Shown: positions 1-64,000 of the stretch, piece by piece
Layout of the letters: every line of letters begins with the position of its first letter
Numbering within the stretch: position 1 is the first letter of the stretch
Assembly: GCA_017438745.1 (NCBI GenBank)
Contig: JAFRUS010000053.1
Span: 1 to 64,000, forward strand
DNA: 64,000 bases
Origin: Oscillospiraceae bacterium
GTDB lineage: Bacteria; Bacillota; Clostridia; Oscillospirales; Ruminococcaceae
Direction: 5' to 3'
Position numbers and translations under genes: made by a program
Notes under the pieces: generated by a model
Seen by the model: only the letters and a program-made list of their open reading frames with translations
What the model was told of the DNA's origin: nothing
The model's database searches: none

Positions 1-93
1 CCGTTTCATTGCTTCACAGAATTTTTTCAGAAAATCGTCTTTGCTTAACGGTGGGTCATTTAATATCTGCGTACATGTATAGAAATTTCCCAA
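1..93 (-). CDS. Partial unknown protein, cut by left edge
   Basis: On the minus strand a TTG at 91-93, with GGAG 8 nt upstream, opens a 31-codon frame that runs off the window. It reads MGNFYTCTQILNDPPLSKDD at the start. No family is recognised. The frame stays open about 14 codons upstream of the TTG without an ATG or GTG, so it may instead be the tail of a broken gene. The start is inferred from the ribosome-binding site only. Confidence 0.4.
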   Translation of the reverse strand, partial: MGNFYTCTQILNDPPLSKDDFLKKFCEAMKR

Positions 94-131
94 TGTTGTT
101 TCTCCTTCATAAATCCTTAAAGATGTTCAGC

Positions 132-164
132 AAATCAGTCGCACGCTATGTGCGACTGATTTTT
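132..164 (+). terminator. Strong hairpin, terminator-like
   Basis: A 13-bp perfect stem (AAATCAGTCGCAC / GTGCGACTGATTT) with a 5-nt loop is followed by a short T run on the plus strand. No plus-strand gene ends here, so it may serve a transcript from outside the window or act in both directions. Confidence 0.5.
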
Positions 165-165
165 C

Positions 166-190
166 AATTGTGCCGCAGGCACCACCATTT
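166..190 (+). repeat. 25-bp hairpin repeat, copy 1
   Basis: This 25-bp stretch, which contains the small hairpin GTGCC-GCA-GGCAC, recurs exactly in reverse complement at 62338-62362. A related but diverged hairpin (TGCGCC-AAA-GGCGCA) lies near 36412, also just after a terminator stem and a run of T. It has no coding role that I can see. Confidence 0.6.
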
Positions 191-279
191 CGTACAAAAA
201 GTTGTTATTCTGTTTATCAGTCAGTGACTCTTCAATTGTAATAGCAGTCCTTTCCGGCTATACTCATGTTTGTATAAAT

Positions 280-1167
280 TTACTCACTTTCTAAAGCAGA
301 TTTGTAATAACCTTGATTTAATACTTCAATATTTGTCAGTTCGCACTCCATTGAGTTGTCTTGTCCACCGATAACATAAGTATATTTTGAAGTATCACCG
401 TAAAGATTATTTTCTTTTGACATAACACGAAACTGACAATTCATGCCTTTATATATTGAATATACTTCTGTCAGACGTTTACCATCACCTTGAGTTATGG
501 ACTCCTGTTTTATAAAGCCTAACGATTCAAAAAACTCTCCCGCTTCCGCCAAGGTCATATCAATATTGACTTTATTCAGTCCTGTTGGATACCAGGTTGA
601 CTTGGCTGCCTCATAATCATATGGGAAAACTTTGAGCACAACAGCATTGCCTATTCTATCTTTCCGAGCACCAGTTGTAAGATCAGCATTTTGATATATA
701 ATTGAGATAGTAATATCAGGATCTTTTTTGGAAACAAAACTTGTCACGTCCTGTTCATTATTCAGCATATCGTCTGTGTTTAATGAACTCATATCATACC
801 TGTCGCCAAATTCTGCAACAAACTGGTCTACAGTATAAAAACCGCCATTATGGAAAATATCATTTCCTATCTGAATAAGTCCTGATTGAAAATCTGCGTT
901 TATGATCTCATCAGCAGGCTTGTATTTTGAATCAGAGCTTTCAGTTGCTGCTTTCTCAGTACTGATGCTTTCAGAGTTCTCCGCAACAGATTCAGACTCG
1001 ATCTCATTCACTGTTGTTTCTTCGACAGTACTTTCATCATTTTTTGAAGCTGTATTATTTCCTCCGCTTCCTCCACAGGCTGTTAAAGAAACTGCAGCTA
1101 AACATACCGCAAATATGGATGCAGTGATTTTTAATTTTGTTTCATTATGGTTTTGATTATTTTTCAT
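280..1167 (-). CDS. Predicted lipoprotein of unknown function
   Basis: A 295-residue protein with a lipoprotein signal: a basic start, a hydrophobic stretch at residues 13-27 and a lipobox LTAC with Cys31 as the likely lipidated residue. It would sit on the outer face of the cell membrane. Residues 33-80 are a Ser/Thr/Glu-rich linker, and the rest is a mixed globular domain with no motif I recognise. It stands alone, divergent from nothing and about 60 bp upstream of the end of cbiA. AAAGGCGG precedes the ATG. The function cannot be told from sequence. Confidence 0.8.
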   Translation of the reverse strand: MKNNQNHNETKLKITASIFAVCLAAVSLTACGGSGGNNTASKNDESTVEETTVNEIESESVAENSESISTEKAATESSDSKYKPADEIINADFQSGLIQIGNDIFHNGGFYTVDQFVAEFGDRYDMSSLNTDDMLNNEQDVTSFVSKKDPDITISIIYQNADLTTGARKDRIGNAVVLKVFPYDYEAAKSTWYPTGLNKVNIDMTLAEAGEFFESLGFIKQESITQGDGKRLTEVYSIYKGMNCQFRVMSKENNLYGDTSKYTYVIGGQDNSMECELTNIEVLNQGYYKSALESE

Positions 1168-1228
1168 AAAAGTCCGCCTTTAAAAGTATTTTGTTATATT
1201 ATAGCATAAATATGATTATTTGTCTACT

Positions 1229-2560
1229 CTAAGGGAGCAAGATGCCTCTTCTTTTACACGCTTTCACAAACCGCTCTGCCACAGTTATATCGGACGGGAA
1301 ATACAGGTGCGGGAAACCGGCGTACATGTTGGCTGTCGTGTGGCAGCAATCCCATGTGCGGCCGTCGGGTTTTACTGCGGTCATAGATGTACCCGGATCA
1401 GTACTTTCCCAGTAGTGGAATTCATGTGCTTTTATCTCGGTTCCGGCTGTGGTTATCAGGCTGTCGGAATGCGCCTTCATGGTAATATATCCGAACCGTT
1501 TCAGACGCTTTTCCGGAAACACTTCACCTTTTATCACTCCGGCAAGCGGGATCTTTTTTCCGTCATCAGTCAGAAGATACTCGTGCAGATACATAAAACC
1601 GCCGCACTCGGCGATCACAGGCATACCGGATGATACAGCATTCCGGATATCATCGAGCATCGTCCTGTTATCCGCCAGCTTTTCGGCATAGAGTTCCGGA
1701 TAACCGCCGCAGAGGATGAGTCCGTCTGCCTCGGGAAGATGTTCATCTTCAAGAGGAGAAAAGAAACGGACAGTACAACCGAGCTTTTTCAGAACTTCAA
1801 CATTCTCCTCATACAGAAAACAGAATGCCCTGTCGCGTGAAACGGCTATAACTGTGCCCTCGCCGCACGGAGAAACCTTAAATTTCCGGTATTCCGGCAG
1901 AGGATTACACATAAGACTCGTTATTTTATCAATAAGAAAATGCTCTTCTGCAAGCTTACCGAGAGCATCCATTTTTTCTTCGATATCCTCGATCTCCGCG
2001 GCTGTTACCAGTCCGAGATGACGGCTTTCCAGTTTGTATTTATGAACAGGCAGAAAACCAAAATACTCAGTATGAAATCTGTCGCAGAGTTCCTTTGCAA
2101 ACGGAACAAGCCTTTCCGGAAGATTATTAAAAATAAATCCGGCTATCCGGTTAGGCGTATTATACTGAAGAAATCCCTGCATGACCGCACCGATGGATTC
2201 CTTCATTCCACGGCAGTTAAGTACCAGAATTACCGGCGTTTCCGTTATCTCAGAAACACGGCAGGCCGAACCTTCATCACCGTCGTAAAATCCCATTACT
2301 CCTTCGATAACAGAGATATCACTATCCTTACTTCCCTCATCAAAAAGTTCAAGAAGCATATCACGACCACAGAAAAAGCTGTCGAGATTACGTGACGGAG
2401 TGTGAAGTATCTCACGGTAAAACATCGGATCGATATAATCCGGACCGCACTTGAATGCTGACACTTTCATATTTCTTCCTGCAAGAGCCGAAAGAAGCGC
2501 ACAGGTAACAGTCGTCTTGCCGCATCCGCTTCCGGTGCCGGCGATCATTATTCGCTGCAT
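1229..2560 (-). CDS. cbiA: Cobyrinate a,c-diamide synthase
   Basis: This enzyme amidates the a and c side chains of cobyrinate using glutamine and ATP in cobalamin synthesis, in the cytoplasm. The N-terminal P-loop-type domain begins IMIAGTGSGCGKTT. A C-terminal class I glutamine amidotransferase domain carries the CGGFMYL nucleophile motif near residue 330. The start at 2560 (443 residues) is chosen because GGAGGAAAG lies just upstream; a longer frame to 2662 only reads through the end of cbiET. It overlaps cbiET by 13 bp, so the two are translationally coupled. It is the last gene of the operon. Confidence 0.93.
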   Translation of the reverse strand: MQRIMIAGTGSGCGKTTVTCALLSALAGRNMKVSAFKCGPDYIDPMFYREILHTPSRNLDSFFCGRDMLLELFDEGSKDSDISVIEGVMGFYDGDEGSACRVSEITETPVILVLNCRGMKESIGAVMQGFLQYNTPNRIAGFIFNNLPERLVPFAKELCDRFHTEYFGFLPVHKYKLESRHLGLVTAAEIEDIEEKMDALGKLAEEHFLIDKITSLMCNPLPEYRKFKVSPCGEGTVIAVSRDRAFCFLYEENVEVLKKLGCTVRFFSPLEDEHLPEADGLILCGGYPELYAEKLADNRTMLDDIRNAVSSGMPVIAECGGFMYLHEYLLTDDGKKIPLAGVIKGEVFPEKRLKRFGYITMKAHSDSLITTAGTEIKAHEFHYWESTDPGTSMTAVKPDGRTWDCCHTTANMYAGFPHLYFPSDITVAERFVKACKRRGILLP

Positions 2561-3756
2561 TTCTTTCCTCCGGAAATGATCCATACCGGATTCATAGCAT
2601 CCGGCATTGTGTAGCTGCCGACTTTCTTCATTCTTGTTACAGCTATCTGAGTAATACTGCATTCACGTCCTGCATTTCGGAAAGCATCCGTAGCTTCGGC
2701 AAGTGTTTCGACGGAAACTGCTGTCGCTGTAATATTTGCTTTATCATTTTTTCTGTAGACCAATGAAACTATATCAGATAATTTACCTGTAGAACCACCT
2801 ATAAACACCGCATCCGGTACAGGCTTTTCTTCAAGGCACTCCGGACAGTTTCCAAAAAGCACCTTAACATTGTCACAGAAAAATCTTCGTGTATTGTCCC
2901 AGGTCAGCACTATCGCATCTTCGTTTTTATCGAATGAATATACCGTTCCCTGCGGACAGCGGTAAGCCATTTCCACAGAAACTGAACCTGTACCGCATCC
3001 GATATCCCAGCATATACCGTCGTGCGGGATATTAAGAGATGCGACCGCACAGCTGCGCACTTCAGCCTTTGTCATAGGTATTTTATTGCGTATAAATCTG
3101 TCATCCGGAATGGCTGAAGGAATGTATTTCAGATAATCCGGATTGTCAGTGATCATTACGGTAAGCGGTTCACTCCTGTATCCGATAAGGTCAGGTATAC
3201 TTCCTGAAACGATCTTTTCATTTTCATAACCGAGTTCCGATCCGGCATAAACGCGTAATCCCGGAAATCCGTCGCCGTATTTGAGCAGTCGCAGACAAAC
3301 TGAAGATACAGTATTGTTATTGTCAAGAAGGAAGAAGCAGTATCTGTTCATATGCACTTCAAGAGCAATGTTTGCATCGTTTCCGTGGAGGGATATAAAC
3401 TTCATATTCTCATAGGAAAAACCGCATTTTGCACAGAATGCCGCGAAAGATGATACACCGGGCAGAACAACTGTCTCCATATCATCAAGAAGCGGAAGAA
3501 GTTTCTTCGCACCGCTGAAAAATCCTGTATCACCGGAAAAAAGAACTGATGCAGTCTGAGCCTTACTGTTTCTTATTGCCTCTGCTGTCCTTTCCGGGTT
3601 ATATTCGTTTACAAGTTCTTTTCCGCTGTCACCGTAAGGTTCGAGCATTCTTGTTGCACCTACTATAAGCTCTGAATCTTCAATCGCTTTTGCCGCATCG
3701 GCAGTAAGTGAACCTGTTCCGTTTGTACCTGTTCCTATAAGATATACCTTTTTCAC
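2548..3756 (-). CDS. cobL: Precorrin-6Y/cobalt-precorrin C5,15-methyltransferase (CbiE-CbiT fusion)
   Basis: A 402-residue fusion. Residues 1 to about 200 form a CbiE-type tetrapyrrole methylase (start MKKVYLIGTGTNGTGSL). Residues 215-400 form a CbiT-type class I SAM methyltransferase with the glycine-rich WDIGCGTGSVSVE loop. The pair methylates C5 and C15 and removes the C12 acetate carboxyl. The fused form is usual in some bacteria; in others the domains are two genes. It lies downstream of cbiH, separated by repeat copy A, and overlaps cbiA by 13 bp. Confidence 0.93.
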   Translation of the reverse strand: MKKVYLIGTGTNGTGSLTADAAKAIEDSELIVGATRMLEPYGDSGKELVNEYNPERTAEAIRNSKAQTASVLFSGDTGFFSGAKKLLPLLDDMETVVLPGVSSFAAFCAKCGFSYENMKFISLHGNDANIALEVHMNRYCFFLLDNNNTVSSVCLRLLKYGDGFPGLRVYAGSELGYENEKIVSGSIPDLIGYRSEPLTVMITDNPDYLKYIPSAIPDDRFIRNKIPMTKAEVRSCAVASLNIPHDGICWDIGCGTGSVSVEMAYRCPQGTVYSFDKNEDAIVLTWDNTRRFFCDNVKVLFGNCPECLEEKPVPDAVFIGGSTGKLSDIVSLVYRKNDKANITATAVSVETLAEATDAFRNAGRECSITQIAVTRMKKVGSYTMPDAMNPVWIISGGKKCSE

Positions 3757-3780
3757 ATCAAATCTCCTTTATAAAAAAAA

Positions 3781-3883
3781 TCAAAGCTGAAATCCGACTT
3801 CGCCGGATTTCAAAATAGAGAGAATTTACGGGGCTTCGCCCCGTTCCCCTACGCTGATTTATAAATAAATCAGCGTTTCCTTA
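3781..3883. repeat. Dispersed palindromic element, copy A (outer end lost)
   Basis: A copy of the roughly 110-bp family. The order is a CCGACTTCGCCGG hairpin, a GGGGCTTCGCCCC hairpin, then CTGATTTAT/ATAAATCAG and the end ...GCGTTTCCTTA. The outer terminal repeat on the low-coordinate side is missing. The last three bases (TTA) are, on the minus strand, the TAA stop of cbiH. Confidence 0.85.
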
Positions 3884-4606
3884 ATCTCGCCTGTAACCGC
3901 GGGGAGTGATCATCTTGCCTGCTATTACCCTTGTTTCAGAATTACCGATATAGACCGTCGTAAACATATCTACAGACTCATCACGCAGTTCTGCAAGCGT
4001 GCAGATATGACTTTCTTCACCGTCTCTTCCGATATTCTTCACGTATCCGCATACAGTCTCCGGATCACGGTATTTCAGAATGATGTCGCATGCTTTCTGA
4101 AGATAATCAGATCGTTTCCTTGAAGAAGGATTGTAGAGAACGATAACGAAATCACCTTCAGCCGCACACCGAAGTCTTCGTTCTATCTTTTCCATTGGTG
4201 TCAGAAGATCAGAAAGACTGATTATTGCAGTGTCATGAGTAAGAGGCGAACCGAGAACGGCACCTCCGCTGAATGCTGCTGTTACACCGGGAACGACTTT
4301 TATTTCCGCATCAGGAAACTCATCAAGATACTCATAGCAAAGTGCCGCCATTCCGTAAAGTTCAGGATCACCGCTGCACACAAGAGCCACCCTGTCCGTA
4401 AGCGACCTTTCAAGAGCCATACAGACACGTTCGACTTCCTGCCTCATTCCGGTATCCAGATACTCCTTGTCAGGAAAAAATGGTTTTACCAGTTCCGTAT
4501 AAGTCGTGTATCCGATTATAACATCACTGTCTTTCAGCGCTTTCTCTGCGGCACCGGTCATGCATTCTCCCGCTCCGCTTCCGAATCCTACAACATAAAG
4601 CATCAT
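3881..4606 (-). CDS. cbiH: Precorrin-3B / cobalt-precorrin C17-methyltransferase
   Basis: A tetrapyrrole methylase of 241 residues (start MMLYVVGFGSGAGECMTGAA, with the family motif VALVCSGDPELYGMA near residue 93). It contracts the ring and methylates C17 using SAM. It overlaps the end of cbiG by 4 bp. GAAGGTGAT precedes two adjacent ATGs, so the start could be 4606 or 4603. Its stop codon is formed by the end of repeat copy A, so the repeat's insertion may have set the C-terminus (...RGYRRD). Confidence 0.92.
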   Translation of the reverse strand: MMLYVVGFGSGAGECMTGAAEKALKDSDVIIGYTTYTELVKPFFPDKEYLDTGMRQEVERVCMALERSLTDRVALVCSGDPELYGMAALCYEYLDEFPDAEIKVVPGVTAAFSGGAVLGSPLTHDTAIISLSDLLTPMEKIERRLRCAAEGDFVIVLYNPSSRKRSDYLQKACDIILKYRDPETVCGYVKNIGRDGEESHICTLAELRDESVDMFTTVYIGNSETRVIAGKMITPRGYRRD

Positions 4607-5640
4607 ATCACCTTCTTCTGAAAATCAATTTTTACCGGCGTCTCTGCAGCAGCAACAGTTACACCTCCGAGAGCCGTCTTCCGTATTACAAGTTTTCCTC
4701 CGCTGAAAAGTACAGCGCTTCTTTCACATACATTATCTACACCGGTAATACTGCGTACAAATTCCGATTTTGTAAAGTCGCCTTCAGCTTTCATAAGTTC
4801 TTCTGAAGAATATGTCGCAAGTGAAATACCGGTCTTATGACAGTATTCAAGCAGTCCGGCCTCATCTGCTTTAAGATCAATGCTAGCCGCTTGGCATATT
4901 CTTTCTGAAGAAATTCCGTTCTCCGAAAATGCCTTCCTTACTGATTCAGAAATGCTTTCTGCCGGTGTTCCTTTTTTGCATCCGATACCGACAACGATAT
5001 TTTTCGGAGGAAGATAAAGAGTGGTGCTGTAAGGAGAAGGAACAGAAAAGTCACCGACAATAATTCCGTATTCTGTGTCATCTGAGGCCACAAGATCATC
5101 TGGCAGCAAATCAAACGGATAATCGCACTTAAAGCCGATTTTCTTTCTTTCGAGAACGGCTGCAGCGATCTTTTTTGCAGCATTAAAATCAGTTATGAGA
5201 AGATCGTTTGCGACTGCGAAACTGTCCGGTGAAAAACGTCCACCGGTATCCGTTGCAGTTGTGATCACAGCCTCTGCACCGATCTTTTCAGCTATAAGTT
5301 CCGCAAAGGCATTGGCTCCACCAATATGTCCGGAAAGGACAGGAATAACATGTGTTCCCTGTTCACCGATAACTATGACCGCCGGATCGGTCTGCTTGGA
5401 AACCAGAAATGGTGCTGTCATGCGAACAGCTATCCCGGATGCACATACGAAAACAAGTGCATCGTATTCTTTAAAAATCTCACCGGTAAGCGCGGCCATA
5501 TCATCAAACGAAACCGAATCTTCATCGGTATGTCTGTGAAAACAGAACCGGGTTATCTCATGACCGTCAAGGACTTTTTTTATATACGCCGACAGCGCTC
5601 GTCCGCGCTCTGTAAGGGATATTACTGCTGTTTTTCTCAT
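4603..5640 (-). CDS. cbiG: Cobalt-precorrin-5A hydrolase
   Basis: A 345-residue CbiG. The N-terminal and central parts (DALVFVCASGIAVRM, GHIGGANAFAELIA) are typical of the family, and the C-terminal domain contains the IVVGIGCKKGTP segment. The enzyme opens the delta-lactone and releases acetaldehyde in the anaerobic pathway. Its presence with cbiD marks the oxygen-independent, early-cobalt route. It overlaps cbiH and starts 71 bp after the cbiF stop. Confidence 0.92.
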   Translation of the reverse strand: MRKTAVISLTERGRALSAYIKKVLDGHEITRFCFHRHTDEDSVSFDDMAALTGEIFKEYDALVFVCASGIAVRMTAPFLVSKQTDPAVIVIGEQGTHVIPVLSGHIGGANAFAELIAEKIGAEAVITTATDTGGRFSPDSFAVANDLLITDFNAAKKIAAAVLERKKIGFKCDYPFDLLPDDLVASDDTEYGIIVGDFSVPSPYSTTLYLPPKNIVVGIGCKKGTPAESISESVRKAFSENGISSERICQAASIDLKADEAGLLEYCHKTGISLATYSSEELMKAEGDFTKSEFVRSITGVDNVCERSAVLFSGGKLVIRKTALGGVTVAAAETPVKIDFQKKVI

Positions 5641-5711
5641 CGTTTCACCTCTGTTATCTCAGACTAGTCAGGTCACAGAACCGGCAATCTTGTATATTTC
5701 TATTATCATCG

Positions 5712-6479
5712 TTATTCAGGAGAATGACCTTTGCTCTTTCTAAACTCAGTTTCAAACGCAGGATCATAGAGTTTTGAAAGTGAATAATCATCACCGAGAA
5801 AGTTTCCGACTGTAATAAGTGCGGTTTTACTGATGCCGTTTGCCTTGGCCGTATCTTCAAGAGTACCGACTGTGCAGCGACATACCTTTTCATCAGGCCA
5901 GCTTGCCTTGTACACAATGGCTGCAGGGGTATCCGGTTCATATCCGCCTGCGATCAGTTCTTCCGAAAGTTTCTTTGTCATTCCTGAACTCAGGAAAACG
6001 ACCATTGTCGCATGATGTGCAGCAAGAGAACGTATCTGTTCACGTTCCGGAACAGGAGTACGTCCCGCCATACGCGTAAGTATCACAGACTGGGAAACAT
6101 CCGGAAGAGTATATTCGGCGTTCAGCGCAGCAGCTGCCCCGCAGAATGAACTTACACCCGGACACACCCTATAAGAAATACCAAGGGAATCAAGTCTGTC
6201 CATCTGTTCACGTATTGCGCCGTAAACAGACGGATCACCTGTATGCAGTCTGACTGTCATTTTGTTCTCCGATTCCGCACGTTCCATAACACTTATTACT
6301 TCGTCAAGCGTCATGACCGCACTGTTGTGTATTTCACAGTGAGCAGGTGCATATTCAAGGAGTTCCGGATTCACAAGCGATCCGGCATAGATTATTACGT
6401 CAGCCTTTTCAAGCAGGCGCATGCCGCGAACAGTTATAAGATCAGGTGCTCCGCACCCGGCCCCGACAAAGTTTATCAT
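5712..6479 (-). CDS. cbiF: Cobalt-precorrin-4 C11-methyltransferase
   Basis: A 255-residue SAM-dependent tetrapyrrole methylase. The N-terminus MINFVGAGCGAPDLITVRG and the RLHTGDPSVYGAIREQ motif near residue 80 place it with CbiF/CobM. It adds the C11 methyl group. AAGGGGGAAG precedes the ATG. Between it and cbiD lies repeat copy B, so the operon is interrupted here by about 200 bp without an obvious new promoter. Confidence 0.93.
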   Translation of the reverse strand: MINFVGAGCGAPDLITVRGMRLLEKADVIIYAGSLVNPELLEYAPAHCEIHNSAVMTLDEVISVMERAESENKMTVRLHTGDPSVYGAIREQMDRLDSLGISYRVCPGVSSFCGAAAALNAEYTLPDVSQSVILTRMAGRTPVPEREQIRSLAAHHATMVVFLSSGMTKKLSEELIAGGYEPDTPAAIVYKASWPDEKVCRCTVGTLEDTAKANGISKTALITVGNFLGDDYSLSKLYDPAFETEFRKSKGHSPE

Positions 6480-6561
6480 TTTTCTTCCCCCTTACAAACA
6501 GACCAATCAAATAGCAGATCCGTCGGTATCAGGTTTTCCGCGGTTTCTGCTGATTCGAAGT

Positions 6562-6676
6562 TTAGGAAAACGCTGATTTATTCATAAATCAGCGTGGGGG
6601 TCGGGGCGAAGCCCCGCAAATCCCACCTCCGGAAATCCGGTGAAACCGGATTTCCAATTTAATCAGTGTTTCCTTA
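6562..6676. repeat. Dispersed palindromic element, copy B (full)
   Basis: A complete copy inside the cobalamin operon. Terminal inverted repeats (TTAGGAAAACGCTGAT ... ATCAGTGTTTCCTTAA) flank three hairpins: CTGATTTAT/ATAAATCAG, GGGGCGAAGCCCC, and AAATCCGGTGAAACCGGATTT. The TTA at 6674-6676 is the cbiD stop on the minus strand. Confidence 0.9.
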
Positions 6677-7798
6677 AGTCTGCATTTTATTAATGATCTC
6701 ATCCGCAATCGATGTTTTCAGTATCAGATCATGTTTATCAGAAAAGATAACCGCAGCAGTTCTGACCTGATCTTTTACGCGAAGGCTCATATAGTTTTCG
6801 ATACGATTTGTAAGTATATTAAGACATTCATTATACGCAGGATCTTTTTCCAGTATATCAAGTGCAGCATCGGCAGTAATGCATTCGGGAAGTAAAACAA
6901 GAAGATCTCTTGAAACACCAGCAAGTGCACCACAGGCGATGAAAGTTTCCATTCTTCCGTCCGCATAGGATGAATGCGTGTTCATGATACCGGAACCAAG
7001 CTTGACAAGCTTGCCTATGTGACCAATAAGTATGATGTTTTTAAATCCAAGCGTTACGCCGATATCAAGGGCATCGCCGATAAAGTTACTGCACATAACT
7101 GCTTTGTCAGCAAGGTCAGGAAAATGGTTCTGCATAAAAGTATCACTGTAGTTTCCGACAGTAAGCAGAAGATTGTCCTCGCCGCTCATCCTGTGGATAT
7201 TCGCCTCTGCGCGTATTGTATCAATGACCGCAGTACTGCTCATGGGTTCCACGATGCCGGTAGTTCCTATTACAGAGATCCCACCGGTTATACCAATACG
7301 CGGATTGTACGTCTTTTTTGCGATTTCAGTGCCTTCAGGGGCATATACTGTAACATGGAATCCGCCGGAATAGCTGTATTTTTCAGCGACATCAGTAAGC
7401 GATTCGGTTATCATACGTCTTGGAGTACTGTTGATCGCATATTCTCCCGGAGGCTGATCAAGTCCCGGTTTTGTTACTGTACCGATACCCTCGCCGCCTG
7501 TTATAACGATACCTTCTGGTATCTTACTTACTTTAGCATAAATGCAGATACCACCTGTTATATCAGGATCATCGCCGCTGTCCTTGCGGATACAGCATGA
7601 AGCATGATCCGGTGTTATTTCTGCATTAAGAACATCAAGTGTAAGTGATATCCCCGCAGGTGTCATGAGTCCGGTCTGACTTACAGACTTTCCTGAAATA
7701 AGCATTTCAGCTGCCGCTTTTGCAGCTCCTGCAGCACATGAACCGGTCGTATAACCGCAGCGCAGTTTCTTCGTTCCGCGGTAAATGAAACTGTTCAA
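6674..7798 (-). CDS. cbiD: Cobalt-precorrin-5B C1-methyltransferase
   Basis: A 374-residue CbiD, recognised from the N-terminal LRCGYTTGSCAAGAAKAA and the central GGEGIGTVTKPGL and GNYSDTF segments. It methylates C1 in the anaerobic pathway and is unrelated to the CbiF/H methylase fold. Its ATG overlaps the cobO stop by 4 bp. Repeat copy B begins at its stop codon; the last two codons before the TAA give QT. Confidence 0.94.
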   Translation of the reverse strand: MNSFIYRGTKKLRCGYTTGSCAAGAAKAAAEMLISGKSVSQTGLMTPAGISLTLDVLNAEITPDHASCCIRKDSGDDPDITGGICIYAKVSKIPEGIVITGGEGIGTVTKPGLDQPPGEYAINSTPRRMITESLTDVAEKYSYSGGFHVTVYAPEGTEIAKKTYNPRIGITGGISVIGTTGIVEPMSSTAVIDTIRAEANIHRMSGEDNLLLTVGNYSDTFMQNHFPDLADKAVMCSNFIGDALDIGVTLGFKNIILIGHIGKLVKLGSGIMNTHSSYADGRMETFIACGALAGVSRDLLVLLPECITADAALDILEKDPAYNECLNILTNRIENYMSLRVKDQVRTAAVIFSDKHDLILKTSIADEIINKMQT

Positions 7799-8292
7799 AA
7801 TTCAATACCTTTCCGGGCTTTTATCCCCTTCTGATACGGATGGGCGATACATTTAAACTCTGTTATATAGTCGGCCACTCCGAGTATCCTGTCACAGGGA
7901 GTATGACCGGTAATAATGATCTCACAGCCGGAAAGTGAAAGTATCTTATCAGTAAGACCGGCATCGACAGCATTATTAAGGACTGCGTCACCGAATTCAT
8001 CAAATACAATAAAATCATAATCTGAGGCCAGAACTTTTTTCAGATTTTCATTATGCGAACTGATAACAGCGGCACGTTCTTCATCGTTCATCTTACTGAA
8101 GAAACGCATATTCTGAAAATCACAGAAATACACATCTGCGCCGGTTTTCTTCAAAATTTCGATCTCACTGCTGGTACCATTCTTGAAAAACTGAACCAGA
8201 GCACAATTCATTCCGCTTCCTGCAGCGCGGATAAGTGCGCCGTTTGCAGAAGAAGTTTTTCCCTTTCCGTTACCGTAATAGTAATGTATCAT
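7795..8292 (-). CDS. cobO: Cob(I)yrinate a,c-diamide adenosyltransferase
   Basis: A CobO/BtuR-type corrinoid adenosyltransferase. The P-loop GNGKGKTSSANG is near the N-terminus, followed by FDEFGDAV and the TGHTPCDRI region. It transfers 5'-deoxyadenosine from ATP to Co(I) corrinoid. The start at 8292 (165 residues, MIHYYYGNGKGK) is preferred because GAAAGG lies just upstream; an ATG at 8316 lacks a site. It overlaps cbiD by 4 bp and its start lies 7 bp before the cobC stop. Confidence 0.92.
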   Translation of the reverse strand: MIHYYYGNGKGKTSSANGALIRAAGSGMNCALVQFFKNGTSSEIEILKKTGADVYFCDFQNMRFFSKMNDEERAAVISSHNENLKKVLASDYDFIVFDEFGDAVLNNAVDAGLTDKILSLSGCEIIITGHTPCDRILGVADYITEFKCIAHPYQKGIKARKGIEF

Positions 8293-8299
8293 TAGCCTT

Positions 8300-8863
8300 T
8301 CACTTCCATGTATCACTTAGCTTCATCATTTTGCAGTTTTCGATTCCCGGAGTCCAGAAATCCTTTATCGTAAGATCATTTACCCTGCCGATTATGCTGA
8401 GATTCATTGCACCGTGTCCTACAATAAGAACGTTCTTTTTCTGTTCCATAAGCGGCTTTACAACTTCATCAAGGAATTCACCGGTTCTTGAAAACAGTTC
8501 TTCAAAGGTCTCTGCACCGCCGACTGATTCCCTGTATTCTTCAGGATGTTTGAAAATGACATTTACCGCCAGAGACGGATCTGAAAAGGAATTCTCAACT
8601 CCTTCAAATTCGCCGAAACACATTTCCTTCAGACGGTCATCAGTGATTATCGGAACATTTCTTCCTTTAAGAACAATTTCCGCAGTCTCTTTCGCACGGA
8701 TAAGAGGTGAACAGAAACAAATGTCCAGCGGAACATCCTTGTATTCCTCTGCAGCTTTTTCAGCCATTTCCCTTCCGCAGCTGTTAAGCGGAATATCGGT
8801 TCTGCCCTGAAGCTTGTGCATATCGTTCCAGTCTGTTCTTCCGTGTCTCATAATATAAAGCAT
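8300..8863 (-). CDS. cobC: Histidine phosphatase, probably alpha-ribazole phosphatase
   Basis: A 187-residue histidine (phosphoglycerate-mutase-like) phosphatase. The catalytic motif LYIMRHGRTDWN is at residues 2-13, and the second His is in VLIVGHGAMN near residue 134. In a cobalamin operon the likely substrate is alpha-ribazole 5'-phosphate, the last dephosphorylation step of the lower ligand. The family is broad, so the substrate is inferred from context. It is the first gene of the operon. Confidence 0.85.
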   Translation of the reverse strand: MLYIMRHGRTDWNDMHKLQGRTDIPLNSCGREMAEKAAEEYKDVPLDICFCSPLIRAKETAEIVLKGRNVPIITDDRLKEMCFGEFEGVENSFSDPSLAVNVIFKHPEEYRESVGGAETFEELFSRTGEFLDEVVKPLMEQKKNVLIVGHGAMNLSIIGRVNDLTIKDFWTPGIENCKMMKLSDTWK

Positions 8864-8880
8864 AAAATTCTCCTTAACTC

Positions 8881-8989
8881 TAAGGAAACACTGATAAAGT
8901 CTGAAATCCGGCTTCGCCGGATTTCAGAGGTTTTTTTCGGGGCTTCGCCCCGATCCCCACCTGATTTTAAAAAATCAGTGTTTACCTAA
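8881..8989. repeat. Dispersed palindromic element, copy C (full), in the cob leader
   Basis: Terminal repeats TAAGGAAACACTGAT ... ATCAGTGTTTACCTAA flank CCGGCTTCGCCGG and GGGGCTTCGCCCC hairpins and a weaker AT-rich one (CTGATTTTAAAAAATCAG). It lies between the predicted promoter at 9001-9029 and cobC, so it would be transcribed as the 5' leader of the cobalamin operon. Confidence 0.88.
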
Positions 8990-9000
8990 CAATTATTTAT

Positions 9001-9029
9001 ATTATACTTCAAAAACCCCATAAAGTAAA
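9001..9029 (-). promoter_or_regulatory. Predicted promoter of the cobalamin operon
   Basis: On the minus strand TTTACT, a 17-nt spacer and TATAAT point toward cobC. No cobalamin riboswitch core was seen between it and cobC; the leader is mostly repeat copy C. Confidence 0.5.
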
Positions 9030-9036
9030 GACAGAC

Positions 9037-9070
9037 AAAAAATTGACCGGAAAGCCGAAGCCTTCCGGTC
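9037..9070 (-). terminator. Terminator of the dockerin GH9 gene
   Basis: An 8-bp stem GACCGGAA/TTCCGGTC is followed on the minus strand by AATTTTTT. It lies 38 bp after the GH9 stop. Confidence 0.8.
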
Positions 9071-9107
9071 ACATGAAATTTTTTAAGGTTTTTAAAAACT
9101 CTGGTTA

Positions 9108-11678
9108 TCAGTCAAAAGATGTGATGTTCTTTGAGAGGAACTGGAGCATTCTTGCAGCGTCTGTAAGACGAACGTCACCGTCTCCGTCTACGTCAGCAGC
9201 CTTGAGAGCTGCATCGTCAAGCTTCTTGTCACCGATGAGATAGAGTGAAAGAAGTGAAACGTCTGTGATATCAACAACGCCGTTGTTGTCGATGTCGCCC
9301 TTCATTACTGTTGGTTCAGTTGTTGGCTTATCTGTAGGATCTGCAGTAGGTTCAACTGTTGGTTCAGTTGTTGGCTTATCTGTTGGATCTGCAGTAGGTT
9401 CAACTGTTGGTTCAGTTGTTGGATCTGCTGTAGGCTCTGTTGTTGGAGGTGTAACTACTGCGCTGCTATCTGAAAGAACATAAGAAAGAAGTGTTGTGAA
9501 TGGTGAGTTCCAGTAGATAGTTACTTCGTTTGTTGAGTAGCTGTCTGCATCATCAACATAGCACTTTGCCGGAGCAGCGTCAGCAAGATAAGCCTTAGCC
9601 TTATTGTCTTCAAGTGCTGAGTCAGGACCGCCTACGAGCATACCAGGAACGCACTTTTCAAGAGCGATGGATGGTCTGTGATGCGGATGTGATGAAGCTT
9701 TAGTACCATAACCGGTAACAAAGCTTGTTCCGAGAGGGTTCTTACCAAGGAGGTAGTTGAGCTGTTCTGCTGCAGCTGCCTTGTATCCCTTTGAATTATC
9801 GAGACTTTCAGCAAGTGTAAGAAGCATACCGCTGTTTGCTACATCCATGTTGCATCCCCAGAAATAGCTCTCAAGTGTTTCACCGTAAGGATTTGCCTTT
9901 GAGTTTTCAAGTGCTGCATCAGCTTCCTTGATGATAGCTGCTTCAATCTTGGCCTTTGTTTCAGCGTTCTGCTTTGAAGCATCCATGTTAAGGTAAGCGA
10001 ATGAACCGTATGTACCCATGTCTGACCAGCCAAGACCAGTCTTTACTGCATATTTCTGAACTGCTTCCTCGTACTTGCTTTCGCCTGTTGCGCTGAGGAG
10101 CTGAGCAGCAGCCCAGTATCTTTCATCCTTGTCGTTCTTCTTGAAGTCAGCGTAGTCACCTGTTGTGATATCCTTAACAGGATCAATGAATACGTAATCC
10201 GGATTTGCTTCGAGCCATCCCCATGCAGCCTTGGCAGCATCAAGACACTTGTTGGCAAATGTTTCGTCAACACTCTTGTAGCTTTCGTAAGCCATAGCCA
10301 TAGAAGCACAGAAATCAGCAGTTGCTGTAGATGAGATCGGAGTTACGAAAAGCTCATCTGTTTCTTTTTCAGGCATTACAAAACCAGGGAACTGTGCACA
10401 TGATACCTTGTGGTAAACACCGCCTGATTCCTTGTCCTGCATCTTAAGCATCCATTCGAGTTCATAACGTGTTTCATCGAGGATATCGGCAACACCGTTT
10501 CCGCTTTCCGGAATCTTTGTATCATCTCCGAAGAGATCCTTGTTTGTATTGTATGCGATAAGAAGGTCAGCTACTGACTTTGCAGCAGGAACTACGTATC
10601 TGCCGTAGTCACCGGCATCGTGCCAGCCGCCTGAAACGTCGATCTTCTTGTCTGTCTTGTAAATTGTTGCTTTATCTGTGTGACAAGCCTTGTGATTAAC
10701 TACAGGACCTTCAACTTCACAGCCGCATCTCTGTGTATAGAGCATGTATACTGATTCCTTGAGAACATCGTTGTATACATCTTCACCAATGCTGAATTCA
10801 TATGACTTGTTTTCGCCCCACTTGATATAGTACTTACCAGGAGTTTCGAGTTTTGTAAAATCAGCATAATAGTTTGTTTCATCAGCGCTTGTGTTCTTTA
10901 CAGGAGCTGAGATCTCACCTGAAAGAACTTCCTTGTCAGTTGCAGCGTCTACAACTGAGAACTTGTCAGCTGCCTTATCGCCGCGAAGAACAGCTACCTT
11001 ATTTGCAGTCGGAAGATAGCCGAGCTGATTTGTAAGGATAGGTGTTTCTTCTTCTACGAATGTTGAATAGTCAACCTTGCTGTCATCAACAACTTCAACC
11101 TTTACATTATCAACGTAGAAGTGATGAGCACCAAGATCCTTGCCAGCATCTGCCTTCTGATTACCCATGTTGAAGCAGAGCTTACCAGCGATATCTGAAT
11201 CTTCCTTCATTGTGAAGGTTTTTTCAACTGTCTGCCATTCTGTAGTAACGTCACATTCTGTCCATACATATGAACGGTAGTCGCCGCCGTCCATCTGGAT
11301 CATACATTCTGTGTATCTTTCAACGTCACTCTTGATATCATAGCTGAGCTTGTAAACACCGTCCTTGTAAAGAGGAATGATCGGGTAGTTGAGCTGTACG
11401 CCGTAGTTAAGAGTACCAACTTCGCTGATGCTAACGTCGAGAGCACCGTCCTTAGCTGAAAGCTTTGCAGCTGCGCCGCCTGCAAGATAAAGTCCGTATT
11501 CTGCAGTTGTATTACATTCAGGATTCTTGATAAGATTCTGTCCTACCTTTGATTCTGCCGCGTAAACTACTGTGCTGTTTGCTGTTTCAAAAACTTCTGA
11601 AACTGACGGGAGCATAGCTGCTGCACACATTGAAAGTGAGAGACAAACTGCTGCTGCTTTGATCGCAATTTTGTTCAT
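9108..11678 (-). CDS. Secreted GH9 cellulase with CBM4-like module and type I dockerin
   Basis: An 856-residue cellulosomal glycoside hydrolase. A signal peptide ends about VVYA40. A CBM4/9-like carbohydrate-binding domain spans 45-195 and a CelD-type N-terminal Ig-like domain 212-300 (PILTNQLGYLPT). The GH9 catalytic domain covers about 305-738, with GGWHDAGDYGRYV (catalytic Asp pair 354/357), SSHPHHRPS, and the acid-bearing DSYSTNEVTIYWNSP near the end. A Thr/Pro/Glu linker (738-791) and a dockerin (792-856) with two Ca-binding repeats (DIDNNGVVDITD, DVDGDGDVRLTD) follow. It should cleave beta-1,4-glucan while docked on a scaffoldin. GGAGG precedes the ATG. Confidence 0.95.
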   Translation of the reverse strand: MNKIAIKAAAVCLSLSMCAAAMLPSVSEVFETANSTVVYAAESKVGQNLIKNPECNTTAEYGLYLAGGAAAKLSAKDGALDVSISEVGTLNYGVQLNYPIIPLYKDGVYKLSYDIKSDVERYTECMIQMDGGDYRSYVWTECDVTTEWQTVEKTFTMKEDSDIAGKLCFNMGNQKADAGKDLGAHHFYVDNVKVEVVDDSKVDYSTFVEEETPILTNQLGYLPTANKVAVLRGDKAADKFSVVDAATDKEVLSGEISAPVKNTSADETNYYADFTKLETPGKYYIKWGENKSYEFSIGEDVYNDVLKESVYMLYTQRCGCEVEGPVVNHKACHTDKATIYKTDKKIDVSGGWHDAGDYGRYVVPAAKSVADLLIAYNTNKDLFGDDTKIPESGNGVADILDETRYELEWMLKMQDKESGGVYHKVSCAQFPGFVMPEKETDELFVTPISSTATADFCASMAMAYESYKSVDETFANKCLDAAKAAWGWLEANPDYVFIDPVKDITTGDYADFKKNDKDERYWAAAQLLSATGESKYEEAVQKYAVKTGLGWSDMGTYGSFAYLNMDASKQNAETKAKIEAAIIKEADAALENSKANPYGETLESYFWGCNMDVANSGMLLTLAESLDNSKGYKAAAAEQLNYLLGKNPLGTSFVTGYGTKASSHPHHRPSIALEKCVPGMLVGGPDSALEDNKAKAYLADAAPAKCYVDDADSYSTNEVTIYWNSPFTTLLSYVLSDSSAVVTPPTTEPTADPTTEPTVEPTADPTDKPTTEPTVEPTADPTDKPTTEPTVMKGDIDNNGVVDITDVSLLSLYLIGDKKLDDAALKAADVDGDGDVRLTDAARMLQFLSKNITSFD
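9307..9402 (-). repeat. 48-bp tandem repeat in the GH9 linker
   Basis: Two adjacent 48-bp units (9307-9354, 9355-9402), with a further partial unit, encode the 16-residue repeat TVEPTADPTDKPTTEP. The copy number, and so the linker length, may vary between strains. Confidence 0.8.
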
Positions 11679-11700
11679 TTAAAAACCTCCGTAAATTTAT

Positions 11701-11742
11701 ACATAAAATCTATCGTCAGGCATAAGCAATAGTATTTTATGT
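11701..11742 (-). promoter_or_regulatory. Hairpin in the GH9 mRNA leader
   Basis: A 9-bp inverted repeat ACATAAAAT / ATTTTATGT encloses about 24 nt, between the predicted promoter and the GH9 start. It has no T run, so it is not a simple terminator. Confidence 0.35.
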
Positions 11743-11821
11743 AATTAACCTCTTAATGATTTTTTTGTAAAAACCAAATAAATTTTTGCCTGATTTGAAT
11801 ATAGTCCTTGTTGATGATTTC

Positions 11822-11861
11822 ATTATACTCTATCATTAAACTCTTTTCAATGATATATCAT
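11822..11861 (-). promoter_or_regulatory. Predicted promoter and palindrome upstream of dockerin GH9
   Basis: Minus-strand TTGAAA, 17 nt, TATAAT at 11822-11850. The perfect 12-bp palindrome ATGATATATCAT (11850-11861) abuts the -35, where an activator or repressor could bind. The leader to the ATG is about 140 nt. Confidence 0.55.
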
Positions 11862-11903
11862 GCAAAATTAATATATATTTCTGCAAATTAATCAGGCGCA
11901 TAC

Positions 11904-11936
11904 AAAAAAACAGACGCAAAATAGCCTCTGCGTCTG
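11904..11936 (-). terminator. Terminator of the membrane-anchored GH9 gene
   Basis: Stem CAGACGCA/TGCGTCTG, followed on the minus strand by seven T residues; 36 bp after the stop codon. Confidence 0.85.
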
Positions 11937-11971
11937 CCTAATCATGAAAATTGTATTTTTATTTGTGACGA

Positions 11972-14746
11972 TTACTTGTCATCGCCTGATCCGTTCTTTT
12001 TATTTTTAGCCTTTTTGACAGCACCTTTTATTATCGTAATAATTCCGTTTATCAGACCAATTGCAACAAGAAGGCCTATTACTCCGGCACCAACATACAT
12101 ACAAATCTTTTTACCAAGGTCGATTATAGAGTCTTTTAGTTCCTTTTCATCATCATCAGAATCGGCCTTGTCAGACTTCTTTGCAGCACTGTCATCATCG
12201 TCATCAGCATGTGTATTTTTCTTCTCAGATGCCTTTTCAGTAACTGCCGGCTTCTCTTCTTCCTCTTCTTCGGAATCCTCTGAATCGTCGTATTTAAGTG
12301 GTTTAGCCTCTCTTATAGGTTCATCGGTAAGGAAGCCTGTCATCCATGCGAGAGGTGCGTTCCAGTTAATTGTACATTCGTTAGTGCTCCATGCTTCAAT
12401 ATGGTCAACATAGCAGAGCTGAGGAGCAAGTTCGCCTGATTCATAACCAAGTCCTTTTACCCAAGGATCCTGAAGTCCTGAGTTCGGTCCGCCTGCGAGA
12501 ACGCCGTCCGGAGCTGACGGGAATGCATCATCTATCTGATGTGACCACCAGCGGTGATGAGGATTCTTCGTGCTGTGTTCGCCGTAGCCTGTAACGTAGC
12601 AGTTATCGAGCGGATTTCGTCCCATGATATAGTCAAGGGCAGTCTTTGCTCCGTCAAGATATGCAGAGTCACCTGTGAGATCATAGGCATAGGCCATGAT
12701 CATTGAAGTATTTATGATAAATGAGTTTGAACCCCAAGGATATCCGTTTACCGTCTTTCCGTTTCCGGCATCCACTTCTGCCGACTTTATCGGAACACCG
12801 TAACCCTGGTTATTTTCAATGTCTATAAAATAATCTGATGCTTCTTCAAAGCTCTTTGTTATCTTCTTGAGTTCCTTGTCAGACACACCGTCTTTAACTG
12901 TTGCAAGTGACATTGTTCCGAGTGCAGCAACATTGCCCCAGTCGAAACTTCCTGTAAGCCCGTTGTCTTCACCGCCGTTGAGTTCAGTGTCGATCGAGAA
13001 GGCATAGTCTGAATCTGAAAGATCCTTATAGTAACTCTTGTCCCCTGTTGCAAGATAGAGTTCCGCAGCAGCCCAGTAAAATTCATCATCAGCGTTGTTG
13101 TCACCGTATGCACCGCCGCCTGTAGATTCATCAAGAGGCGCAAACATTTTCGGATTCTTCTTTGCTGCTTCATAGGCTGTCTTTGCCTTTTCAAGACATT
13201 CTTCTGCGAATTTCTTGTCGAAGTCCTTCCAGAGTCTGTAGCCCTGAGCTGCACATGCTGCAAAGTTAAGTGTGGCAGTCGTCGTCGGCGGCTTGATTAT
13301 ACGCTGCTTGTCGTCATCTGCCGGAGCAGTTGCAAGACCTGTCCACTTTTCATCGTGTATCTTGTGATGAACCATTCCTGCATATTTGTATCCTTCAGGA
13401 ACCATCATCTTCATCATCCACTCGAGTTCAACTCTTGCTTCATCAAGAAGATCAGGAACACCGTTTCCGCTTTCAGGAATATTGAGGGCACCGTCGCCGT
13501 AAAGATCCTGATTTACACCCTTTACATATAAAGAACGCTCATACTGGTTCTGCATTGTCCAGAGTGAGATACCGCCGTTTACAACGTATTTGCCGTGGTC
13601 ACCGGCATCATACCAGCCGCCTGTAACGTCAAGAGTGTAGTTGTCTGTATAGCCCCAGCACTGGTCAGTTACGCAGTTGTCAGGATTATGTCCGGCTGCT
13701 CTTGCAAGTGCAGATGCGTCACCTGAAGAAATATATTCGCTTTCGATCGGCACTCCGCTTCTGTTCTGATAGAAGTAATTAAGGGAATCGTATAGCATAT
13801 TCGAGTAGAGATTATCCTTAATGGAAAATTCATGGCTTTCCTCACCGTCTGCTACAATGTAGAATCCGTCACCTTCATCTTCAAGCTTTGAGAAATCAAG
13901 AATATGAACGTCATCATCGGAATCACTGTCATGACCCATAGGCTCAGACTTACCTTTGAATACGCTCTTGTCATTGCTGTCAAAAACTTCAAAGCTTATT
14001 GCCTTTGAAGAATCGGAAAGAAGTGTTGCCTTCTTTTCGCCCTTAGGGAAATATCCGAGCTGGTTTACAAGAACTGATGCCCTTTCCCAGTTGTCTTCAT
14101 ATTTATAGTCATTCTCATCACTTGTCTTGTCGATGAGTGACATGTTATCGAATGTGATAACTGTTCCGGCCGGGAAGCATCCTCCCTGTGTGTACTGACC
14201 GTCACCGCCTAAATGAAAAGCCCATTCAGCTACGTCAAGGCTCTGGTTTGTGGTGAAAGTCATGTTAACTTTCTTTGTCTGGTTAGCAGGAAGCTGGATC
14301 ATGCCCCAGTTCGCACCGAAGTCACCTTCATTAGTGTTGCTGTGCCAGAGTTCAACATCACCGTCAAGATTACCTATCTTGGTGTAATACTGTCCTGATT
14401 TTGATGCAGTTATCTCATAGGAGATCTCGTACTGATGACCTGCAACGATCTTAAGTCCTCTGTGTCTGAACTGACAGTCCCATCTGTCTTCACCGCCGTT
14501 TGAAGCTCCGCCCGGATTCACGATAGTGATCTGGTACTTTCCGTCCTTTACTTCGAACTCCATCTTACCTGTTTCAGATTCACAGATGTGCCACGGAAGA
14601 CCTATACCCTCATCGAAATTCAGCTGACCGAGCTGCTGTCCTGCTTTAACAGTGTTCACATTAATAATACTGCCGTAATTTGCAAAAAAGGAAAGTGCTG
14701 TTATGCCTGCTATCGCGGCGGATGTAAACGATTTATTTTTTCTCAT
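11972..14746 (-). CDS. Membrane-anchored GH9 cellulase with CBM4-like module
   Basis: A 924-residue GH9 enzyme: signal peptide (cleavage near VKA), CBM4/9-like domain (about 40-210), Ig-like CelD_N domain (about 225-325, SVLVNQLGYFPK), and a GH9 domain with GGWYDAGDHGKYV, NPHHRWWSH and AWSTNECTINWNAP. Instead of a dockerin it ends in an acidic Asp/Glu/Lys linker, a single hydrophobic helix (ICMYVGAGVIGLLVAIGLIN) and a basic tail, so it should stay on the cell membrane facing out. The ATG at 14746 (MRKNKSF) fits AAAGGAA better than the TTG at 14752. It is encoded next to the dockerin GH9 but has its own terminator and promoter. Confidence 0.94.
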   Translation of the reverse strand: MRKNKSFTSAAIAGITALSFFANYGSIINVNTVKAGQQLGQLNFDEGIGLPWHICESETGKMEFEVKDGKYQITIVNPGGASNGGEDRWDCQFRHRGLKIVAGHQYEISYEITASKSGQYYTKIGNLDGDVELWHSNTNEGDFGANWGMIQLPANQTKKVNMTFTTNQSLDVAEWAFHLGGDGQYTQGGCFPAGTVITFDNMSLIDKTSDENDYKYEDNWERASVLVNQLGYFPKGEKKATLLSDSSKAISFEVFDSNDKSVFKGKSEPMGHDSDSDDDVHILDFSKLEDEGDGFYIVADGEESHEFSIKDNLYSNMLYDSLNYFYQNRSGVPIESEYISSGDASALARAAGHNPDNCVTDQCWGYTDNYTLDVTGGWYDAGDHGKYVVNGGISLWTMQNQYERSLYVKGVNQDLYGDGALNIPESGNGVPDLLDEARVELEWMMKMMVPEGYKYAGMVHHKIHDEKWTGLATAPADDDKQRIIKPPTTTATLNFAACAAQGYRLWKDFDKKFAEECLEKAKTAYEAAKKNPKMFAPLDESTGGGAYGDNNADDEFYWAAAELYLATGDKSYYKDLSDSDYAFSIDTELNGGEDNGLTGSFDWGNVAALGTMSLATVKDGVSDKELKKITKSFEEASDYFIDIENNQGYGVPIKSAEVDAGNGKTVNGYPWGSNSFIINTSMIMAYAYDLTGDSAYLDGAKTALDYIMGRNPLDNCYVTGYGEHSTKNPHHRWWSHQIDDAFPSAPDGVLAGGPNSGLQDPWVKGLGYESGELAPQLCYVDHIEAWSTNECTINWNAPLAWMTGFLTDEPIREAKPLKYDDSEDSEEEEEEKPAVTEKASEKKNTHADDDDDSAAKKSDKADSDDDEKELKDSIIDLGKKICMYVGAGVIGLLVAIGLINGIITIIKGAVKKAKNKKNGSGDDK

Positions 14747-14836
14747 TGCCAAACGTTCCTTTCCGGTAAATAAAATAATATAAAAATTTGAAATTAAAGT
14801 GGTCCCCCGAAGCTCCCTTTACTTTACACTGATTAT

Positions 14837-14866
14837 ATTATAAACTTTAATTGTATTAAAAGTAAA
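14837..14866 (-). promoter_or_regulatory. Predicted promoter of the membrane-anchored GH9 gene
   Basis: Minus-strand TTTACT, 18 nt, TATAAT, about 90 bp upstream of the start codon. Confidence 0.45.
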
Positions 14867-14981
14867 GCACACAACGCATTTTCTAATAAACGCATAAACC
14901 GTATTGCTTTAATGCCGTTCTGTTTGGTCATTATAATTAACCTTGTAAATTCAGATTTAATTAGAATTTAAGGGAGGTTTC

Positions 14982-15031
14982 AATTACAAAATTGTAATTA
15001 CTATTGAATCGAACTTTAAATAATGTATAAT
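14982..15031 (+). promoter_or_regulatory. Predicted promoter and operator-like palindrome of the sensor kinase
   Basis: TTGAAT (15004-15009), a 16-nt spacer and TATAAT (15026-15031). An inverted repeat AATTACAA-AA-TTGTAATT at 14982-14999 sits directly upstream of the -35, a place typical for regulator binding. Confidence 0.5.
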
Positions 15032-15089
15032 TATAATAAGGAAAATAATAATCTGACGGTATAAAATATACCGGAAGGAGGATAATATA

Positions 15090-16613
15090 TTGAAGAAAAC
15101 TGAATCCAAAAGCCGGGCACTAAGGCGTAAGCTACTTATCGCTCTTATAACCTCACTGCTTACAGTCATGCTGATCTGCACTGTGATCTTCGAACGTGTC
15201 TATACACAGACTGCAAAAAATGTAAATGATCACTCAATGATGCTGGCTGACAATACAATATCAGTCATTAACGACGCATATTATCAGCAGTTTCTTTCTT
15301 CACTTCAGATAATTCTGAGAAACTACGTGAATGAATACTGCTACGAACTTGATAAATACGAAGAAGGAATTGATAAAGATTTCAGAACATTTCTTGCCAA
15401 TCAGACATCAGCCTTTTTTTATAATCCGGAGGAATATGTCTACTTCATGTATTTTGACGGAGTAATGACTACTTACACCATGCCGGATATCAGCTATGCC
15501 GATCATATAATGAACAAGGCGGCAAGAGAATTAAGCAAACAGATCACCGAAGAACCTCAAAATTTTAACGGCACAACAAATCTTATGGATTACATCGATT
15601 CCACAAGATATGAACGCAGCGGCATGTATACCAAGAAAGGAAAAGGCTACGTAATTGCATGGGATAATATGAACAGGCACTCAGACTACGACATCTGCGT
15701 TGGACTTATGATAACAGATATAAACGGATATTGCGAGCCGTTAAAAGAACAGGCAAACATACAGTCTGCTCTGCTGATGGATCAGCTTAACGCCATCTTC
15801 AAAAAGTATATTTATATAATGCTCGGCAGCATGGGTGCAATACTTGTCATTTTCATCATTATCTCAGCGATAATATCGAAAAAGCTTTCGGATCCTGTCA
15901 TATCAGAACACGATATGCTCGTCAACTTAAATAACATGAAAACCACATTCCTTTCAGATGTTTCGCATGAGCTGAAAACACCTCTTGCTGCCCTGTCAGG
16001 ATATGCGCAGAACGCTGAGATAGACCTTAACAAGAACGGTGACCCTGAACAGGTTACTGAAAAACTGAAACGTATTTCATCGGAATCCAACCGTATGGCG
16101 CTTATGGTCACTCAGATACTTGACGCTACCAGAATCGAAGAAGGCAGACTTGTCCTCGACCGTATGCCGTGCAGCCTCGACGAACTTGTACGTGAAACGA
16201 TCGAAACGTATTTTGCCGTACTCAACAAGAATAACAATAAACTTGCTCTGCGCATTCCTCTGGACTTCCCTGCTGTAGATGCCGATCCGTCAAGGCTTCA
16301 GCGAGTATTCGTAAATCTTGTTTCAAATGCTCTGAAACATACACGAAACTGTACTATCGTTATCAAAGCCGAGGAAGATGACGGATGGGCAAAGGTCACA
16401 GTCAAGGATACAGGAAGCGGTATCTCTGCGGAAGATATGCCTCATATCTGGGAACGTTACTATAAAGGAAAGCACTCTGAGACCGGTACAGGTCTTGGAC
16501 TGTTCATATGCAAATTCATAGTTGAATCCCACGGCGGAAAGATATGGGCTGAAAGCGAACCCGGAAAAGGTACTGCCTTTATGTTCACACTGCCTTTAAG
16601 TGACAAGAAATGA
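15090..16613 (+). CDS. Membrane sensor histidine kinase (orphan)
   Basis: A 507-residue sensor kinase. It has a TM helix at 15-35, an extracellular sensor region of about 190 residues and a second TM helix near 235-258. It passes almost directly into the HisKA domain, with no clear HAMP. The phospho-acceptor is His293 (SDVSHELKTPLAALSG). The ATPase domain follows: N box RVFVNLVSNALKHT, G1 VKDTGSGISAEDMP, G2 GTGLGLFICKFIVESHGG. The start is TTG (15090), with AAGGAGG 8 nt upstream. No response regulator is adjacent, so its partner is elsewhere. Confidence 0.92.
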   Translation: MKKTESKSRALRRKLLIALITSLLTVMLICTVIFERVYTQTAKNVNDHSMMLADNTISVINDAYYQQFLSSLQIILRNYVNEYCYELDKYEEGIDKDFRTFLANQTSAFFYNPEEYVYFMYFDGVMTTYTMPDISYADHIMNKAARELSKQITEEPQNFNGTTNLMDYIDSTRYERSGMYTKKGKGYVIAWDNMNRHSDYDICVGLMITDINGYCEPLKEQANIQSALLMDQLNAIFKKYIYIMLGSMGAILVIFIIISAIISKKLSDPVISEHDMLVNLNNMKTTFLSDVSHELKTPLAALSGYAQNAEIDLNKNGDPEQVTEKLKRISSESNRMALMVTQILDATRIEEGRLVLDRMPCSLDELVRETIETYFAVLNKNNNKLALRIPLDFPAVDADPSRLQRVFVNLVSNALKHTRNCTIVIKAEEDDGWAKVTVKDTGSGISAEDMPHIWERYYKGKHSETGTGLGLFICKFIVESHGGKIWAESEPGKGTAFMFTLPLSDKK

Positions 16614-16614
16614 G

Positions 16615-16643
16615 TTGACATGAGTCAAATCATGTACTATAAT
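16615..16643 (+). promoter_or_regulatory. Consensus promoter with internal operator-like repeat
   Basis: A perfect TTGACA (16615-16620), 17-nt spacer and TATAAT (16638-16643). The inverted repeat ACATGA-N6-TCATGT (16618-16635) fills the spacer, so a bound dimer would block RNA polymerase; this looks like repressor control. Confidence 0.75.
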
Positions 16644-16646
16644 TAT

Positions 16647-16681
16647 ATCATACGATGAAATTTTTTCATCTGATGTATGAT
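16647..16681 (+). promoter_or_regulatory. Hairpin in the 5' leader of the flavoprotein gene
   Basis: Nested arms ATCATAC-GATGAAA / TTTCATC-TGAT-GTATGAT lie at the transcript start, ending about 20 nt before the ribosome-binding site. It could be a second operator or an RNA stem. Confidence 0.4.
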
Positions 16682-16714
16682 TATTTTATCGAAAAAAACA
16701 AAGGAGAATCAAAA

Positions 16715-17659
16715 ATGGGTTTTAAAGTAATGGGCGTTTCAGCAGGACGTAAGGACAGTAACTGTGACATTCTTCTTAAGGAAGCTCTTTTAGTCTGTCA
16801 GGAAATGGGCGCTGAAGTTACAATGATCAACCTCAAGGACTACAATCTTCTCGACTGTACAGGATGTACTGCATGTACTATGGGTATGTCAATGGGCAAG
16901 CACACAGGCTGTTCACTTGATCAGAAGGACGACAAGAAGAAGATCATGGAAGTACTGCTTGAACAGGATGCCGTAATATTTGCAGCTCCTACATTTGCTC
17001 TTATGCCATCATCAGAATATCTTAAATTTATGCACAGAAACCTTGCATACGAAACAGCATTCCTTACAAAGATCGGCGCTATCAGCCACCGTGACCGTGT
17101 AGGTGCTCTTATCGCTGTCGGCGGTTCATCACGTTCATGGCAGAGTATGACACTTGAATGTATGCAGGCTTCAACATTCTCAAACAGCTTCAAGATCGTT
17201 GATATGTTTACTGCTACAATGGTTCCGGCTCCTGCACAGGTTCTTCTCCACGAAGAAAAGCTTGCAAGAGCAAGAGAGATCGGCTCTAACATAATGAAAG
17301 CACTTAACACACCAGTTGCAGAACGTAAGTGGCTTGGTGAACCGGATGCCGGCTGGTGCCCGAACTGCCACAGCAACTGCTTATGCCTCGGCGAACCACA
17401 GTGGAGAGGTCTTCAGTACCCTATCGAATGTGCAGTCTGCGGCGCAGGCGGTGACCTTGTAAAGACAGAAGACGGCAAGTGGAAGTTTGTTATTGCAGCA
17501 AACGGCCTCGAACGTGACCGTACATCTGAAGAAGGCAGAGGTGTTCACTGCGATGAGATCGCTGACACACAGGGCGGATTCTTCATGGATCCTAAGAAGC
17601 GCGAGGAAGTGGCTTCAAAGGTACAGAAATACAAGGATATCAAGTTCAAGGGTATCTGA
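16715..17659 (+). CDS. Flavodoxin-fold, iron-sulfur-flavoprotein-like reductase
   Basis: A 314-residue protein of the NADPH-dependent FMN reductase / iron-sulfur flavoprotein group. It has a flavodoxin-type start (KVMGVSAGRKDSNCDILLKE), a cysteine cluster CTGCTAC followed 11 residues later by another Cys, and AAPTFALMPSSEYLKFMHR around the flavin. The cysteine spacing (last gap 11) is longer than in classical iron-sulfur flavoproteins. A C-terminal Cys-rich segment (CPNCHSNCLCLG, CAVCG) could bind a metal. The ATG at 16715 has AAGGAG upstream. It likely acts in redox or oxygen-stress handling. A dedicated promoter with an operator suggests tight control. Confidence 0.85.
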   Translation: MGFKVMGVSAGRKDSNCDILLKEALLVCQEMGAEVTMINLKDYNLLDCTGCTACTMGMSMGKHTGCSLDQKDDKKKIMEVLLEQDAVIFAAPTFALMPSSEYLKFMHRNLAYETAFLTKIGAISHRDRVGALIAVGGSSRSWQSMTLECMQASTFSNSFKIVDMFTATMVPAPAQVLLHEEKLARAREIGSNIMKALNTPVAERKWLGEPDAGWCPNCHSNCLCLGEPQWRGLQYPIECAVCGAGGDLVKTEDGKWKFVIAANGLERDRTSEEGRGVHCDEIADTQGGFFMDPKKREEVASKVQKYKDIKFKGI

Positions 17660-17694
17660 TAACATCCGCTTAAACTGACCAAAAAATGCTTTAT

Positions 17695-17732
17695 AAGAAC
17701 CGGCGAGTACTCATTCAAGCCGGTTCTTTTTT
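17695..17732 (+). terminator. Terminator of the flavoprotein gene
   Basis: 10-bp stem AAGAACCGGC/GCCGGTTCTT, then TTTTA. Confidence 0.9.
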
Positions 17733-17845
17733 ATCACCTGATTTTCATCTTTATTTCACTGAAATCCCCCTGTTATAGAATATAATTATAGCCAATAATA
17801 TACGGAGGTGAGTCCGATGGTTTACAAAGCAGAATAAACAGAAAG

Positions 17846-17869
17846 ATCATAATCATAATCATAATCATA
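17846..17869 (+). repeat. Short hexamer microsatellite
   Basis: Four copies of ATCATA in the leader of the NYN gene, between a decoy start (ATG at 17818, six codons) and the real gene. A hydrophobic frame runs through it but has no start codon. Confidence 0.6.
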
Positions 17870-17954
17870 TTCATATTTATATTTTTTATAACGGAAATAC
17901 TGATCATTTCCTGTTCAGCATTTCTTAACGAGACAACAAAGGAGGTTTAAGACT

Positions 17955-19280
17955 ATGCCGGTAGATACAAAAGAAGTAGTTACCACGATAGCGTATATGA
18001 TCGGTGTCCGTATGACAGCACTTAAGTCAAGCTATCCTGAATGCGAAGAGCTTATCGAAAAGCTGCATGCGGACAAGGACGCCACAGTAATAAGATATCT
18101 CAGTAAACTGCGAACAGCATTGCTCCTTCATTTCAAAAAGACAGATACTGCAATGCGATATGACCTTAAAAATCTTAACTCACTTGAATGGTACGATCAG
18201 GACAATATAAAACAGCTCGAAAAATGGGGATTCACCATAATTCAGGCCAATCACCGATCTGACAAGTACATGGAAGATTTCACGAAACTCATTAATGAAA
18301 ATATTGATAAATGTTCCCGACTGTTTTACGACTGGCTGAACTGGGACTACATACGTGATTTATTTTATATACCTAAATACAATAAAAAAGATGTCATGGT
18401 AAATGAATTCAATAAATACATGGCAAACCTGGAACATTACCCGTTCCAGATGTATATTCACTGGAAACCTGAGGAGGCAGGAAGCATTGTATATTCAGAC
18501 AGAAAATTTCTTAAAATAATTTACAGTCAGCATAAGGATTATTTTGCAGACGAAACAAAATATCATGACGCTGACGATGAAACCAGAAATAATATATATG
18601 ATTTTATAGAAAGCTCGGAAAAAACTGCAATAGCAGTAGACTGTGAAAATTCAAATCCATTTAAACTTTACAGTGTACTGAAGGGTCTTAATCCTGATGA
18701 GCTCGCTAAGATTGATAAAATAACTCTTTACGATGACGTTAACACCACTGACGGCTGGGACTGGCTTTCAAAATTCATAAAGATCCCTGTTGAGCACATC
18801 GAAATAGAACGTGTAACGGACAGAAAATCGCTTGTAGATGTTCGTATGACCGCAAGCGTTGTCACTGATTTCTACAGGAACGGGATCACATCATTCATTA
18901 TCGTTTCCAGTGACTCTGATTTCTGGGGACTTATAAAAAGCCTTCCGGATGCGAAATTCCTTGTAATGTACGAGTATGAGAAATGCGGATCAGACATCAG
19001 AACCGCTCTTGACGAACATGGTATCTACAACTGTGCCATTGACGATTTCTGCAGTGCAAATACTGAAGAACTCAAACGTACTGTACTTCTTACCGCACTT
19101 GAAAAACGCATTCCTAACCTTTTAGGTGAAAATCCGCTGGAGCTTACTCACAAAATCTACGAAGAAACCAAGGTCACTGCTACCAAAAAGGAAATGGAAA
19201 ACTTCTGCAACCGTTATGTGAAAACTCTCAGGTTAAAGATCGTTGACGACAAATTTGTTATCGAAATAGCAAGAGGCTGA
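17955..19280 (+). CDS. NYN-domain (PIN-like nuclease) protein
   Basis: A 441-residue protein. The central part (about 225-365) looks like a NYN domain: AIAVDCENSNPFKLYSVL with the first acidic residue, a conserved Asp in KSLVDVRMTA, and SSDSDFWGLIKSL. Such domains are PIN-like, metal-dependent ribonucleases. The N-terminal 220 residues are helical and unknown, and the last 70 resemble a small winged-helix or OST-HTH-like tail (weak). AAAGGAGG precedes the ATG. It has its own terminator. An RNA substrate is inferred from the family only. Confidence 0.75.
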   Translation: MPVDTKEVVTTIAYMIGVRMTALKSSYPECEELIEKLHADKDATVIRYLSKLRTALLLHFKKTDTAMRYDLKNLNSLEWYDQDNIKQLEKWGFTIIQANHRSDKYMEDFTKLINENIDKCSRLFYDWLNWDYIRDLFYIPKYNKKDVMVNEFNKYMANLEHYPFQMYIHWKPEEAGSIVYSDRKFLKIIYSQHKDYFADETKYHDADDETRNNIYDFIESSEKTAIAVDCENSNPFKLYSVLKGLNPDELAKIDKITLYDDVNTTDGWDWLSKFIKIPVEHIEIERVTDRKSLVDVRMTASVVTDFYRNGITSFIIVSSDSDFWGLIKSLPDAKFLVMYEYEKCGSDIRTALDEHGIYNCAIDDFCSANTEELKRTVLLTALEKRIPNLLGENPLELTHKIYEETKVTATKKEMENFCNRYVKTLRLKIVDDKFVIEIARG

Positions 19281-19340
19281 TATCTTCACATATCATTCCG
19301 TAAACAGAACAAAGCCATATTTCCAATACAAAACATAAAT

Positions 19341-19378
19341 AAATGCGCTTATCTGTGTAAAGACAGGCGCATTTTTTG
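19341..19378 (+). terminator. Terminator of the NYN gene
   Basis: Stem AAATGCGC ... GCGCATTT with an inner CTGT/ACAG pair, followed by a T run. Confidence 0.85.
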
Positions 19379-19399
19379 TATAAAAACCGTACCATATAG

Positions 19400-19428
19400 T
19401 TGACATTTTAATCGGTATATTGTATAAT
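19400..19428 (+). promoter_or_regulatory. Consensus promoter of the diguanylate cyclase
   Basis: TTGACA (19400-19405), 17-nt spacer, TATAAT (19423-19428); leader of about 120 nt to the ATG at 19554. Confidence 0.75.
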
Positions 19429-19553
19429 AAATATAGATATTTATACTATAAATCATGCACATTCATGATTGCGTATTGAATATCAGGGGGAAATAGAGTT
19501 AGGGATTAGAGTGATCATATTCACTTTACTAAGACAGGGGTGTCATAATTAAA

Positions 19554-21086
19554 ATGTCTGGTAAAAAAACAGGGAAAAAGAATAAAAAACGATTTTCTAT
19601 CAGTGCGAGAATGTACCTTTCCGTTACACTGACAGTAATTGCTGTTGCAATAGGAACTGCATTTTTTTCTTATTCCGTCAGCATCGTACAGATAGACTCA
19701 TATTTCAAAAGGCTTGCCTACAACACAGCCGATAATGTATCTTCACTTGTGGACGCCGGTTTCTACTCAAGGCTAAGAGAATTAGTGGAATCGGAAGAAT
19801 ATCAGATTGTCCGTGAAGTTGCCGAGGAACATGATGATGATGAAAAAATAAAACAGTACCTCATCAAAGAAGGCATCTGGGATGAATATCAGAAAAATCT
19901 TGAATTTTTAAAGAATTATCATGCCCACATGGATGATATAACATATCTTTACTGCATAGTGTTCGGCAATAAGGATGCTAAGGTAGATATGTATCTTATC
20001 GACGATGACGAAGATACTACTCTTTATTATGCAACCGGTTATCTCGAGGATCGTGAAAAAGAATTCTACGGCATAGATTCTTCATCAAGGATCGAACCTA
20101 CTATAACACACGGCAAATGGGGCTGGCTCCTGTCAGCATATGCACCGGTATTTGACGAAGAGGGAAATGTGGTCTGTCAGATAGGCTGCGACATTTCCAT
20201 GAATGATGTCATGGCAGAACGTGTCCACTATCTCATAATAGTAATAGTCTCCACCGTGATCCTCGTAATACTTGCTCTTACAGGGGCATGGATATTCTCA
20301 AGAAGACTCATAGTAAAACCGCTAAACAAACTTTCGGCAGAAATGAAGAAATTTGATCCGGGCGAAGATAAAAACTACGAAATGGCAAACGTAGTTTCCA
20401 TGGATTTCAAATACTCAGACGAGATATATGATATCTACAAAACAGTACGCGCAATGCAGATACACATTGTAGATTACATAAACAGGCTGTATGTTGCCCG
20501 TCAGGATAAAAAGAAGATAATCACAGACCTTGAAAAAGCTGAAAGTGATATCAAGGACCGTGATGCACAGATCGGCGAGATCAGCCAGAAAGCATTTATC
20601 GATCCTCTTACAAACGTAGGAAACAAGATAGCTTACGAACAGAAAACCGAAATACTTGCCAAGAAGATCGAAGACAAATCCGCTGAGTTTGCAGTGGTTA
20701 TGATCGACCTTAACGATCTTAAAAAGATCAACGACAAATATGGTCACCGTGCCGGTGACAACTACATCAAAGGCTGCTGCCAGACCATATGCATGATATA
20801 CGGAACTTTCTGGGTATACAGAATCGGCGGCGATGAATTCGTTGTAATTCTCGAAGGCACAAGTTATAAGGAAAGAAACGAGCTGTTTAAGAAAGTTCAG
20901 ACAATTTTTGCAGAAAGCGCAGATAACAATGCAGTTTCTCCACAGACACGTTATTCAGCCTCCTGCGGAATGGCTGAGTACTCACCTGAAACTGACGATA
21001 ACTTTGAAGCTGTTTTCCGACGTGCCGACAATGACATGTACGAAAACAAAAAACGTTTCAAGGAAACTCACGGATCATACAGATAA
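19554..21086 (+). CDS. Membrane diguanylate cyclase with extracellular sensor
   Basis: 510 residues: basic N-terminus, TM helix at about 20-42, an extracellular Cache-like sensor to about 225, a second TM helix (IIVIVSTVILVILALTGAW), a HAMP-like linker, a short coiled coil (YVARQDKKKIITDLEKAESD), and a GGDEF domain with FIDPLTNVGNK and the active site YRIGGDEFVVI. It makes c-di-GMP from two GTP. The RxxD inhibitory site normally five residues before GGDEF is absent, so product inhibition may be weak. It is convergent with the YesN-type gene, sharing a terminator. Confidence 0.93.
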   Translation: MSGKKTGKKNKKRFSISARMYLSVTLTVIAVAIGTAFFSYSVSIVQIDSYFKRLAYNTADNVSSLVDAGFYSRLRELVESEEYQIVREVAEEHDDDEKIKQYLIKEGIWDEYQKNLEFLKNYHAHMDDITYLYCIVFGNKDAKVDMYLIDDDEDTTLYYATGYLEDREKEFYGIDSSSRIEPTITHGKWGWLLSAYAPVFDEEGNVVCQIGCDISMNDVMAERVHYLIIVIVSTVILVILALTGAWIFSRRLIVKPLNKLSAEMKKFDPGEDKNYEMANVVSMDFKYSDEIYDIYKTVRAMQIHIVDYINRLYVARQDKKKIITDLEKAESDIKDRDAQIGEISQKAFIDPLTNVGNKIAYEQKTEILAKKIEDKSAEFAVVMIDLNDLKKINDKYGHRAGDNYIKGCCQTICMIYGTFWVYRIGGDEFVVILEGTSYKERNELFKKVQTIFAESADNNAVSPQTRYSASCGMAEYSPETDDNFEAVFRRADNDMYENKKRFKETHGSYR

Positions 21087-21094
21087 AACAATAA

Positions 21095-21138
21095 CGGCAT
21101 ATGCTGCGACTCATGATCACAGCATATGCCGATTTTTT
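21095..21138. terminator. Shared bidirectional terminator
   Basis: A perfect 12-bp stem CGGCATATGCTG/CAGCATATGCCG, with a T run on the plus side, between two convergent genes. Confidence 0.9.
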
Positions 21139-21155
21139 GTTATCCGTGCAGTTTA

Positions 21156-21905
21156 TTATCCGTGCAATTCCTTTGTGACTTCCGTGTAGGACTTTCCCGT
21201 ATATTTCTTAAAACATTTACTGAAATAATTAGGATCAGGGATTCCCACTTCCTTGGCAGTCAGATACATCTGAACCTGCTTTCCTGCAAGTTCAAGCGCC
21301 CTTTCCATACGACACTTCGTAAGAAAGTCGATAAAGCTCATTCCGGTCTCCTCCTTGAAACGACGACTAAGGTAGCTCGGATTGAAGTTAAAAGTATTGG
21401 CTGCATAAGTAAGATTGAGCTCAGAATTATTGTAATTCTTCTTTATGTATTCGCAGATCCTGTTCATCGAGCTGCTGGAAGCTGTCAGTTTATCCAGCGT
21501 ATCGTCTTCCGGTTCAGGCTCCGGCTGGCGTTCGTCAAGCTCCTTGACGATCCTTTCAAGCGTCTTGTTTACATCTTCCTTGACAATAGGCTTGGTAAGA
21601 TAATCACTGACGCCTATACCTACGCATCTGCGTGCGTATTCAAATTCGAACATGGCTGTAAGAACGATTATTTTCATATCCGGATGTTCTTTGATGATTT
21701 TTTCGGAAAGTTCAACACCATCCATATAAGGCATTTTGATATCAACAAACATGATGTGCGGTTTAAAAACATCTACTGTGTTGATCGCCTCGATACTTCC
21801 CTGCGCCTCACCGCAGAACTCCAGTCCCAGACGTTCCCATTCAATCGTCATTTTCAGCAGACTTCTGTTTGACTTTTCATCATCCACGATCATGACCCTG
21901 TACAT
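21156..21905 (-). CDS. Response regulator with AraC-type DNA-binding domain
   Basis: 249 residues. The receiver domain (1-120) has VMIVDDE, the phospho-acceptor Asp55 (MFVDIKMP), a conserved Thr in VLTAMF, and Lys in LTKPIV. A Pro/Glu linker is followed by two AraC-family helix-turn-helix motifs (about 155-249, NPSYLSRRFKEETGMSF and DPNYFSKCFKKYTGKSY). It is a YesN-like regulator, phosphorylated by the kinase encoded 25 bp upstream in the same operon. Such pairs usually control sugar-uptake or polysaccharide genes; the target here is unknown. Confidence 0.94.
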   Translation of the reverse strand: MYRVMIVDDEKSNRSLLKMTIEWERLGLEFCGEAQGSIEAINTVDVFKPHIMFVDIKMPYMDGVELSEKIIKEHPDMKIIVLTAMFEFEYARRCVGIGVSDYLTKPIVKEDVNKTLERIVKELDERQPEPEPEDDTLDKLTASSSSMNRICEYIKKNYNNSELNLTYAANTFNFNPSYLSRRFKEETGMSFIDFLTKCRMERALELAGKQVQMYLTAKEVGIPDPNYFSKCFKKYTGKSYTEVTKELHG

Positions 21906-21930
21906 TAACGGCCACCCCCTGTTTTCACTG

Positions 21931-23745
21931 TTATCTGTGATAAGGTATATTAATATCTATTTCACAGAATTCTCCTACATTACTGTTTATCGTTACAAAT
22001 GCATTACCCTTGTAAAAGCTCTTAATTCGGTTGACTGTACTCTTGAAACCGAAACTCTTCTCATCATTACCGTTAAGAAGCGCATCGATCTGTTCCTGTT
22101 CCATACCTATACCGGAATCGTAAACTTTGATATGCATTCTGTTGTTCTCGGAATATATGCTTATGCGGATAATACCCGGTTCTCCCTTCGGTATTATACC
22201 GTGCTGAATTGAATTCTCAACAAACGGCTGAAGGATAAGCTTGGCTATCATCATATTCTCAAGCCCTTCTTCAATGTCGTACTCGTCATCGAATTCCGTG
22301 TCATTTCTCAGTTTAAGAAGCTTGATGTATTTCTGGATGATCGTGATCTCATCCTTGATAGGGATAGCTTCACTACCCTTGCTAAGAAACTTGCGGTAAA
22401 ATACACCCAGAGCCTCGACCGCATCATATACCTCCTCACGTGTATTCTGAAGGGCCATGCACCCGATTGTATCGAGGGTATTGTAGAGGAAATGAGGCTT
22501 CATCTGCTCCTGAACAGCTACTCTTTCAGCATGTCTTCGCTGTTCTTCCTCTATTTTAATCTCTTCAAGAAGAGTGTCTATTCTTGAAGCCATATCGTTG
22601 TAGCACTGCTGCAGAGTACCGATCTCATCGTTTCGTTCACTGTGATCCTGGAACGGAACAGGTGAACCGTTTTCTTCAGCAAGCAGCATAGTTTCTGAAA
22701 GTTTTGTAACAGGACTGGTAATGTACTTGTTTATAAACTTGCTAATAAAGCTCAGCATGATGACTATAAGCAGTAACATACCTATGATCTCGACTATGAG
22801 TTCGCGTGAAATATCATCAAAGAACGATATTTTTGATGAACAAACTATGTAAAAACCGGTATCAGTTAGTCTTTTACCGTCTATAGCTCTGTCTCCCTTT
22901 ATAGTATGGAAAGAATCACGGTCTGTAATGCTGCGATACTGATCAAGAAGCTGTTCTATAACAGAGTTGTCAGCATTACTGCTGATAACAGTGCCTTCGG
23001 AATCACAGTATGCCAGAAAACAGTCATCACTGGCAAAATTCTCATATGTTTCGGCCAGTTCACTTATCGGTATATTAATTACCAGCAGCCCCAGCGGTTT
23101 CTGAGTATCTATGTCATTTATAACTCTTGTAAAAGAAATGGTACTGATATCAGTATTGTTATCGAAGGCATTTCTGTTATCAGGAATTACTATCGCTCCG
23201 CCGTTCTTGATCTCTGCACGTCCGTACCAGCGCTGACTGAAAATTTCATCAGGCAACGGCTTCATAATTCCTATAGCAGTATTAACGTAATATGTCCTGG
23301 TCTCATATTTCGTAGGTGCCTCCGGCTCAGAATCTGTTCTTATAGGATTATTTTCAGGAACTTCACACTGTTTCAGAATAAAAACAGTATACCGCCCGGA
23401 GAAAGAATTAAGAATTCTGTGAAGTTCAGCTCTGACTGCATCATCACTGACTTTTTTTACAACAGCCTTCTGCTTGTCGTCACGAAGATAAGTAAGAACT
23501 GAATCGTTGACCATTATGAGTCTGCTGATGTTGTTTACGTTACTTATAACAGCTGAATAGCTTTTCTGAACTGCATTGACCTTATCAGCGTTACGGTCTG
23601 CAAAAGTACGAGCCAGCTTGATCCTGGTAATGGATACAAAAAATAGTGTACAAAGCAGTATCATCACTATCATTGATACTGCAAAAATACGCTGGACTTT
23701 ATTCTTGATGCTTAGATTATTAAACCATCTGGCTTTATTCTTCAT
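21931..23745 (-). CDS. YesM-type sensor histidine kinase
   Basis: 604 residues. A TM helix at about 18-42, a large extracellular sensor (to about 315), a second TM helix (VEIIGMLLLIVIMLSF), a HAMP domain, and a His_kinase domain with the acceptor in MKPHFLYNTLDTIG. The ATPase domain follows (LQPFVENSIQHGI, VYDSGIGM). It is a LytS/YesM-class kinase paired with the AraC-type regulator directly downstream. AGGAGT precedes the ATG. Confidence 0.94.
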   Translation of the reverse strand: MKNKARWFNNLSIKNKVQRIFAVSMIVMILLCTLFFVSITRIKLARTFADRNADKVNAVQKSYSAVISNVNNISRLIMVNDSVLTYLRDDKQKAVVKKVSDDAVRAELHRILNSFSGRYTVFILKQCEVPENNPIRTDSEPEAPTKYETRTYYVNTAIGIMKPLPDEIFSQRWYGRAEIKNGGAIVIPDNRNAFDNNTDISTISFTRVINDIDTQKPLGLLVINIPISELAETYENFASDDCFLAYCDSEGTVISSNADNSVIEQLLDQYRSITDRDSFHTIKGDRAIDGKRLTDTGFYIVCSSKISFFDDISRELIVEIIGMLLLIVIMLSFISKFINKYITSPVTKLSETMLLAEENGSPVPFQDHSERNDEIGTLQQCYNDMASRIDTLLEEIKIEEEQRRHAERVAVQEQMKPHFLYNTLDTIGCMALQNTREEVYDAVEALGVFYRKFLSKGSEAIPIKDEITIIQKYIKLLKLRNDTEFDDEYDIEEGLENMMIAKLILQPFVENSIQHGIIPKGEPGIIRISIYSENNRMHIKVYDSGIGMEQEQIDALLNGNDEKSFGFKSTVNRIKSFYKGNAFVTINSNVGEFCEIDINIPYHR

Positions 23746-23954
23746 TTTTACTCCTGAATGTAGTCTGGTAAAACACTGTTAAAGCCGGAAATCACAGATC
23801 ACACCGGCCCACATACTTCTAAAAATCAACGTTTTCTAATATGCATACCAGTTGAACACGGCATACAATATTAGTATACTATTCTTTTAACCTTTATGCA
23901 ATAAAAATATCGTCAAATAATTGATTAAATATTGCTGTCTGTGATGTTATTTAA

Positions 23955-25643
23955 TCAGAAAGACTCGATTACCTTTGAAAGATACTGTCTGAATGTCGCA
24001 AGATCAGGAAGCTCCGTCTTTCCGTTCTTATCAGTATCTGCAGCCTGCTTCTGAATGTCGGTAAATTCCCTGTCACCGATAAGATAAAGCGAAAGCAGTG
24101 AAAGGTCAGTTATGTCTATCTTTCCATCGGCATTTATATCGCCTGTTGTCACCTTGTCTTTTTTCTCCGGTTCTTCAGTTTTTTCAGTCAGTACAAAATT
24201 TTTAAAATCTTTCTCGCCGAGTTTTGAAATATACTCCTCAATTTTATCTGTCTTCTCCGCATAAACTGTAAGATTCGGACAGTTATCAAAGTTTCTTTCG
24301 ATGATCCATACCGATGAAGGAAGAGTCACCTTTTCCAGACTGTCTGAATCACAGAATGCATATGTTTCAAGCTGCTCAGTACCATTCTGTACGGTTACAG
24401 ATCTCAGATTCTTACACGAACTGAAGGCACCCTTCAAAATTTTCTGAACGCCCTCCTGAACAGTATAATCCTCGCCTTTTCGTCCTGCAGGATATGAAAC
24501 AAGGTCTTTCGTCACGTTTCCGCCTGCCCAGTGTGTTTCTTTATAAAGTACACCGTCAGAGGCATAATAGAATTTATTATCAGGTGAAACGCTGATCGAT
24601 TCAAGATCGCTACAACCTGAAAATGCATAATCGCCGATTTTCTTAACCGATGAAGGAATGCTTAAAGACTTCATGGTCACACAGTTCAGAAATGCATAAT
24701 CTCCTATGCTTTCGATCTTGTCATGAAGAGCTATCGACTCAAGATTTACGCAGCCTGAAAAAGTGTTTTTCTCAACAGTGGTTACCTTACCGGGAATATT
24801 GATCTTCTGGAGCCATATACAGTCTTCAAATGCGCTGAAACCAATCTTTGAAACGCTTTCAGGAATTTCCAGTTCAAACAGCATTGTATTCTGAAATGCG
24901 CAGCTTCCGATCTCCTCAACAGTATCCGGAATAATAACTTCTGCAAAATAAATACAGTCCTTAAAACCGCCAAGTCCCTCTCCGATCCTTACTACCGGTT
25001 TTCCGTCAACATAAGCCGGTATTTCGGCTGCATGAAGACGTTTATCAGCCTGGCTGAGAGTCATTTTTCCGTTAAATTCTGAAAACCTCATAAGCTCAGT
25101 GTAATCACGGTATGTGATTCCGAGATGATCTGCGTAGTCTTTAGCAACATTTTCCTTGTAACCATAAATAATAAAATCTTTGTCGATATCGATTGCTTGC
25201 TCATCATCAGTAATATAACATCCAAGAGCAAATCTGCCTATCTTTTCCACGGTATCGGCCACTACAAAACTGTGAAGCCCAGGACATGACAGAAAAGCAC
25301 CTTCGCCTATTGATTCTATAGTAGGCGGGATGATCACCATGCTTACTTTTTCAAGTCCGCAAAATGCATAATCGCCGATAGATGTTATCATTTCATCGCC
25401 CAGCATAACCGGAATCACTATGTTTTCTCTGTCAACAAGCCACTCTGTAATTTCGGCAGTACCGTCTTCCTTTATTCTGTAGTTAAAAAGAACTTCTCCG
25501 CTTTCAGAGTCAGATGCAGAACCTGTTTCTCCTGCAGATGTCTCCTCAGATACAGACTCCTCAGCATAAACTGAAGCATCAAAAGAACCAATAGAAAATA
25601 CGAACATTAAAGCTGCCGCTCCGGCAAGTAATCTTTTTTTCAT
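23955..25643 (-). CDS. Secreted BspA-type leucine-rich-repeat protein with dockerin
   Basis: 562 residues. Signal peptide to about SVYA (27), a Ser/Glu-rich linker, then about eight LRR_5 (BspA-like) repeats between about 55 and 480 with the pattern LxxVxIPxxVxxIGxxAFxxC. A C-terminal type I dockerin (about 500-562: DINADGKIDITDLSLLSLYL, DTDKNGKTELPDLATF) follows. It should be held on a scaffoldin and act as an adhesin or ligand-binding surface protein rather than an enzyme (inference). The 5' leader contains repeat copy D. Confidence 0.93.
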   Translation of the reverse strand: MKKRLLAGAAALMFVFSIGSFDASVYAEESVSEETSAGETGSASDSESGEVLFNYRIKEDGTAEITEWLVDRENIVIPVMLGDEMITSIGDYAFCGLEKVSMVIIPPTIESIGEGAFLSCPGLHSFVVADTVEKIGRFALGCYITDDEQAIDIDKDFIIYGYKENVAKDYADHLGITYRDYTELMRFSEFNGKMTLSQADKRLHAAEIPAYVDGKPVVRIGEGLGGFKDCIYFAEVIIPDTVEEIGSCAFQNTMLFELEIPESVSKIGFSAFEDCIWLQKINIPGKVTTVEKNTFSGCVNLESIALHDKIESIGDYAFLNCVTMKSLSIPSSVKKIGDYAFSGCSDLESISVSPDNKFYYASDGVLYKETHWAGGNVTKDLVSYPAGRKGEDYTVQEGVQKILKGAFSSCKNLRSVTVQNGTEQLETYAFCDSDSLEKVTLPSSVWIIERNFDNCPNLTVYAEKTDKIEEYISKLGEKDFKNFVLTEKTEEPEKKDKVTTGDINADGKIDITDLSLLSLYLIGDREFTDIQKQAADTDKNGKTELPDLATFRQYLSKVIESF

Positions 25644-25659
25644 TTTATACCCCTTAAAC

Positions 25660-25775
25660 TTAGGAAAGCGCTGATTTATTCATAAATCAGCGTGGGGCAC
25701 GGGGCGAAGCCCCGCAATCTCCCCACCCGGAAATACGGCGAAGCCGTATTTCCGATTTGATCAGTGTTTCCTTAA
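25660..25775. repeat. Dispersed palindromic element, copy D (full), in the LRR gene leader
   Basis: Ends TTAGGAAAGCGCTGAT and ATCAGTGTTTCCTTAA; hairpins CTGATTTAT/ATAAATCAG, GGGGCGAAGCCCC and AAATACGGCGAAGCCGTATTT. The third stem has co-varying changes against the other copies (TACGG/CCGTA for TCCGG/CCGGA). It lies between the LRR start codon and its promoter. Confidence 0.9.
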
Positions 25776-25789
25776 AATTAATCTTTTTT

Positions 25790-25818
25790 ATTATACTTCA
25801 AATTCTGTAATTTTTCAA
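25790..25818 (-). promoter_or_regulatory. Predicted promoter of the dockerin LRR gene
   Basis: Minus-strand TTGAAA, 17 nt, TATAAT. Transcription would begin just before repeat copy D, as at the cobalamin operon. Confidence 0.6.
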
Positions 25819-25909
25819 GAGGATGACGAAACTAATCAATCATATTCAATAGAAACCATACAAAGTGTCGATTGCACATATAATAATATTTTTCACTTAA
25901 AAATAATCA

Positions 25910-25939
25910 TTGACCTGGTGACTGTAAAACTGATATAAT
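25910..25939 (+). promoter_or_regulatory. Predicted promoter of the DUF3810 gene
   Basis: TTGACC, 18 nt, TATAAT; the ribosome-binding site AGGGAGGGG follows and the ATG is at 25960. Confidence 0.65.
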
Positions 25940-25959
25940 ATCTATAAGGGAGGGGCGAT

Positions 25960-27174
25960 ATGATGAGAAAAATACCTGTATACTGGAAAACACTTTTAGC
26001 TTTGATCTTATTTACCGGACTTATGGTACTTGCCGGATTCATTACGCCGTTCTGCGACTGGTACACCAATGCTCTGTATCCGTATCTGTGTGACGGAATA
26101 AGTCATATTACAGGTCCTGTTCCTTTTGCAGTCGGCGAGATAATGATGTATCTCGGAGCAGCATCGCTTGTGTTTGGTGTGATATTTCTTATTCTGCTTA
26201 TTTTTAAAAGGAAAAAAGCCGGATACAGAAAATTCTGTGCCGGATATTTCAAAACTCTGCTCATGGTTCTTGTCTGCATCGTATTTATTTACATGCCTGC
26301 ATGGTACATACCATTCTGCGGAACAGTGCTGGGCGAAGGAAATGAGAAAACTAAAACTTCGTACAGTTTTGAGGAACTAAAAGCGGTTACGCGTTATGCC
26401 GTGGAAGGCATTAACTCAGCTGCAGAACGAATAGTTATAAATCCGGACGGTACAGTTGATTTCCCGGATAAAAATGAAGCAAGAGCGCTTATCACTGAAG
26501 CAATGCATGGCATAAGTGACAGATATCCAAGACTCACGGGATACTATCCTCCGGTAAAAGCTGCACTCTGTTCCGACATTCTTGAAAGAATGAGCATCGG
26601 CGGTTACAATTATCCGTTTACAATGGAACCGACCGAAAACAAATACAATGGTCCTATGTGTTCATATTGTCTCGAAGCACATGAATACTGCCATCACAAA
26701 GGATATGAAAAGGAAAATGAAGCGAATTTCTTAAGTGAACTTGCGCTGACGGAAAGCAATGACCCGTTTCTTCGCCTGTCAGCTTTCTGGGATATGTACT
26801 GGTGGCTCCTCGACGACTACAACTCTGAAGCAAGCGATGTTATAAATGATATGATCGCGCGAGGCGAGATAGCGATACCGTATGAATACGGAACGAAGGA
26901 ATACTGGCATGCTTACACACAAATCTATGATCAGATAAACGATATACCTAATATCAGTGAACGTGCAGATATGATATACAATGAATCAATCGTGATAAGA
27001 ACTGAGATCTACGAAGCTGACAGTCATCCTATCGATGAAATGCCGAAAGTTGAAACTGTCATCGAAGAAGTATCCGACACCGGCTGGGAAGTTCAGGGCG
27101 ATATACTTAAGGAGAATTCCTATGACGGTGTAACTCTGCTCTGGCTGCAGTATTTTGATCAGATGAATAAATAA
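25960..27174 (+). CDS. DUF3810 membrane protein, putative zinc metallopeptidase
   Basis: 404 residues. Three TM helices fall in the first 115 residues (about 12-30, 58-83, 97-117), then a large outside or inside domain. It contains EAHEYCHHKGYEKENEANFL (about residue 240), an HExxH zinc motif with a downstream Glu, typical of gluzincin-like peptidases and seen in DUF3810 proteins. The substrate is unknown. Two ATGs lie at the start; either may be used. A hairpin with a T run lies just downstream. Confidence 0.85.
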   Translation: MMRKIPVYWKTLLALILFTGLMVLAGFITPFCDWYTNALYPYLCDGISHITGPVPFAVGEIMMYLGAASLVFGVIFLILLIFKRKKAGYRKFCAGYFKTLLMVLVCIVFIYMPAWYIPFCGTVLGEGNEKTKTSYSFEELKAVTRYAVEGINSAAERIVINPDGTVDFPDKNEARALITEAMHGISDRYPRLTGYYPPVKAALCSDILERMSIGGYNYPFTMEPTENKYNGPMCSYCLEAHEYCHHKGYEKENEANFLSELALTESNDPFLRLSAFWDMYWWLLDDYNSEASDVINDMIARGEIAIPYEYGTKEYWHAYTQIYDQINDIPNISERADMIYNESIVIRTEIYEADSHPIDEMPKVETVIEEVSDTGWEVQGDILKENSYDGVTLLWLQYFDQMNK

Positions 27175-27198
27175 GGGTGTCTCCCCTTCATATACAGA

Positions 27199-27231
27199 AA
27201 CGGTGGGCTTTGACCCGCTGTTTTTCTGACA
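27199..27231 (+). terminator. Terminator of the DUF3810 gene
   Basis: Stem ACGGTGGG/CCCGCTGT (with G-T pairs), followed by TTTTTCT. Confidence 0.6.
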
Positions 27232-27236
27232 AAAAA

Positions 27237-27274
27237 AGCATCGGGAAAATGCATACACACATTTTTCCGATGCT
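27237..27274. terminator. Terminator between convergent genes
   Basis: Stem AGCATCGG ... CCGATGCT, with A and T runs on both sides, between the DUF3810 and PPOX genes. Confidence 0.8.
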
Positions 27275-27298
27275 ATCTTTTTATAATCTTTACTATTA

Positions 27299-27691
27299 TC
27301 AGAACTTAATGATCTCAGGAGCCTTTGTAAATGAGCTGATAGTCGCAACTGCATCCTTAATGTAGAATGCTTCTGTGTTACCGTCATCAGCAGAATACAT
27401 TGACTGAAGCTGCGGATAATCATCGAGTACAGCCTGTCTTGCTTCTCTTCTGTCGTCTTCAACGAGTGTGCCGGCAATTCTTATCCATTCGCCGCCTTTG
27501 AAAGCGCAGATCTCGAATTTAGGATTGATGTGAAGCTGCTTTGAAACGTTCTTGCTCTTGCCTGTCTGGATATAAATTTTTCCTTCAAACATAACTGCTG
27601 TGCCGAAAGGTCTTACGCGTGGCTGGTCACCTTCAACTGTTGCAAGATAATATGTATCTGCTTCCTTTAAAAACTTTAATACTCTTTCCAT
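27299..27691 (-). CDS. Pyridoxamine 5'-phosphate oxidase-like flavoprotein
   Basis: A 130-residue split-barrel FMN-binding protein: YYLATVEGDQPRVRPFGTA near the N-terminus and KIYIQTGKSKNVSKQL. It is short, as in the general-stress/PPOX-like group rather than true PdxH. The likely role is a flavin-dependent reduction or cofactor binding of unknown substrate. AGGAGG precedes the ATG. Confidence 0.88.
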   Translation of the reverse strand: MERVLKFLKEADTYYLATVEGDQPRVRPFGTAVMFEGKIYIQTGKSKNVSKQLHINPKFEICAFKGGEWIRIAGTLVEDDRREARQAVLDDYPQLQSMYSADDGNTEAFYIKDAVATISSFTKAPEIIKF

Positions 27692-27811
27692 GTTTTCCTC
27701 CTGTTTTTCGCGGGATGTAATTAATGTGTTTATATTACGGCAATATGCCGTGAAAAACTTTTATAAGTATAATAATATCACACAGATGATCAAAAGTCCA
27801 GTGTTATTTTG

Positions 27812-29473
27812 TCAAGCATTCTGAACACGTACATTTAATTTGCGGATGCTGCTTTTTGCATGCATCTTTTTCTTTGCAATATACATCTTCTCATCAGCAC
27901 GGACCATTATCTGCTCGTATGAGCTGTCATCCTGCTGATACGACGCATAACCGGCTGCAATACTGAGAATAAAATCTTCATTTTCAGCAAACTCTTCAAA
28001 ATATGTGCGTTTCCTGTTGTATTCATCAGCTTTATTATAAAGCGCAGCTATTTTCGCTTCAAGCTCCGCTTCATCAGCCTTACTGATAAGTGCTATAAAT
28101 TCATCACCGCCTACACGGTAGACCTTATCGAAAACAGATGAAATGCATTCCGATGCACATCTTAAGAGCACATCGCCGCCTGCATGACCGAATGTATCGT
28201 TGGTATATTTCAGATAGTTAAGATCAAGCGAAACAATGCTTATGCTGTTAAGAGGCATCTTCTGCGCATCTCGCTCCAGAGCGTAACGGTTGCCGAGCTT
28301 TGTCAGATTATCGCTGTATGCAATCTCGTGAAGAAGTTCATTTTCACGTTCTCTGAAAAATCCGTTCATAAGTTTCTGCATACCGTCAACAATCGCTATT
28401 GCGTTATACATGAGCAAACCTATCTTGGTGAAATAGGACTGATGACCAAGGGTGGATACAAAAACAAAAAAGAAAACATTTATCAGAATGAAAAGAAGAA
28501 GAACAACAATAGCGGTCCTGTTGAGGAATGTCATTTTTCTGAATTTCCGTGCGATCATGAAAACAGATATTAATGCAAAAAGTCCCAGTGAAACGACAAA
28601 GATCTTGATTGTTCTGGTGTAAGAAGCAATACCGGTGAAATGTATCACGGAAAGTATCACATCCAGAACAGCAAAAGCGTAAAACACCCATTTCATATTC
28701 AGTTCCGGAACGATATCTTCAAAATATATGATAGCCAGAAGCGGAAGCAGGTACAGTGCAAAATAGTTGAGATAGTACTGCGTCACCGGATTCTGAAAAA
28801 TGTACTGATTGGTAAACAGCGGACAGTTCGTATAAATTGTAAAGACAACCGCCACCGAACCAAGGGACAGCGCTTCCGGAATCGGACTGTGCATGATCAC
28901 GCTGAACAGGTAAATGATAATAAGCAGCAAACCGAATATGATAAGCGCCACATTTGGGATAAAAGATATCAGTTCCTCACTCAGATATCCGTAGATAAGT
29001 TCGTTTCGTGAACCTAACGCAACGTCATAGCTTTTTAGAAACTTGTTTGCATATGCGGTCTCGATGCGGATCAGTATCTGTCCTTCACCGGAATCCGGCA
29101 GCGGAATAAAGTGCGTATATGTGCCCGGTGATTCAGTGAAATGCGTTTTTTCACCGAAATGATAAAGTCTGGTCTTTCCCTCTTCATTCACGAAATACGC
29201 ATCAAGATAAGAATCGTTTGTACGGAATGATATCACCTTACCGAGCATATTATTCTCAAGGTCATGAGACATTTCCAGTACATAAGACACGGTATTATTA
29301 TCGTAGTAAGAATCAGCTGTTTTCTCCGCTTCATGTGTTTCCCAGCCGACCATATATTTTAATGAATCCGCTGCATTCGGTACTCCTTTCACAATTACTC
29401 CGGATATCACCAGTATCACTGTGAACAGGAAGGCCATTGTAATTACAGCAGCTTTCTGAGGACTTTTAATCAA
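27812..29473 (-). CDS. Membrane diguanylate cyclase with 7TM-type sensor
   Basis: 553 residues. An N-terminal TM helix and an extracellular beta-rich domain (to about 170), then about seven TM helices (175-375). This resembles the 7TMR-DISM layout. The C-terminal GGDEF domain has NLTKLGNRYALERD and YRVGGDEFIAL, and no RxxD inhibitory site. It makes c-di-GMP in answer to an outside ligand. The start is TTG (29473), with GGGGAGGGG upstream. Confidence 0.9.
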   Translation of the reverse strand: MIKSPQKAAVITMAFLFTVILVISGVIVKGVPNAADSLKYMVGWETHEAEKTADSYYDNNTVSYVLEMSHDLENNMLGKVISFRTNDSYLDAYFVNEEGKTRLYHFGEKTHFTESPGTYTHFIPLPDSGEGQILIRIETAYANKFLKSYDVALGSRNELIYGYLSEELISFIPNVALIIFGLLLIIIYLFSVIMHSPIPEALSLGSVAVVFTIYTNCPLFTNQYIFQNPVTQYYLNYFALYLLPLLAIIYFEDIVPELNMKWVFYAFAVLDVILSVIHFTGIASYTRTIKIFVVSLGLFALISVFMIARKFRKMTFLNRTAIVVLLLFILINVFFFVFVSTLGHQSYFTKIGLLMYNAIAIVDGMQKLMNGFFRERENELLHEIAYSDNLTKLGNRYALERDAQKMPLNSISIVSLDLNYLKYTNDTFGHAGGDVLLRCASECISSVFDKVYRVGGDEFIALISKADEAELEAKIAALYNKADEYNRKRTYFEEFAENEDFILSIAAGYASYQQDDSSYEQIMVRADEKMYIAKKKMHAKSSIRKLNVRVQNA

Positions 29474-29779
29474 AAGCTTCCCCTCCCCTGTATATCATAA
29501 TTCACTGATCACTATATCTGCATTCTACTTCTGCAGACCTGTTTATATTTCAGAGCAAACCACATACATCTGCGTCTGCTGAAACTTTAACCCCATTATT
29601 CATAACTGTTATTTTATACAGTTTTTCAATTTATATTATATCATAATTCGCTGTATTTTTCAATACCTGAGCTGTGCATATATTGCTTTTTTTATCATGC
29701 TGTGTTATTCTTTATAATGACTCAATAAATTACGTTCAAAATAATCTGAAATACAAATACGAAAAGGCGGCATAATAAC
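29474..29779. other. Intergenic region between divergent genes
   Basis: It holds a 17-bp direct repeat (TATATCATAATTCRCTG at 29491-29507 and 29637-29653, one mismatch) and a promoter for the leftward cyclase. A TATAAT at 29713-29718, with a weak -35, may serve the rightward gene. No small gene was seen. Confidence 0.5.
29635..29663 (-). promoter_or_regulatory. Predicted promoter of the 7TM diguanylate cyclase
   Basis: Minus-strand TTGAAA, 17 nt, TATAAT; one copy of the 17-bp direct repeat lies over the spacer and could be an operator. Confidence 0.55.
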
Positions 29780-30793
29780 ATGTTAAACGGAAAAAGAATA
29801 ATCTGGTTCAATCACTGGTTCACACAGGCCTACAACTTCATCGAACTTCTTAAGCAGGATCCTCGTAATTACGTAATTGCAAGTGCAAAGAAAGTACCTT
29901 TTGCCTTCGGAGCAAGTGCGGATGAGCGATATCCTGAACCGACAGGTATAAGCGGTGAAGACTATGTGGAATGGTGTCTTGATTTCTGTAGAAAACATTC
30001 AGTCGATGTGTTCTTCGCCAAAAGATTTCGTGCAGATATCGAAAAACATCCTGACCGTTTTGTCAAAGAAGGTATACATGTTGTCGCTGACGGAAATGCC
30101 GAACAGAACAGGATGCTCGACAGTAAATTTGAATCATGTAACTTCATGAAAGAGCATGACCTCTGCCCTGTTCCGCACATGGAACTTATAACTGATCCGG
30201 GTGATTTTGAACGCGCATACAGATTAATAAAGGAACACTACGGACCTGAGCATCACGTATGTATCAAGGCTGACCGTGACGAAGGCGGGATCACCTACCG
30301 CAGACTTTACGATGACGATGCTCCGAAAATATTCTCAGGAGATATCTGCTTCCGTTCATTTGCAGAAGATCTTAAAAACCGCGAAAAGTTCGTCCCTATG
30401 GTAGTAATGCCGTATCTTGATGAACCTGAGATAAGTATAGACTGCATGAGAACGCCGGACGGTCTTATAGCTGTTCCGAGACGCAAGATCGATACCCGAA
30501 TAACTGAACTCCGCTTTGACAAAGATCTTATCGAAACAGCAGAAAAAATAAGTGAAACAGTGAAGATAGAATATCCGTATAACATCCAGCTTCGTCCTCT
30601 GAACGGCAGAAACGTCTTTATGGAGATCAACACAAGAATGGCGGGCGGATGCTTCAAGGCAGGTCTGATTGGATGCAATTTTCCGCAGCTTGCCGTAAGC
30701 TATGCCTTCGGTGACCGCATTGACACGGAAAGGATTATCGAAGGATTTAAAAATGTTATGGTCGGTGAGGTTGCAGCCGCCGTAATTGTTTGA
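29780..30793 (+). CDS. ATP-grasp domain protein, carbamoyl-phosphate-synthase-like
   Basis: 337 residues. The N-terminal part resembles a pre-ATP-grasp domain. The middle has the ATP-binding Lys (HHVCIKADRDEGGITYRRL, about residue 165). The C-terminal part has the metal-binding MEINTRMAGGCFKAGL (about 280), where Glu and Asn coordinate Mg. Such enzymes join a carboxylate to an amine through an acyl phosphate. The substrate is unknown and no partner gene is adjacent. Confidence 0.85.
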   Translation: MLNGKRIIWFNHWFTQAYNFIELLKQDPRNYVIASAKKVPFAFGASADERYPEPTGISGEDYVEWCLDFCRKHSVDVFFAKRFRADIEKHPDRFVKEGIHVVADGNAEQNRMLDSKFESCNFMKEHDLCPVPHMELITDPGDFERAYRLIKEHYGPEHHVCIKADRDEGGITYRRLYDDDAPKIFSGDICFRSFAEDLKNREKFVPMVVMPYLDEPEISIDCMRTPDGLIAVPRRKIDTRITELRFDKDLIETAEKISETVKIEYPYNIQLRPLNGRNVFMEINTRMAGGCFKAGLIGCNFPQLAVSYAFGDRIDTERIIEGFKNVMVGEVAAAVIV

Positions 30794-30891
30794 CTTTTGC
30801 CGTACTTATATATTATAATAGAAATGATATAGTTCAGTGTTGATTAAACAAATCAGAAAAAGGAATACAGCAAACGGCTTTTACATTTGAG

Positions 30892-30985
30892 TAAGCGCTG
30901 ATTTATTCATAAATCAGCGTGAGGTTCGGGGCGAAGCCCCGGAAATCCCATCTCTGAAAATCCGGCGAAGCCGGATTTTCTAAAA
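30892..30985. repeat. Dispersed palindromic element, copy E (far end lost)
   Basis: It begins TAAGCGCTGATTTATTCATA and has the three hairpins (ATAAATCAG, GGGGCGAAGCCCC, AAATCCGGCGAAGCCGGATTT). It lacks the ATCAGTGTTTCCTTAA end. It lies upstream of the CotH gene, ending about 40 bp before its ATG. Confidence 0.85.
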
Positions 30986-31026
30986 GAAACTGGTTCTATT
31001 ATAAAAATTTATGAGGTGTATGTGTT

Positions 31027-33273
31027 ATGAAAACGCAAAAATGTATCAGTATTGCCTTAGCTGCATTACTGACAGCCGCTTCCCTTCTGCCGCAGACAGC
31101 AGATTCTTTTTTTAAGACAGATATTATTTCGGCAGAGGAAACGACGGATGCAACTGTCGAAGAAAAAGAAATAGGCTTCTCGCTTCCTTCGGGATATTAT
31201 AATTCTGAAATGAAGGTAGAACTTGCTTCAAAATCAGGCAGAACAATAGTTTACACAACAGACGGAAGTGATCCGACAAAATCTTCAACTGCACAGGTAT
31301 ATTCATCTCCCGTTACTGTAACCGACCGTACAAACGAGCCTAACATCTGGAGTTTATACGAAGAAAACGAAAACTCAGATCAGTCAATATCCAGACAGAC
31401 AGGATATAAAAAGCCGACTTACAATGTCGAAAAAGTCACGGTAATACGTGCCGCAGTCAAAAATGCAGACGGTTCATTCGGCAAGGTAGAAAGTGAGACC
31501 TATATCATAAAGAATGGTGTACTCAAACAGTTCGAAGATATAATGGTCGTATCACTCGTTACTGATCCGGATAATCTGTTTTCACCGGATACCGGTATTT
31601 ATGTGACCGGAAAACAGTATCTTGAATGGAGAAACAGTCCGTCATTCAACGCAAGAAAAAGCGCATGGGATACTGACAATATCTCGAACTTCTTCTCGAA
31701 AGGCAAGGAATGGGAACGTGAAGCTACTTTCTCTGTTTTCAGAAATGGTGAAGAAGTTGTCCACCAGAATGTCGGCATACGTATCAAGGGTGCTTCAACC
31801 AGAAATACGCCGCAGAAGAGCTTTAATATCTATGCAAAAAGCAAATACGGTCCTGCCAAGATCGAATATCCGCTTATAGACGGAAACAGCAAGTTAAGCG
31901 GAAAGATCATCGACAAGTACGATTCCGTATGCTTAAGAGCCGTAGGCGAAGACACAAGACTTCGTGACGGATTTGCGCAGAAGCTTCTTGCGGACAGAGA
32001 AGCTCTTACAACACAGGACATGCAGAAATGCGTAGTCTTCCTCAACGGTGAATACTGGGGTCTCTATGAGATGACCGAAAAATTCTCTGACCACTTCATA
32101 AAGTCGAATTACGGTATTGAAAAAGAGAACGTTGCCATGGTCAAGAACGGCGAGCATGAAGAAGGTCCGGATGAGGAAACAGAAAGCTTTATCAATTTTG
32201 CAGATACCTATGCAAAGAAGGATCTGACAAACGAAGAGAATTACAAGGCTGTATGTGATTTTATCGATATCGACAGCATGATCGATCACTATGCTGCTGG
32301 TATCTATCTGTGTACTTACGACTGGCCGAATCACAATTCAGGTGCATGGAGAAATATCGGTCCGGAGATCGAAGGCAATCCGTACAGCGACGGTAAATGG
32401 CGCTTCATGTCATTCGACTTCGACTACAGCATGGGCGCAACTTACGAGAATTTCGGTGGTGTGGAAGGATATGCATACGACAGCTTCAGACATATGGAAA
32501 ACATGGATGACGCTAAGGAAGAAGCACCGACAAATCTGTTTGTTGCCCTGATGAAAAACAAGGATTTCCAGAAGAAATTCATAAACGTGTACTGTGATCT
32601 CGCAAATGAAGTTCTTACTCCGGAAAAAGCAAATGCAATGGCTGAGAAATATCAGCAGGAATACACAGAACACATCGCAAACTCAACTGTACGCTGGTGG
32701 GGATATTTCGGCGGTTCAAAGGACAGCAATCTTTCCTACAACCGTGAACAGTACACCGGCAAGACTCTGCCGCAGATGAAGACCTTCTTCCGTGAACGTG
32801 CGAAGTATACTCTCGAAGATATGGAACAGTATCTTGGAATAAAGGAACAGGCACAGACTATCACTCTGAAATCCGGTAATGGCGGTAAGATCCGCATCAA
32901 CACGATAACTCCGGATTCTTCAAACGGCTGGACCGGCAGCTACTATCCGGAAGCTCCGGTAACACTTACTGCACTACCTGATGAAGGACATGCTTTTACA
33001 GGCTGGAGCGGAGATATTTCCGGCTGTGACACTACTGTTACAGTTACTCTGAAACAGGCTATGAGTATTGAAGCATCCTTTGGCGAAAAGAAAAGCACCG
33101 AAGGTGATATAAACACCGACGGCGCATTCGATTCACGCGATATTCTCGCTCTTCAGAAATATCTGCTCACAGGTGACGAAACTGAACTTAAAAACAAAAA
33201 TGCCGCTGACGCAGATGGAAACGGAAAGATAAATATATCTGACCTTATTTCTTTAAAGAGTAAGCTTTTATAA
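31027..33273 (+). CDS. Secreted CotH-kinase-family protein with dockerin
   Basis: 748 residues: signal peptide (to about 37), a chitobiase-like C-terminal-type domain (48-150, TIVYTTDGSDPTKSS), a CotH domain (about 165-600, with GIRIKGASTRNTPQKSF and the metal-binding RFMSFDFDYSMG), a repeat of the InlB/Listeria-Bacteroides kind (about 616-690, GHAFTGWSGDI), and a type I dockerin (695-748: DINTDGAFDSRDILALQKYL, DADGNGKINISDLISL). CotH proteins are atypical kinases known from spore coats; dockerin-bearing ones occur in ruminococcal cellulosomes. GAGGTG precedes the ATG. Confidence 0.93.
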   Translation: MKTQKCISIALAALLTAASLLPQTADSFFKTDIISAEETTDATVEEKEIGFSLPSGYYNSEMKVELASKSGRTIVYTTDGSDPTKSSTAQVYSSPVTVTDRTNEPNIWSLYEENENSDQSISRQTGYKKPTYNVEKVTVIRAAVKNADGSFGKVESETYIIKNGVLKQFEDIMVVSLVTDPDNLFSPDTGIYVTGKQYLEWRNSPSFNARKSAWDTDNISNFFSKGKEWEREATFSVFRNGEEVVHQNVGIRIKGASTRNTPQKSFNIYAKSKYGPAKIEYPLIDGNSKLSGKIIDKYDSVCLRAVGEDTRLRDGFAQKLLADREALTTQDMQKCVVFLNGEYWGLYEMTEKFSDHFIKSNYGIEKENVAMVKNGEHEEGPDEETESFINFADTYAKKDLTNEENYKAVCDFIDIDSMIDHYAAGIYLCTYDWPNHNSGAWRNIGPEIEGNPYSDGKWRFMSFDFDYSMGATYENFGGVEGYAYDSFRHMENMDDAKEEAPTNLFVALMKNKDFQKKFINVYCDLANEVLTPEKANAMAEKYQQEYTEHIANSTVRWWGYFGGSKDSNLSYNREQYTGKTLPQMKTFFRERAKYTLEDMEQYLGIKEQAQTITLKSGNGGKIRINTITPDSSNGWTGSYYPEAPVTLTALPDEGHAFTGWSGDISGCDTTVTVTLKQAMSIEASFGEKKSTEGDINTDGAFDSRDILALQKYLLTGDETELKNKNAADADGNGKINISDLISLKSKLL

Positions 33274-33299
33274 TCAGGACATATTTTAAGTGCTAAAAA

Positions 33300-33335
33300 G
33301 CGGCATTCCCGACTTAAGGAATGCCGCTCATTTTA
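33300..33335 (+). terminator. Terminator of the CotH gene
   Basis: 10-bp stem GCGGCATTCC/GGAATGCCGC, then TCATTTTA; probably also used by the convergent gene. Confidence 0.85.
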
Positions 33336-34895
33336 TTGTATATTTAAAGTTTTATATTTTACAGATTTTTTATCCAGACAATTCGTCAGTGATTTGTAAC
33401 CATATTGGCTTTCACATTCAGACAACAGCATTTTTCGATTATTATTAGTTTCTATTATAATACGATAGGTTGTCCATTTCCTGTATTTTGACTTATGATG
33501 ATTACTTTCTACTTTGATTCCGGAAATATCACTGTAATCCACTACCGTTAATCCACGGTTTAAGCCGATCAAAGCACTTGGTGTCGCAAGAACTGCTATA
33601 TCACTTAACCATACTGTATCTTTATCATTTGCAAGTTTGTCAATTTCTTCAGCCTTATATCTTCTGCCGCTGCATGCTGGTCTGATATTTTTAAGTGTAT
33701 ATATAAATGAAGGAGAGAAAAACAAAGCTATAATGATAAACGTAAGTCCGAATACGAGGATTATAGGGTGTTTACTCTTAACTTCTTCCCAGAGATTGAT
33801 CTTTGAACAATCCAGACAATAATATGCAAATTCTTCATCTTTAAGATTCTCCAGGTACCCTTTACTCTGATAATATTCCCTGATGACTTCCCGTATTTCT
33901 TTACGGGTAACGCCTATTCTTCGAATTCTTCCTCGAAGTTTTAACGAACCGTTAAATTCAGTTATCTTACTTTTATTTACATTCGATACCAGAATATGAT
34001 CATTTCCAGATTTCAGATCAAAAAAAACAGATCTGTCTTTACTGTAAACTTCCGTTGGAATTTCTTCAATTACAACACTGTACATAGTGTCATCGATATT
34101 ATCAGAATAATTATTGAACGGAATCGAATGCTCCGTGAGTAAATTTATAACAGGGCCTACGAAAGCCGATAAAAAAAGCGCCGCTCCGAAAATCAGGATG
34201 TACAGAGTTATTCTTGAATCAAGAACACTGGATTTGATATGATCACGAATATGCGAATTTGTATAGTTCTTTGTATATCTCTTTGTACTCTGTTCTAATT
34301 TTTCTTCAGCTTGCTTCCTTTTATCTTCCTGTTTTTTCTTTTTCTCTTCCTGTTTACGTACTTTCTCTTTTTCTTGCTCTTCATCATTCTCTTTTTCAGT
34401 ATTAAAGGAATATGTCAGAGATGCTGACAGTATCAGCATAAGTCCGCTTAATGACAACAACACTGCAGTTGCCCAGAATACACCTAGTTTTTTTATATCA
34501 CCTATATAATATTCATCCGGATCATCAGGGTTATAATGAATAGTAAGTTTGTCTCCCTCATTTCCATATGCTACACTGGCGTAAAGAGTTTCAAACTTAA
34601 ACCTTTTATCAGTGTCTACACAAATCATTATCTGGTGTCTTTCTCCTTTTCCGTTTCCAACATATTTGCTTTCGACGGAACGATCATAATCATAATAATT
34701 TTTAAGCTCAACACGTTCCACAATGCCTGTAGTTACACCTGTGCAGCTCTTCAAAGTACTGCTTGCGCTATAATATGATATGAAACCCGGTATACCGAAA
34801 AGAATCATTAAAATAATAGTTAGTGTAGGGAATTCGAGTTTCTTTTCATTGTTTTTAACTTTGTTATTTGTCTTTTTTCTGGAATTATTTTTCAT
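33333..34895 (-). CDS. DUF3592-like multipass membrane protein
   Basis: 520 residues. A TM helix at about 25-45, a DUF3592-like outer region (about 50-130, DKLTIHYNPDDPDEYYIGD), and a second TM helix (about 135-160). A charged coiled coil follows (about 165-205, EKENDEEQEKEKVRKQEEKK), then two more TM helices and a C-terminal PH-like domain. The role is unknown. No partner gene is adjacent. Confidence 0.7.
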   Translation of the reverse strand: MKNNSRKKTNNKVKNNEKKLEFPTLTIILMILFGIPGFISYYSASSTLKSCTGVTTGIVERVELKNYYDYDRSVESKYVGNGKGERHQIMICVDTDKRFKFETLYASVAYGNEGDKLTIHYNPDDPDEYYIGDIKKLGVFWATAVLLSLSGLMLILSASLTYSFNTEKENDEEQEKEKVRKQEEKKKKQEDKRKQAEEKLEQSTKRYTKNYTNSHIRDHIKSSVLDSRITLYILIFGAALFLSAFVGPVINLLTEHSIPFNNYSDNIDDTMYSVVIEEIPTEVYSKDRSVFFDLKSGNDHILVSNVNKSKITEFNGSLKLRGRIRRIGVTRKEIREVIREYYQSKGYLENLKDEEFAYYCLDCSKINLWEEVKSKHPIILVFGLTFIIIALFFSPSFIYTLKNIRPACSGRRYKAEEIDKLANDKDTVWLSDIAVLATPSALIGLNRGLTVVDYSDISGIKVESNHHKSKYRKWTTYRIIIETNNNRKMLLSECESQYGYKSLTNCLDKKSVKYKTLNIQ

Positions 34896-34925
34896 TGTAT
34901 TGTACCTGCTCCGTGTCGCTTTTTA

Positions 34926-34972
34926 TAAAAATAAAGCACGGTTATACGTTATATACCGTACTGCCGTGCTTC
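34926..34972 (-). terminator. Terminator of the fic gene
   Basis: Stem AAGCACGG/CCGTGCTT with a long loop; the minus strand continues TTTATTTTTATAAAA. Confidence 0.7.
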
Positions 34973-35066
34973 TAGTAATCTTTTGAATTACGTGTTTTCA
35001 CTTGATGGAGAGAACCGAAATCCCCCTATTGTGCGTACAATATATATTGTATGCCAGCCTTGTTAG

Positions 35067-36083
35067 TTAGTTCGCCGTTATTCTGTAACGCTGATTTCTG
35101 CTTCTCGGTTTGTCCGGAATTGTCATCTCAATAAGGCAATTTTCCAGTGCCGGTTCAAGATATCTTTTGCGGAATGAATTGCGGTCCCGCAGTGTCAAGC
35201 GTTCCATGATCTCTGCCGCAGATAAAACATCATTACCCAGTACATCCAGAAGCATGCGAACTTGCGGGGTAACTTGTGGGGTGACTTGCGGGCTAACTTG
35301 TGGGGTGCTCTGTCTTACTTTTTCACTCTGTTCCTGAATCGTGTCATAAATACAATCAAGCATAAACTCAATGAAAAGTGTACAGTCAGCCTGATTATCG
35401 CATATTTGAAGAACTTTATAGTAGTTTTCCTGATTAGCATATACGATAGATTCAATCGGAAGCATTGAAAAAATACTGTCCCACTGATTCAGCATAACTG
35501 TATGCCACAGTCTTCCCATTCTTCCATTACCATCAGTGAAGGGATGAATGACCTCTATCTCATAATGCACAATACACCCTTTGACAAGCATGTGCAAACG
35601 ACTTTCCCTGCTCCAGTCAAACAATTCTGTCATCAGTTTCGGAACAACTGCATGCAATGCGCCGAAATGTACAATTTGTCCAGTTCGGGAATCGGCAACA
35701 CCTACATTTGAGTTTCTGAATTCTCCTGCACTTTTTTCAAGACCGTTTGCCATAACACTGTGTGCTTTTAAAAAGTCATCAATGCTGTACGGATCAAGCA
35801 GATCAAGCTGTTCATAGATCTCAAATGCATTTTTGACTTCTTTAATATCCTTGGGCGGAGCGATCACGATCTTGCCGTTCAAAACCTCTGTGACCTGTTC
35901 AATCGTAAGAGTATTCGCTTCGATCGCAAGTGAACCCTGTACAGTACGAATGCGGTTTTTACGTCGTAAATTCAGATCAAGCTGAAAATTCTGATTCGCA
36001 GTCAGTTCGCCAAGCATTTTGGAAATATCTGCAATCTGATTCAGAATATCATAAGTGATTGTATAAATGGGTTTATAGCTCAC
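35067..36083 (-). CDS. Fic-family AMP-transferase-like protein
   Basis: 338 residues. The Fic motif HPFTDGNGRMGR is near residue 180. An upstream helix SLAIEANTL resembles the inhibitory motif (S-x-x-x-E). A C-terminal winged-helix-like domain follows a TPQV repeat linker. Such proteins move AMP or another phosphate group from a nucleotide onto target proteins. The start is GTG (36083), with AGGAG upstream. It lies near a HicAB pair in a region with toxin-antitoxin character. Confidence 0.93.
   Translation of the reverse strand: MSYKPIYTITYDILNQIADISKMLGELTANQNFQLDLNLRRKNRIRTVQGSLAIEANTLTIEQVTEVLNGKIVIAPPKDIKEVKNAFEIYEQLDLLDPYSIDDFLKAHSVMANGLEKSAGEFRNSNVGVADSRTGQIVHFGALHAVVPKLMTELFDWSRESRLHMLVKGCIVHYEIEVIHPFTDGNGRMGRLWHTVMLNQWDSIFSMLPIESIVYANQENYYKVLQICDNQADCTLFIEFMLDCIYDTIQEQSEKVRQSTPQVSPQVTPQVTPQVRMLLDVLGNDVLSAAEIMERLTLRDRNSFRKRYLEPALENCLIEMTIPDKPRSRNQRYRITAN
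35263..35310 (-). repeat. 12-bp tandem repeat in fic
   Basis: Four units of a 12-bp repeat encode TPQV/SPQV in the linker between the Fic core and the C-terminal domain. This linker type is common in the family. Confidence 0.8.
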
Positions 36084-36110
36084 AGTTCCACTCTCCTACA
36101 TTCTCTTTAT

Positions 36111-36245
36111 TTATCCATTCTTATTTTTCTCTGTAAAATAATCATTCAGACTATAATACAACGCTCTGAAATACTCCTCGGCATCCTGATATTCCGATAA
36201 ACCGGACACACTTCCATCTGTGTTGTTCCGATGCTTTATTACTTT
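36111..36245 (-). pseudogene. Possible gene remnant upstream of fic
   Basis: A start-less minus-strand frame ends at 36111-36113 and reads GLSEYQDAEEYFRALYYSLN, then a charged tail and TAA, 27 bp before the fic GTG. It looks like the C-terminus of a real protein with its front lost. A tiny ATG frame in another phase exists but does not look like a protein. Confidence 0.3.
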
Positions 36246-36380
36246 TCATTATACCATATCTGATTAGCTATATCAAACTCAAAACAGAACAAGTATTTTA
36301 ATCGATAGAAAACCATCCAATGAAATCAACCATATTCTCTTTTCATCCCTTACGGCGCTATTATATATATGTCGTTGCTC

Positions 36381-36407
36381 AAAGCTGCTCAGGACTGAGC
36401 AGCTTTT
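36381..36407 (+). terminator. Hairpin with T run
   Basis: AAAGCTGCTC/GAGCAGCTTT, then TTT. It is followed by two more small hairpins (TGCGCC-AAA-GGCGCA near 36413 and GGAACGCC/GGCGTCC near 36440) that resemble the 25-bp repeat family. Confidence 0.6.
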
Positions 36408-36580
36408 TCAATTGCGCCAAAGGCGCAACCTTTTTAAACGGAACGCCTTAGCGGCGTCCTATCATAAATGGGTAGATTAATTTGAAATATCCGTTTGTGT
36501 TCTGTTAGCAAATTTATTTTGGCTATCCGGTGAATAGAAAACTTTTTCCTCTTTATTCTTTTGAAGATATGTATTCTGTC

Positions 36581-36609
36581 TTGACATACGTGTTAATACG
36601 TGTTATAAT
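36581..36609 (+). promoter_or_regulatory. HicAB promoter with direct repeats
   Basis: TTGACA, 17 nt, TATAAT. The spacer holds the direct repeat TACGTGTTAATACGTGT, a likely binding site for the HicB antitoxin (autoregulation is usual in the family). Confidence 0.75.
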
Positions 36610-36628
36610 AATTACAGGAGGTGAACCA

Positions 36629-36814
36629 ATGACATACAGTGAACTCAAAAAAATCCTGAAAAAGAACGGATGTTATCCAGTTAAAGAAGGCGCAAGTCAT
36701 GAGATTTGGTTTAGTTCCAATACGGGCAAGAAGTTCACGGTAGGAAGACACAACACGCAGGAAATACCGACCGGAACACTCAAATCAATCATGAAGTCAG
36801 CAGGGATAGATTGA
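36629..36814 (+). CDS. hicA: HicA-type mRNA interferase toxin
   Basis: 61 residues, a small double-stranded RNA-binding-fold toxin with MTYSELKKILKKNGCYPVKE, the catalytic-type His in GASHEIWF, and VGRHNTQEIPTGTLKSI. It cleaves mRNA when free. AGGAGGTG precedes the ATG at 36629; a longer frame from 36530 would read through the promoter and is not used. It is cotranscribed with hicB, 53 bp downstream. Confidence 0.92.
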   Translation: MTYSELKKILKKNGCYPVKEGASHEIWFSSNTGKKFTVGRHNTQEIPTGTLKSIMKSAGID

Positions 36815-36867
36815 TCCCCGCCTGCTCCCGACATATATAATTTGAAATTATCAGAGGTGACTTATTT

Positions 36868-37260
36868 ATGGCTAAATATGCATATCCAGCAGTTTTCACT
36901 GCTGAAAACAATTCGTATTCTGTTAGCTTTCCTGATATCGACGGCTGCCTTACATTTGGCGAAACAATACCCGAAGCAATTGAGATGGCTGAAGACGCCC
37001 TCTGCCTTATGCTCTACGATTTAGAAGAAGAAGGTAGCGAGATTCCAAAACCTTCAGATGCTAAAGAACTTAAGGTCAATAACAATGAGTTTGTCACTAT
37101 GATAGCATGTGATACCGTAGAATACAGAAAATTTTACGATAACAAAGCTGTTAAAAAAACACTGACAGTTCCAAACTGGATGAACACACTTGCTGAAAAG
37201 GCTGGAATAAACTTCTCACAGGTTCTCCAGGAAGCACTTAAACAAAAACTCGGCTTATAA
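36868..37260 (+). CDS. hicB: HicB-type antitoxin
   Basis: 130 residues. The N-terminal HicB fold (YPAVFTAENNSYSVSFPDI, LTFGETIPEAIEMAEDAL) neutralises HicA. The C-terminal part (about 95-130, VPNWMNTLAEKAGINFSQVL) is a DNA-binding tail like those that repress the operon. The gene order toxin-antitoxin is normal for this family. Confidence 0.92.
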   Translation: MAKYAYPAVFTAENNSYSVSFPDIDGCLTFGETIPEAIEMAEDALCLMLYDLEEEGSEIPKPSDAKELKVNNNEFVTMIACDTVEYRKFYDNKAVKKTLTVPNWMNTLAEKAGINFSQVLQEALKQKLGL

Positions 37261-37406
37261 TAAAATTTTTACAGTAATTAAAATCGAAAAGGAGTTTATT
37301 TCAGAACTCTTCGTGTGAAATTTCGTGTGAACTTTTTTCTTAAAATATTGTTTTTACATGGAATATTTAAAGAAATTTCAGTTATTTTAAAATTCAAAAG
37401 CAAAAG

Positions 37407-37449
37407 AAAACCGCACATTTACGTAATTCATAGTAAACGTGCGGTTTTT
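37407..37449. terminator. Terminator after hicB
   Basis: Stem AAAACCGCAC/GTGCGGTTTT with an inner TTTAC/GTAAA pair and a T run on either strand. It lies 7 bp from the left repeat of the proposed element, so it may once have ended ssrA. Confidence 0.85.
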
Positions 37450-37455
37450 CAGTTT

Positions 37456-37466
37456 ATGGAGGCGGC
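37456..37466 (+). other. Left direct repeat (possible att site)
   Basis: ATGGAGGCGGC, identical in sequence and orientation to the end of ssrA at 54101-54111. The terminator at 37407-37449 would then be the original ssrA terminator. Confidence 0.45.
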
Positions 37467-37607
37467 TCACAACTGTCCTAAAATGCGAAAAAACAAGCTT
37501 TATTAATGACGAACCGCGATCCTACGTGATTTGTAGAAAGAACATCTATATTAGTTTAAGTATAACACGGATTTGCATTATTGTCAAGAAAGCTGATATT
37601 ACTGTAT

Positions 37608-38954
37608 TTACCTTTTACGCTTTTTATATCCATTTCTGTCGCAGATGATATTTACTGACTCAGCGAAGATAGATCTGGAATGCTTATCTTCACAGTAATT
37701 CTCATTTTTTCTCTGAAGATACAGCTTCTTCAGATCATTAGTCAAGTTGTTCTTTTTTATCCATTCATACTTAACTGAAATATCATCCTGCCCTCCGCCA
37801 CGATACTCCCACGTATATGTGTGCGGAGTTTTTTCTTTATTGCACCTTATGAACTGCTTAATGTTATTATCATCCATACGAACGATTGCAAAGTCACAGC
37901 TATACTTTATCTTGCTGTTACTTCTATCGACTACCTTGATAGTAATCACGCTTGTAGAGTCACAGGCATATGAGAATCCATACTTACCAGAACAATTATC
38001 CAGCGCTTTACGGAATGCATCTCTGATTTGCTTAGGCTTTAGCTTCTTACCATTCAGATTAGGTATTATATCTACATCGAAGTCATATCCGACATTGCCT
38101 TTTTTATCACGAGTTATCATGTTCCTGCTTGAACTTCCAACGTATCTGGTCTGAAAAGTGAATGTTGATTTCAGTTCTTTATGCAGCTCACTAATGATTT
38201 CATCGAGTTTTTTTCTGACGTTCATCGCTTCTTTATGAGTAACGTATTCGAACTGATGAATTTCCTTCTTGCTTTTATTATCGTCCTTGCTTTCTGTGGC
38301 CTTCGGCTTCTTGTAGATACCGTTCTTAACAGCTAGCTTATGAGCAGTCTCCATGAACAAGTCCTTTGAATTGATTGGCTCTTCACAGTTATCACTATGA
38401 TACAGAAATTGGTTCCTTAATTCCATCCACAGTTTCTGACTCTTAAGCCACTTGATCTCTTTTGAAAGATGATTGTATTTATTGCTGCTGTTCACCCAGA
38501 TGTAGCAATGATATTCATCATCATCGTATAGGATGTACTTGTATTTTTCATTCTCTTTTGTTGACTCATCGACTATGAAATGAAGACTGCAAGTATAGTC
38601 GTTAGTGTCACGATATCTATCATTAGAAAAGTACAGATCCATCTCGTCAGTATCTTCATAGATACTGAACTGATATGTTCGTTTGTATTTAGCAAAAGCC
38701 TCGCTGAATACCTCGATAGTGTCATCAGCTTTGTACTTTTTATTAAGTACTATATCCACATCGAACTCAAAGCCTTGATTACCTTCGTTATCATACGTAA
38801 CCATGTTTTCTTTTGACGGTCCGGAAAAGCCATAATCGAAGTCAAAGTCTGTATATTTTTGGGTAAGATCATCATATACTCTTTCGATTATCTCCATGAT
38901 TATTTCTTTGTACGGGGAAGTTTCTTCTTTGGTTGCATAGTAATAGTCACTCAT
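37608..38954 (-). CDS. Tandem nucleotidyltransferase-fold protein
   Basis: 448 residues made of two copies of one nucleotidyltransferase-like domain (about 10-215 and 235-448). Copy 1 has GFSGPSKENMVTYD and FEFDVDIVL (GS44-45, Asp65/67). Copy 2 has VGSSSRNMITRD and YDFDVDIIP (GS273-274, Asp293/295). The third carboxylate is present in copy 2 (YSCDFAIV, Asp354) but is Ser123 in copy 1, so only the C-terminal site looks complete. It likely transfers a nucleotide to an unknown acceptor. AAGGAG precedes the ATG. No effector is adjacent, so a CBASS role is not supported. Confidence 0.7.
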   Translation of the reverse strand: MSDYYYATKEETSPYKEIIMEIIERVYDDLTQKYTDFDFDYGFSGPSKENMVTYDNEGNQGFEFDVDIVLNKKYKADDTIEVFSEAFAKYKRTYQFSIYEDTDEMDLYFSNDRYRDTNDYTCSLHFIVDESTKENEKYKYILYDDDEYHCYIWVNSSNKYNHLSKEIKWLKSQKLWMELRNQFLYHSDNCEEPINSKDLFMETAHKLAVKNGIYKKPKATESKDDNKSKKEIHQFEYVTHKEAMNVRKKLDEIISELHKELKSTFTFQTRYVGSSSRNMITRDKKGNVGYDFDVDIIPNLNGKKLKPKQIRDAFRKALDNCSGKYGFSYACDSTSVITIKVVDRSNSKIKYSCDFAIVRMDDNNIKQFIRCNKEKTPHTYTWEYRGGGQDDISVKYEWIKKNNLTNDLKKLYLQRKNENYCEDKHSRSIFAESVNIICDRNGYKKRKR

Positions 38955-39060
38955 AGATATTACTCCTTTATTATTTTATTATCCCATGCCGCCATTTGAT
39001 ATCTTCAAATCATTATATCATAGCATAATTACTCCGCGCTGTCAATAGCCTTATTGCAAC

Positions 39061-39096
39061 AAAAATAACGGATGCACCATCTGATACATCCGTTAT
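39061..39096 (-). terminator. Terminator of the 95-residue protein gene
   Basis: Stem AACGGATG/CATCCGTT, followed by a T run on the minus strand. Confidence 0.8.
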
Positions 39097-39118
39097 CATG
39101 ATTATAGGACAAGGTTTA

Positions 39119-39406
39119 TCACACTTTTTTACTATACGTTTTTGTACAGCCTTTCTTTCGGCCTAGTTCTATATTTTTGTATTTGTTTGTTGCATATCCA
39201 CAACTAACTTGTCTACCTAATCGACACTTGTCACCGCGTGAAAGTTTTTTATATGAACGAGGATTCTTACTTTCGATTACATTCTTAACAGTGACGTTTT
39301 GGTCATTGACTCCATCATTTGATGATTCCCACTCTTCGAATATATGAAGAGCTTCATTAAAGTCATCAGGATTGTTGATGTTATAATCTAAACTAAAATC
39401 AGCCAT
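39119..39406 (-). CDS. Small basic-tailed protein, unknown
   Basis: 95 residues. An acidic first half (FNEALHIFEEWESSNDG) and a very basic, Cys-containing second half (KLSRGDKCRLGRQVSCGYAT). GGAAAGGAG precedes the ATG. No family is recognised. The basic tail could bind nucleic acid. It lies downstream of the 135-residue gene, in the serine recombinase region. Confidence 0.6.
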   Translation of the reverse strand: MADFSLDYNINNPDDFNEALHIFEEWESSNDGVNDQNVTVKNVIESKNPRSYKKLSRGDKCRLGRQVSCGYATNKYKNIELGRKKGCTKTYSKKV

Positions 39407-39512
39407 AACTTACTCCTTTCCTCCACTGAATCTGTGGATAGTTTTATATTATCATCACACCAGATATGAGATACATATCTGGTATGACAATATGCGAATG
39501 CGTTATGCTATG

Positions 39513-39920
39513 TTAGTCTGCATCGTCGATGTCAACATCGATTTCCTCAGCTTCACCTAGCATCTTCTCAAACTTTTCTTTTTTTTCTGCCTTGATCCTC
39601 TCACGGTACGCTTTCACCGTATCCCAGTTTTCGTTCGTAAGGAACAAGTCAAGGTTGTTTATTCCTGCTTCTTTGCAGGCTTTATTCGAGGCAATTCTGA
39701 TTCTTCTGCCTGTAAGCTGAGATGCAGAACTTACTTTTGCAGTAGTACATAATTCCTCGATTTCAGCATCTGAGAGAACAAGCTTGCCAGTGTTTGTGTA
39801 ATTGTTGTTTTCATCCAAACCAACTACACTAAGATCGTATCCATCAGTAAGTTCATTCTCTTTTACAGTGAGGATAATTGCCTCTATAAGGTCCTTGCCA
39901 TTAGAAAACGTGCAATGCAT
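39513..39920 (-). CDS. Unknown acidic-tailed protein
   Basis: 135 residues starting MHCTFSNGKDLIEAI, with a lysine-rich helix (about 110-122) and an acidic end (EEIDVDIDDAD). The start at 39920 is used because GGAGG lies between an upstream ATG (39932) and this one. It lies 17 bp after the recombinase stop and is probably in its transcript. No known family. Confidence 0.6.
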   Translation of the reverse strand: MHCTFSNGKDLIEAIILTVKENELTDGYDLSVVGLDENNNYTNTGKLVLSDAEIEELCTTAKVSSASQLTGRRIRIASNKACKEAGINNLDLFLTNENWDTVKAYRERIKAEKKEKFEKMLGEAEEIDVDIDDAD

Positions 39921-39937
39921 TTTTACCTCCATGATGA

Positions 39938-41464
39938 TTACGCACTAAGCTTTTTTATTGTGTCTTTGTCAATGTGCAGACCATTCTTAAAGTGAAGAAC
40001 TACTCTCTCATCACTCAAATCAATATGATCAATGAGAGCATCCTTGAGTTCTACTGCTTCTACTGTTTTTACATCAGACATGTAAGCTACAAAGCTTTCA
40101 ACTGCCTCGTTATACAGTTCTTCATTCATGGTGCAAATCTTCTTTTCCTTTAAAGCAAGCTGTTCCTTCAGCTGCTTTAAAAGCTTTTCATTCTTTTCGA
40201 TATTACTGAGAATGGTCTCAGTTCCACGTCCTTGTCCAAGACAAGCTACAAGGTTATCCTGTTCAGTCTTGGTTTTCTGAATTTTCACCTTGATTGAGGA
40301 TAGTTCAGACGAACGCATATGAGTCTGCACATTAATTATCTCGTTGAGATAACCCAGTATACGTTCTTTGTTTTCTCCGCAAAACAGAACTTCTTTTAAC
40401 GCATCAAAGATGTACGTGTTAAGTTCGTTTACTGATACAGATTTATGTCTATGCTGACAATCACAGGTATACCTGTACTGAAGATATATTTTTCCTTTGC
40501 TGTGATTAGGATTACCTGTTACAGCTCTTCCGCAGCCAGCACATCTTATCATGCTATTAAGAGCATAATAATTCTTGCCATTTCGATGAGCCTGTCTTTC
40601 GGCATTATTCTTCAGCTTTTCCTGTGCTTTTTCGAAGTCTTCTTCGGATATAATCACAGGCATACCATTGGGGATTTTAATGTAGTTCTCTTTTTTTGCA
40701 TAAGAATTACGTTTACCCTCAGAATCTTTCGGTGCGCTCCGGTCGTAAGTGTATGTACCCATATACTTTACGTTTCGCAGAATAGCGTTTATAGAAGCTT
40801 TACTGAAATCATTTCCTTCTGAAGTTCGATAGCCCTTGTCTTTGCAGTGCTGTATGATTTCTCTGTATGAGAAATCATGCAGATACAACTTAAAAATATC
40901 TCTGATAATCGGAGCGGTATCATCGTCCACATCATAGGTATTGACGTCGTTCACTTTATAACCAAGCGGAGGAGTTCCACCTAGGTGCTGACAATGCCTC
41001 GCACTTTCCAGTAAAGCGTTTCTCGTATTATATGATAAGTTTCGAGAATACTCTTCTGCTATCGAAGCTCTTAACTGAATAACCAGACGGCTTTTTTCAT
41101 CACTTGTATCCACACCATCATGAACTCCTATCAGTGTGATACCTAAATTATCAAACAGATCCAGATCGGCAAGCATATTCTTAGCATTACGATGCAGACG
41201 GTCAATAGCTCTCACAAGTAATACCTTAGACTTCACTGTACCTGTTTTGAGATCTGATATCATTCTTTGATACTCCGGACGGTTTGTGTAACGACCGCTC
41301 TTAGCCGTATCAATATAAATGCGTTCTATATCCATCCCGTGGTTTGAAGCATACTCAGTACAGCACGCTATCTGTGCTTCGACTGAATTGCCGTCATCCT
41401 GTGCATGAGAACTGTACCTTATATATATGATTACACTTATAATTGCCTTCATAGTACTGTTCAT
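39938..41464 (-). CDS. Large serine recombinase 1
   Basis: 508 residues. The N-terminal resolvase domain has the catalytic Ser in IYIRYSSHAQDDGNSVEAQ and Arg in AIDRLHRN. A recombinase domain (GGTPPLGYKV...) follows, then a zinc ribbon (IRCAGCGRAVTG, YTCDCQH) and a coiled coil (about 360-440). It should cut and join DNA at att-type sites. AGGAGG lies 10 nt before the ATG at 41464; an ATG at 41494 lacks a good site. It may be the integrase of the island or of a nested element. Confidence 0.9.
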   Translation of the reverse strand: MNSTMKAIISVIIYIRYSSHAQDDGNSVEAQIACCTEYASNHGMDIERIYIDTAKSGRYTNRPEYQRMISDLKTGTVKSKVLLVRAIDRLHRNAKNMLADLDLFDNLGITLIGVHDGVDTSDEKSRLVIQLRASIAEEYSRNLSYNTRNALLESARHCQHLGGTPPLGYKVNDVNTYDVDDDTAPIIRDIFKLYLHDFSYREIIQHCKDKGYRTSEGNDFSKASINAILRNVKYMGTYTYDRSAPKDSEGKRNSYAKKENYIKIPNGMPVIISEEDFEKAQEKLKNNAERQAHRNGKNYYALNSMIRCAGCGRAVTGNPNHSKGKIYLQYRYTCDCQHRHKSVSVNELNTYIFDALKEVLFCGENKERILGYLNEIINVQTHMRSSELSSIKVKIQKTKTEQDNLVACLGQGRGTETILSNIEKNEKLLKQLKEQLALKEKKICTMNEELYNEAVESFVAYMSDVKTVEAVELKDALIDHIDLSDERVVLHFKNGLHIDKDTIKKLSA

Positions 41465-41487
41465 AAATATATTACCTCCTAATGCCG

Positions 41488-41604
41488 TTACCATGATAAA
41501 CAGAACCTATCTATCCGATAACAGCTTATGCAAAAATAATGTCTTACTTTGTAACTTGATGCTCCATTCGGCGGAGCTCGTGCATAGAAAATATTTCCAT
41601 TCAT
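41488..41604 (-). CDS. Micro-ORF of 38 codons (doubtful)
   Basis: Its ATG overlaps the stop of the 51-codon ORF (ATGA). It reads MNGNIFYARAPPNGASSYKV and then a Cys-rich end. It stops just before the recombinase. No own ribosome-binding site, so expression would need coupling. Confidence 0.25.
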   Translation of the reverse strand: MNGNIFYARAPPNGASSYKVRHYFCISCYRIDRFCLSW

Positions 41605-41756
41605 GATTTTTTATTGCCTTTCTCTAGTATGTCTGCAAGAACCTCAGCAGTAAGCTTTAAAATCTGGTTATTTGTTTCTTCTGAATATGAGCGTTCCGTT
41701 TCGCAGTCATCATAATAAAAGGATTTTTCCTTCGAATGAATGTCTTCGATCGACAT
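41601..41756 (-). CDS. Micro-ORF of 51 codons overlapping the DUF927 gene
   Basis: 51 residues (MSIEDIHSKEKSFYYDDCET ... LADILEKGNKKS), acidic and helical. It begins inside the last 45 bp of the DUF927 gene in another frame and ends as the next micro-ORF starts. The amino-acid make-up looks natural, but the ribosome-binding site is weak. Confidence 0.4.
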   Translation of the reverse strand: MSIEDIHSKEKSFYYDDCETERSYSEETNNQILKLTAEVLADILEKGNKKS

Positions 41757-43545
41757 TTTTACAATTGTATCCATTAATGATTGCCTCTCTGTCGTCTACG
41801 CTGCTTATCCAGTTATCAATTTTACTGTCCCAGTACTTATGTTCTTTGATTGATGACGTTTCAAATGCTATGTCACCAAAAATCTCCTTTACCTTAGCTA
41901 CATCTATTCTATATCCAATGTACGGAACACCATCTCTAGTGCTTCGTATTGAGTATCGTCCTTTGGATTGACGAACCAAGCATCCTTTTTTATCAATCAG
42001 ATTCAAAGCCTTCTTTGAATCAGGATATTTGATATCTTTGAGCACTGTTTCGAAAGCATTTTGTTCTATCAGTACTGTTAAAGGCTCCTTATTTTCGTCA
42101 GCTTCCCATATAACTCCTTTCATGCCTGGATGACTGGTTAAGTAACTGAATATCCTTTGAATCAGTATTCCTCCTCTGTCCGAGCATTCTGCTATTTTGT
42201 TCATAGAAGTAACAGAGATATCTTCCAGAGCCGCTACATCCATAGAAAATCCTATTTCAGTAAGTATATCGGCTGTTGTCAGAATCATCGCATGGTTCTC
42301 TATTAAACGGTCTCTCAACGAGCAACTAAGTAAGTTCTTATTCTTGCTTAAGGAGTCCTTCTTTTTTTCATAGAGCTGTTTAACGTCTGAGGGATCAGCG
42401 TCCAGAAGTAACTCAGAAACCAGTTTGGCAACAATACCGTGGTTATTTCTGGAAAATGTTTTTATTGTATTAGAATCTTCGCTGTCTTTGCTATATGTAT
42501 ATCCTTCGAGCGTTATGATTCTTGCGATAATGCCTTCGTTATCCTTTTCCAGGTCAATAAGAGAACATTCTGAACTGAAACAGGCTGTACATAACCATTC
42601 ATCTGTTTCTCTCAGCTGTCTTTTAGTATCAAGGCATTTCTTGCTTTTTCCCATACTGAAAATATACAGGAAATCCGTCATGGAAATCTTATTGTCCACA
42701 GTAGCTTCATCAAAAGCTATGAAAGTCCCAAAATGTCTTCCAAGAGCATAGATCAGAGCATTCTGCGTTCCGTAGAAACTAGATAGTATGGTATCTTTAT
42801 CAGGTGAACCAAACATAGACGCGGCAAATATCTGAGCGGTTGTTTTACCGGTTGATGAAAGTCCTGCTAATGATAATCCAAAAGAATTTACAGGAATGTT
42901 TACTGTTATTCTGAGATAAGCAAGCAGTATTGAGGCTACAGCAACTGCTACTACGAACTGTAAAGGGGCATTATCCTTCATGAGTTCGGAAGCACCCTGA
43001 ATGTACTCATCATCCGAGGCAAATGCCTTTTTCATTTCGAGGGAAGAATCATCCCAGATAAGCTTGTTGTCCTTTTTTCTCCAGCCCATAATCTGCTTTG
43101 CATCCTGCACCTCATAGTCTTTAGCTATAAGCTGCAGATACATAGCAAAGGCATCGGGTATTTTATCTTGGGGATTTAAACTAATACCCTTTGTCAGCAG
43201 TGTACTTGCGATAGTTTTCGGAGACAATTCTTCGAGATTGATCCGGAAACACTTATCATTATGAAGAATTTCCATAGAATGATTACCGTTGGTATCTTCA
43301 TAAATTCCCTCAACCGTGAAGGAATCTGCGATCCAAAGTACATGATCCTTGTAGATAGCGATAAAACATTCTTCAATATGCACTATACAGTATTCATACT
43401 GATTCTTACCACTACCAACGGTCAAGGACTTGCCTTGGTTTTTCAGTGCCTTGTACATAGTTGGAGGAATACCAGCTGTCCCGAAAGGCGGAACACCTAT
43501 CTTCATAGGAACATGATTGACACTGTTGGCATTAGGAATTTTCAT
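41710..43545 (-). CDS. DUF927-family ATPase
   Basis: 611 residues. A central P-loop domain has Walker A AGLSSTGKTTAQ (about 235) and Walker B FIAFDEAT (about 280), as in DUF927 proteins, which are helicase- or primase-linked ATPases of mobile elements and phages. The N-terminal 150 residues are unknown. AGGAGG precedes the ATG. It may load or drive replication of the element (inference). Confidence 0.88.
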   Translation of the reverse strand: MKIPNANSVNHVPMKIGVPPFGTAGIPPTMYKALKNQGKSLTVGSGKNQYEYCIVHIEECFIAIYKDHVLWIADSFTVEGIYEDTNGNHSMEILHNDKCFRINLEELSPKTIASTLLTKGISLNPQDKIPDAFAMYLQLIAKDYEVQDAKQIMGWRKKDNKLIWDDSSLEMKKAFASDDEYIQGASELMKDNAPLQFVVAVAVASILLAYLRITVNIPVNSFGLSLAGLSSTGKTTAQIFAASMFGSPDKDTILSSFYGTQNALIYALGRHFGTFIAFDEATVDNKISMTDFLYIFSMGKSKKCLDTKRQLRETDEWLCTACFSSECSLIDLEKDNEGIIARIITLEGYTYSKDSEDSNTIKTFSRNNHGIVAKLVSELLLDADPSDVKQLYEKKKDSLSKNKNLLSCSLRDRLIENHAMILTTADILTEIGFSMDVAALEDISVTSMNKIAECSDRGGILIQRIFSYLTSHPGMKGVIWEADENKEPLTVLIEQNAFETVLKDIKYPDSKKALNLIDKKGCLVRQSKGRYSIRSTRDGVPYIGYRIDVAKVKEIFGDIAFETSSIKEHKYWDSKIDNWISSVDDREAIINGYNCKNVDRRHSFEGKILLL

Positions 43546-43576
43546 TTTTATTTCCTCCTGTAAAAATATTTAGTCA

Positions 43577-43636
43577 GTACTACTTATGCTTAAGTGGTAC
43601 TGTTCAAATCTAATTGAGGTCAATCCCAATTAGATT
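43577..43636. promoter_or_regulatory. Pair of inverted repeats upstream of DUF927
   Basis: GTACTACTTA-TGCT-TAAGTGGTAC (43577-43600, one mismatch) and AATCTAATTG-N10-CAATTAGATT (43607-43636, perfect). A third, CCTAA-TCGGT-TTAGG, lies near 43767. They are in the 359-bp gap between two divergent genes and could be operators or part of an origin. Confidence 0.55.
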
Positions 43637-43904
43637 GTTTATATCATATCATTTGGTAGATGATCTTTCAAGCAGAGTTGTTGACTTTTGAAACGTGGCA
43701 TGCTATTATAATTATGTGCTTTTTACTTTACTACTTTAGTGTAATAGCCTTTTTTACGCCTTGACCCTAATCGGTTTAGGACAGTCAATAAGTCAACATC
43801 CGGCAAAACACTAAATTCAGAAAAATCGTCAACATTGACAAATGCAACGTAAAAAAAAAGCAACTTCACTAAAACATATACAATGACAAAGGAGAAAAAT
43901 CATT

Positions 43905-44402
43905 ATGGCCAACTCGAAATATAACTGGGATGAAATAACAGATCACATTAAAGAATTAACATTATTCAACATTAATTCTAATAAGCGTCCTCCCACAATG
44001 CAACAATTATACAGAAAGCTTAAAAGTGAATTTAAGCCTACTGCTCCAGACTTTAAGATTTTCTTACGACATTATCACAAATTTTTTGGATTGGAGAAAA
44101 GTCAAAAAAACTATGAAAGTTATCTTTATGATCTCGTTGGAAAGTATAATGAAGAATCACTAAGGCAGTTGGCAGACAATTTGAAGATTACTTCTCACAC
44201 GAGTGATGCAGTCTGGTTATTTATCCGTTTCAAAAAGAAGGATAGCGAGCTAAATACTCAAAAATATCTACATACCATGTCACAGAAGCTTAAAGAAGAA
44301 CTTGGTGAAAATATATTATTTATTACATTCGACCATGATACTTTGACGGTTCTTTGCAAAGACTCTGCGACCAAACATGATATCGAATACTATTTCAAGT
44401 GA
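43905..44402 (+). CDS. Unknown protein, possible ArgR-like C-terminal fold
   Basis: 165 residues, helical N-terminal half. The C-terminal segment FITFDHDTLTVLCKDSATKH loosely resembles the end of arginine repressors, but this is weak and no repressor HTH was seen. It is the first of a two-gene rightward operon. AAGGAG precedes the ATG. Confidence 0.6.
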   Translation: MANSKYNWDEITDHIKELTLFNINSNKRPPTMQQLYRKLKSEFKPTAPDFKIFLRHYHKFFGLEKSQKNYESYLYDLVGKYNEESLRQLADNLKITSHTSDAVWLFIRFKKKDSELNTQKYLHTMSQKLKEELGENILFITFDHDTLTVLCKDSATKHDIEYYFK

Positions 44403-44433
44403 ACCAAAAAATATGTAACAATGAGGTAGACAC

Positions 44434-45111
44434 ATGGGCAAAATAATATATAAGAAAGAAAATGTACTTGATGCTATAGCAGAATACTTATTCTATGAAA
44501 TGTCCCCCGCTGACAGCAAACTGCCAATTCAATCCATATACGATGATATAGTCAAATACACGCACACAAAAAAAGAGATTGAAATGCCGAAGTTCTTACA
44601 AGCCAGAAAAATGATTATAGCTAAATTGAAAGAAAACCATCTTTTCTCATCTTCAGATAAGCTAAATACTCAAACACTAATGCGACTTAAGACATTATAT
44701 TACGATGATGAAGACATAGACTATGTGATCCATAATAAATATGATATTACATACTATTCTGATGGGATTATTACATGCACCTTTAAGCTGCCTAACGATG
44801 ATATATTATCCAGTCTGACTTCAGCAATTAGTTCGAACAAAAAGAAAAGTGATAGATGGGGCAAACTCAATTCTATCTTTAAAATTTGTAAATATATAAA
44901 AGATCATGATCCTGATAATATACTTGCTGTTATTCCGGAATGTAGCAGGGCAGTTTATATTGATAGAAAAGCAAAGATAATACCAAAATCTATCTACGAT
45001 GATATTCCACCTGTATGTAATTCTCTTTGTATGTTCGTAAAGAATACTCCGAAAGGGAAAAAAATCATAGATCGATTCAAGAATGGAGATTTCAAAAAAG
45101 ACCAGTCATAG
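44434..45111 (+). CDS. Unknown cytoplasmic protein
   Basis: 225 residues, no signal or TM segment, mixed helix and strand, Lys-rich C-terminus (PKGKKIIDRFKNGDFKKD). GAGGTAG precedes the ATG, 31 bp after the upstream gene, so the two are cotranscribed. No family recognised. The divergent place beside DUF927 suggests a regulatory or replication role, but nothing in the sequence proves it. Confidence 0.6.
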   Translation: MGKIIYKKENVLDAIAEYLFYEMSPADSKLPIQSIYDDIVKYTHTKKEIEMPKFLQARKMIIAKLKENHLFSSSDKLNTQTLMRLKTLYYDDEDIDYVIHNKYDITYYSDGIITCTFKLPNDDILSSLTSAISSNKKKSDRWGKLNSIFKICKYIKDHDPDNILAVIPECSRAVYIDRKAKIIPKSIYDDIPPVCNSLCMFVKNTPKGKKIIDRFKNGDFKKDQS

Positions 45112-45126
45112 CGGCTGGTCTTTTTT
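45098..45126 (+). terminator. Terminator of the two-gene operon
   Basis: AAAGACCAG(T)C / GCTGGTCTTT, followed by a T run. Confidence 0.85.
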
Positions 45127-45153
45127 TACACACTTTACTTGACAAACACTTTT

Positions 45154-45447
45154 TTAGTACTCTTCAGCGAGGAGCATAGTGCAATACTCTTCACTGTCTA
45201 TACAATAGATCTTAGTCGTCACAGCTTGTTTTGCTTCTGCGAGTATATACAATCTTTCATATTCCGGTTCTTCTGACTTATGAAGAATATACTGTACTCC
45301 GTTCTCAGCTTTGAGTTCAAATATCTGCAGATAATCCTTTGGTTCAGGCATGTTATCAACTGCAGACCAAAGGAACAGCTGAATTTCAGGGGATATACTG
45401 TCGGCAACACCTCTTGTGAGGTAGCGCTTCTTATATGGCTCAAACAA
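45154..45447 (-). CDS. DUF960 protein
   Basis: 97 residues matching the DUF960 pattern: KRYLTRGVADSISPEIQLFL at the start, DYLQIFELKAENGVQYILHK in the middle. The function is unknown; the family is common on plasmids and integrative elements of Firmicutes. The start is TTG (45447), with GGAGG 8 nt upstream. It overlaps nothing and starts 3 bp after the recombinase stop. Confidence 0.85.
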   Translation of the reverse strand: MFEPYKKRYLTRGVADSISPEIQLFLWSAVDNMPEPKDYLQIFELKAENGVQYILHKSEEPEYERLYILAEAKQAVTTKIYCIDSEEYCTMLLAEEY

Positions 45448-45450
45448 CTC

Positions 45451-47007
45451 TTATTCCTCCTTCGTCCTTGAGTCAAACAATTCATATAGATCGCCGCGTC
45501 TGATCGATATGGTTTCTTTCATTTCACCAGTGACTCCAAATCCTACATCAAGGGTTATTTCTATGGTGTACGGATATGCTACTATCTTGTCTACATACGT
45601 CTGAACAAAAGTACGGAACAGTACTGTATTACGTTCCATATTTCTGTATTCATCTATTAAATGCTCATATTCCTGATAGTTTAACGGTTCATAATGCCTT
45701 AATGCTCTTAGCTGTATCTGCTTTTCGGTCAGATTACTGTCCAGTTCTTCTGCACGTTCAATAAGCTGCTGAGTAAGCAAGCCTCTTTCTACCGCTTCTG
45801 TTATACGATCAAGGGATTCCCGAAGCACTGATACTTCTCTTTCAAGGGTATCATACCGCTCATCGAATTCTGAATTGTATTTTTCTATATACTTATTCAG
45901 GTCTTTGATCCTTTTCTTTAATGAATTCCTGTTGAAGATTTTCTGCCGTAACAGATCTGCTACATATGCATCAAGATAGTCTTTGTTATTTTCTTTGTTA
46001 TTGCATACGAACTTGGGTTCATTGCATCGGTATGTCGCTAGTCTGTTCTTACGTTCACCGGCAAAGCGTAGATTGCCTATCATTCTTTTACCGCAAATAC
46101 CGCAGAAAACTTTCCCCGTAAGCAGATAGAACTCCTTACCGTGGTAATGTCCTGTATTTCTTCTGTTCTTGGCTTTTATTCTCTGAACCCTTTCAAAGAG
46201 ATGCTTGCTTATTATTGCCGGACATCCGTCTTCTATCCTTATGATCTTGTCATTGGTCTTATAGGCATGATTAGTCAGTCGGCTGTCAGTTCTGGACGCT
46301 GACTTGTTGAACACGAATACACCTGTATACTTTTCGTTTCTGAGAATACTGTCGATACTGTTCTTGCCAAACACACCGCCTCGTTTCGTATGATATCCGT
46401 TATCATTAAGGTAGTTTATTATCGGCGTATAACCATTACCCTCAGCAAACATCTCGAAGATCTTTTTCACTGCCTCAGCTTCACTCTTGTTTATTATCAA
46501 GTGTTTGTCTTCATCGATATCATATCCGAGCGGCGGACAGCCTCCTGTATGTTTGCACTGAAGAGCGGTTTCATTCATGCCTTTCATTACTTCACGGCTA
46601 AGATTTCGGCTGAAATATTCCGCCATACCTTCAAGAACGGATTCCATCATGATGCTTTCAGGACTGTCATCTATTCGTTCAAGAACACTGCAGAGACGCA
46701 CATTATTATTTTTCAGACGTTTTTTGTATATAGCACTGTCATAACGGTCACGACTGAATCTGTCGAGTTTATGGACAAGAACTATATCGAACAAGCCTTT
46801 GCTACTGTCTGCTATCATCTTTAAGAACTGAGGACGATTATCTGTAGTAGCTGATCTTGCTTCATCTGTATATGTAGCTACTGTCTGCCAGTGCTGCTGT
46901 TTGCAATACAGATTCATCGCTCTTATCTGAGCGTCAATACTTTCTGTTCGCTGATTATCAGAACTGAACCTTGCATACTGAGCAACCCGATGTACAGTTA
47001 AGCTCAT
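45451..47007 (-). CDS. Large serine recombinase 2
   Basis: 518 residues. Resolvase domain with QYARFSSDNQRTESIDAQ (catalytic Ser in FSS) and HKLDRFSRDRYD, recombinase domain (TGGCPPLGYDIDED), a zinc ribbon (VFCGICGKRMIGN, YRCNEPKFVC), a coiled coil (about 355-440) and a C-terminal tail. It differs from recombinase 1, so the island may be a composite. AGAGGT precedes the ATG; the gene overlaps the 97-residue gene by 4 bp. Confidence 0.92.
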   Translation of the reverse strand: MSLTVHRVAQYARFSSDNQRTESIDAQIRAMNLYCKQQHWQTVATYTDEARSATTDNRPQFLKMIADSSKGLFDIVLVHKLDRFSRDRYDSAIYKKRLKNNNVRLCSVLERIDDSPESIMMESVLEGMAEYFSRNLSREVMKGMNETALQCKHTGGCPPLGYDIDEDKHLIINKSEAEAVKKIFEMFAEGNGYTPIINYLNDNGYHTKRGGVFGKNSIDSILRNEKYTGVFVFNKSASRTDSRLTNHAYKTNDKIIRIEDGCPAIISKHLFERVQRIKAKNRRNTGHYHGKEFYLLTGKVFCGICGKRMIGNLRFAGERKNRLATYRCNEPKFVCNNKENNKDYLDAYVADLLRQKIFNRNSLKKRIKDLNKYIEKYNSEFDERYDTLEREVSVLRESLDRITEAVERGLLTQQLIERAEELDSNLTEKQIQLRALRHYEPLNYQEYEHLIDEYRNMERNTVLFRTFVQTYVDKIVAYPYTIEITLDVGFGVTGEMKETISIRRGDLYELFDSRTKEE

Positions 47008-47297
47008 TTTCTTATTACCTCTACAGGAAGATATGTATCTTCACCGTAACTGTCTCCAAGGATCTTTACTCCATGAAGATATACTGTATCTCCGATTTCG
47101 AGTACTTCCACGAATTCCATTTCTGATACAGAAAAATCTTGTATCTCGGAACTATCAAGAATTATTATGCATCCGATATGCGAGAGATCATTAACGTTGT
47201 ATTCAGCCATCATATTCTTAATATTTCTGTCGATATACTCTCTGAGATCTTTCGCCTTTATATTCTCTGTTTGCTCAGGACTTGTTATTTTCAGCAT
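47004..47297 (-). CDS. Unknown 97-residue protein
   Basis: 97 residues (MLKITSPEQTENIKAKDLRE), beta-rich second half (VEVLEIGDTVYLHGVKIL). The start at 47297 follows GGAGG; a longer start at 47318 lacks a site. It overlaps DUF1643 upstream and the recombinase downstream, so it is in one operon with them. Confidence 0.6.
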   Translation of the reverse strand: MLKITSPEQTENIKAKDLREYIDRNIKNMMAEYNVNDLSHIGCIIILDSSEIQDFSVSEMEFVEVLEIGDTVYLHGVKILGDSYGEDTYLPVEVIRK

Positions 47298-47817
47298 TGT
47301 TTTCTTCCTCCATTTCATACGGAACTAATGTCCACTCAAATCTTACTGCAGGAGTCAAAGGATGATATCCCTCTTCACCGATTTGGTACAGCTTGTTTTT
47401 GTACTTGTTCAGCCTTTCAAGTATATCTTTCTGGCGTTCATGTACACGTTCGCTTTTACTTCCGACACTGCCCCAGGCAATTATGACTGCATCGCTGAGA
47501 GCTGCATACTGTTCTATAATATCATCACATTCCTTGGCTATAAGATCGTCATCCGAATTGAATCTAAATCTTAGTTTTTCGGTTATACGACTATAGAGAT
47601 TGACAATGTTTACACTACCGAACCCAAGCTTCTGCAGATTATTCAGTACAAGCATAGTAGTCACATCTACACATATTGTATCTGCAATACTCGGATTAAT
47701 CATGATTATCATTGCTGATTTACCGCTCCTGTTCCATTCTCTGCGAAGAAGCATACGGTGTTCACCGTCATCAGAGAAAAGAACCTTGCTCTTTATTACT
47801 GTAGTTTCTGTTTTCAT
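47275..47817 (-). CDS. DUF1643 protein
   Basis: 180 residues. The DUF1643 pattern is clear: RMLLRREWNRSGKSAMIIMINPSIADT and NIVNLYSRITEKL, then DDIIEQYAALSDAVIIAWGS. The function is unknown; it is frequent in phages and mobile elements. GAGGTGA precedes the ATG. First gene of an operon ending with recombinase 2. Confidence 0.85.
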   Translation of the reverse strand: MKTETTVIKSKVLFSDDGEHRMLLRREWNRSGKSAMIIMINPSIADTICVDVTTMLVLNNLQKLGFGSVNIVNLYSRITEKLRFRFNSDDDLIAKECDDIIEQYAALSDAVIIAWGSVGSKSERVHERQKDILERLNKYKNKLYQIGEEGYHPLTPAVRFEWTLVPYEMEEENNAENNKS

Positions 47818-47827
47818 AATTCACCTC

Positions 47828-47857
47828 AAAAAAACAAGGCAGAGCATTTCTGCTCCA
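47828..47857 (-). terminator. Weak terminator after the micropeptide genes
   Basis: GAGCA-GAAA-TGCTC stem, followed on the minus strand by TTGTTTTTTTG. Confidence 0.55.
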
Positions 47858-47867
47858 CCTTCAAAAA

Positions 47868-47951
47868 TTACTTCTTTTTCTTAAAGAGTATTTCGATGAT
47901 CTCGATAACAACTCCGACTGTATGCATTACAACTCTTACTGTCTTATTCAT
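47868..47951 (-). CDS. 27-residue micropeptide with basic tail
   Basis: MNKTVRVVMHTVGVVIEIIE, then ILFKKKK: a short hydrophobic helix with a lysine tail, suited to sit on a membrane. GGAGGTGAT lies 8 nt before the ATG, a near-perfect ribosome-binding site that makes translation likely. Its ATG overlaps the stop of the 35-residue ORF (8 bp). Confidence 0.6.
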   Translation of the reverse strand: MNKTVRVVMHTVGVVIEIIEILFKKKK

Positions 47952-48051
47952 TGGATTCTATCACCTCCTTCAGCTTTTCAGCGGCCATAAACGTGACCAC
48001 GATTCCTTCCAGTACAAGCGTAAATACCATTCCGGCTATGAATGTTTTCAT
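47944..48051 (-). CDS. 35-residue micropeptide, single helix
   Basis: MKTFIAGMVFTLVLEGIVVT, then FMAAEKLKEVIESNE: one hydrophobic helix with an acidic, Lys/Glu-rich end. AGGAGG lies 8 nt before the ATG. It is encoded about 50 bp after the class II amidotransferase and overlaps the 27-residue gene, so all belong to one transcript. Confidence 0.6.
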   Translation of the reverse strand: MKTFIAGMVFTLVLEGIVVTFMAAEKLKEVIESNE

Positions 48052-48101
48052 ATGTTTTTTCCTCCTGTTTATTATCAACGCTTATATAGCGTTACTGGCT
48101 T

Positions 48102-49001
48102 TTACAGTTCTCCGTCAAGAAGCATTTCTTCTATTTCATCACAGGTATAACCAAGATCAAGAAGTTCTTCTATTGTCTCTCTGTTTACTCCATAGCAGCC
48201 GCATATCATGAAAAGATCCTCAGCATAATCATTATCATATCTGTATTTTTCATGGCTGAACCATCGGGAAAAACTGCTGTAATGATGATTATCGAATGCG
48301 CCTGAAGAAAGCTTTCCATTGCTGTCAATACAGATTATGTCACCGTCATGTATCCTGATTTCCTCATATACGCTCTTAAGCTTTACTGCTCTGAGAGCGG
48401 TAGTGAGTATTTCATTAGTAGAAGCGTAAACATACAATCCAAGTTCCGGATAGTGCAGTAACGTCACCGGATTATTATCTCTTGCGATGAAAAGCGTATT
48501 ATCATCTCTGAGAACCGTGAATACAAAGTTTCCGTCAACAGACTCAGACATATTTTTTATACTAATCATATCTACCTTATTTTCTTTCTCCAGAAGCTGA
48601 ACTGCTATATATGAATCAGTCTGTATTACAGTGTCCGGAATATTCATGCTTTTCCTTAATTCCTGATCGTTATACAGAACACCATTATGAGCAAGAGCAA
48701 AAGCATGTTCAGCTGTTTTCCCAGTGAACGGATGATTGTTATAGTTCATGTTCTCGCTACCCTGAGTAGTAAAGCGAGTATGGCCAGTAACCGCTCTTGT
48801 TCCTTTAGGGAAGTAAAGCTTTACTTTATGAGCTGGCAGAGCTTTTTTGAAAGTAACTATATTACCGTTGCTGACATAGCTGATTCCTGTAGCATCTATT
48901 CCTCTTGTTTCAGCTGCCACTGACAGTTCTCGAAGAAGTCTTTTAAGAATACCAGCAGAGGTTTTTCTGCCATAATCCATAAAGCCAAATACAGCACACA
49001 T
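48102..49001 (-). CDS. Class II glutamine amidotransferase
   Basis: 300 residues. The start is fixed by the N-terminal nucleophile: MCAVFGFMDYGRKTS, where Cys2 becomes the catalytic residue. AGGAGG precedes this ATG; an upstream start at 49058 would bury the Cys. The fold is the GATase_6/7 type (GHTRFTTQG, LAHNGVLYN, QTDSYIAVQLL). It frees ammonia from glutamine. Next to an amidoligase, its partner in amide or peptide-bond chemistry is likely the amidoligase (inference from the known gene pair). Confidence 0.9.
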   Translation of the reverse strand: MCAVFGFMDYGRKTSAGILKRLLRELSVAAETRGIDATGISYVSNGNIVTFKKALPAHKVKLYFPKGTRAVTGHTRFTTQGSENMNYNNHPFTGKTAEHAFALAHNGVLYNDQELRKSMNIPDTVIQTDSYIAVQLLEKENKVDMISIKNMSESVDGNFVFTVLRDDNTLFIARDNNPVTLLHYPELGLYVYASTNEILTTALRAVKLKSVYEEIRIHDGDIICIDSNGKLSSGAFDNHHYSSFSRWFSHEKYRYDNDYAEDLFMICGCYGVNRETIEELLDLGYTCDEIEEMLLDGEL

Positions 49002-49002
49002 T

Positions 49003-49224
49003 TTACTTCGCCTCCTTTCCAATGATTTCGAAGATATCTGTTTCTGGACATATACCAAGGCTTCTTCCGTTATCCCACTTCATATGAATAGTTCCGATAT
49101 CATCTACGTATTCAACTGTTCCTGTTGCACCTCTTGAAAGAGGTGTATATGGATCATCCATATATATTAGTCTGATTCTTGTACCAGCAGGATAGGCTCT
49201 CTTGTAGTATTCAGCTTTTCTCAT
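49003..49224 (-). CDS. DUF4314 protein
   Basis: 73 residues, one small SH3-like barrel: YPAGTRIRLIYMDDPYTPLS, GTVEYVDDIGTIHMKWDNG. This is the DUF4314 pattern, usually found with amidoligase genes on mobile elements. The start at 49224 has GGAGG 9 nt upstream. It lies between the amidoligase and the amidotransferase. Confidence 0.85.
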   Translation of the reverse strand: MRKAEYYKRAYPAGTRIRLIYMDDPYTPLSRGATGTVEYVDDIGTIHMKWDNGRSLGICPETDIFEIIGKEAK

Positions 49225-49225
49225 A

Positions 49226-50317
49226 TCACATATCCTCCTCAGCATACACTCTTTCATTTACATACAGTCTTCTTTCCTTAAGATACTGTATCAGTTCAGG
49301 ATATTTGATTTCTTCTGCTAACTGCGACCATGACATTTCTTCTATTTCCTCCTGGGACATAGAAAGAGCCACATCACAGATCGTATCTACGAACTGCAAT
49401 GTGGCTATGAATGTGTTATATTTCAGAGTTCCTCTGAACAGTCTGAATTCTATGGTATTGTAGTTGCACAGATTTATGGCACAATATCGACCGTTACTGC
49501 TTTCTTTAGCTTTTTTCAGTATTTCTTTTCCTGTACGTTCATATCCGTATCTTGATGCCCAACGGTTCATGTTGTATGTACTTCTTCGAGAAAAGCGAAA
49601 GACTTCATTCCAGTGCTTTTCTATCAGGAAAAGTATCTTGCTTATGACCTCTTCCTGTTCTGACTGATTATCTCCGAAAGCATCTCTGTTTACATGAACA
49701 TGCAGACCACAGGTATTTGTCTGATGAGAAAGATATCCCAAGCTTATAGCTTCATTGAGTATAGCCTCCCATTCACATTCTTTCATATGATATTCAAGAG
49801 TCATAGGATGAGAAACTATCTCAAAGCCATCTGACAGACTTCCGTCATTCTTGATGTATATATGATTATGCTGTATGTTGGCTATATCCTTTATGGTTTC
49901 AGCATTGTTATTAGTTCTTCCGCCTTCATCCACTTCGAGTTCTACTCCAAGATATCTGTTTCCGTCTCCATAGAAAATCGGTTCAGGCTTATAGCTGTAA
50001 TCTTCTATCTCATCATCGAATTCATCGTAACAGGTGTCACAGTAAGGATAGTCTCCACGCCAGTTTATCTCACTGTCATGTATAAGCCTTCCGCAGCCTT
50101 CACAATGATGATAGCTGTCTTCATAGCAAGAGCGGCATAAAGTAGTATTTTCATCGTGTTCTGCATCAGTGATCCAGATGATCTCACCGCAATGATCACA
50201 AGTTGTACAGTGAGTGCTTACACATTCGTCGCAAAGAAGTCTTTCACCAACAGTTGTTCCAGCATCTTCTTCAATTACACATCCGCAAATATCGCAGACT
50301 CTTTTGTTTTCTTCCAT
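49226..50317 (-). CDS. Amidoligase with LIM-like zinc-finger N-terminus
   Basis: 363 residues. Residues 1-105 carry six CxxC knuckles (CDICGC, CDECV, CDHCG, CRSCY, CEGCG, CDTCY). The rest is a glutamine-synthetase-fold amidoligase: YLGVELEVDEG, the acidic/His pair KNDGSLSDGFEIVSHP, TCGLHVHVNRDA, TIEFRLFRGTL. Such enzymes are predicted to form amide links between a carboxylate and an amine on peptides or proteins, and they occur with class II amidotransferases. The zinc part may bind a partner protein. GGAGGT precedes the ATG. Confidence 0.88.
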   Translation of the reverse strand: MEENKRVCDICGCVIEEDAGTTVGERLLCDECVSTHCTTCDHCGEIIWITDAEHDENTTLCRSCYEDSYHHCEGCGRLIHDSEINWRGDYPYCDTCYDEFDDEIEDYSYKPEPIFYGDGNRYLGVELEVDEGGRTNNNAETIKDIANIQHNHIYIKNDGSLSDGFEIVSHPMTLEYHMKECEWEAILNEAISLGYLSHQTNTCGLHVHVNRDAFGDNQSEQEEVISKILFLIEKHWNEVFRFSRRSTYNMNRWASRYGYERTGKEILKKAKESSNGRYCAINLCNYNTIEFRLFRGTLKYNTFIATLQFVDTICDVALSMSQEEIEEMSWSQLAEEIKYPELIQYLKERRLYVNERVYAEEDM

Positions 50318-50421
50318 TTCAATCTACCTCCAAATATAATTTTATTATGATAGTTGATAGGGGGGTGGAAGACCCTTATCAAGATTATAATACATATTTG
50401 TAGATTGTATTTGATACGGAT

Positions 50422-50455
50422 AAAAAAAGTCCCTATGAGAATTATCTCATAGGGA
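50422..50455 (-). terminator. Terminator of the AAA operon
   Basis: Perfect 11-bp stem TCCCTATGAGA-ATTA-TCTCATAGGGA; seven T residues follow on the minus strand. It separates this operon from the amidoligase genes. Confidence 0.85.
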
Positions 50456-50516
50456 AATATTTATTCATTATTTTGTTATTATATAATTTAATATAATTAT
50501 AATAGATTATATATAG

Positions 50517-51806
50517 TCACGAGGACTTATCAGCATCTATTTTATTCTTTATAGCGCTTTTTATTAAATCTTGCTGCTCTTCAGTTGGTATTCTTTTTGA
50601 AGAAGAATAATCCTCAGCTTTTTTAAAGCCTTCTTCCTCTTCTTTGACTTTTTCACAAGCAGATAAAAAATCTGAGTGAGTTACTGTATCACCATTTTTC
50701 ATTGCTACCGAAACACATGCTGTAATTACAGATTTTCGAATATCTCTTCCACAAAAGTCATATTTTTCAGCCAGATCTTGGGTGTCAACGTCACTTGCAA
50801 GTGGAATTTTTATTCCATTACCTGAAATATGAACATCCCATATTTTTTTTCGGCATTCTAAATCAGGCTTTACAAATTCAACGTTAATAAGTCTTGTTCT
50901 AAATGCTTGATCGTAATTAACAAAAAGATTCGTCGCAAATATTACTATTCCCTTGTATTCCTCAAGACAAATAAGCAATTGACTACGCATAGAGTTTATC
51001 GCTTGTTCAGATCCCTGCGTCACATTTGTCAAACGTTTAGACAACAACGATTCTGATTCATCAATGAATAAAACTGCATCCTCATTTTGAGCGGCCATAA
51101 AAATTGCTTTTACCATTTTAGGACCTTCACCATGAAACTTGCTTTCAATATCAGCATAACTTGCTTTGAGTATTTTTTTATTCAGCTTATTAGCTATAGC
51201 CTCAGCTGCCATAGTCTTACCTGTCCCGGATGGTCCATAAAAGTTTAAAGCAGATGATGGATTAGGTTGAATCACAGATAATCCCCATTCATCAAATACT
51301 TTTCGTTCACATAAAACTATCGCTAAAGACTCCTCTATTCTATCTTTGACTTTTTGTGGAAGAATAACTCTATCGAATGTATATGCTGGATCAACTGGTT
51401 TATAATTTTTAGAAAGCCTCTGATAATCGAATTCCTGTATATCACTATTAAGAGAGGAGCTATTATCTGAAGAAGTATTTTTTTTACCTCCAGTAATACT
51501 GTCAATATTAAAGTTCGTTTCTATTCTTACTAATGACAAAAGTTGTCTACCGTAAAGCTCTTCAAAATACTTTTTTATTTCATCTGTGGCGATTCTTTTT
51601 CTTTCCCTAACATTGTCTTCGATCATACCATCGACAACAAAGTTGTAATCAAGCACTTTATCACCATAACGCATGTTTTTAAGATTATATACTTTATACT
51701 CTTCAACTTTTTCGTTGAATGCTTTTTCAAATATTTTAACGATAGTATTCTTATCTGTTTTATCTTCGCCAATACTATCACTATTAACTAAATAAAATAG
51801 CTTCAT
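50517..51806 (-). CDS. AAA+ ATPase of the small-protein operon
   Basis: 429 residues. The N-terminal 130 residues are unique, with a Ser/Asn-rich linker at 108-122. One AAA+ domain follows: Walker A GPSGTGKT (191-198), Walker B AVLFIDES (244-251), sensor 1 in IVIFATN (Asn293), arginine finger about 303-305 (FRTRL), and sensor 2 in GRDIRKS. A charged helical C-terminus ends it. Proteins of this sort remodel or extract protein partners. It is the last gene of the operon, 7 bp after the previous stop; partners are likely the four small proteins. AAAGGAT precedes the ATG. Confidence 0.88.
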   Translation of the reverse strand: MKLFYLVNSDSIGEDKTDKNTIVKIFEKAFNEKVEEYKVYNLKNMRYGDKVLDYNFVVDGMIEDNVRERKRIATDEIKKYFEELYGRQLLSLVRIETNFNIDSITGGKKNTSSDNSSSLNSDIQEFDYQRLSKNYKPVDPAYTFDRVILPQKVKDRIEESLAIVLCERKVFDEWGLSVIQPNPSSALNFYGPSGTGKTMAAEAIANKLNKKILKASYADIESKFHGEGPKMVKAIFMAAQNEDAVLFIDESESLLSKRLTNVTQGSEQAINSMRSQLLICLEEYKGIVIFATNLFVNYDQAFRTRLINVEFVKPDLECRKKIWDVHISGNGIKIPLASDVDTQDLAEKYDFCGRDIRKSVITACVSVAMKNGDTVTHSDFLSACEKVKEEEEGFKKAEDYSSSKRIPTEEQQDLIKSAIKNKIDADKSS

Positions 51807-51812
51807 AGCATA

Positions 51813-52235
51813 TTATCCTTTAATTAATATAACTCCATCGTTTAAATCTAATGCAGTGATTATGTTTTCAGCAATCTTTTCTTTGATTACAAAATCAGCC
51901 TGAACAACTCTATCAGATGACTCATCATATTCACCTATAATGTATTCATCAGAAATCGAATTAATCCATTCCGGAAAAGCACTTTTTTCATAATATTTTA
52001 ACAGAGAACCCACTTTAGCAACTAATAGCACCGTTCCTGATCTCTTTTTATAAACTTTAAGATAAGAAATATCTATTTCTTTATCAATCCTTTCCATAAC
52101 AAAGTTATCTTTATATACAACTTTTAATTTTTCAAAGATCTGAGAGCAAACATTCTTAGTAATATCTAAAGCTTTCTTAGCTCCGTTTACAGCAACGTTA
52201 AGAGATGTATCTACTATATTTTCAAGAATTGTCAT
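51813..52235 (-). CDS. Small paralog 4 with NDG tail (amphipathic N-terminus)
   Basis: 140 residues. An amphipathic helix (about 3-38) is followed by a beta-rich domain with LLVAKVGSLLKYYEK and EYDESSDRVVQADF, ending ALDLNDGVILIKG. It lines up with its neighbour at 52247: VGS-[LM]-[LI]-KY, EYDE, VQA-x-F and the tail are shared. It may lie on the membrane surface. GGAGG precedes the ATG. Not matched to any known family. Confidence 0.75.
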   Translation of the reverse strand: MTILENIVDTSLNVAVNGAKKALDITKNVCSQIFEKLKVVYKDNFVMERIDKEIDISYLKVYKKRSGTVLLVAKVGSLLKYYEKSAFPEWINSISDEYIIGEYDESSDRVVQADFVIKEKIAENIITALDLNDGVILIKG

Positions 52236-52246
52236 AATTTTCCTCC

Positions 52247-52627
52247 TTATCCCTCAATCATTATAATACCATCATTCTGTTTAAGTGCAGCATCAATATT
52301 TTCATCCCATTTTTCATACTGATTAGCAAACTGAGCCTGTACTAATTCATCTTTCTCTTCATCGTATTCTGCAACAACAGTCTCTTTACCAATTTTTTCA
52401 AGATCATCAAAACTGTAAGTGCGTTTATCTTTATCTGGAATGTACTTAATCATACTGCCCACATTAGCCATTACAAGCTTACTCGCTTTTTTCTGCTTGT
52501 ATTTTTTCAGCACATTAACTGTTATCTTAACTGTGAAATATGTAATAGCACCTATTACAGCTGCAGCCAGTATCGCTGATAATACTGCTTTAAATACAAC
52601 TGTACCGATAATACCTAAACCAAACAT
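52247..52627 (-). CDS. Small paralog 3 with NDG tail (transmembrane)
   Basis: 126 residues. A long hydrophobic N-terminus (MFGLGIIGTVVFKAVLSAIL... to about 40, one or two TM passes), then basic residues, then the shared domain (MANVGSMIKY, AEYDEEKDELVQAQF) and the tail KQNDGIIMIEG. The start at 52627 follows AGGAGG; a TTG at 52648 lacks a site. It lies 11 bp upstream of the next gene. Confidence 0.75.
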   Translation of the reverse strand: MFGLGIIGTVVFKAVLSAILAAAVIGAITYFTVKITVNVLKKYKQKKASKLVMANVGSMIKYIPDKDKRTYSFDDLEKIGKETVVAEYDEEKDELVQAQFANQYEKWDENIDAALKQNDGIIMIEG

Positions 52628-52648
52628 TTTTTTATTCCTCCTGAGCAA

Positions 52649-52984
52649 TTAATTCATTATAGGTTCAATGAATACATCACCGACCCCTATATCGTCTTCG
52701 ACTTTATCTGCATTAATATTGTAAATCGTATCCTTTTCTAAATCACTAAAAGTAACAACACCGCCCTTTTTATTCTTAATAATCACTTTAATTATCCTTC
52801 CTAACATCCCCTTGTTTTGCATTATAGAAATTTGCTTTCTGTTTAAAATCTTACAAAAAAGATTTATAACAGTTTTGGTAGCATAATGTAAAACATCAGA
52901 TACAGATTCCATAGATGATTTTATAGCTTTATTGTATCCGTGTTTAATACTCTTAAAATTAATAATTTGGGGTTTCTTAATCAT
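52649..52984 (-). CDS. Small paralog 2, diverged tail
   Basis: 111 residues. A basic amphipathic front (about 15-45, SVSDVLHYATKTVINLFCKI), a strand-rich middle (GRIIKVIIKNKKGGVVTFSD) and an end (GVGDVFIEPIMN) that only partly matches the NDG tails. It is the least similar member; kinship is inferred from place, size and layout. The ATG at 52984 (AGGAG upstream) is preferred to a GTG at 52990. Confidence 0.65.
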   Translation of the reverse strand: MIKKPQIINFKSIKHGYNKAIKSSMESVSDVLHYATKTVINLFCKILNRKQISIMQNKGMLGRIIKVIIKNKKGGVVTFSDLEKDTIYNINADKVEDDIGVGDVFIEPIMN

Positions 52985-52995
52985 AACCACTCCTA

Positions 52996-53415
52996 TTATT
53001 CTATAAAAATTACACCATCATTATTATTAAATATCTCAGCCATCGATGAGGTTAATTCTTCAAATTCTATCACACGAATCTTTATTACCTTCTCTTTAAT
53101 TTCATCGTATAAGATTTGAACAATCATATTTTCATTATTACAATTAATATTCTTTGGAAGATGAAACTTTTGAAGATTACTATTATTCGGTTGTATTAAT
53201 ACATTTTTTAACTTACCGTTCGGATTATTTTTCTTAAACCAGGGAGTTAAATCAGAACCACTAAGTTTATCTACAACCAACTGTTCTTCAGCAACATCTT
53301 TTATGATTTCAGAATAATCACCTGATTTTTTAGACAAAACTTTATAAGCAGCATAACAAATAGCAACTGCTACAATGGCTACTCCGCCTATGATAACACA
53401 ATCATTAGTATCCAT
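52996..53415 (-). CDS. Small paralog 1 with NDG tail (transmembrane)
   Basis: 139 residues: a short acidic start, one TM helix (VIIGGVAIVAVAICYAAYKV, about 8-27), a basic stop, a Lys/Asn-rich region, and the end SSMAEIFNNNDGVIFIE, very like the tails of paralogs 3 and 4. It is the first gene of the operon, transcribed away from the XRE regulator. AAGGAG precedes the ATG. Confidence 0.75.
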   Translation of the reverse strand: MDTNDCVIIGGVAIVAVAICYAAYKVLSKKSGDYSEIIKDVAEEQLVVDKLSGSDLTPWFKKNNPNGKLKNVLIQPNNSNLQKFHLPKNINCNNENMIVQILYDEIKEKVIKIRVIEFEELTSSMAEIFNNNDGVIFIE

Positions 53416-53481
53416 AGTTTCACTCTCCTTAGTATTTTGTAAAATATATACTTCTCATATACTGAATAAATTATAGCTTAT

Positions 53482-53515
53482 ACTATTAACCATTAATTCA
53501 CGAGTGGTTAATAGT
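53482..53515. promoter_or_regulatory. Operator-like palindrome between regulator and operon
   Basis: Perfect 11-bp arms ACTATTAACCA-N12-TGGTTAATAGT, in the 197-bp gap between divergent genes. A likely binding site for the XRE protein, controlling both sides. Confidence 0.65.
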
Positions 53516-53612
53516 GTTTACCATCAATGAAGTAATTTTAGCATATAATGAATTAAAAGTCAACTATCTTTTCGTGATTTTATACACTTTAGACAACAAG
53601 AAGGCTTAGAAT

Positions 53613-53894
53613 ATGTTCAAATTAAAAACATCAAGTGGTAAGAATAATATAACAGGTTATAAGTTATCACTAATAAGAAAGCAAAGAACTATTTCTCAAA
53701 GGCAATTAGCAAAAATGATGCAATTATCGGGATACGATGTTGATCATCATTTTATAAGAAGAATAGAAAATGGTGAAAGATTCGTCACTGATATAGAATT
53801 ACTTGCTTTAAGTCGCGTACTGAATATTCCTATAACAGAATTAATAGATGAATCATCGAGTATCAACGTTAGTACTGAGGACGGAAATTCATAA
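53613..53894 (+). CDS. XRE-family transcriptional regulator
   Basis: 93 residues with one helix-turn-helix of the Cro/C1 type (about 18-72: LSLIRKQRTISQRQLAKMMQ, FIRRIENGERFVTDIELLAL). No second domain. AGAAGG precedes the ATG. It is divergent from the four-small-protein operon and probably represses it through the palindrome at 53482-53515. Confidence 0.88.
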   Translation: MFKLKTSSGKNNITGYKLSLIRKQRTISQRQLAKMMQLSGYDVDHHFIRRIENGERFVTDIELLALSRVLNIPITELIDESSSINVSTEDGNS

Positions 53895-54024
53895 TATATT
53901 GGATTTCGCCATTTCGCCATCATTTTTCGGAAAGAGAGTAATACCAAAATAGGGTATTATTTAAGGTATATTCCGACCATTTTCGCGTTGAACCCACCAA
54001 CTCGAAATCCTTATGAATATATAG

Positions 54025-54070
54025 AAAAAGTCCCGATATACCGCATTACAAACGATATATCGGGACTTTC
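54025..54070 (-). terminator. Terminator of ssrA
   Basis: AAAGTCCCGATAT / ATATCGGGACTTT with a run of T on the minus strand, 32 bp after the tmRNA 3' end. By the island model it belongs to the element. Confidence 0.85.
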
Positions 54071-54083
54071 TTAAACTTTGAAA

Positions 54084-54094
54084 TTTCGCATTTT
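54084..54094. repeat. Right subterminal inverted repeat
   Basis: TTTCGCATTTT is the reverse complement of AAAATGCGAAA at 37480-37490, just inside the left direct repeat. Confidence 0.45.
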
Positions 54095-54101
54095 CGGTAG
54101 A

Positions 54102-54472
54102 TGGAGGCGGCGGGAATTGAACCCGCGTCCGAAAAACTATTCATATAACCTTCTACGAGTGTAGTTTGTCTTTTAAATTCCCGTGATCAGCCGCGGACAA
54201 ACACGCTGGAGAACACGGTAGCCTTTAGGTACAGCCGAAATGCAAAGGCCATCATAACGGTCGTTCACCACTAAGTCAACGCTCTGAATAAGTCGTGGTA
54301 GTCTTAAGCAGAACGGTCAGGGAGCTTACGCTGCCTGGAGTTCGCCGTAGTTACGGCTAACTGTAATACTATTTCTAGCGTTTAATTTTAATTGGATGCC
54401 TTATTTAAGAGGTTGCCCATCCTCTACTCGCTTATTATACTGCAAGATCCCCGTCGAAACCTTTACGCCCCC
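54102..54472 (-). ncRNA. ssrA: tmRNA (transfer-messenger RNA)
   Basis: 371 nt. The 5' end GGGGGCGTAAAGGTTTCGAC is the tmRNA signature. The 3' end GGTTCAATTCCCGCCGCCTCC with discriminator A pairs with it as a tRNA-like acceptor stem (one G-U pair). The CCA is not encoded. The tag reading frame ends NYGELQAA then TAA (stop at 54326-54328); the resume codon upstream is not certain. It rescues stalled ribosomes with SmpB. It starts 3 bp after the smpB stop. Confidence 0.96.
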
Positions 54473-54475
54473 GTA

Positions 54476-54946
54476 TTAATAGTTGTTACGGGACTTCATC
54501 GTGCGGTCAATATCTCTCTTTGCATCGCGCTCTGCTGCAGCATCTCGCTTGTCATAAAGCTTTTTACCCTTGCAGAGACCGACCTGAACTTTTACGTTCG
54601 AGCCTTTGAAGTAGATAGAGATCGGAACAAGTGTAAGTCCGTCACACTTGATCTTTCCGAAGAGCTTTTCAATTTCCTTCTTGTGGAGAAGAAGTTTTCT
54701 TACTCTCATCGGATCACGGTTGAATATGTTGCCTTTTTCATAAGGAGAAATGTGCATACCCTTAATGAACATCTCGCCGTCGTCAATGGAACACCAGCTG
54801 TCCTTAAGGTTTACTCCGCCCTGACGCAATGATTTGACTTCAGTACCGACAAGTTCAATACCTGCTTCGTAGCTTTCAAGTATGAAGTAATCATGTCTTG
54901 CTTTTCTGTTTTCCGATATAGTTTTGAACTTCGTTCTGTCGATCAT
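54476..54946 (-). CDS. smpB: SsrA-binding protein
   Basis: 156 residues, a typical SmpB: KARHDYFILESYEAGIELVG at the start, GTEVKSLRQGGVNLKDSWCS, and the long basic tail KLYDKRDAAAERDAKRDIDR that enters the ribosome decoding centre. It binds tmRNA for trans-translation. GGAAGTGA precedes the ATG. It is transcribed just upstream of ssrA, so the two may be made as one transcript. Confidence 0.97.
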   Translation of the reverse strand: MIDRTKFKTISENRKARHDYFILESYEAGIELVGTEVKSLRQGGVNLKDSWCSIDDGEMFIKGMHISPYEKGNIFNRDPMRVRKLLLHKKEIEKLFGKIKCDGLTLVPISIYFKGSNVKVQVGLCKGKKLYDKRDAAAERDAKRDIDRTMKSRNNY

Positions 54947-54979
54947 TGTATCACTTCCTTCTGAATAAGACTCTTAATT

Positions 54980-55008
54980 AGTATACATCAAATCGGTTAA
55001 ACTGTCAA
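54980..55008 (-). promoter_or_regulatory. Promoter of smpB-ssrA
   Basis: Minus-strand TTGACA, 17 nt, TATACT, about 30 bp upstream of the smpB start. Confidence 0.75.
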
Positions 55009-55023
55009 TGACAATTTGATTAC

Positions 55024-55066
55024 AAAACAAAGCCGCAGTCTGAACCCAAACCACGGCTTTATTTTA
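55024..55066 (-). terminator. Terminator of the GH95 gene
   Basis: AAAGCCG/CGGCTTT stem with a long loop, then TTTGTTTTG on the minus strand; it follows repeat copy F. Confidence 0.6.
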
Positions 55067-55076
55067 CGTTATAATC

Positions 55077-55192
55077 TTAGAAAACACTGATCGAATCATC
55101 AATCCGGCTTCGCCGAATTGATGGGGTGGGGAGATTGTGGGGCTCTGCCCAGTCCCCCGCACTGATTTATCAATAAATCAGCGTTTCCCTAA
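55077..55192. repeat. Dispersed palindromic element, copy F (full, more diverged)
   Basis: Ends TTAGAAAACACTGAT and ATCAGCGTTTCCCTAA; hairpins AATCCGGCTTCGCCGAATT and GGGGCTCTGCCCAG (imperfect), and CTGATTTATCAATAAATCAG. It lies 7 bp after the GH95 stop and so forms its 3' tail. Confidence 0.85.
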
Positions 55193-55199
55193 AGCGAAA

Positions 55200-58100
55200 T
55201 CATTTAAGAAGTATTTCTTTAAGCAGACAGAAGTCGACAATATTAACTTTTCCGTCATCGTTGATATCTGATGAAGTCGAATCTATCGCGGTCCTGTTGC
55301 CGAACATGTAGGTGGAAAGATTCTTAAGGTCAGTTGCATTTACCGATCCGTCTGAATTTACATCACCCTTTACTGCCGAAGCATCTGCTTCGAATTCAAA
55401 CCAGTCAACGTTGAAAAGATAGCTGTCTCCGCCTGTGAATACAAGATAGAGATCCTGAACGCCGCGGCAGTTTTTAACGTCACATTCAAAAGTCCTGTAA
55501 TCGGACCATTCCCCTGTCGGAGTGATGCTGCACGTACCGGCCAGTTTTCCGTCCGGACTGCCAAGTCTTATCTCAACGTCACCGCCGTCACCGGCACTTG
55601 ATGCACTTATGCGGAATGTACCGGCACCGGAACCGAAATCAACACCTGCAACAGCAAGAGAAGATCCGTTCTTTATGTAGCCGATGTCCTTGCCGTCCTC
55701 GACCTGGATACCGCCTGAAAGGATATCACTTTCTTCGGCTTCAAATTTTGCAGAATAAGCTGAGATACCGCTCTGTGAAGCTTCGCCTTCAGCCCATACT
55801 TCAAATTCAGCGACCTGAATGCCGCCTGCATTGTTCTGAGTCGATGTTTCAAGAAGAAGTCTTACATATCTTGCGGAGAATTCAGGAACATTTCTGAGTA
55901 CTGTGGATTTTGTGTTTCCGTAAACTACGTCCACGTCTGTCCATGTGGTTCCGTCATCGCTCTGCTGGAATCTGAAATCGCGGGCATTGTAGTTACCCTC
56001 GCCGTTTACTCCGCCGAATTTTACAGTGTAGCGGTTCACTTCGGTTTTCTCACCGAGATCAACTGTCATCCACTCACCGTTAATCTTGCCCTTTGTGTTC
56101 CACATAGTTGCGTTTCTGCCGTCAGCGGCCGCGGAAGCATCACCTGAAGATGACGTTACCTTCTTGCCCTTTGCTGCATTTGCAAGCATTACCGGCTTTT
56201 CATCAAACGAAAGAAGTCCGCTTAAGTGATATTCCCCGCCCTTTTCTGTTTCAAAGCTTATGGTCTTGTTACCGTAGCGGAGATTACAAACATTACCTGA
56301 GTTTGATATGATGGTTACGTCTGTGAGCTGACCGTTCTGCCAGTTCATTTCTGATACTTCAAAATTGCCTCTTGCACAGAGACCGTTTGCATGACCTGTT
56401 GACCATGCTGCCGGAAGCGCAGGAAGAAGTGTGATCTCATCGTTTGTGCTCTGGAGGAGCATTTCAGCGATACCGGAAGTAAAGCCGAAGTTTCCGTCTA
56501 TCTGGAAAGGTGGATGTGCGTCCCAGAGGTTTGCGTAAAGTCGTCCGCTTTCGGTACCGTTAACAGGCGAGATAAGGAGCTTTACAAGATTGTAGGCATG
56601 CTCACCGTCTCTGAGTCTTGCCCAGCAGTTGAGTTTCCATGCTTCCGACCAGCCTGTACCTGCATCTCCGCGGTTTTTGAGAGCCTGTGCTGCAGCCGCG
56701 GATATTTCCGCATTGGTAACCGGATTGTATTCATTTCCAGGGAAGAGTCCGTAGATATGTGAGATGTGTCTGTGAGTCTCACGCGGATTATCCCAGTCCT
56801 CAGCCCACTCCATGAGCTGTCCGTGTTTTCCGGCAGCCGGAGGCTTTATAAGTGAAAGTGTCTTTTCATAATTGCTGTATAAAGATTCGGATTTGCCGAG
56901 TATGCGCGAAGCATCAACAACATCCTGGAAAAGCTCACGGGTAATGGCGTTATCCATTGTAACTCCGGCAGATACATAATGATTTGCACTTACCGGCAGA
57001 GCCAGTTCCGGTGATACACCAGGACTTATCACCCTGTATTCCTGACCGCCGAAGCTCTGGCTTATCATGAGTTTGTCGAGGAATTTTGCACTTCCTTCGA
57101 TAACTGGATATATCTCAGCAAGATACTGCTCATCCTGATTGAATTCATAGGCATCGTAGAGCATATTGGATACCCATGCGCCGCCGACCGGCCAGAGTCC
57201 CCACGATCCGTCTATCGGACCGGTACGGTTCCAGAGGTCTGTATTGTGATGAAGCACCCAGCCCTCATTTATACCGTACTGAACCTTTGCAGTTTTGCTT
57301 CCGTTTACCGTCAGAGCCTTTGCCTTTTCAACGAATGGTTCGAAGCATTCAGCAAGGTTTGTGGTAAATGCCGGCCAGTAGTTCATTTCATAGTTTATGT
57401 TTGTAGTGGATTTACTTCCCCAGGCAGGTGAAGAATACTTGTTCCAGATACCCTGAAGGTTCATGGCCTGTGCATCACGGGAAGCGCTTATCATGAGATA
57501 GCGTCCGTACTGGAAAAGTGTCTCTACCATTTTCGGATCGTTAGTCTTTCCGAATTCCGAAATACGTGTTTCCACTGTCTTTGAATTTGTAACAGCACTG
57601 TCACCGCCGAGTTCGACGTCTACTCTCTTGAACAGTGCCTGATAGTCTTTAAGATGGTTTTCATAGAGCTCGTCCCAGGATTTGCCCTCAGCCTTTTTCA
57701 TATCGGCTGCTGCATCACCTTTTTCATCGCCGTTGCAGGTCTGAGCGTCAACGAAGTTCGTTCTTATCGTTGTGAGGATCATTACGGAATCGCATCCGTT
57801 TACGTTTACTTTTCCGTTTGAGGCAGATACAGTACCGCCGTCACCTATCACCTTTGTTCTTGCCGAATAGTAAACTGCTCCCTTTGTCCAGCAGTCTTCA
57901 TCTCCGTGACCGTTGGCTACAAGAGTATCGTTTCCGTCATTTGTAACTGCACCGTTTAAAAGGCCGTCATATCCGACAGTCATGGAAACAGATCCGGTAC
58001 TTTCGCAGGTGATCCTTGTAACCATTACCTGATCCGGGTAGCTGACAAACGATTCCCTGCGGTATTTCTTTCCCTGATAAGTATACGATGAGCTTGCCAC

Positions 58101-58637
58101 AGCAGTGTTCATATCGAGTTCACGGCTGTAATTCTGAACATTTTCATGTCCCATAGAAAGCTTTACCATGCCGACCTTCTGATATTTGGCCTGTCCGCCG
58201 CCTATCATCTTTGATCCTACTATACTGTCGGCTTCTGCGTATTTGCCCTGTTTGATAAGATCCTGAACTGTCTTCAGGTTATTCGCAGCACCTTCCCTGT
58301 CATTTGAGCCGGGTCCTGCACTCCAGACGGTACATTCATTAAGATCGATCCATTCAGTCGGACAGTTTCCGTATACCATCGCACCTATACGTCCGTTTCC
58401 GAGAGGAAGCGCCCGGTAGAATGACTCACTGTTGTCCCAGCAGTTATCAGTACTTTTAGTACCGGCTTCGCTGGTATAATGCATTACCAGATCCTCGTCA
58501 TAGTCATAGTTCTGCGCTGCATACGCTGTGTCGGTCGCAATAAATTCCGGAGCAAGCCACTGTCCCTGCACAACTGATGAAGTAAGCAGGAAACAGGATG
58601 CTGCCGAAAAAGCCAGCATTCTTCTTAAAACATTCAT
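55200..58637 (-). CDS. Secreted GH95 alpha-L-fucosidase with two accessory domains and dockerin
   Basis: 1145 residues: signal peptide, GH95 catalytic region (about 45-790; YRALPLGNGRIGAMVYGN, WIDLNECTVWSAGP, NYEMNYWPA and the catalytic-base segment HPPFQIDGNFGF). A discoidin/F5-8C (CBM32-like) domain spans about 810-950, followed by a CBM6/35-like domain (about 960-1080, KFEAEESDILSGGIQ) and a dockerin (1085-1145; DVNSDGSVNATDLKNLSTYM, DINDDGKVNIVDFCLL). It likely removes fucose (or galactose) from plant or host glycans on a cellulosome. The ATG at 58637 is preferred; the TTG at 58658 lacks a site. Confidence 0.93.
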   Translation of the reverse strand: MNVLRRMLAFSAASCFLLTSSVVQGQWLAPEFIATDTAYAAQNYDYDEDLVMHYTSEAGTKSTDNCWDNSESFYRALPLGNGRIGAMVYGNCPTEWIDLNECTVWSAGPGSNDREGAANNLKTVQDLIKQGKYAEADSIVGSKMIGGGQAKYQKVGMVKLSMGHENVQNYSRELDMNTAVASSSYTYQGKKYRRESFVSYPDQVMVTRITCESTGSVSMTVGYDGLLNGAVTNDGNDTLVANGHGDEDCWTKGAVYYSARTKVIGDGGTVSASNGKVNVNGCDSVMILTTIRTNFVDAQTCNGDEKGDAAADMKKAEGKSWDELYENHLKDYQALFKRVDVELGGDSAVTNSKTVETRISEFGKTNDPKMVETLFQYGRYLMISASRDAQAMNLQGIWNKYSSPAWGSKSTTNINYEMNYWPAFTTNLAECFEPFVEKAKALTVNGSKTAKVQYGINEGWVLHHNTDLWNRTGPIDGSWGLWPVGGAWVSNMLYDAYEFNQDEQYLAEIYPVIEGSAKFLDKLMISQSFGGQEYRVISPGVSPELALPVSANHYVSAGVTMDNAITRELFQDVVDASRILGKSESLYSNYEKTLSLIKPPAAGKHGQLMEWAEDWDNPRETHRHISHIYGLFPGNEYNPVTNAEISAAAAQALKNRGDAGTGWSEAWKLNCWARLRDGEHAYNLVKLLISPVNGTESGRLYANLWDAHPPFQIDGNFGFTSGIAEMLLQSTNDEITLLPALPAAWSTGHANGLCARGNFEVSEMNWQNGQLTDVTIISNSGNVCNLRYGNKTISFETEKGGEYHLSGLLSFDEKPVMLANAAKGKKVTSSSGDASAAADGRNATMWNTKGKINGEWMTVDLGEKTEVNRYTVKFGGVNGEGNYNARDFRFQQSDDGTTWTDVDVVYGNTKSTVLRNVPEFSARYVRLLLETSTQNNAGGIQVAEFEVWAEGEASQSGISAYSAKFEAEESDILSGGIQVEDGKDIGYIKNGSSLAVAGVDFGSGAGTFRISASSAGDGGDVEIRLGSPDGKLAGTCSITPTGEWSDYRTFECDVKNCRGVQDLYLVFTGGDSYLFNVDWFEFEADASAVKGDVNSDGSVNATDLKNLSTYMFGNRTAIDSTSSDINDDGKVNIVDFCLLKEILLK

Positions 58638-58724
58638 AAAAATCCTACCCCTTGTCAAAATACTTTACACATACACGATGATCATACAGAGCCAATCCCT
58701 GTATGCACTACATCGGATATACAT

Positions 58725-58753
58725 ATTATAGCACACTGTACGAATATTTGCAA
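58725..58753 (-). promoter_or_regulatory. Predicted promoter of the GH95 gene
   Basis: Minus-strand TTGCAA, 17 nt, TATAAT, about 90 bp upstream of the start. Confidence 0.6.
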
Positions 58754-58897
58754 CATATCAGAGATTATTTTAGTATTTATTTTGACGTTGGCCAGAAATA
58801 CCACTATTTACTGCATAAATATCTTTTTACAGAATCAGCTTGATTCAATAATATTCTCTATGAAATTTATAAATATTCAAACAAATAATAATATCTC

Positions 58898-58926
58898 TTG
58901 ATAATAATTTGTTTATATGATATAAT
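58898..58926 (+). promoter_or_regulatory. Predicted promoter of the GTG-started diguanylate cyclase
   Basis: TTGATA, 17 nt, TATAAT; about 138 bp before the start codon. Confidence 0.65.
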
Positions 58927-58979
58927 ATTATTGTAAACGACATATTCATTTGCCATACATCGTTTTTATGATATACCGG

Positions 58980-59031
58980 ATAACGACTGAAAATTCCGCT
59001 TTAGTTTACTGTCAGATTTTTCAGCCGTTAT
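58980..59031 (+). promoter_or_regulatory. Long leader hairpin
   Basis: Arms ATAACGACTGAAAA / TTTTCAGCCGTTAT (one mismatch) in the leader, ending about 20 nt before the GGGGGGAG ribosome-binding site. It has no T run; it may control translation. Confidence 0.5.
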
Positions 59032-59064
59032 GAAATGTACTTAACATCATGGGGGGAGTATTAA

Positions 59065-60231
59065 GTGGAAGATACAGCTATTTATATTTCATACGCTATT
59101 ACAGAAGCTTTCTGTATTTGTTTTGCACTGGGCATTATTGTAAAGTCGAACAAAAACGTTGGTACAGACCTTCAGATGAAACACTTCAAAGGAATGTCCA
59201 TGTTTTTCATCATGTATCTCATCAGCGACAGCTGGTGGGCTCTTGGTCAGGGCGGGATAATTTCATTCAGCCGTACGCTGAATAAAATATCCAGTGCCGC
59301 GGGCCTTGTTTCTGTTTCGCTCCTTACACTGGCCTGGTGCATATTTGTTATATACCGTATAGGCAATATAAAAGTCAGAAAAATGAATGTGCTTAAGGGA
59401 ATACACTATTCCGCTGCGGCTGTTGACTGTATTCTGATCATTGGTTCTGTTTTTAATGATTTCTATTTTTATATCGACGAAAACGATATATATCAGCTTT
59501 CACCGGGATACAACGTACATCTTATACTGGTCTTCTTCCAGCTTTTCGGAAGCGGAGTCTTTTCATTCGCACAGAGTTTCAAAAACACTCAGGTCAAAAT
59601 GAAAAAGGAATACCGTCTGCCGCTGCTGTTTATCATACTTCCTGCTGCAGCTGCAGTACTTGAAGGAATGCTTCCTCTTTCTCCGATCGTACCGCTCGGT
59701 ACTTTTCTGGCTATTCACCTTGCATTTCTCGAAATACAGAACAGTGAGATCTACTCTGACGCACTTACAGGACTCAATAACCGCAGAAGTATGGAACTCT
59801 TCCTGCAGGACATGATACATAACTCTTCGGAAGACAATTCCTTCTGCGTATACATGATAGACGTCAACGACTTTAAACTGGTAAACGATAAATTCGGACA
59901 TCTTGCGGGAGACAGAGCTCTTCAGCTTGTGGCGGAAGCCATTCATAAAATATCCGACGCCAGCCGCGGCTTCTGTGCAAGGTACGGCGGAGATGAATTC
60001 GTACTTATTATGAGTAAACCTGATGAAGATCTTCAGAAGACAGTACAGGACGAAGTAAATATACTTCGTAACACCTGTGCCGACCTTCTTCCCCAGATCT
60101 CAATAAGCGCCGGATTTACGATATGTAACTCTTCATCAGTTACAGCAGCACAGCTGATCGCCCAGGCTGATGAAAAGCTGTATGTACAGAAAGAAATATA
60201 CCACGGACGAAAAAAGGCTGCGGAAGTATAA
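59065..60231 (+). CDS. Membrane diguanylate cyclase
   Basis: 388 residues. Six or seven TM helices in the first 220 residues (MASE-like sensor), then a GGDEF domain with YSDALTGLNNRRSMELF and ARYGGDEFVLIMS. No RxxD inhibitory site. It makes c-di-GMP. The start is GTG (59065), with GGGGGGAG 6 nt upstream. It is the third active-looking cyclase in the window. Confidence 0.9.
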   Translation: MEDTAIYISYAITEAFCICFALGIIVKSNKNVGTDLQMKHFKGMSMFFIMYLISDSWWALGQGGIISFSRTLNKISSAAGLVSVSLLTLAWCIFVIYRIGNIKVRKMNVLKGIHYSAAAVDCILIIGSVFNDFYFYIDENDIYQLSPGYNVHLILVFFQLFGSGVFSFAQSFKNTQVKMKKEYRLPLLFIILPAAAAVLEGMLPLSPIVPLGTFLAIHLAFLEIQNSEIYSDALTGLNNRRSMELFLQDMIHNSSEDNSFCVYMIDVNDFKLVNDKFGHLAGDRALQLVAEAIHKISDASRGFCARYGGDEFVLIMSKPDEDLQKTVQDEVNILRNTCADLLPQISISAGFTICNSSSVTAAQLIAQADEKLYVQKEIYHGRKKAAEV

Positions 60232-60266
60232 AAGATACAAATCAATGGCGTAACTAACTCTCAACA

Positions 60267-60320
60267 AAAACTGCATATCCTGAACCTCACAAAATTATGT
60301 GAGCAGGATATGCAGTTTTT
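60267..60320. terminator. Bidirectional terminator
   Basis: A long stem AAAACTGCATATCCTG / CAGGATATGCAGTTTT with an inner CTCACA/TGTGAG pair, between convergent genes. Confidence 0.9.
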
Positions 60321-60988
60321 TATTTTATCGCATAGTATCCGCTCTGAAGATATGAGAGCCAGAATATTTCCGATACAGCAAAGCCTGTTTTTCTCAGAAG
60401 TTCAAGATGATCAGATACTGTAACCGGAAAATATTCCGTATTGTATCTTCCAGTATGATGAGCAGCTTCTTCAGGAGTCCTGCCGGCATTAAGTCCGAAG
60501 TTTTCTATTCGTTTTAAAACAATGTTCTTACCCGTTTCTGTAAACGGAGCCGTGTTTTCAAAACAGATAAACATGCCGCCCTGTTTCAGTGCACGGAAAC
60601 AGTTTTTTACAGCTGTTTCTCTCTGGCTGCGGTCAAAATAATGATGACACTGTATGGCTGTGACTACGTCGAATCTGTTTTCAAATTCAAGTTCCTCTGA
60701 TCCGCACATACAGAATTCTACGTTCTTTCCTGTAAGCTTTTCCCGTGCGCCTTCGAGCATTTTCTCCGAAGGATCACATAATACAAGTTCCAAAAGGTTT
60801 AATGTTTCCGATGCCTGCAGTCCCATTCTTCCGGTACCGCATCCGGTATCAAGAAGCGAAATGCTCCGGTCACCGAAATAAGTCCTGATAAGGTCCGTTA
60901 TCTGATCATAGATCTCATCATAAAGCGGAATCACTTTTCTTATTTTGTTATCATATATTTCTGAACAGAATGCGCTTTTGTTATCCAT
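60320..60988 (-). CDS. Class I SAM-dependent methyltransferase
   Basis: 222 residues, motif I LLDTGCGTGRMGLQ (about 45-58), motif II-like LVLCDPSEKMLEGA, and FDVVTAIQCHHYFDRS. Cytoplasmic. The acceptor cannot be told from sequence. AAAGG precedes the ATG. Confidence 0.88.
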   Translation of the reverse strand: MDNKSAFCSEIYDNKIRKVIPLYDEIYDQITDLIRTYFGDRSISLLDTGCGTGRMGLQASETLNLLELVLCDPSEKMLEGAREKLTGKNVEFCMCGSEELEFENRFDVVTAIQCHHYFDRSQRETAVKNCFRALKQGGMFICFENTAPFTETGKNIVLKRIENFGLNAGRTPEEAAHHTGRYNTEYFPVTVSDHLELLRKTGFAVSEIFWLSYLQSGYYAIK

Positions 60989-61099
60989 CTCTTACCTTTC
61001 CGTCAATTCGTCTGATCTCTTATCTATATCATAGCGCAACCGCTACTCATTTTGCAGTGAACTCCATCGTTTCATCTCACACAGTCCCTTTCAATATCC

Positions 61100-61699
61100 T
61101 CAAGAAAGCCCCGTCTTCCACGCAGTAAATTCGCCCGTCCAGTATTTCTTCGGAAGGATAATTACCGAATCGCATTTATCAGGCGCTGCTATTATCGGAT
61201 AAACGCTGCCGTTGATACAGTTTCCCGGAATGTCCTTGCGAAACACCATTACCGACATGAACTTTACCGGTATTTCTTTATCACCTATAGCCACTGGAAA
61301 CTCCAGAGACGTTCTGTCATATTCAGCAGTTACTATTTCAGCTGCTTTTCTGTACTTTTCCGGTATCTCCTCCGAAGGTTTACCTTTATATGAAAAAATA
61401 ATGTGCGCAGTATCTTTCAGTATCTCCGGATTTTCCTCGCCTATCTCATCTGTGGTATAAATAAAATTAGCCGGATGATCTCCCCTGGCATTCGGATCAA
61501 ACAACGCCACATTCGCCTGAAGGAGTACAGCGTAATAAATCTTACCGTATTTAAACAGAGTATTCTTGTCTCTATAAATCTGATAAAGTCCATCAGTTGT
61601 ACGTAACCATGTCGGCATAGGAAGAATTTTGAAACGTATCGGATTTTTACTGTAATTCTCCCTCATTCTGTAAAGATTTTCTTTTAATTCGATCTCCAT
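61100..61699 (-). CDS. Unknown soluble protein
   Basis: 199 residues, no signal or TM segments. It includes NLYRMRENYSKNPIRFKILP and LPKKYWTGEFTAWKTGL. No family is recognised. GAGGATTTAGGAT precedes the ATG. It is followed, in the same direction, by no close gene, and is preceded by two small membrane-protein genes. Confidence 0.6.
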   Translation of the reverse strand: MEIELKENLYRMRENYSKNPIRFKILPMPTWLRTTDGLYQIYRDKNTLFKYGKIYYAVLLQANVALFDPNARGDHPANFIYTTDEIGEENPEILKDTAHIIFSYKGKPSEEIPEKYRKAAEIVTAEYDRTSLEFPVAIGDKEIPVKFMSVMVFRKDIPGNCINGSVYPIIAAPDKCDSVIILPKKYWTGEFTAWKTGLS

Positions 61700-61727
61700 A
61701 TCCTAAATCCTCATATCCAAATTTCTA

Positions 61728-61922
61728 TTAACAAAGTAACACTGCCAAACCGCACAAAAGAGCCACTATTAGAAGACATGCTCCAACAACTAATGTTTTC
61801 TTTGATTTACTGAATAACCCATCAAAAATCTCGCATACACCAACAATAAGGCTAATACCACCTATCATAAAAACAAAAACACCTATAAGAAGTTTTATAA
61901 GAAATTCTATCAAATCAAACAC
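61728..61922 (-). CDS. Small two-helix membrane protein
   Basis: 64 residues, with two TM helices (about 4-32 and 43-63) and a short basic loop (SKSKK). The start is GTG (61922), with AGGGG about 11 nt upstream. Unknown function; it lies between the 111-residue and 199-residue genes. Confidence 0.6.
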   Translation of the reverse strand: MFDLIEFLIKLLIGVFVFMIGGISLIVGVCEIFDGLFSKSKKTLVVGACLLIVALLCGLAVLLC

Positions 61923-61951
61923 TGGTACAATACCCCTAAAGAACGCTTCCT

Positions 61952-62287
61952 TTATTTCTTCTCCAGTTTACTGATCTTCACTGATGAAGCAATTGCATAT
62001 ACAAACAGAATAATAAGCACAAGCGCCTGAAAAACAGTATATATAACATTGTCAAACAAGCATGATAATCCTATAAAAACGAATTCCATGAAAGTGAAAA
62101 GAAAAGCAATCCCTGATTGTCTGTAATAAGGTTTCTTATACATTTTTTCACGTTCTTCTTTCGAAGCATATATATAAGCATTATTCATGAGTTTTCCCTT
62201 TTCCATAAAACTCATAATACTCAGAAACAAGTTGATCCCGGCTATTGCAAATATAATTAACGATACGATTAATTTTCCTTTATCCAT
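61952..62287 (-). CDS. Small membrane protein, DUF3784-like
   Basis: 111 residues, three TM helices (about 5-27, 58-78, 83-103). The loop KEEREKMYKKPYYRQSGI recalls DUF3784 proteins, but the match is loose. AGGGGAA precedes the ATG. Confidence 0.6.
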   Translation of the reverse strand: MDKGKLIVSLIIFAIAGINLFLSIMSFMEKGKLMNNAYIYASKEEREKMYKKPYYRQSGIAFLFTFMEFVFIGLSCLFDNVIYTVFQALVLIILFVYAIASSVKISKLEKK

Positions 62288-62335
62288 ATATGTGTTCCCC
62301 TCATTCTTATTATAGCACGCCAGAGGCGTACATTA

Positions 62336-62495
62336 TCAAATGGTGGTGCCTGCGGCACAATTCTTACTATATCCAAATAATTTCTCAAAACCGCCCATCA
62401 TTTCAAATACCCACATTCCCAATGCGGCAGCACAACAAAGCAGAGCTATTCCTGAAGCTTTCAGCTCATTTGTTTTACTGATATACCATACTCAT
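62336..62495 (-). pseudogene. Frameshifted small membrane-protein gene
   Basis: GGAG and an ATG at 62495 start a frame that stops after six codons. One base off, a 51-codon frame continues (WYISKTNELKASGIALLCCA ... MWVFEMMGGFEKLFGYSKN) to a TGA at 62336-62338. It looks like one membrane protein broken by a frameshift near its start. Its end overlaps the 25-bp hairpin repeat. Confidence 0.4.
62338..62362 (-). repeat. 25-bp hairpin repeat, copy 2
   Basis: Exact reverse complement of 166-190. A related hairpin (ACGCC-AGA-GGCGT) lies beside it at about 62317-62330. Confidence 0.6.
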
Positions 62496-62653
62496 GATAC
62501 ACTCCGACTGAAGATAAAGCAATAAGGACGGAAACAAAGACCGTTTTATAGGCACTATTATACCATATGTCTTTTAAATCATCAAGAAGAAAAAACAGAA
62601 ACAGAACATAAAAATCGCTCTTTATGCCCTGTTTCTCTGAATATTAATAAATT

Positions 62654-63994
62654 TTAATCAATATCATATCTCTGCATATCAAGTCTCTGCTCAAAATCTT
62701 CGATTGGAAGCGGCTTATCAAACAGGTAACCTTGTACCTTATCACAGCCAAAATCGCGGAGAATTTTTACCTGTGCATTTGTTTCAACGCCTTCGATGAT
62801 ACATTCAAGGCCAAGTTCCTTCGCCATAGCTATAACATGCTTGAACATTATGCATCGAGCGCTGTCTGTAGCTTCATCATCCAGCGGAACGAAAACTCTG
62901 TCAACCTTAAGTACGTTCCACGGAACAACACGAATCAGGTTCAGAGATGAATAGCCCATACCAAAGTCATCGACTGTCGTACAAAGCCCGTGTTCCTGCA
63001 GATCTTCAACCACACGTTTCAGATCCCTGAATTCCACGTCTGTAGTAGTTTCAGTAAGTTCTATTTCTATGTACTCGTGCGGTACACTGTGCCTGTCAAT
63101 GATTTCAATGATCTGATCAACAAGGTCCGGATTCGCCATATGCCGGCGCGAAAAATTCACCGATATTCTACCGGCTTTCTTTCCGGCGTCAAGCCATTTA
63201 CGCAGATGACTGCATACCTGATCAAGCATATGGAAATCGACCTTGCATATCTCGCTTGTTCTCTCAAGGATCGGGATAAACTCCATCGGCGACAGAATCT
63301 GTCCGTCATGGAACCATCGGCAAAGTGCCTCCGCACCGCATATTTCTCCCGTATTAATGTTGACCTTCGGCTGATAGAACACATGGAATTCATTGTTCTT
63401 AAGAGCATCAGGCAGCATTTTACAGATCTTTTTTGCCCTTTCTTTCATAGTCAGCATCATATCCGAATAGAATACGATGTGGCCGTTTTCACCTGCCTGG
63501 GCGATCTGATATGCCTGAATGATCTTGCCCATAATATCGTTCGGATTTTCTACTGTATATCCTTCAGGAATCTTGAACACACCGGCAGAAGCTGAAATAT
63601 TAACAGTTTTTCCATTTGGATTTGCCAGTACAACTGCATCATCGAGATATTCAAGCAGTTCAGGAAGATCAGTCTGTCTGCAGACACAGACGAATGTATC
63701 GCCGCCTAGCCTTGAAACCATACACCCTTTTCCGATGAGATTTTCAATATATTTATAATGGTTTTTGAGAACCATGTCGCCGCCTGATCTGCCGTATCCC
63801 TCATTTACAAGTGCAAAATGGCGCAGGTTATACTGTATGGCAGCCATCCCGTTAAAATCGCCCGGCTTACTGTTCCACGCAAGGAACCTGAAAAAGCTAC
63901 GTATATTGCGGAAGCCCATATCATCAAAGAAAGCAAGTTCCTCTGCCATGACCTGAAGTCTGTTTCGGCTGATAAAAGCAAGAGCTGTCCTCAT
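62654..63994 (-). CDS. GGDEF-EAL protein, partial (front beyond window)
   Basis: 446 residues visible; the frame is open to the right edge, so the true start lies outside. The GGDEF part is degenerate (RLGGDTFVCVC), likely not a cyclase. The EAL phosphodiesterase part looks intact: FYQPKVNINTGEICGAEALC, DDFGMGYSSLNLIRV, CIIEGVETNAQVKIL, KVQGYLFDKPLP. It should break down c-di-GMP, balancing the three cyclases. No I-site. Confidence 0.9.
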   Translation of the reverse strand: MRTALAFISRNRLQVMAEELAFFDDMGFRNIRSFFRFLAWNSKPGDFNGMAAIQYNLRHFALVNEGYGRSGGDMVLKNHYKYIENLIGKGCMVSRLGGDTFVCVCRQTDLPELLEYLDDAVVLANPNGKTVNISASAGVFKIPEGYTVENPNDIMGKIIQAYQIAQAGENGHIVFYSDMMLTMKERAKKICKMLPDALKNNEFHVFYQPKVNINTGEICGAEALCRWFHDGQILSPMEFIPILERTSEICKVDFHMLDQVCSHLRKWLDAGKKAGRISVNFSRRHMANPDLVDQIIEIIDRHSVPHEYIEIELTETTTDVEFRDLKRVVEDLQEHGLCTTVDDFGMGYSSLNLIRVVPWNVLKVDRVFVPLDDEATDSARCIMFKHVIAMAKELGLECIIEGVETNAQVKILRDFGCDKVQGYLFDKPLPIEDFEQRLDMQRYDID

Positions 63995-64000
63995 TGTAAG

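What the first reader, a model, noticed from the sequence alone, without database searches (positions are those of the whole stretch)
50517..53415. Five-gene operon: AAA+ ATPase with four small membrane-associated proteins
Four genes for proteins of 111-140 residues are packed with gaps of 5-21 bp and followed 7 bp later by an AAA+ ATPase. Two of the small proteins have an N-terminal transmembrane segment (52996, 52247) and two an amphipathic or basic helix (52649, 51813). I recognise no family. The layout (several membrane-attached subunits and one remodelling ATPase, divergent regulator, at the edge of an island) is what a defence, stress or membrane-remodelling system would look like, but the function is inference.
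Basis: partly seen in the sequence, partly recalled or inferred. Interest (0 to 1): 0.8.

Follow-up and report, generated by a model that had tools for sequence, protein, structure and literature searches.

The report
Membrane-tethered AAA ATPase module on island
A gut bacterium's mobile DNA island carries a five-gene unit in which an ATP-driven protein-pulling machine is made together with four small membrane-associated proteins, most of them related to each other; the same unit recurs in other bacterial phyla, often beside toxin-like genes, and no catalogue searched here describes it.

Summary
Five minus-strand genes (53415 to 50517) form one unit with a candidate promoter and terminator. 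The small proteins are not unrelated orphans: P0003 and P0002 are paralogues, and profiles built without the window recover P0005 (class C), P0004 (class D) and P0003 (class A). Profile comparison links classes A, B and C; D matches A only in its N-terminal half. The classes sit just upstream of one clade of AAA ATPase in Clostridia and Synergistetes, order C-D-B-A-(A')-AAA; Cyanobacteria carry a reduced form. No profile hit lies elsewhere among 2092 ORFs. The small proteins match no Pfam, NCBIfam, PHROG or PADLOC family, and AlphaFold models find no significant PDB fold. The unit lies inside a 17.9-kb insertion between fic and ssrA and is rare (3 of 198 family genomes). Some relatives carry variable upstream genes (Tox-GHH nuclease, TerB, WYL, M48 peptidase); the sister AAA clade sits with ZorA/ZorB-like proteins. 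Most likely it is the core of an undescribed membrane-tethered, AAA-gated conflict system. Function is inference: nothing was tested, and the window has no recognisable effector.

The parts
52996..53415 (-). Class C small protein P0005 (139 aa): N-terminal TM helix, then alpha/beta domain ending at the C-terminus (...NNNDGVIFIE)
   Evidence: leave-one-out profile hit 4.2e-19; class C model (mean pLDDT 83) was made for the relative in L042
52649..52984 (-). Class D small protein P0004 (111 aa): amphipathic helix here, TM in 7 of 9 class members; short tail domain
   Evidence: leave-one-out profile hit 1.3e-6; alignment A4; TM counts
52247..52627 (-). Class A small protein P0003 (126 aa): N-terminal TM helix, b-a-a-b-b-a-b domain, C-terminus NDGIIMIEG
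   Evidence: leave-one-out profile hit 7.5e-11
51813..52235 (-). Class A' small protein P0002 (140 aa): paralogue of P0003 with amphipathic helices in place of the TM
   Evidence: 42% over 76 aa, E 1e-13; not recovered by the leave-one-out class A profile
50517..51806 (-). Classical-clade AAA ATPase P0001 (429 aa): N-terminal alpha/beta-like region, Walker A GPSGTGKT at 191, pore loop KFHGEG at 223, Walker B LFIDE at 246, FATN at 290, AFRTR at 301
   Evidence: PF00004 1e-22; PAN profile 2e-33, below cut-off; motifs and conservation
53613..53894 (+). Divergent HTH_3 (Cro/CI-type) regulator
   Evidence: PF01381 2.3e-8
53482..53515 (.). Perfect inverted repeat ACTATTAACCA-N12-TGGTTAATAGT between promoter candidate and first gene, candidate operator
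53535..53563 (-). Sigma-70-like promoter candidate TTGACT-17-TAAAAT with TG before the -10
   Evidence: such sites are not enriched in the region (18 found, 21.7 expected), so weak
50430..50455 (-). Intrinsic terminator-like hairpin with T run after the AAA gene
36116..54017 (.). 17.9-kb insertion (island) between fic and ssrA that carries the unit at its ssrA end
   Evidence: in G588 the stretches matching window 34989-36115 (97%) and 54018-57881 (86%) are adjacent

Best explanation
The unit is the core of a membrane-tethered, AAA-gated conflict (anti-invader or element-protection) system carried as island cargo. Shown: most of the small proteins belong to one superfamily with an N-terminal membrane helix and an alpha/beta domain whose last strand is at the extreme C-terminus; they co-occur with, and are ordered before, one clade of AAA ATPase that keeps the Walker A, Walker B, pore-loop and arginine-finger motifs of threading unfoldases. 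Inferred: the domains face the cytosol (positive residues follow the TM); the small subunits assemble at the inner membrane; the AAA hexamer docks through its N-terminal region and pulls on their exposed C-terminal tails, so assembling, disassembling or switching the complex. In relatives this would restrain or release a linked effector (nuclease, peptidase or membrane protein). In the window no recognisable effector is linked, so either one of the TM subunits is the effector, or it is encoded elsewhere, or the unit is a reduced core; the HTH protein would control expression through the inverted repeat.
For: Adjacency and order across Clostridia and Synergistetes, with a reduced form in Cyanobacteria. 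Among 391 class genomes, class C occurs in 3 and class A in 2: two genomes carry AAA and both classes, and the third class C copy sits at a contig end. Profile links: A-C 94%, 1e-7; C-B 91%, 1e-6; A-cyanobacterial TM protein 91%, 9e-7; B-cyanobacterial tandem protein 92%, 6e-7. TM in A 14/19, C 12/13, D 7/9, B 0/11. Hydrophobic C-terminal strand in 59 of 64 A, B, C and cyanobacterial rows against 69 of 181 other called ORFs. One AAA clade, 100/99. Conflict context: Tox-GHH in L035, L041, L042; TerB in L042, and by sequence likeness in L037, L041, L045; WYL in L034, L078, L031; M48 in L050; NB-ARC in L053; ZorA/ZorB-like and PDC-M27C next to the sister AAA clade. Mobile and rare: 17.9-kb insertion, 3 of 198 family genomes with a close AAA.
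Against: No experiment; no effector recognised in the window. The variable genes were found in a minority of loci and some (UvrD-type helicase, Hsp70) need not be effectors. The step in which the AAA pulls the tails rests on motifs and the position of the C-terminus only; the N-terminal region of the AAA shows no similarity to the small domain. Direct A-B (16%) and C-cyanobacterial tandem (4%) comparisons are weak. Class B is missing in the window and P0002 is not recovered by the leave-one-out profile. Class D matches class A only in the TM and linker half.
Confidence: 0.42

Rival explanations
1. Island-maintenance (toxin-antitoxin-like) module: one or more of the small membrane proteins is toxic and the AAA restrains it, as the AAA antitoxin IetA/SgiA restrains the protease IetS/SgiT.
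For: Among PADLOC models the AAA scores best against IetA (9.9e-21); IetAS and SgiAT stabilise a plasmid and an island (PMC5006074); the unit lies at one end of an island; the window has no other recognisable effector.
Against: Far below the NCBIfam IteA cut-off (63.7 against 510 bits); no subtilisin-like gene among the neighbours scanned; an ordered multi-gene core of paralogues is unlike two-gene toxin-antitoxin pairs.
Confidence: 0.23
2. Membrane-remodelling or envelope-stress machine analogous to ESCRT-III/Vps4 or PspA systems: small subunits coat or deform the membrane and the AAA recycles them.
For: Membrane-anchored subunits plus a classical-clade AAA with some CdvC similarity (2e-19); TerB next to some loci.
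Against: Subunits are alpha/beta domains, not helical Snf7/PspA-type; no PspA/Snf7 family match; AAA far below the CdvC cut-off (69.7 against 650 bits); rare and sporadic.
Confidence: 0.15
3. Accessory of the mobile element itself (transfer, entry exclusion, secretion of a product), with the AAA as an EccA-like assembly ATPase.
For: Found on an island and a plasmid; L034 shares the amidoligase, GATase and recombinase-like block by sequence and order; weak EccA similarity (7.9e-7).
Against: Also found with quite different neighbours in cyanobacterial contigs, so it is not tied to one element type; no secretion or conjugation gene was recognised among the island ORFs scanned.
Confidence: 0.12

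Closest known systems
IetA of IetAS / SgiA of SgiAT (AAA antitoxin with subtilisin-like toxin)
   Same: Best PADLOC match of the AAA (9.9e-21); mobile-element location
   Different: Far below the NCBIfam cut-off; no protease partner noticed; an ordered set of small membrane proteins instead
ZorA/ZorB-like loci with the sister AAA clade (L030, L032)
   Same: AAA is the nearest outside group (branch 99/90); membrane proteins as partners
   Different: Partners are 380-715 aa proteins and MotA/OmpA-like proteins, not the small-domain superfamily
Loci of related AAA with a small TM protein downstream (L078, L033) or a WYL regulator upstream (L078, L031)
   Same: Related AAA; 110-119 aa TM protein next to it in L078 and L033
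   Different: Small gene is downstream; similarity to the classes here is not significant (E about 0.1)
PAN/Rpt/CDC48 unfoldases
   Same: Best AAA-domain profiles and PDB matches; the pore loop KFHGEG recalls, from memory, that of PAN/Rpt
   Different: Different N-terminal region; all curated cut-offs missed; no proteasome link seen
ESCRT-III/Vps4 (CdvB/CdvC) and PspA systems
   Same: Membrane-attached subunits plus an AAA as a layout
   Different: Subunit secondary structure and AAA family differ

Membership tests
IetAS | AAA above the IteA/IetA family cut-off | tested here: not met
   63.7 bits against cut-off 510
IetAS | Adjacent subtilisin-like serine protease gene | tested here: inconclusive
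   none among the five proteins and the neighbours scanned; not every ORF of the island was scanned
ESCRT-III/Vps4 or PspA | Helical Snf7/PspA-type subunits | tested here: not met
   alpha/beta domains in two AlphaFold models; no Pfam Snf7/PspA match
ESCRT-III/Vps4 | Vps4/CdvC AAA above the family cut-off | tested here: not met
   69.7 bits against 650
CBASS with TRIP13 and HORMA | TRIP13, HORMA and CD-NTase genes together | tested here: inconclusive
   AAA hits TRIP13 less well than IetA (4.2e-12); no HORMA match in the five proteins; the 448-aa ORF at 37608-38954 has no PADLOC or NCBIfam match
Zorya | ZorA (MotA-like) and ZorB (OmpA-like) genes | tested here: not met
   no such match in the five proteins; seen only beside the sister AAA clade
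MoxR-vWA ternary systems (PMC7159879) | MoxR-type AAA plus vWA protein | tested here: not met
   classical AAA (PF00004); no vWA match in the unit
Proteasome-activating nucleotidase | Score above the PAN subfamily cut-off | tested here: not met
   116 bits against 500
Anti-phage defence system | Protects cells against phage | not testable with these tools
   needs an experiment

The most novel reading that the evidence does not exclude
A new class of conflict system: a dedicated AAA unfoldase acts, through their C-terminal tails, on a hetero-oligomer of paralogous single-pass membrane proteins to gate interchangeable effectors; conserved across Clostridia and Synergistetes, with a reduced form in Cyanobacteria.
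Probability: 0.33. Interest if true: 0.85.

Novelty: categorically new. Interest (0 to 1): 0.66.

Why it matters
If true, it adds a widespread but undescribed small-protein superfamily and a new way for bacteria to couple a protein unfoldase to a membrane-anchored complex in conflicts with mobile elements. The conserved order, the single AAA clade and the variable upstream genes make the question testable at once. Caveat: the rating 'categorically new' rests on the libraries searched (PADLOC of 2023, Pfam, NCBIfam, PHROGs) and on an open-access paper library; a later or closed description is possible.

Tried and rejected
Chance cluster: rejected by leave-one-out profiles and genome co-occurrence. 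A scan of viral contigs with P0001 alone found nothing. Alignments A2 and A3 were too variable for collection scans. AAA N-terminal region as another copy of the small domain: no similarity. P0002 as the missing class B: no similarity. Fold identity: no match at E 0.001; weak Rubisco-small-subunit-like hits (E 0.23) are not evidence. The tmRNA 3' end as a duplicated attachment site of the window island: no second copy in the window; by comparison with G588 the insertion lies beside the ssrA terminator. Paper searches found no description of the system.

Full report
1. Observation. A promoter-like site with TG before the -10 element (53563-53535), a perfect 11-bp inverted repeat (53482-53515; none in 100 shuffles) and a terminator-like hairpin (50455-50430) bracket the unit. 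Promoter-like sites as a class are not enriched in the region (18 found against 21.7 expected), so the promoter is a candidate only. P0005 and P0003 have strong N-terminal transmembrane segments; P0004 and P0002 do not.

2. The small proteins are mostly one superfamily. None matches a Pfam, NCBIfam, PHROG or PADLOC family convincingly. P0002 and P0003 are paralogues (42% over 76 residues, E 1e-13). From loci found with the AAA, upstream ORFs were extracted and sorted by eye and alignment into classes A, C, D and B, plus a cyanobacterial tandem-domain protein and a cyanobacterial TM protein. Profile-profile comparison: A with C 94%, 1e-7; C with B 91%, 1.3e-6; A with the cyanobacterial TM protein 91%, 9e-7; B with the cyanobacterial tandem protein 92%, 6e-7. 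Direct A-B (16%) and C with the cyanobacterial tandem protein (4%) are weak, so the link runs through intermediate classes. Class D matches A only in the TM and linker half (92%); it was not compared with B or C, and its tail domain may be unrelated.

3. Co-occurrence. Profiles were rebuilt leaving out each locus in turn and run against 2092 ORFs of the window and 27 related loci. All hits lie in the run of genes just upstream of the AAA gene. The window proteins are recovered without their own sequences: P0005 as class C 4.2e-19, P0004 as class D 1.3e-6, P0003 as class A 7.5e-11. P0002 is not recovered and is placed only by paralogy. Of the 27 other loci, 22 carry at least two class members at E < 1e-3 and three carry one; L052 shows none and L062 is cut by the contig end. 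Where complete, the usual order in Clostridia and Synergistetes is C-D-B-A-(A')-AAA, with small variations (L035, L049, L050); the window is C-D-A-A'-AAA and lacks B. Among 391 genomes of the class, AAA at E 1e-70 occurs in 3 (one, G364, has a more distant AAA without small-protein genes), class C in 3 and class A in 2. G000 and G206 carry all of these; the third class C copy (G534) is followed by a class D-like ORF and then the contig end.

4. The AAA. It is a classical-clade AAA (PF00004 1e-22), closest in profile to PAN, CDC48 and IetA-type proteins but far below every curated NCBIfam cut-off. Walker A, pore loop KFHGEG, Walker B, FATN and AFRTR are at 191, 223, 246, 290 and 301; these regions are conserved across the 17 sequences aligned. 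A maximum-likelihood tree of 78 AAA sequences puts the 27 rows of this group in one clade (100/99); this includes L052, in which no small-protein gene was detected. The nearest other rows are L030/L032, then L029/L136, then L031/L033/L078. There is a score gap between the two sets (364 bits and above against 260 and below).

5. Structure. AlphaFold models: P0003 mean pLDDT 67.6, with the domain mostly between 67 and 90; class C of L042 mean 83, a long N-terminal helix and then b-a-a-b-a-b-b-a-b. Foldseek finds no PDB or viral match at E 0.001 for P0003 and none in the PDB for the class C model. The N-terminal region of the AAA has no detectable similarity to class A or C.

6. Company kept by relatives. 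L035, L041 and L042 carry a Tox-GHH nuclease with a glycine-rich hydrophobic tail upstream. L042 has a TerB protein (PF05099 3e-13), and L037, L041 and L045 have ORFs of the same size and sequence type that were not scanned. L045 has a 467-aa protein with a like tail but no Pfam match. L034 has a WYL protein and a zinc-ribbon, glycine-rich protein. L050 has an M48 peptidase match. L053 has a divergent NB-ARC/STAND-type protein. L027, on a plasmid, has an Hsp70-TPR protein whose C-terminal region matches the cyanobacterial tandem profile, and a HerA/DUF87 protein. L044 has a UvrD/PD-(D/E)XK helicase; the similar ORF in L047 was not scanned. L143 has an ORF resembling the WYL protein of L034, and a 302-aa ORF without a Pfam match, before class C. 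Beside the sister AAA clade stand ZorA/ZorB-like proteins (L030), and a ZorA-like protein and a PDC-M27C-type helicase (L032). L078 and L031 have WYL regulators.

7. Island. In G588 the stretches that match window 34989-36115 and 54018-57881 are adjacent, so 36116-54017 (17.9 kb) is an insertion in the window relative to G588. The unit lies at its ssrA side. In G583 a 26-bp copy of the tmRNA end lies 44 kb from ssrA, so the neighbourhood seems to be used repeatedly. The window island carries two large serine recombinase genes (one scanned; the other by its sequence), a Cch-like DUF927 helicase, an amidoligase, a GATase, and DUF1643 and DUF4314 genes. L034 shares the block of amidoligase, GATase and recombinase-like ORFs by sequence and order.

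8. Mechanism. Shown: conserved composition and order; membrane segments in A (14/19), C (12/13), D (7/9) and never in B (0/11); a hydrophobic strand at the extreme C-terminus in 59 of 64 A, B, C and cyanobacterial rows against 69 of 181 other called ORFs, a background that includes spurious ORFs; threading-type AAA motifs. Inferred: cytosolic orientation from positive residues after the TM; a hetero-oligomer; engagement of the C-terminal tails by the AAA; gating of an effector. I put about 0.42 on the conflict-system reading; the tail-pulling step alone is less certain.

9. Rivals. Toxin-antitoxin-like maintenance (0.23), membrane remodelling or stress (0.15), accessory of the element or secretion (0.12); the rest is unassigned. 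Tests are given in the Rival explanations section.

10. Limits. ORFs were called by a simple script; the loci are draft contigs, many from metagenome assemblies, and the taxon names are those of the records; PADLOC is of 2023; the paper library is open access only; the upstream genes were sampled, not surveyed statistically; nothing was tested in cells.

Noticed in passing
window 36116-54017: 17.9-kb insertion between fic and ssrA relative to G588; G583 carries a different 44-kb stretch between a 26-bp copy of the tmRNA end and ssrA, so this spot seems to be used repeatedly.
   Followed up: yes
window 39938-41494, 45451-47007, 41710-43545: Two large serine recombinase genes and a Cch-type DUF927 helicase (SCCmec cassette helicase model, 4e-36 but below its cut-off), suggesting a cassette-chromosome-like element.
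   Followed up: partly
window 47275-50317; L034 9849-14499; L051 11291-12629: Amidoligase and class II GATase genes, in L034 together with other like ORFs and a recombinase-like ORF, travel with the AAA unit.
   Followed up: partly
L035 1966-4313, L041 2400-5144, L042 2590-5336: Upstream block of a 268-277 aa ORF, a Tox-GHH nuclease with glycine-rich hydrophobic tail and a 98-123 aa ORF, with a TerB protein in L042 and a like ORF in L041.
   Followed up: partly
L030 3836-8373, L032 216-8249: Sister AAA clade next to ZorA/ZorB-like proteins (L030), and a ZorA-like protein plus PDC-M27C-type helicase (L032): looks like an unusual Zorya-related arrangement.
   Followed up: partly
L027 870-5930: Planktothrix plasmid locus with an Hsp70-TPR protein whose C-terminus carries the small domain, and five small genes before the AAA.
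   Followed up: partly
L078 4077-9020, L033 3992-6413: Related AAA with a small TM protein directly downstream, WYL upstream in L078; similarity of the small protein to the window classes is not significant.
   Followed up: partly
window 37608-38954: 448-aa ORF that looks by eye like a duplicated nucleotidyltransferase-type protein; no Pfam, NCBIfam or PADLOC match supports that.
   Followed up: no
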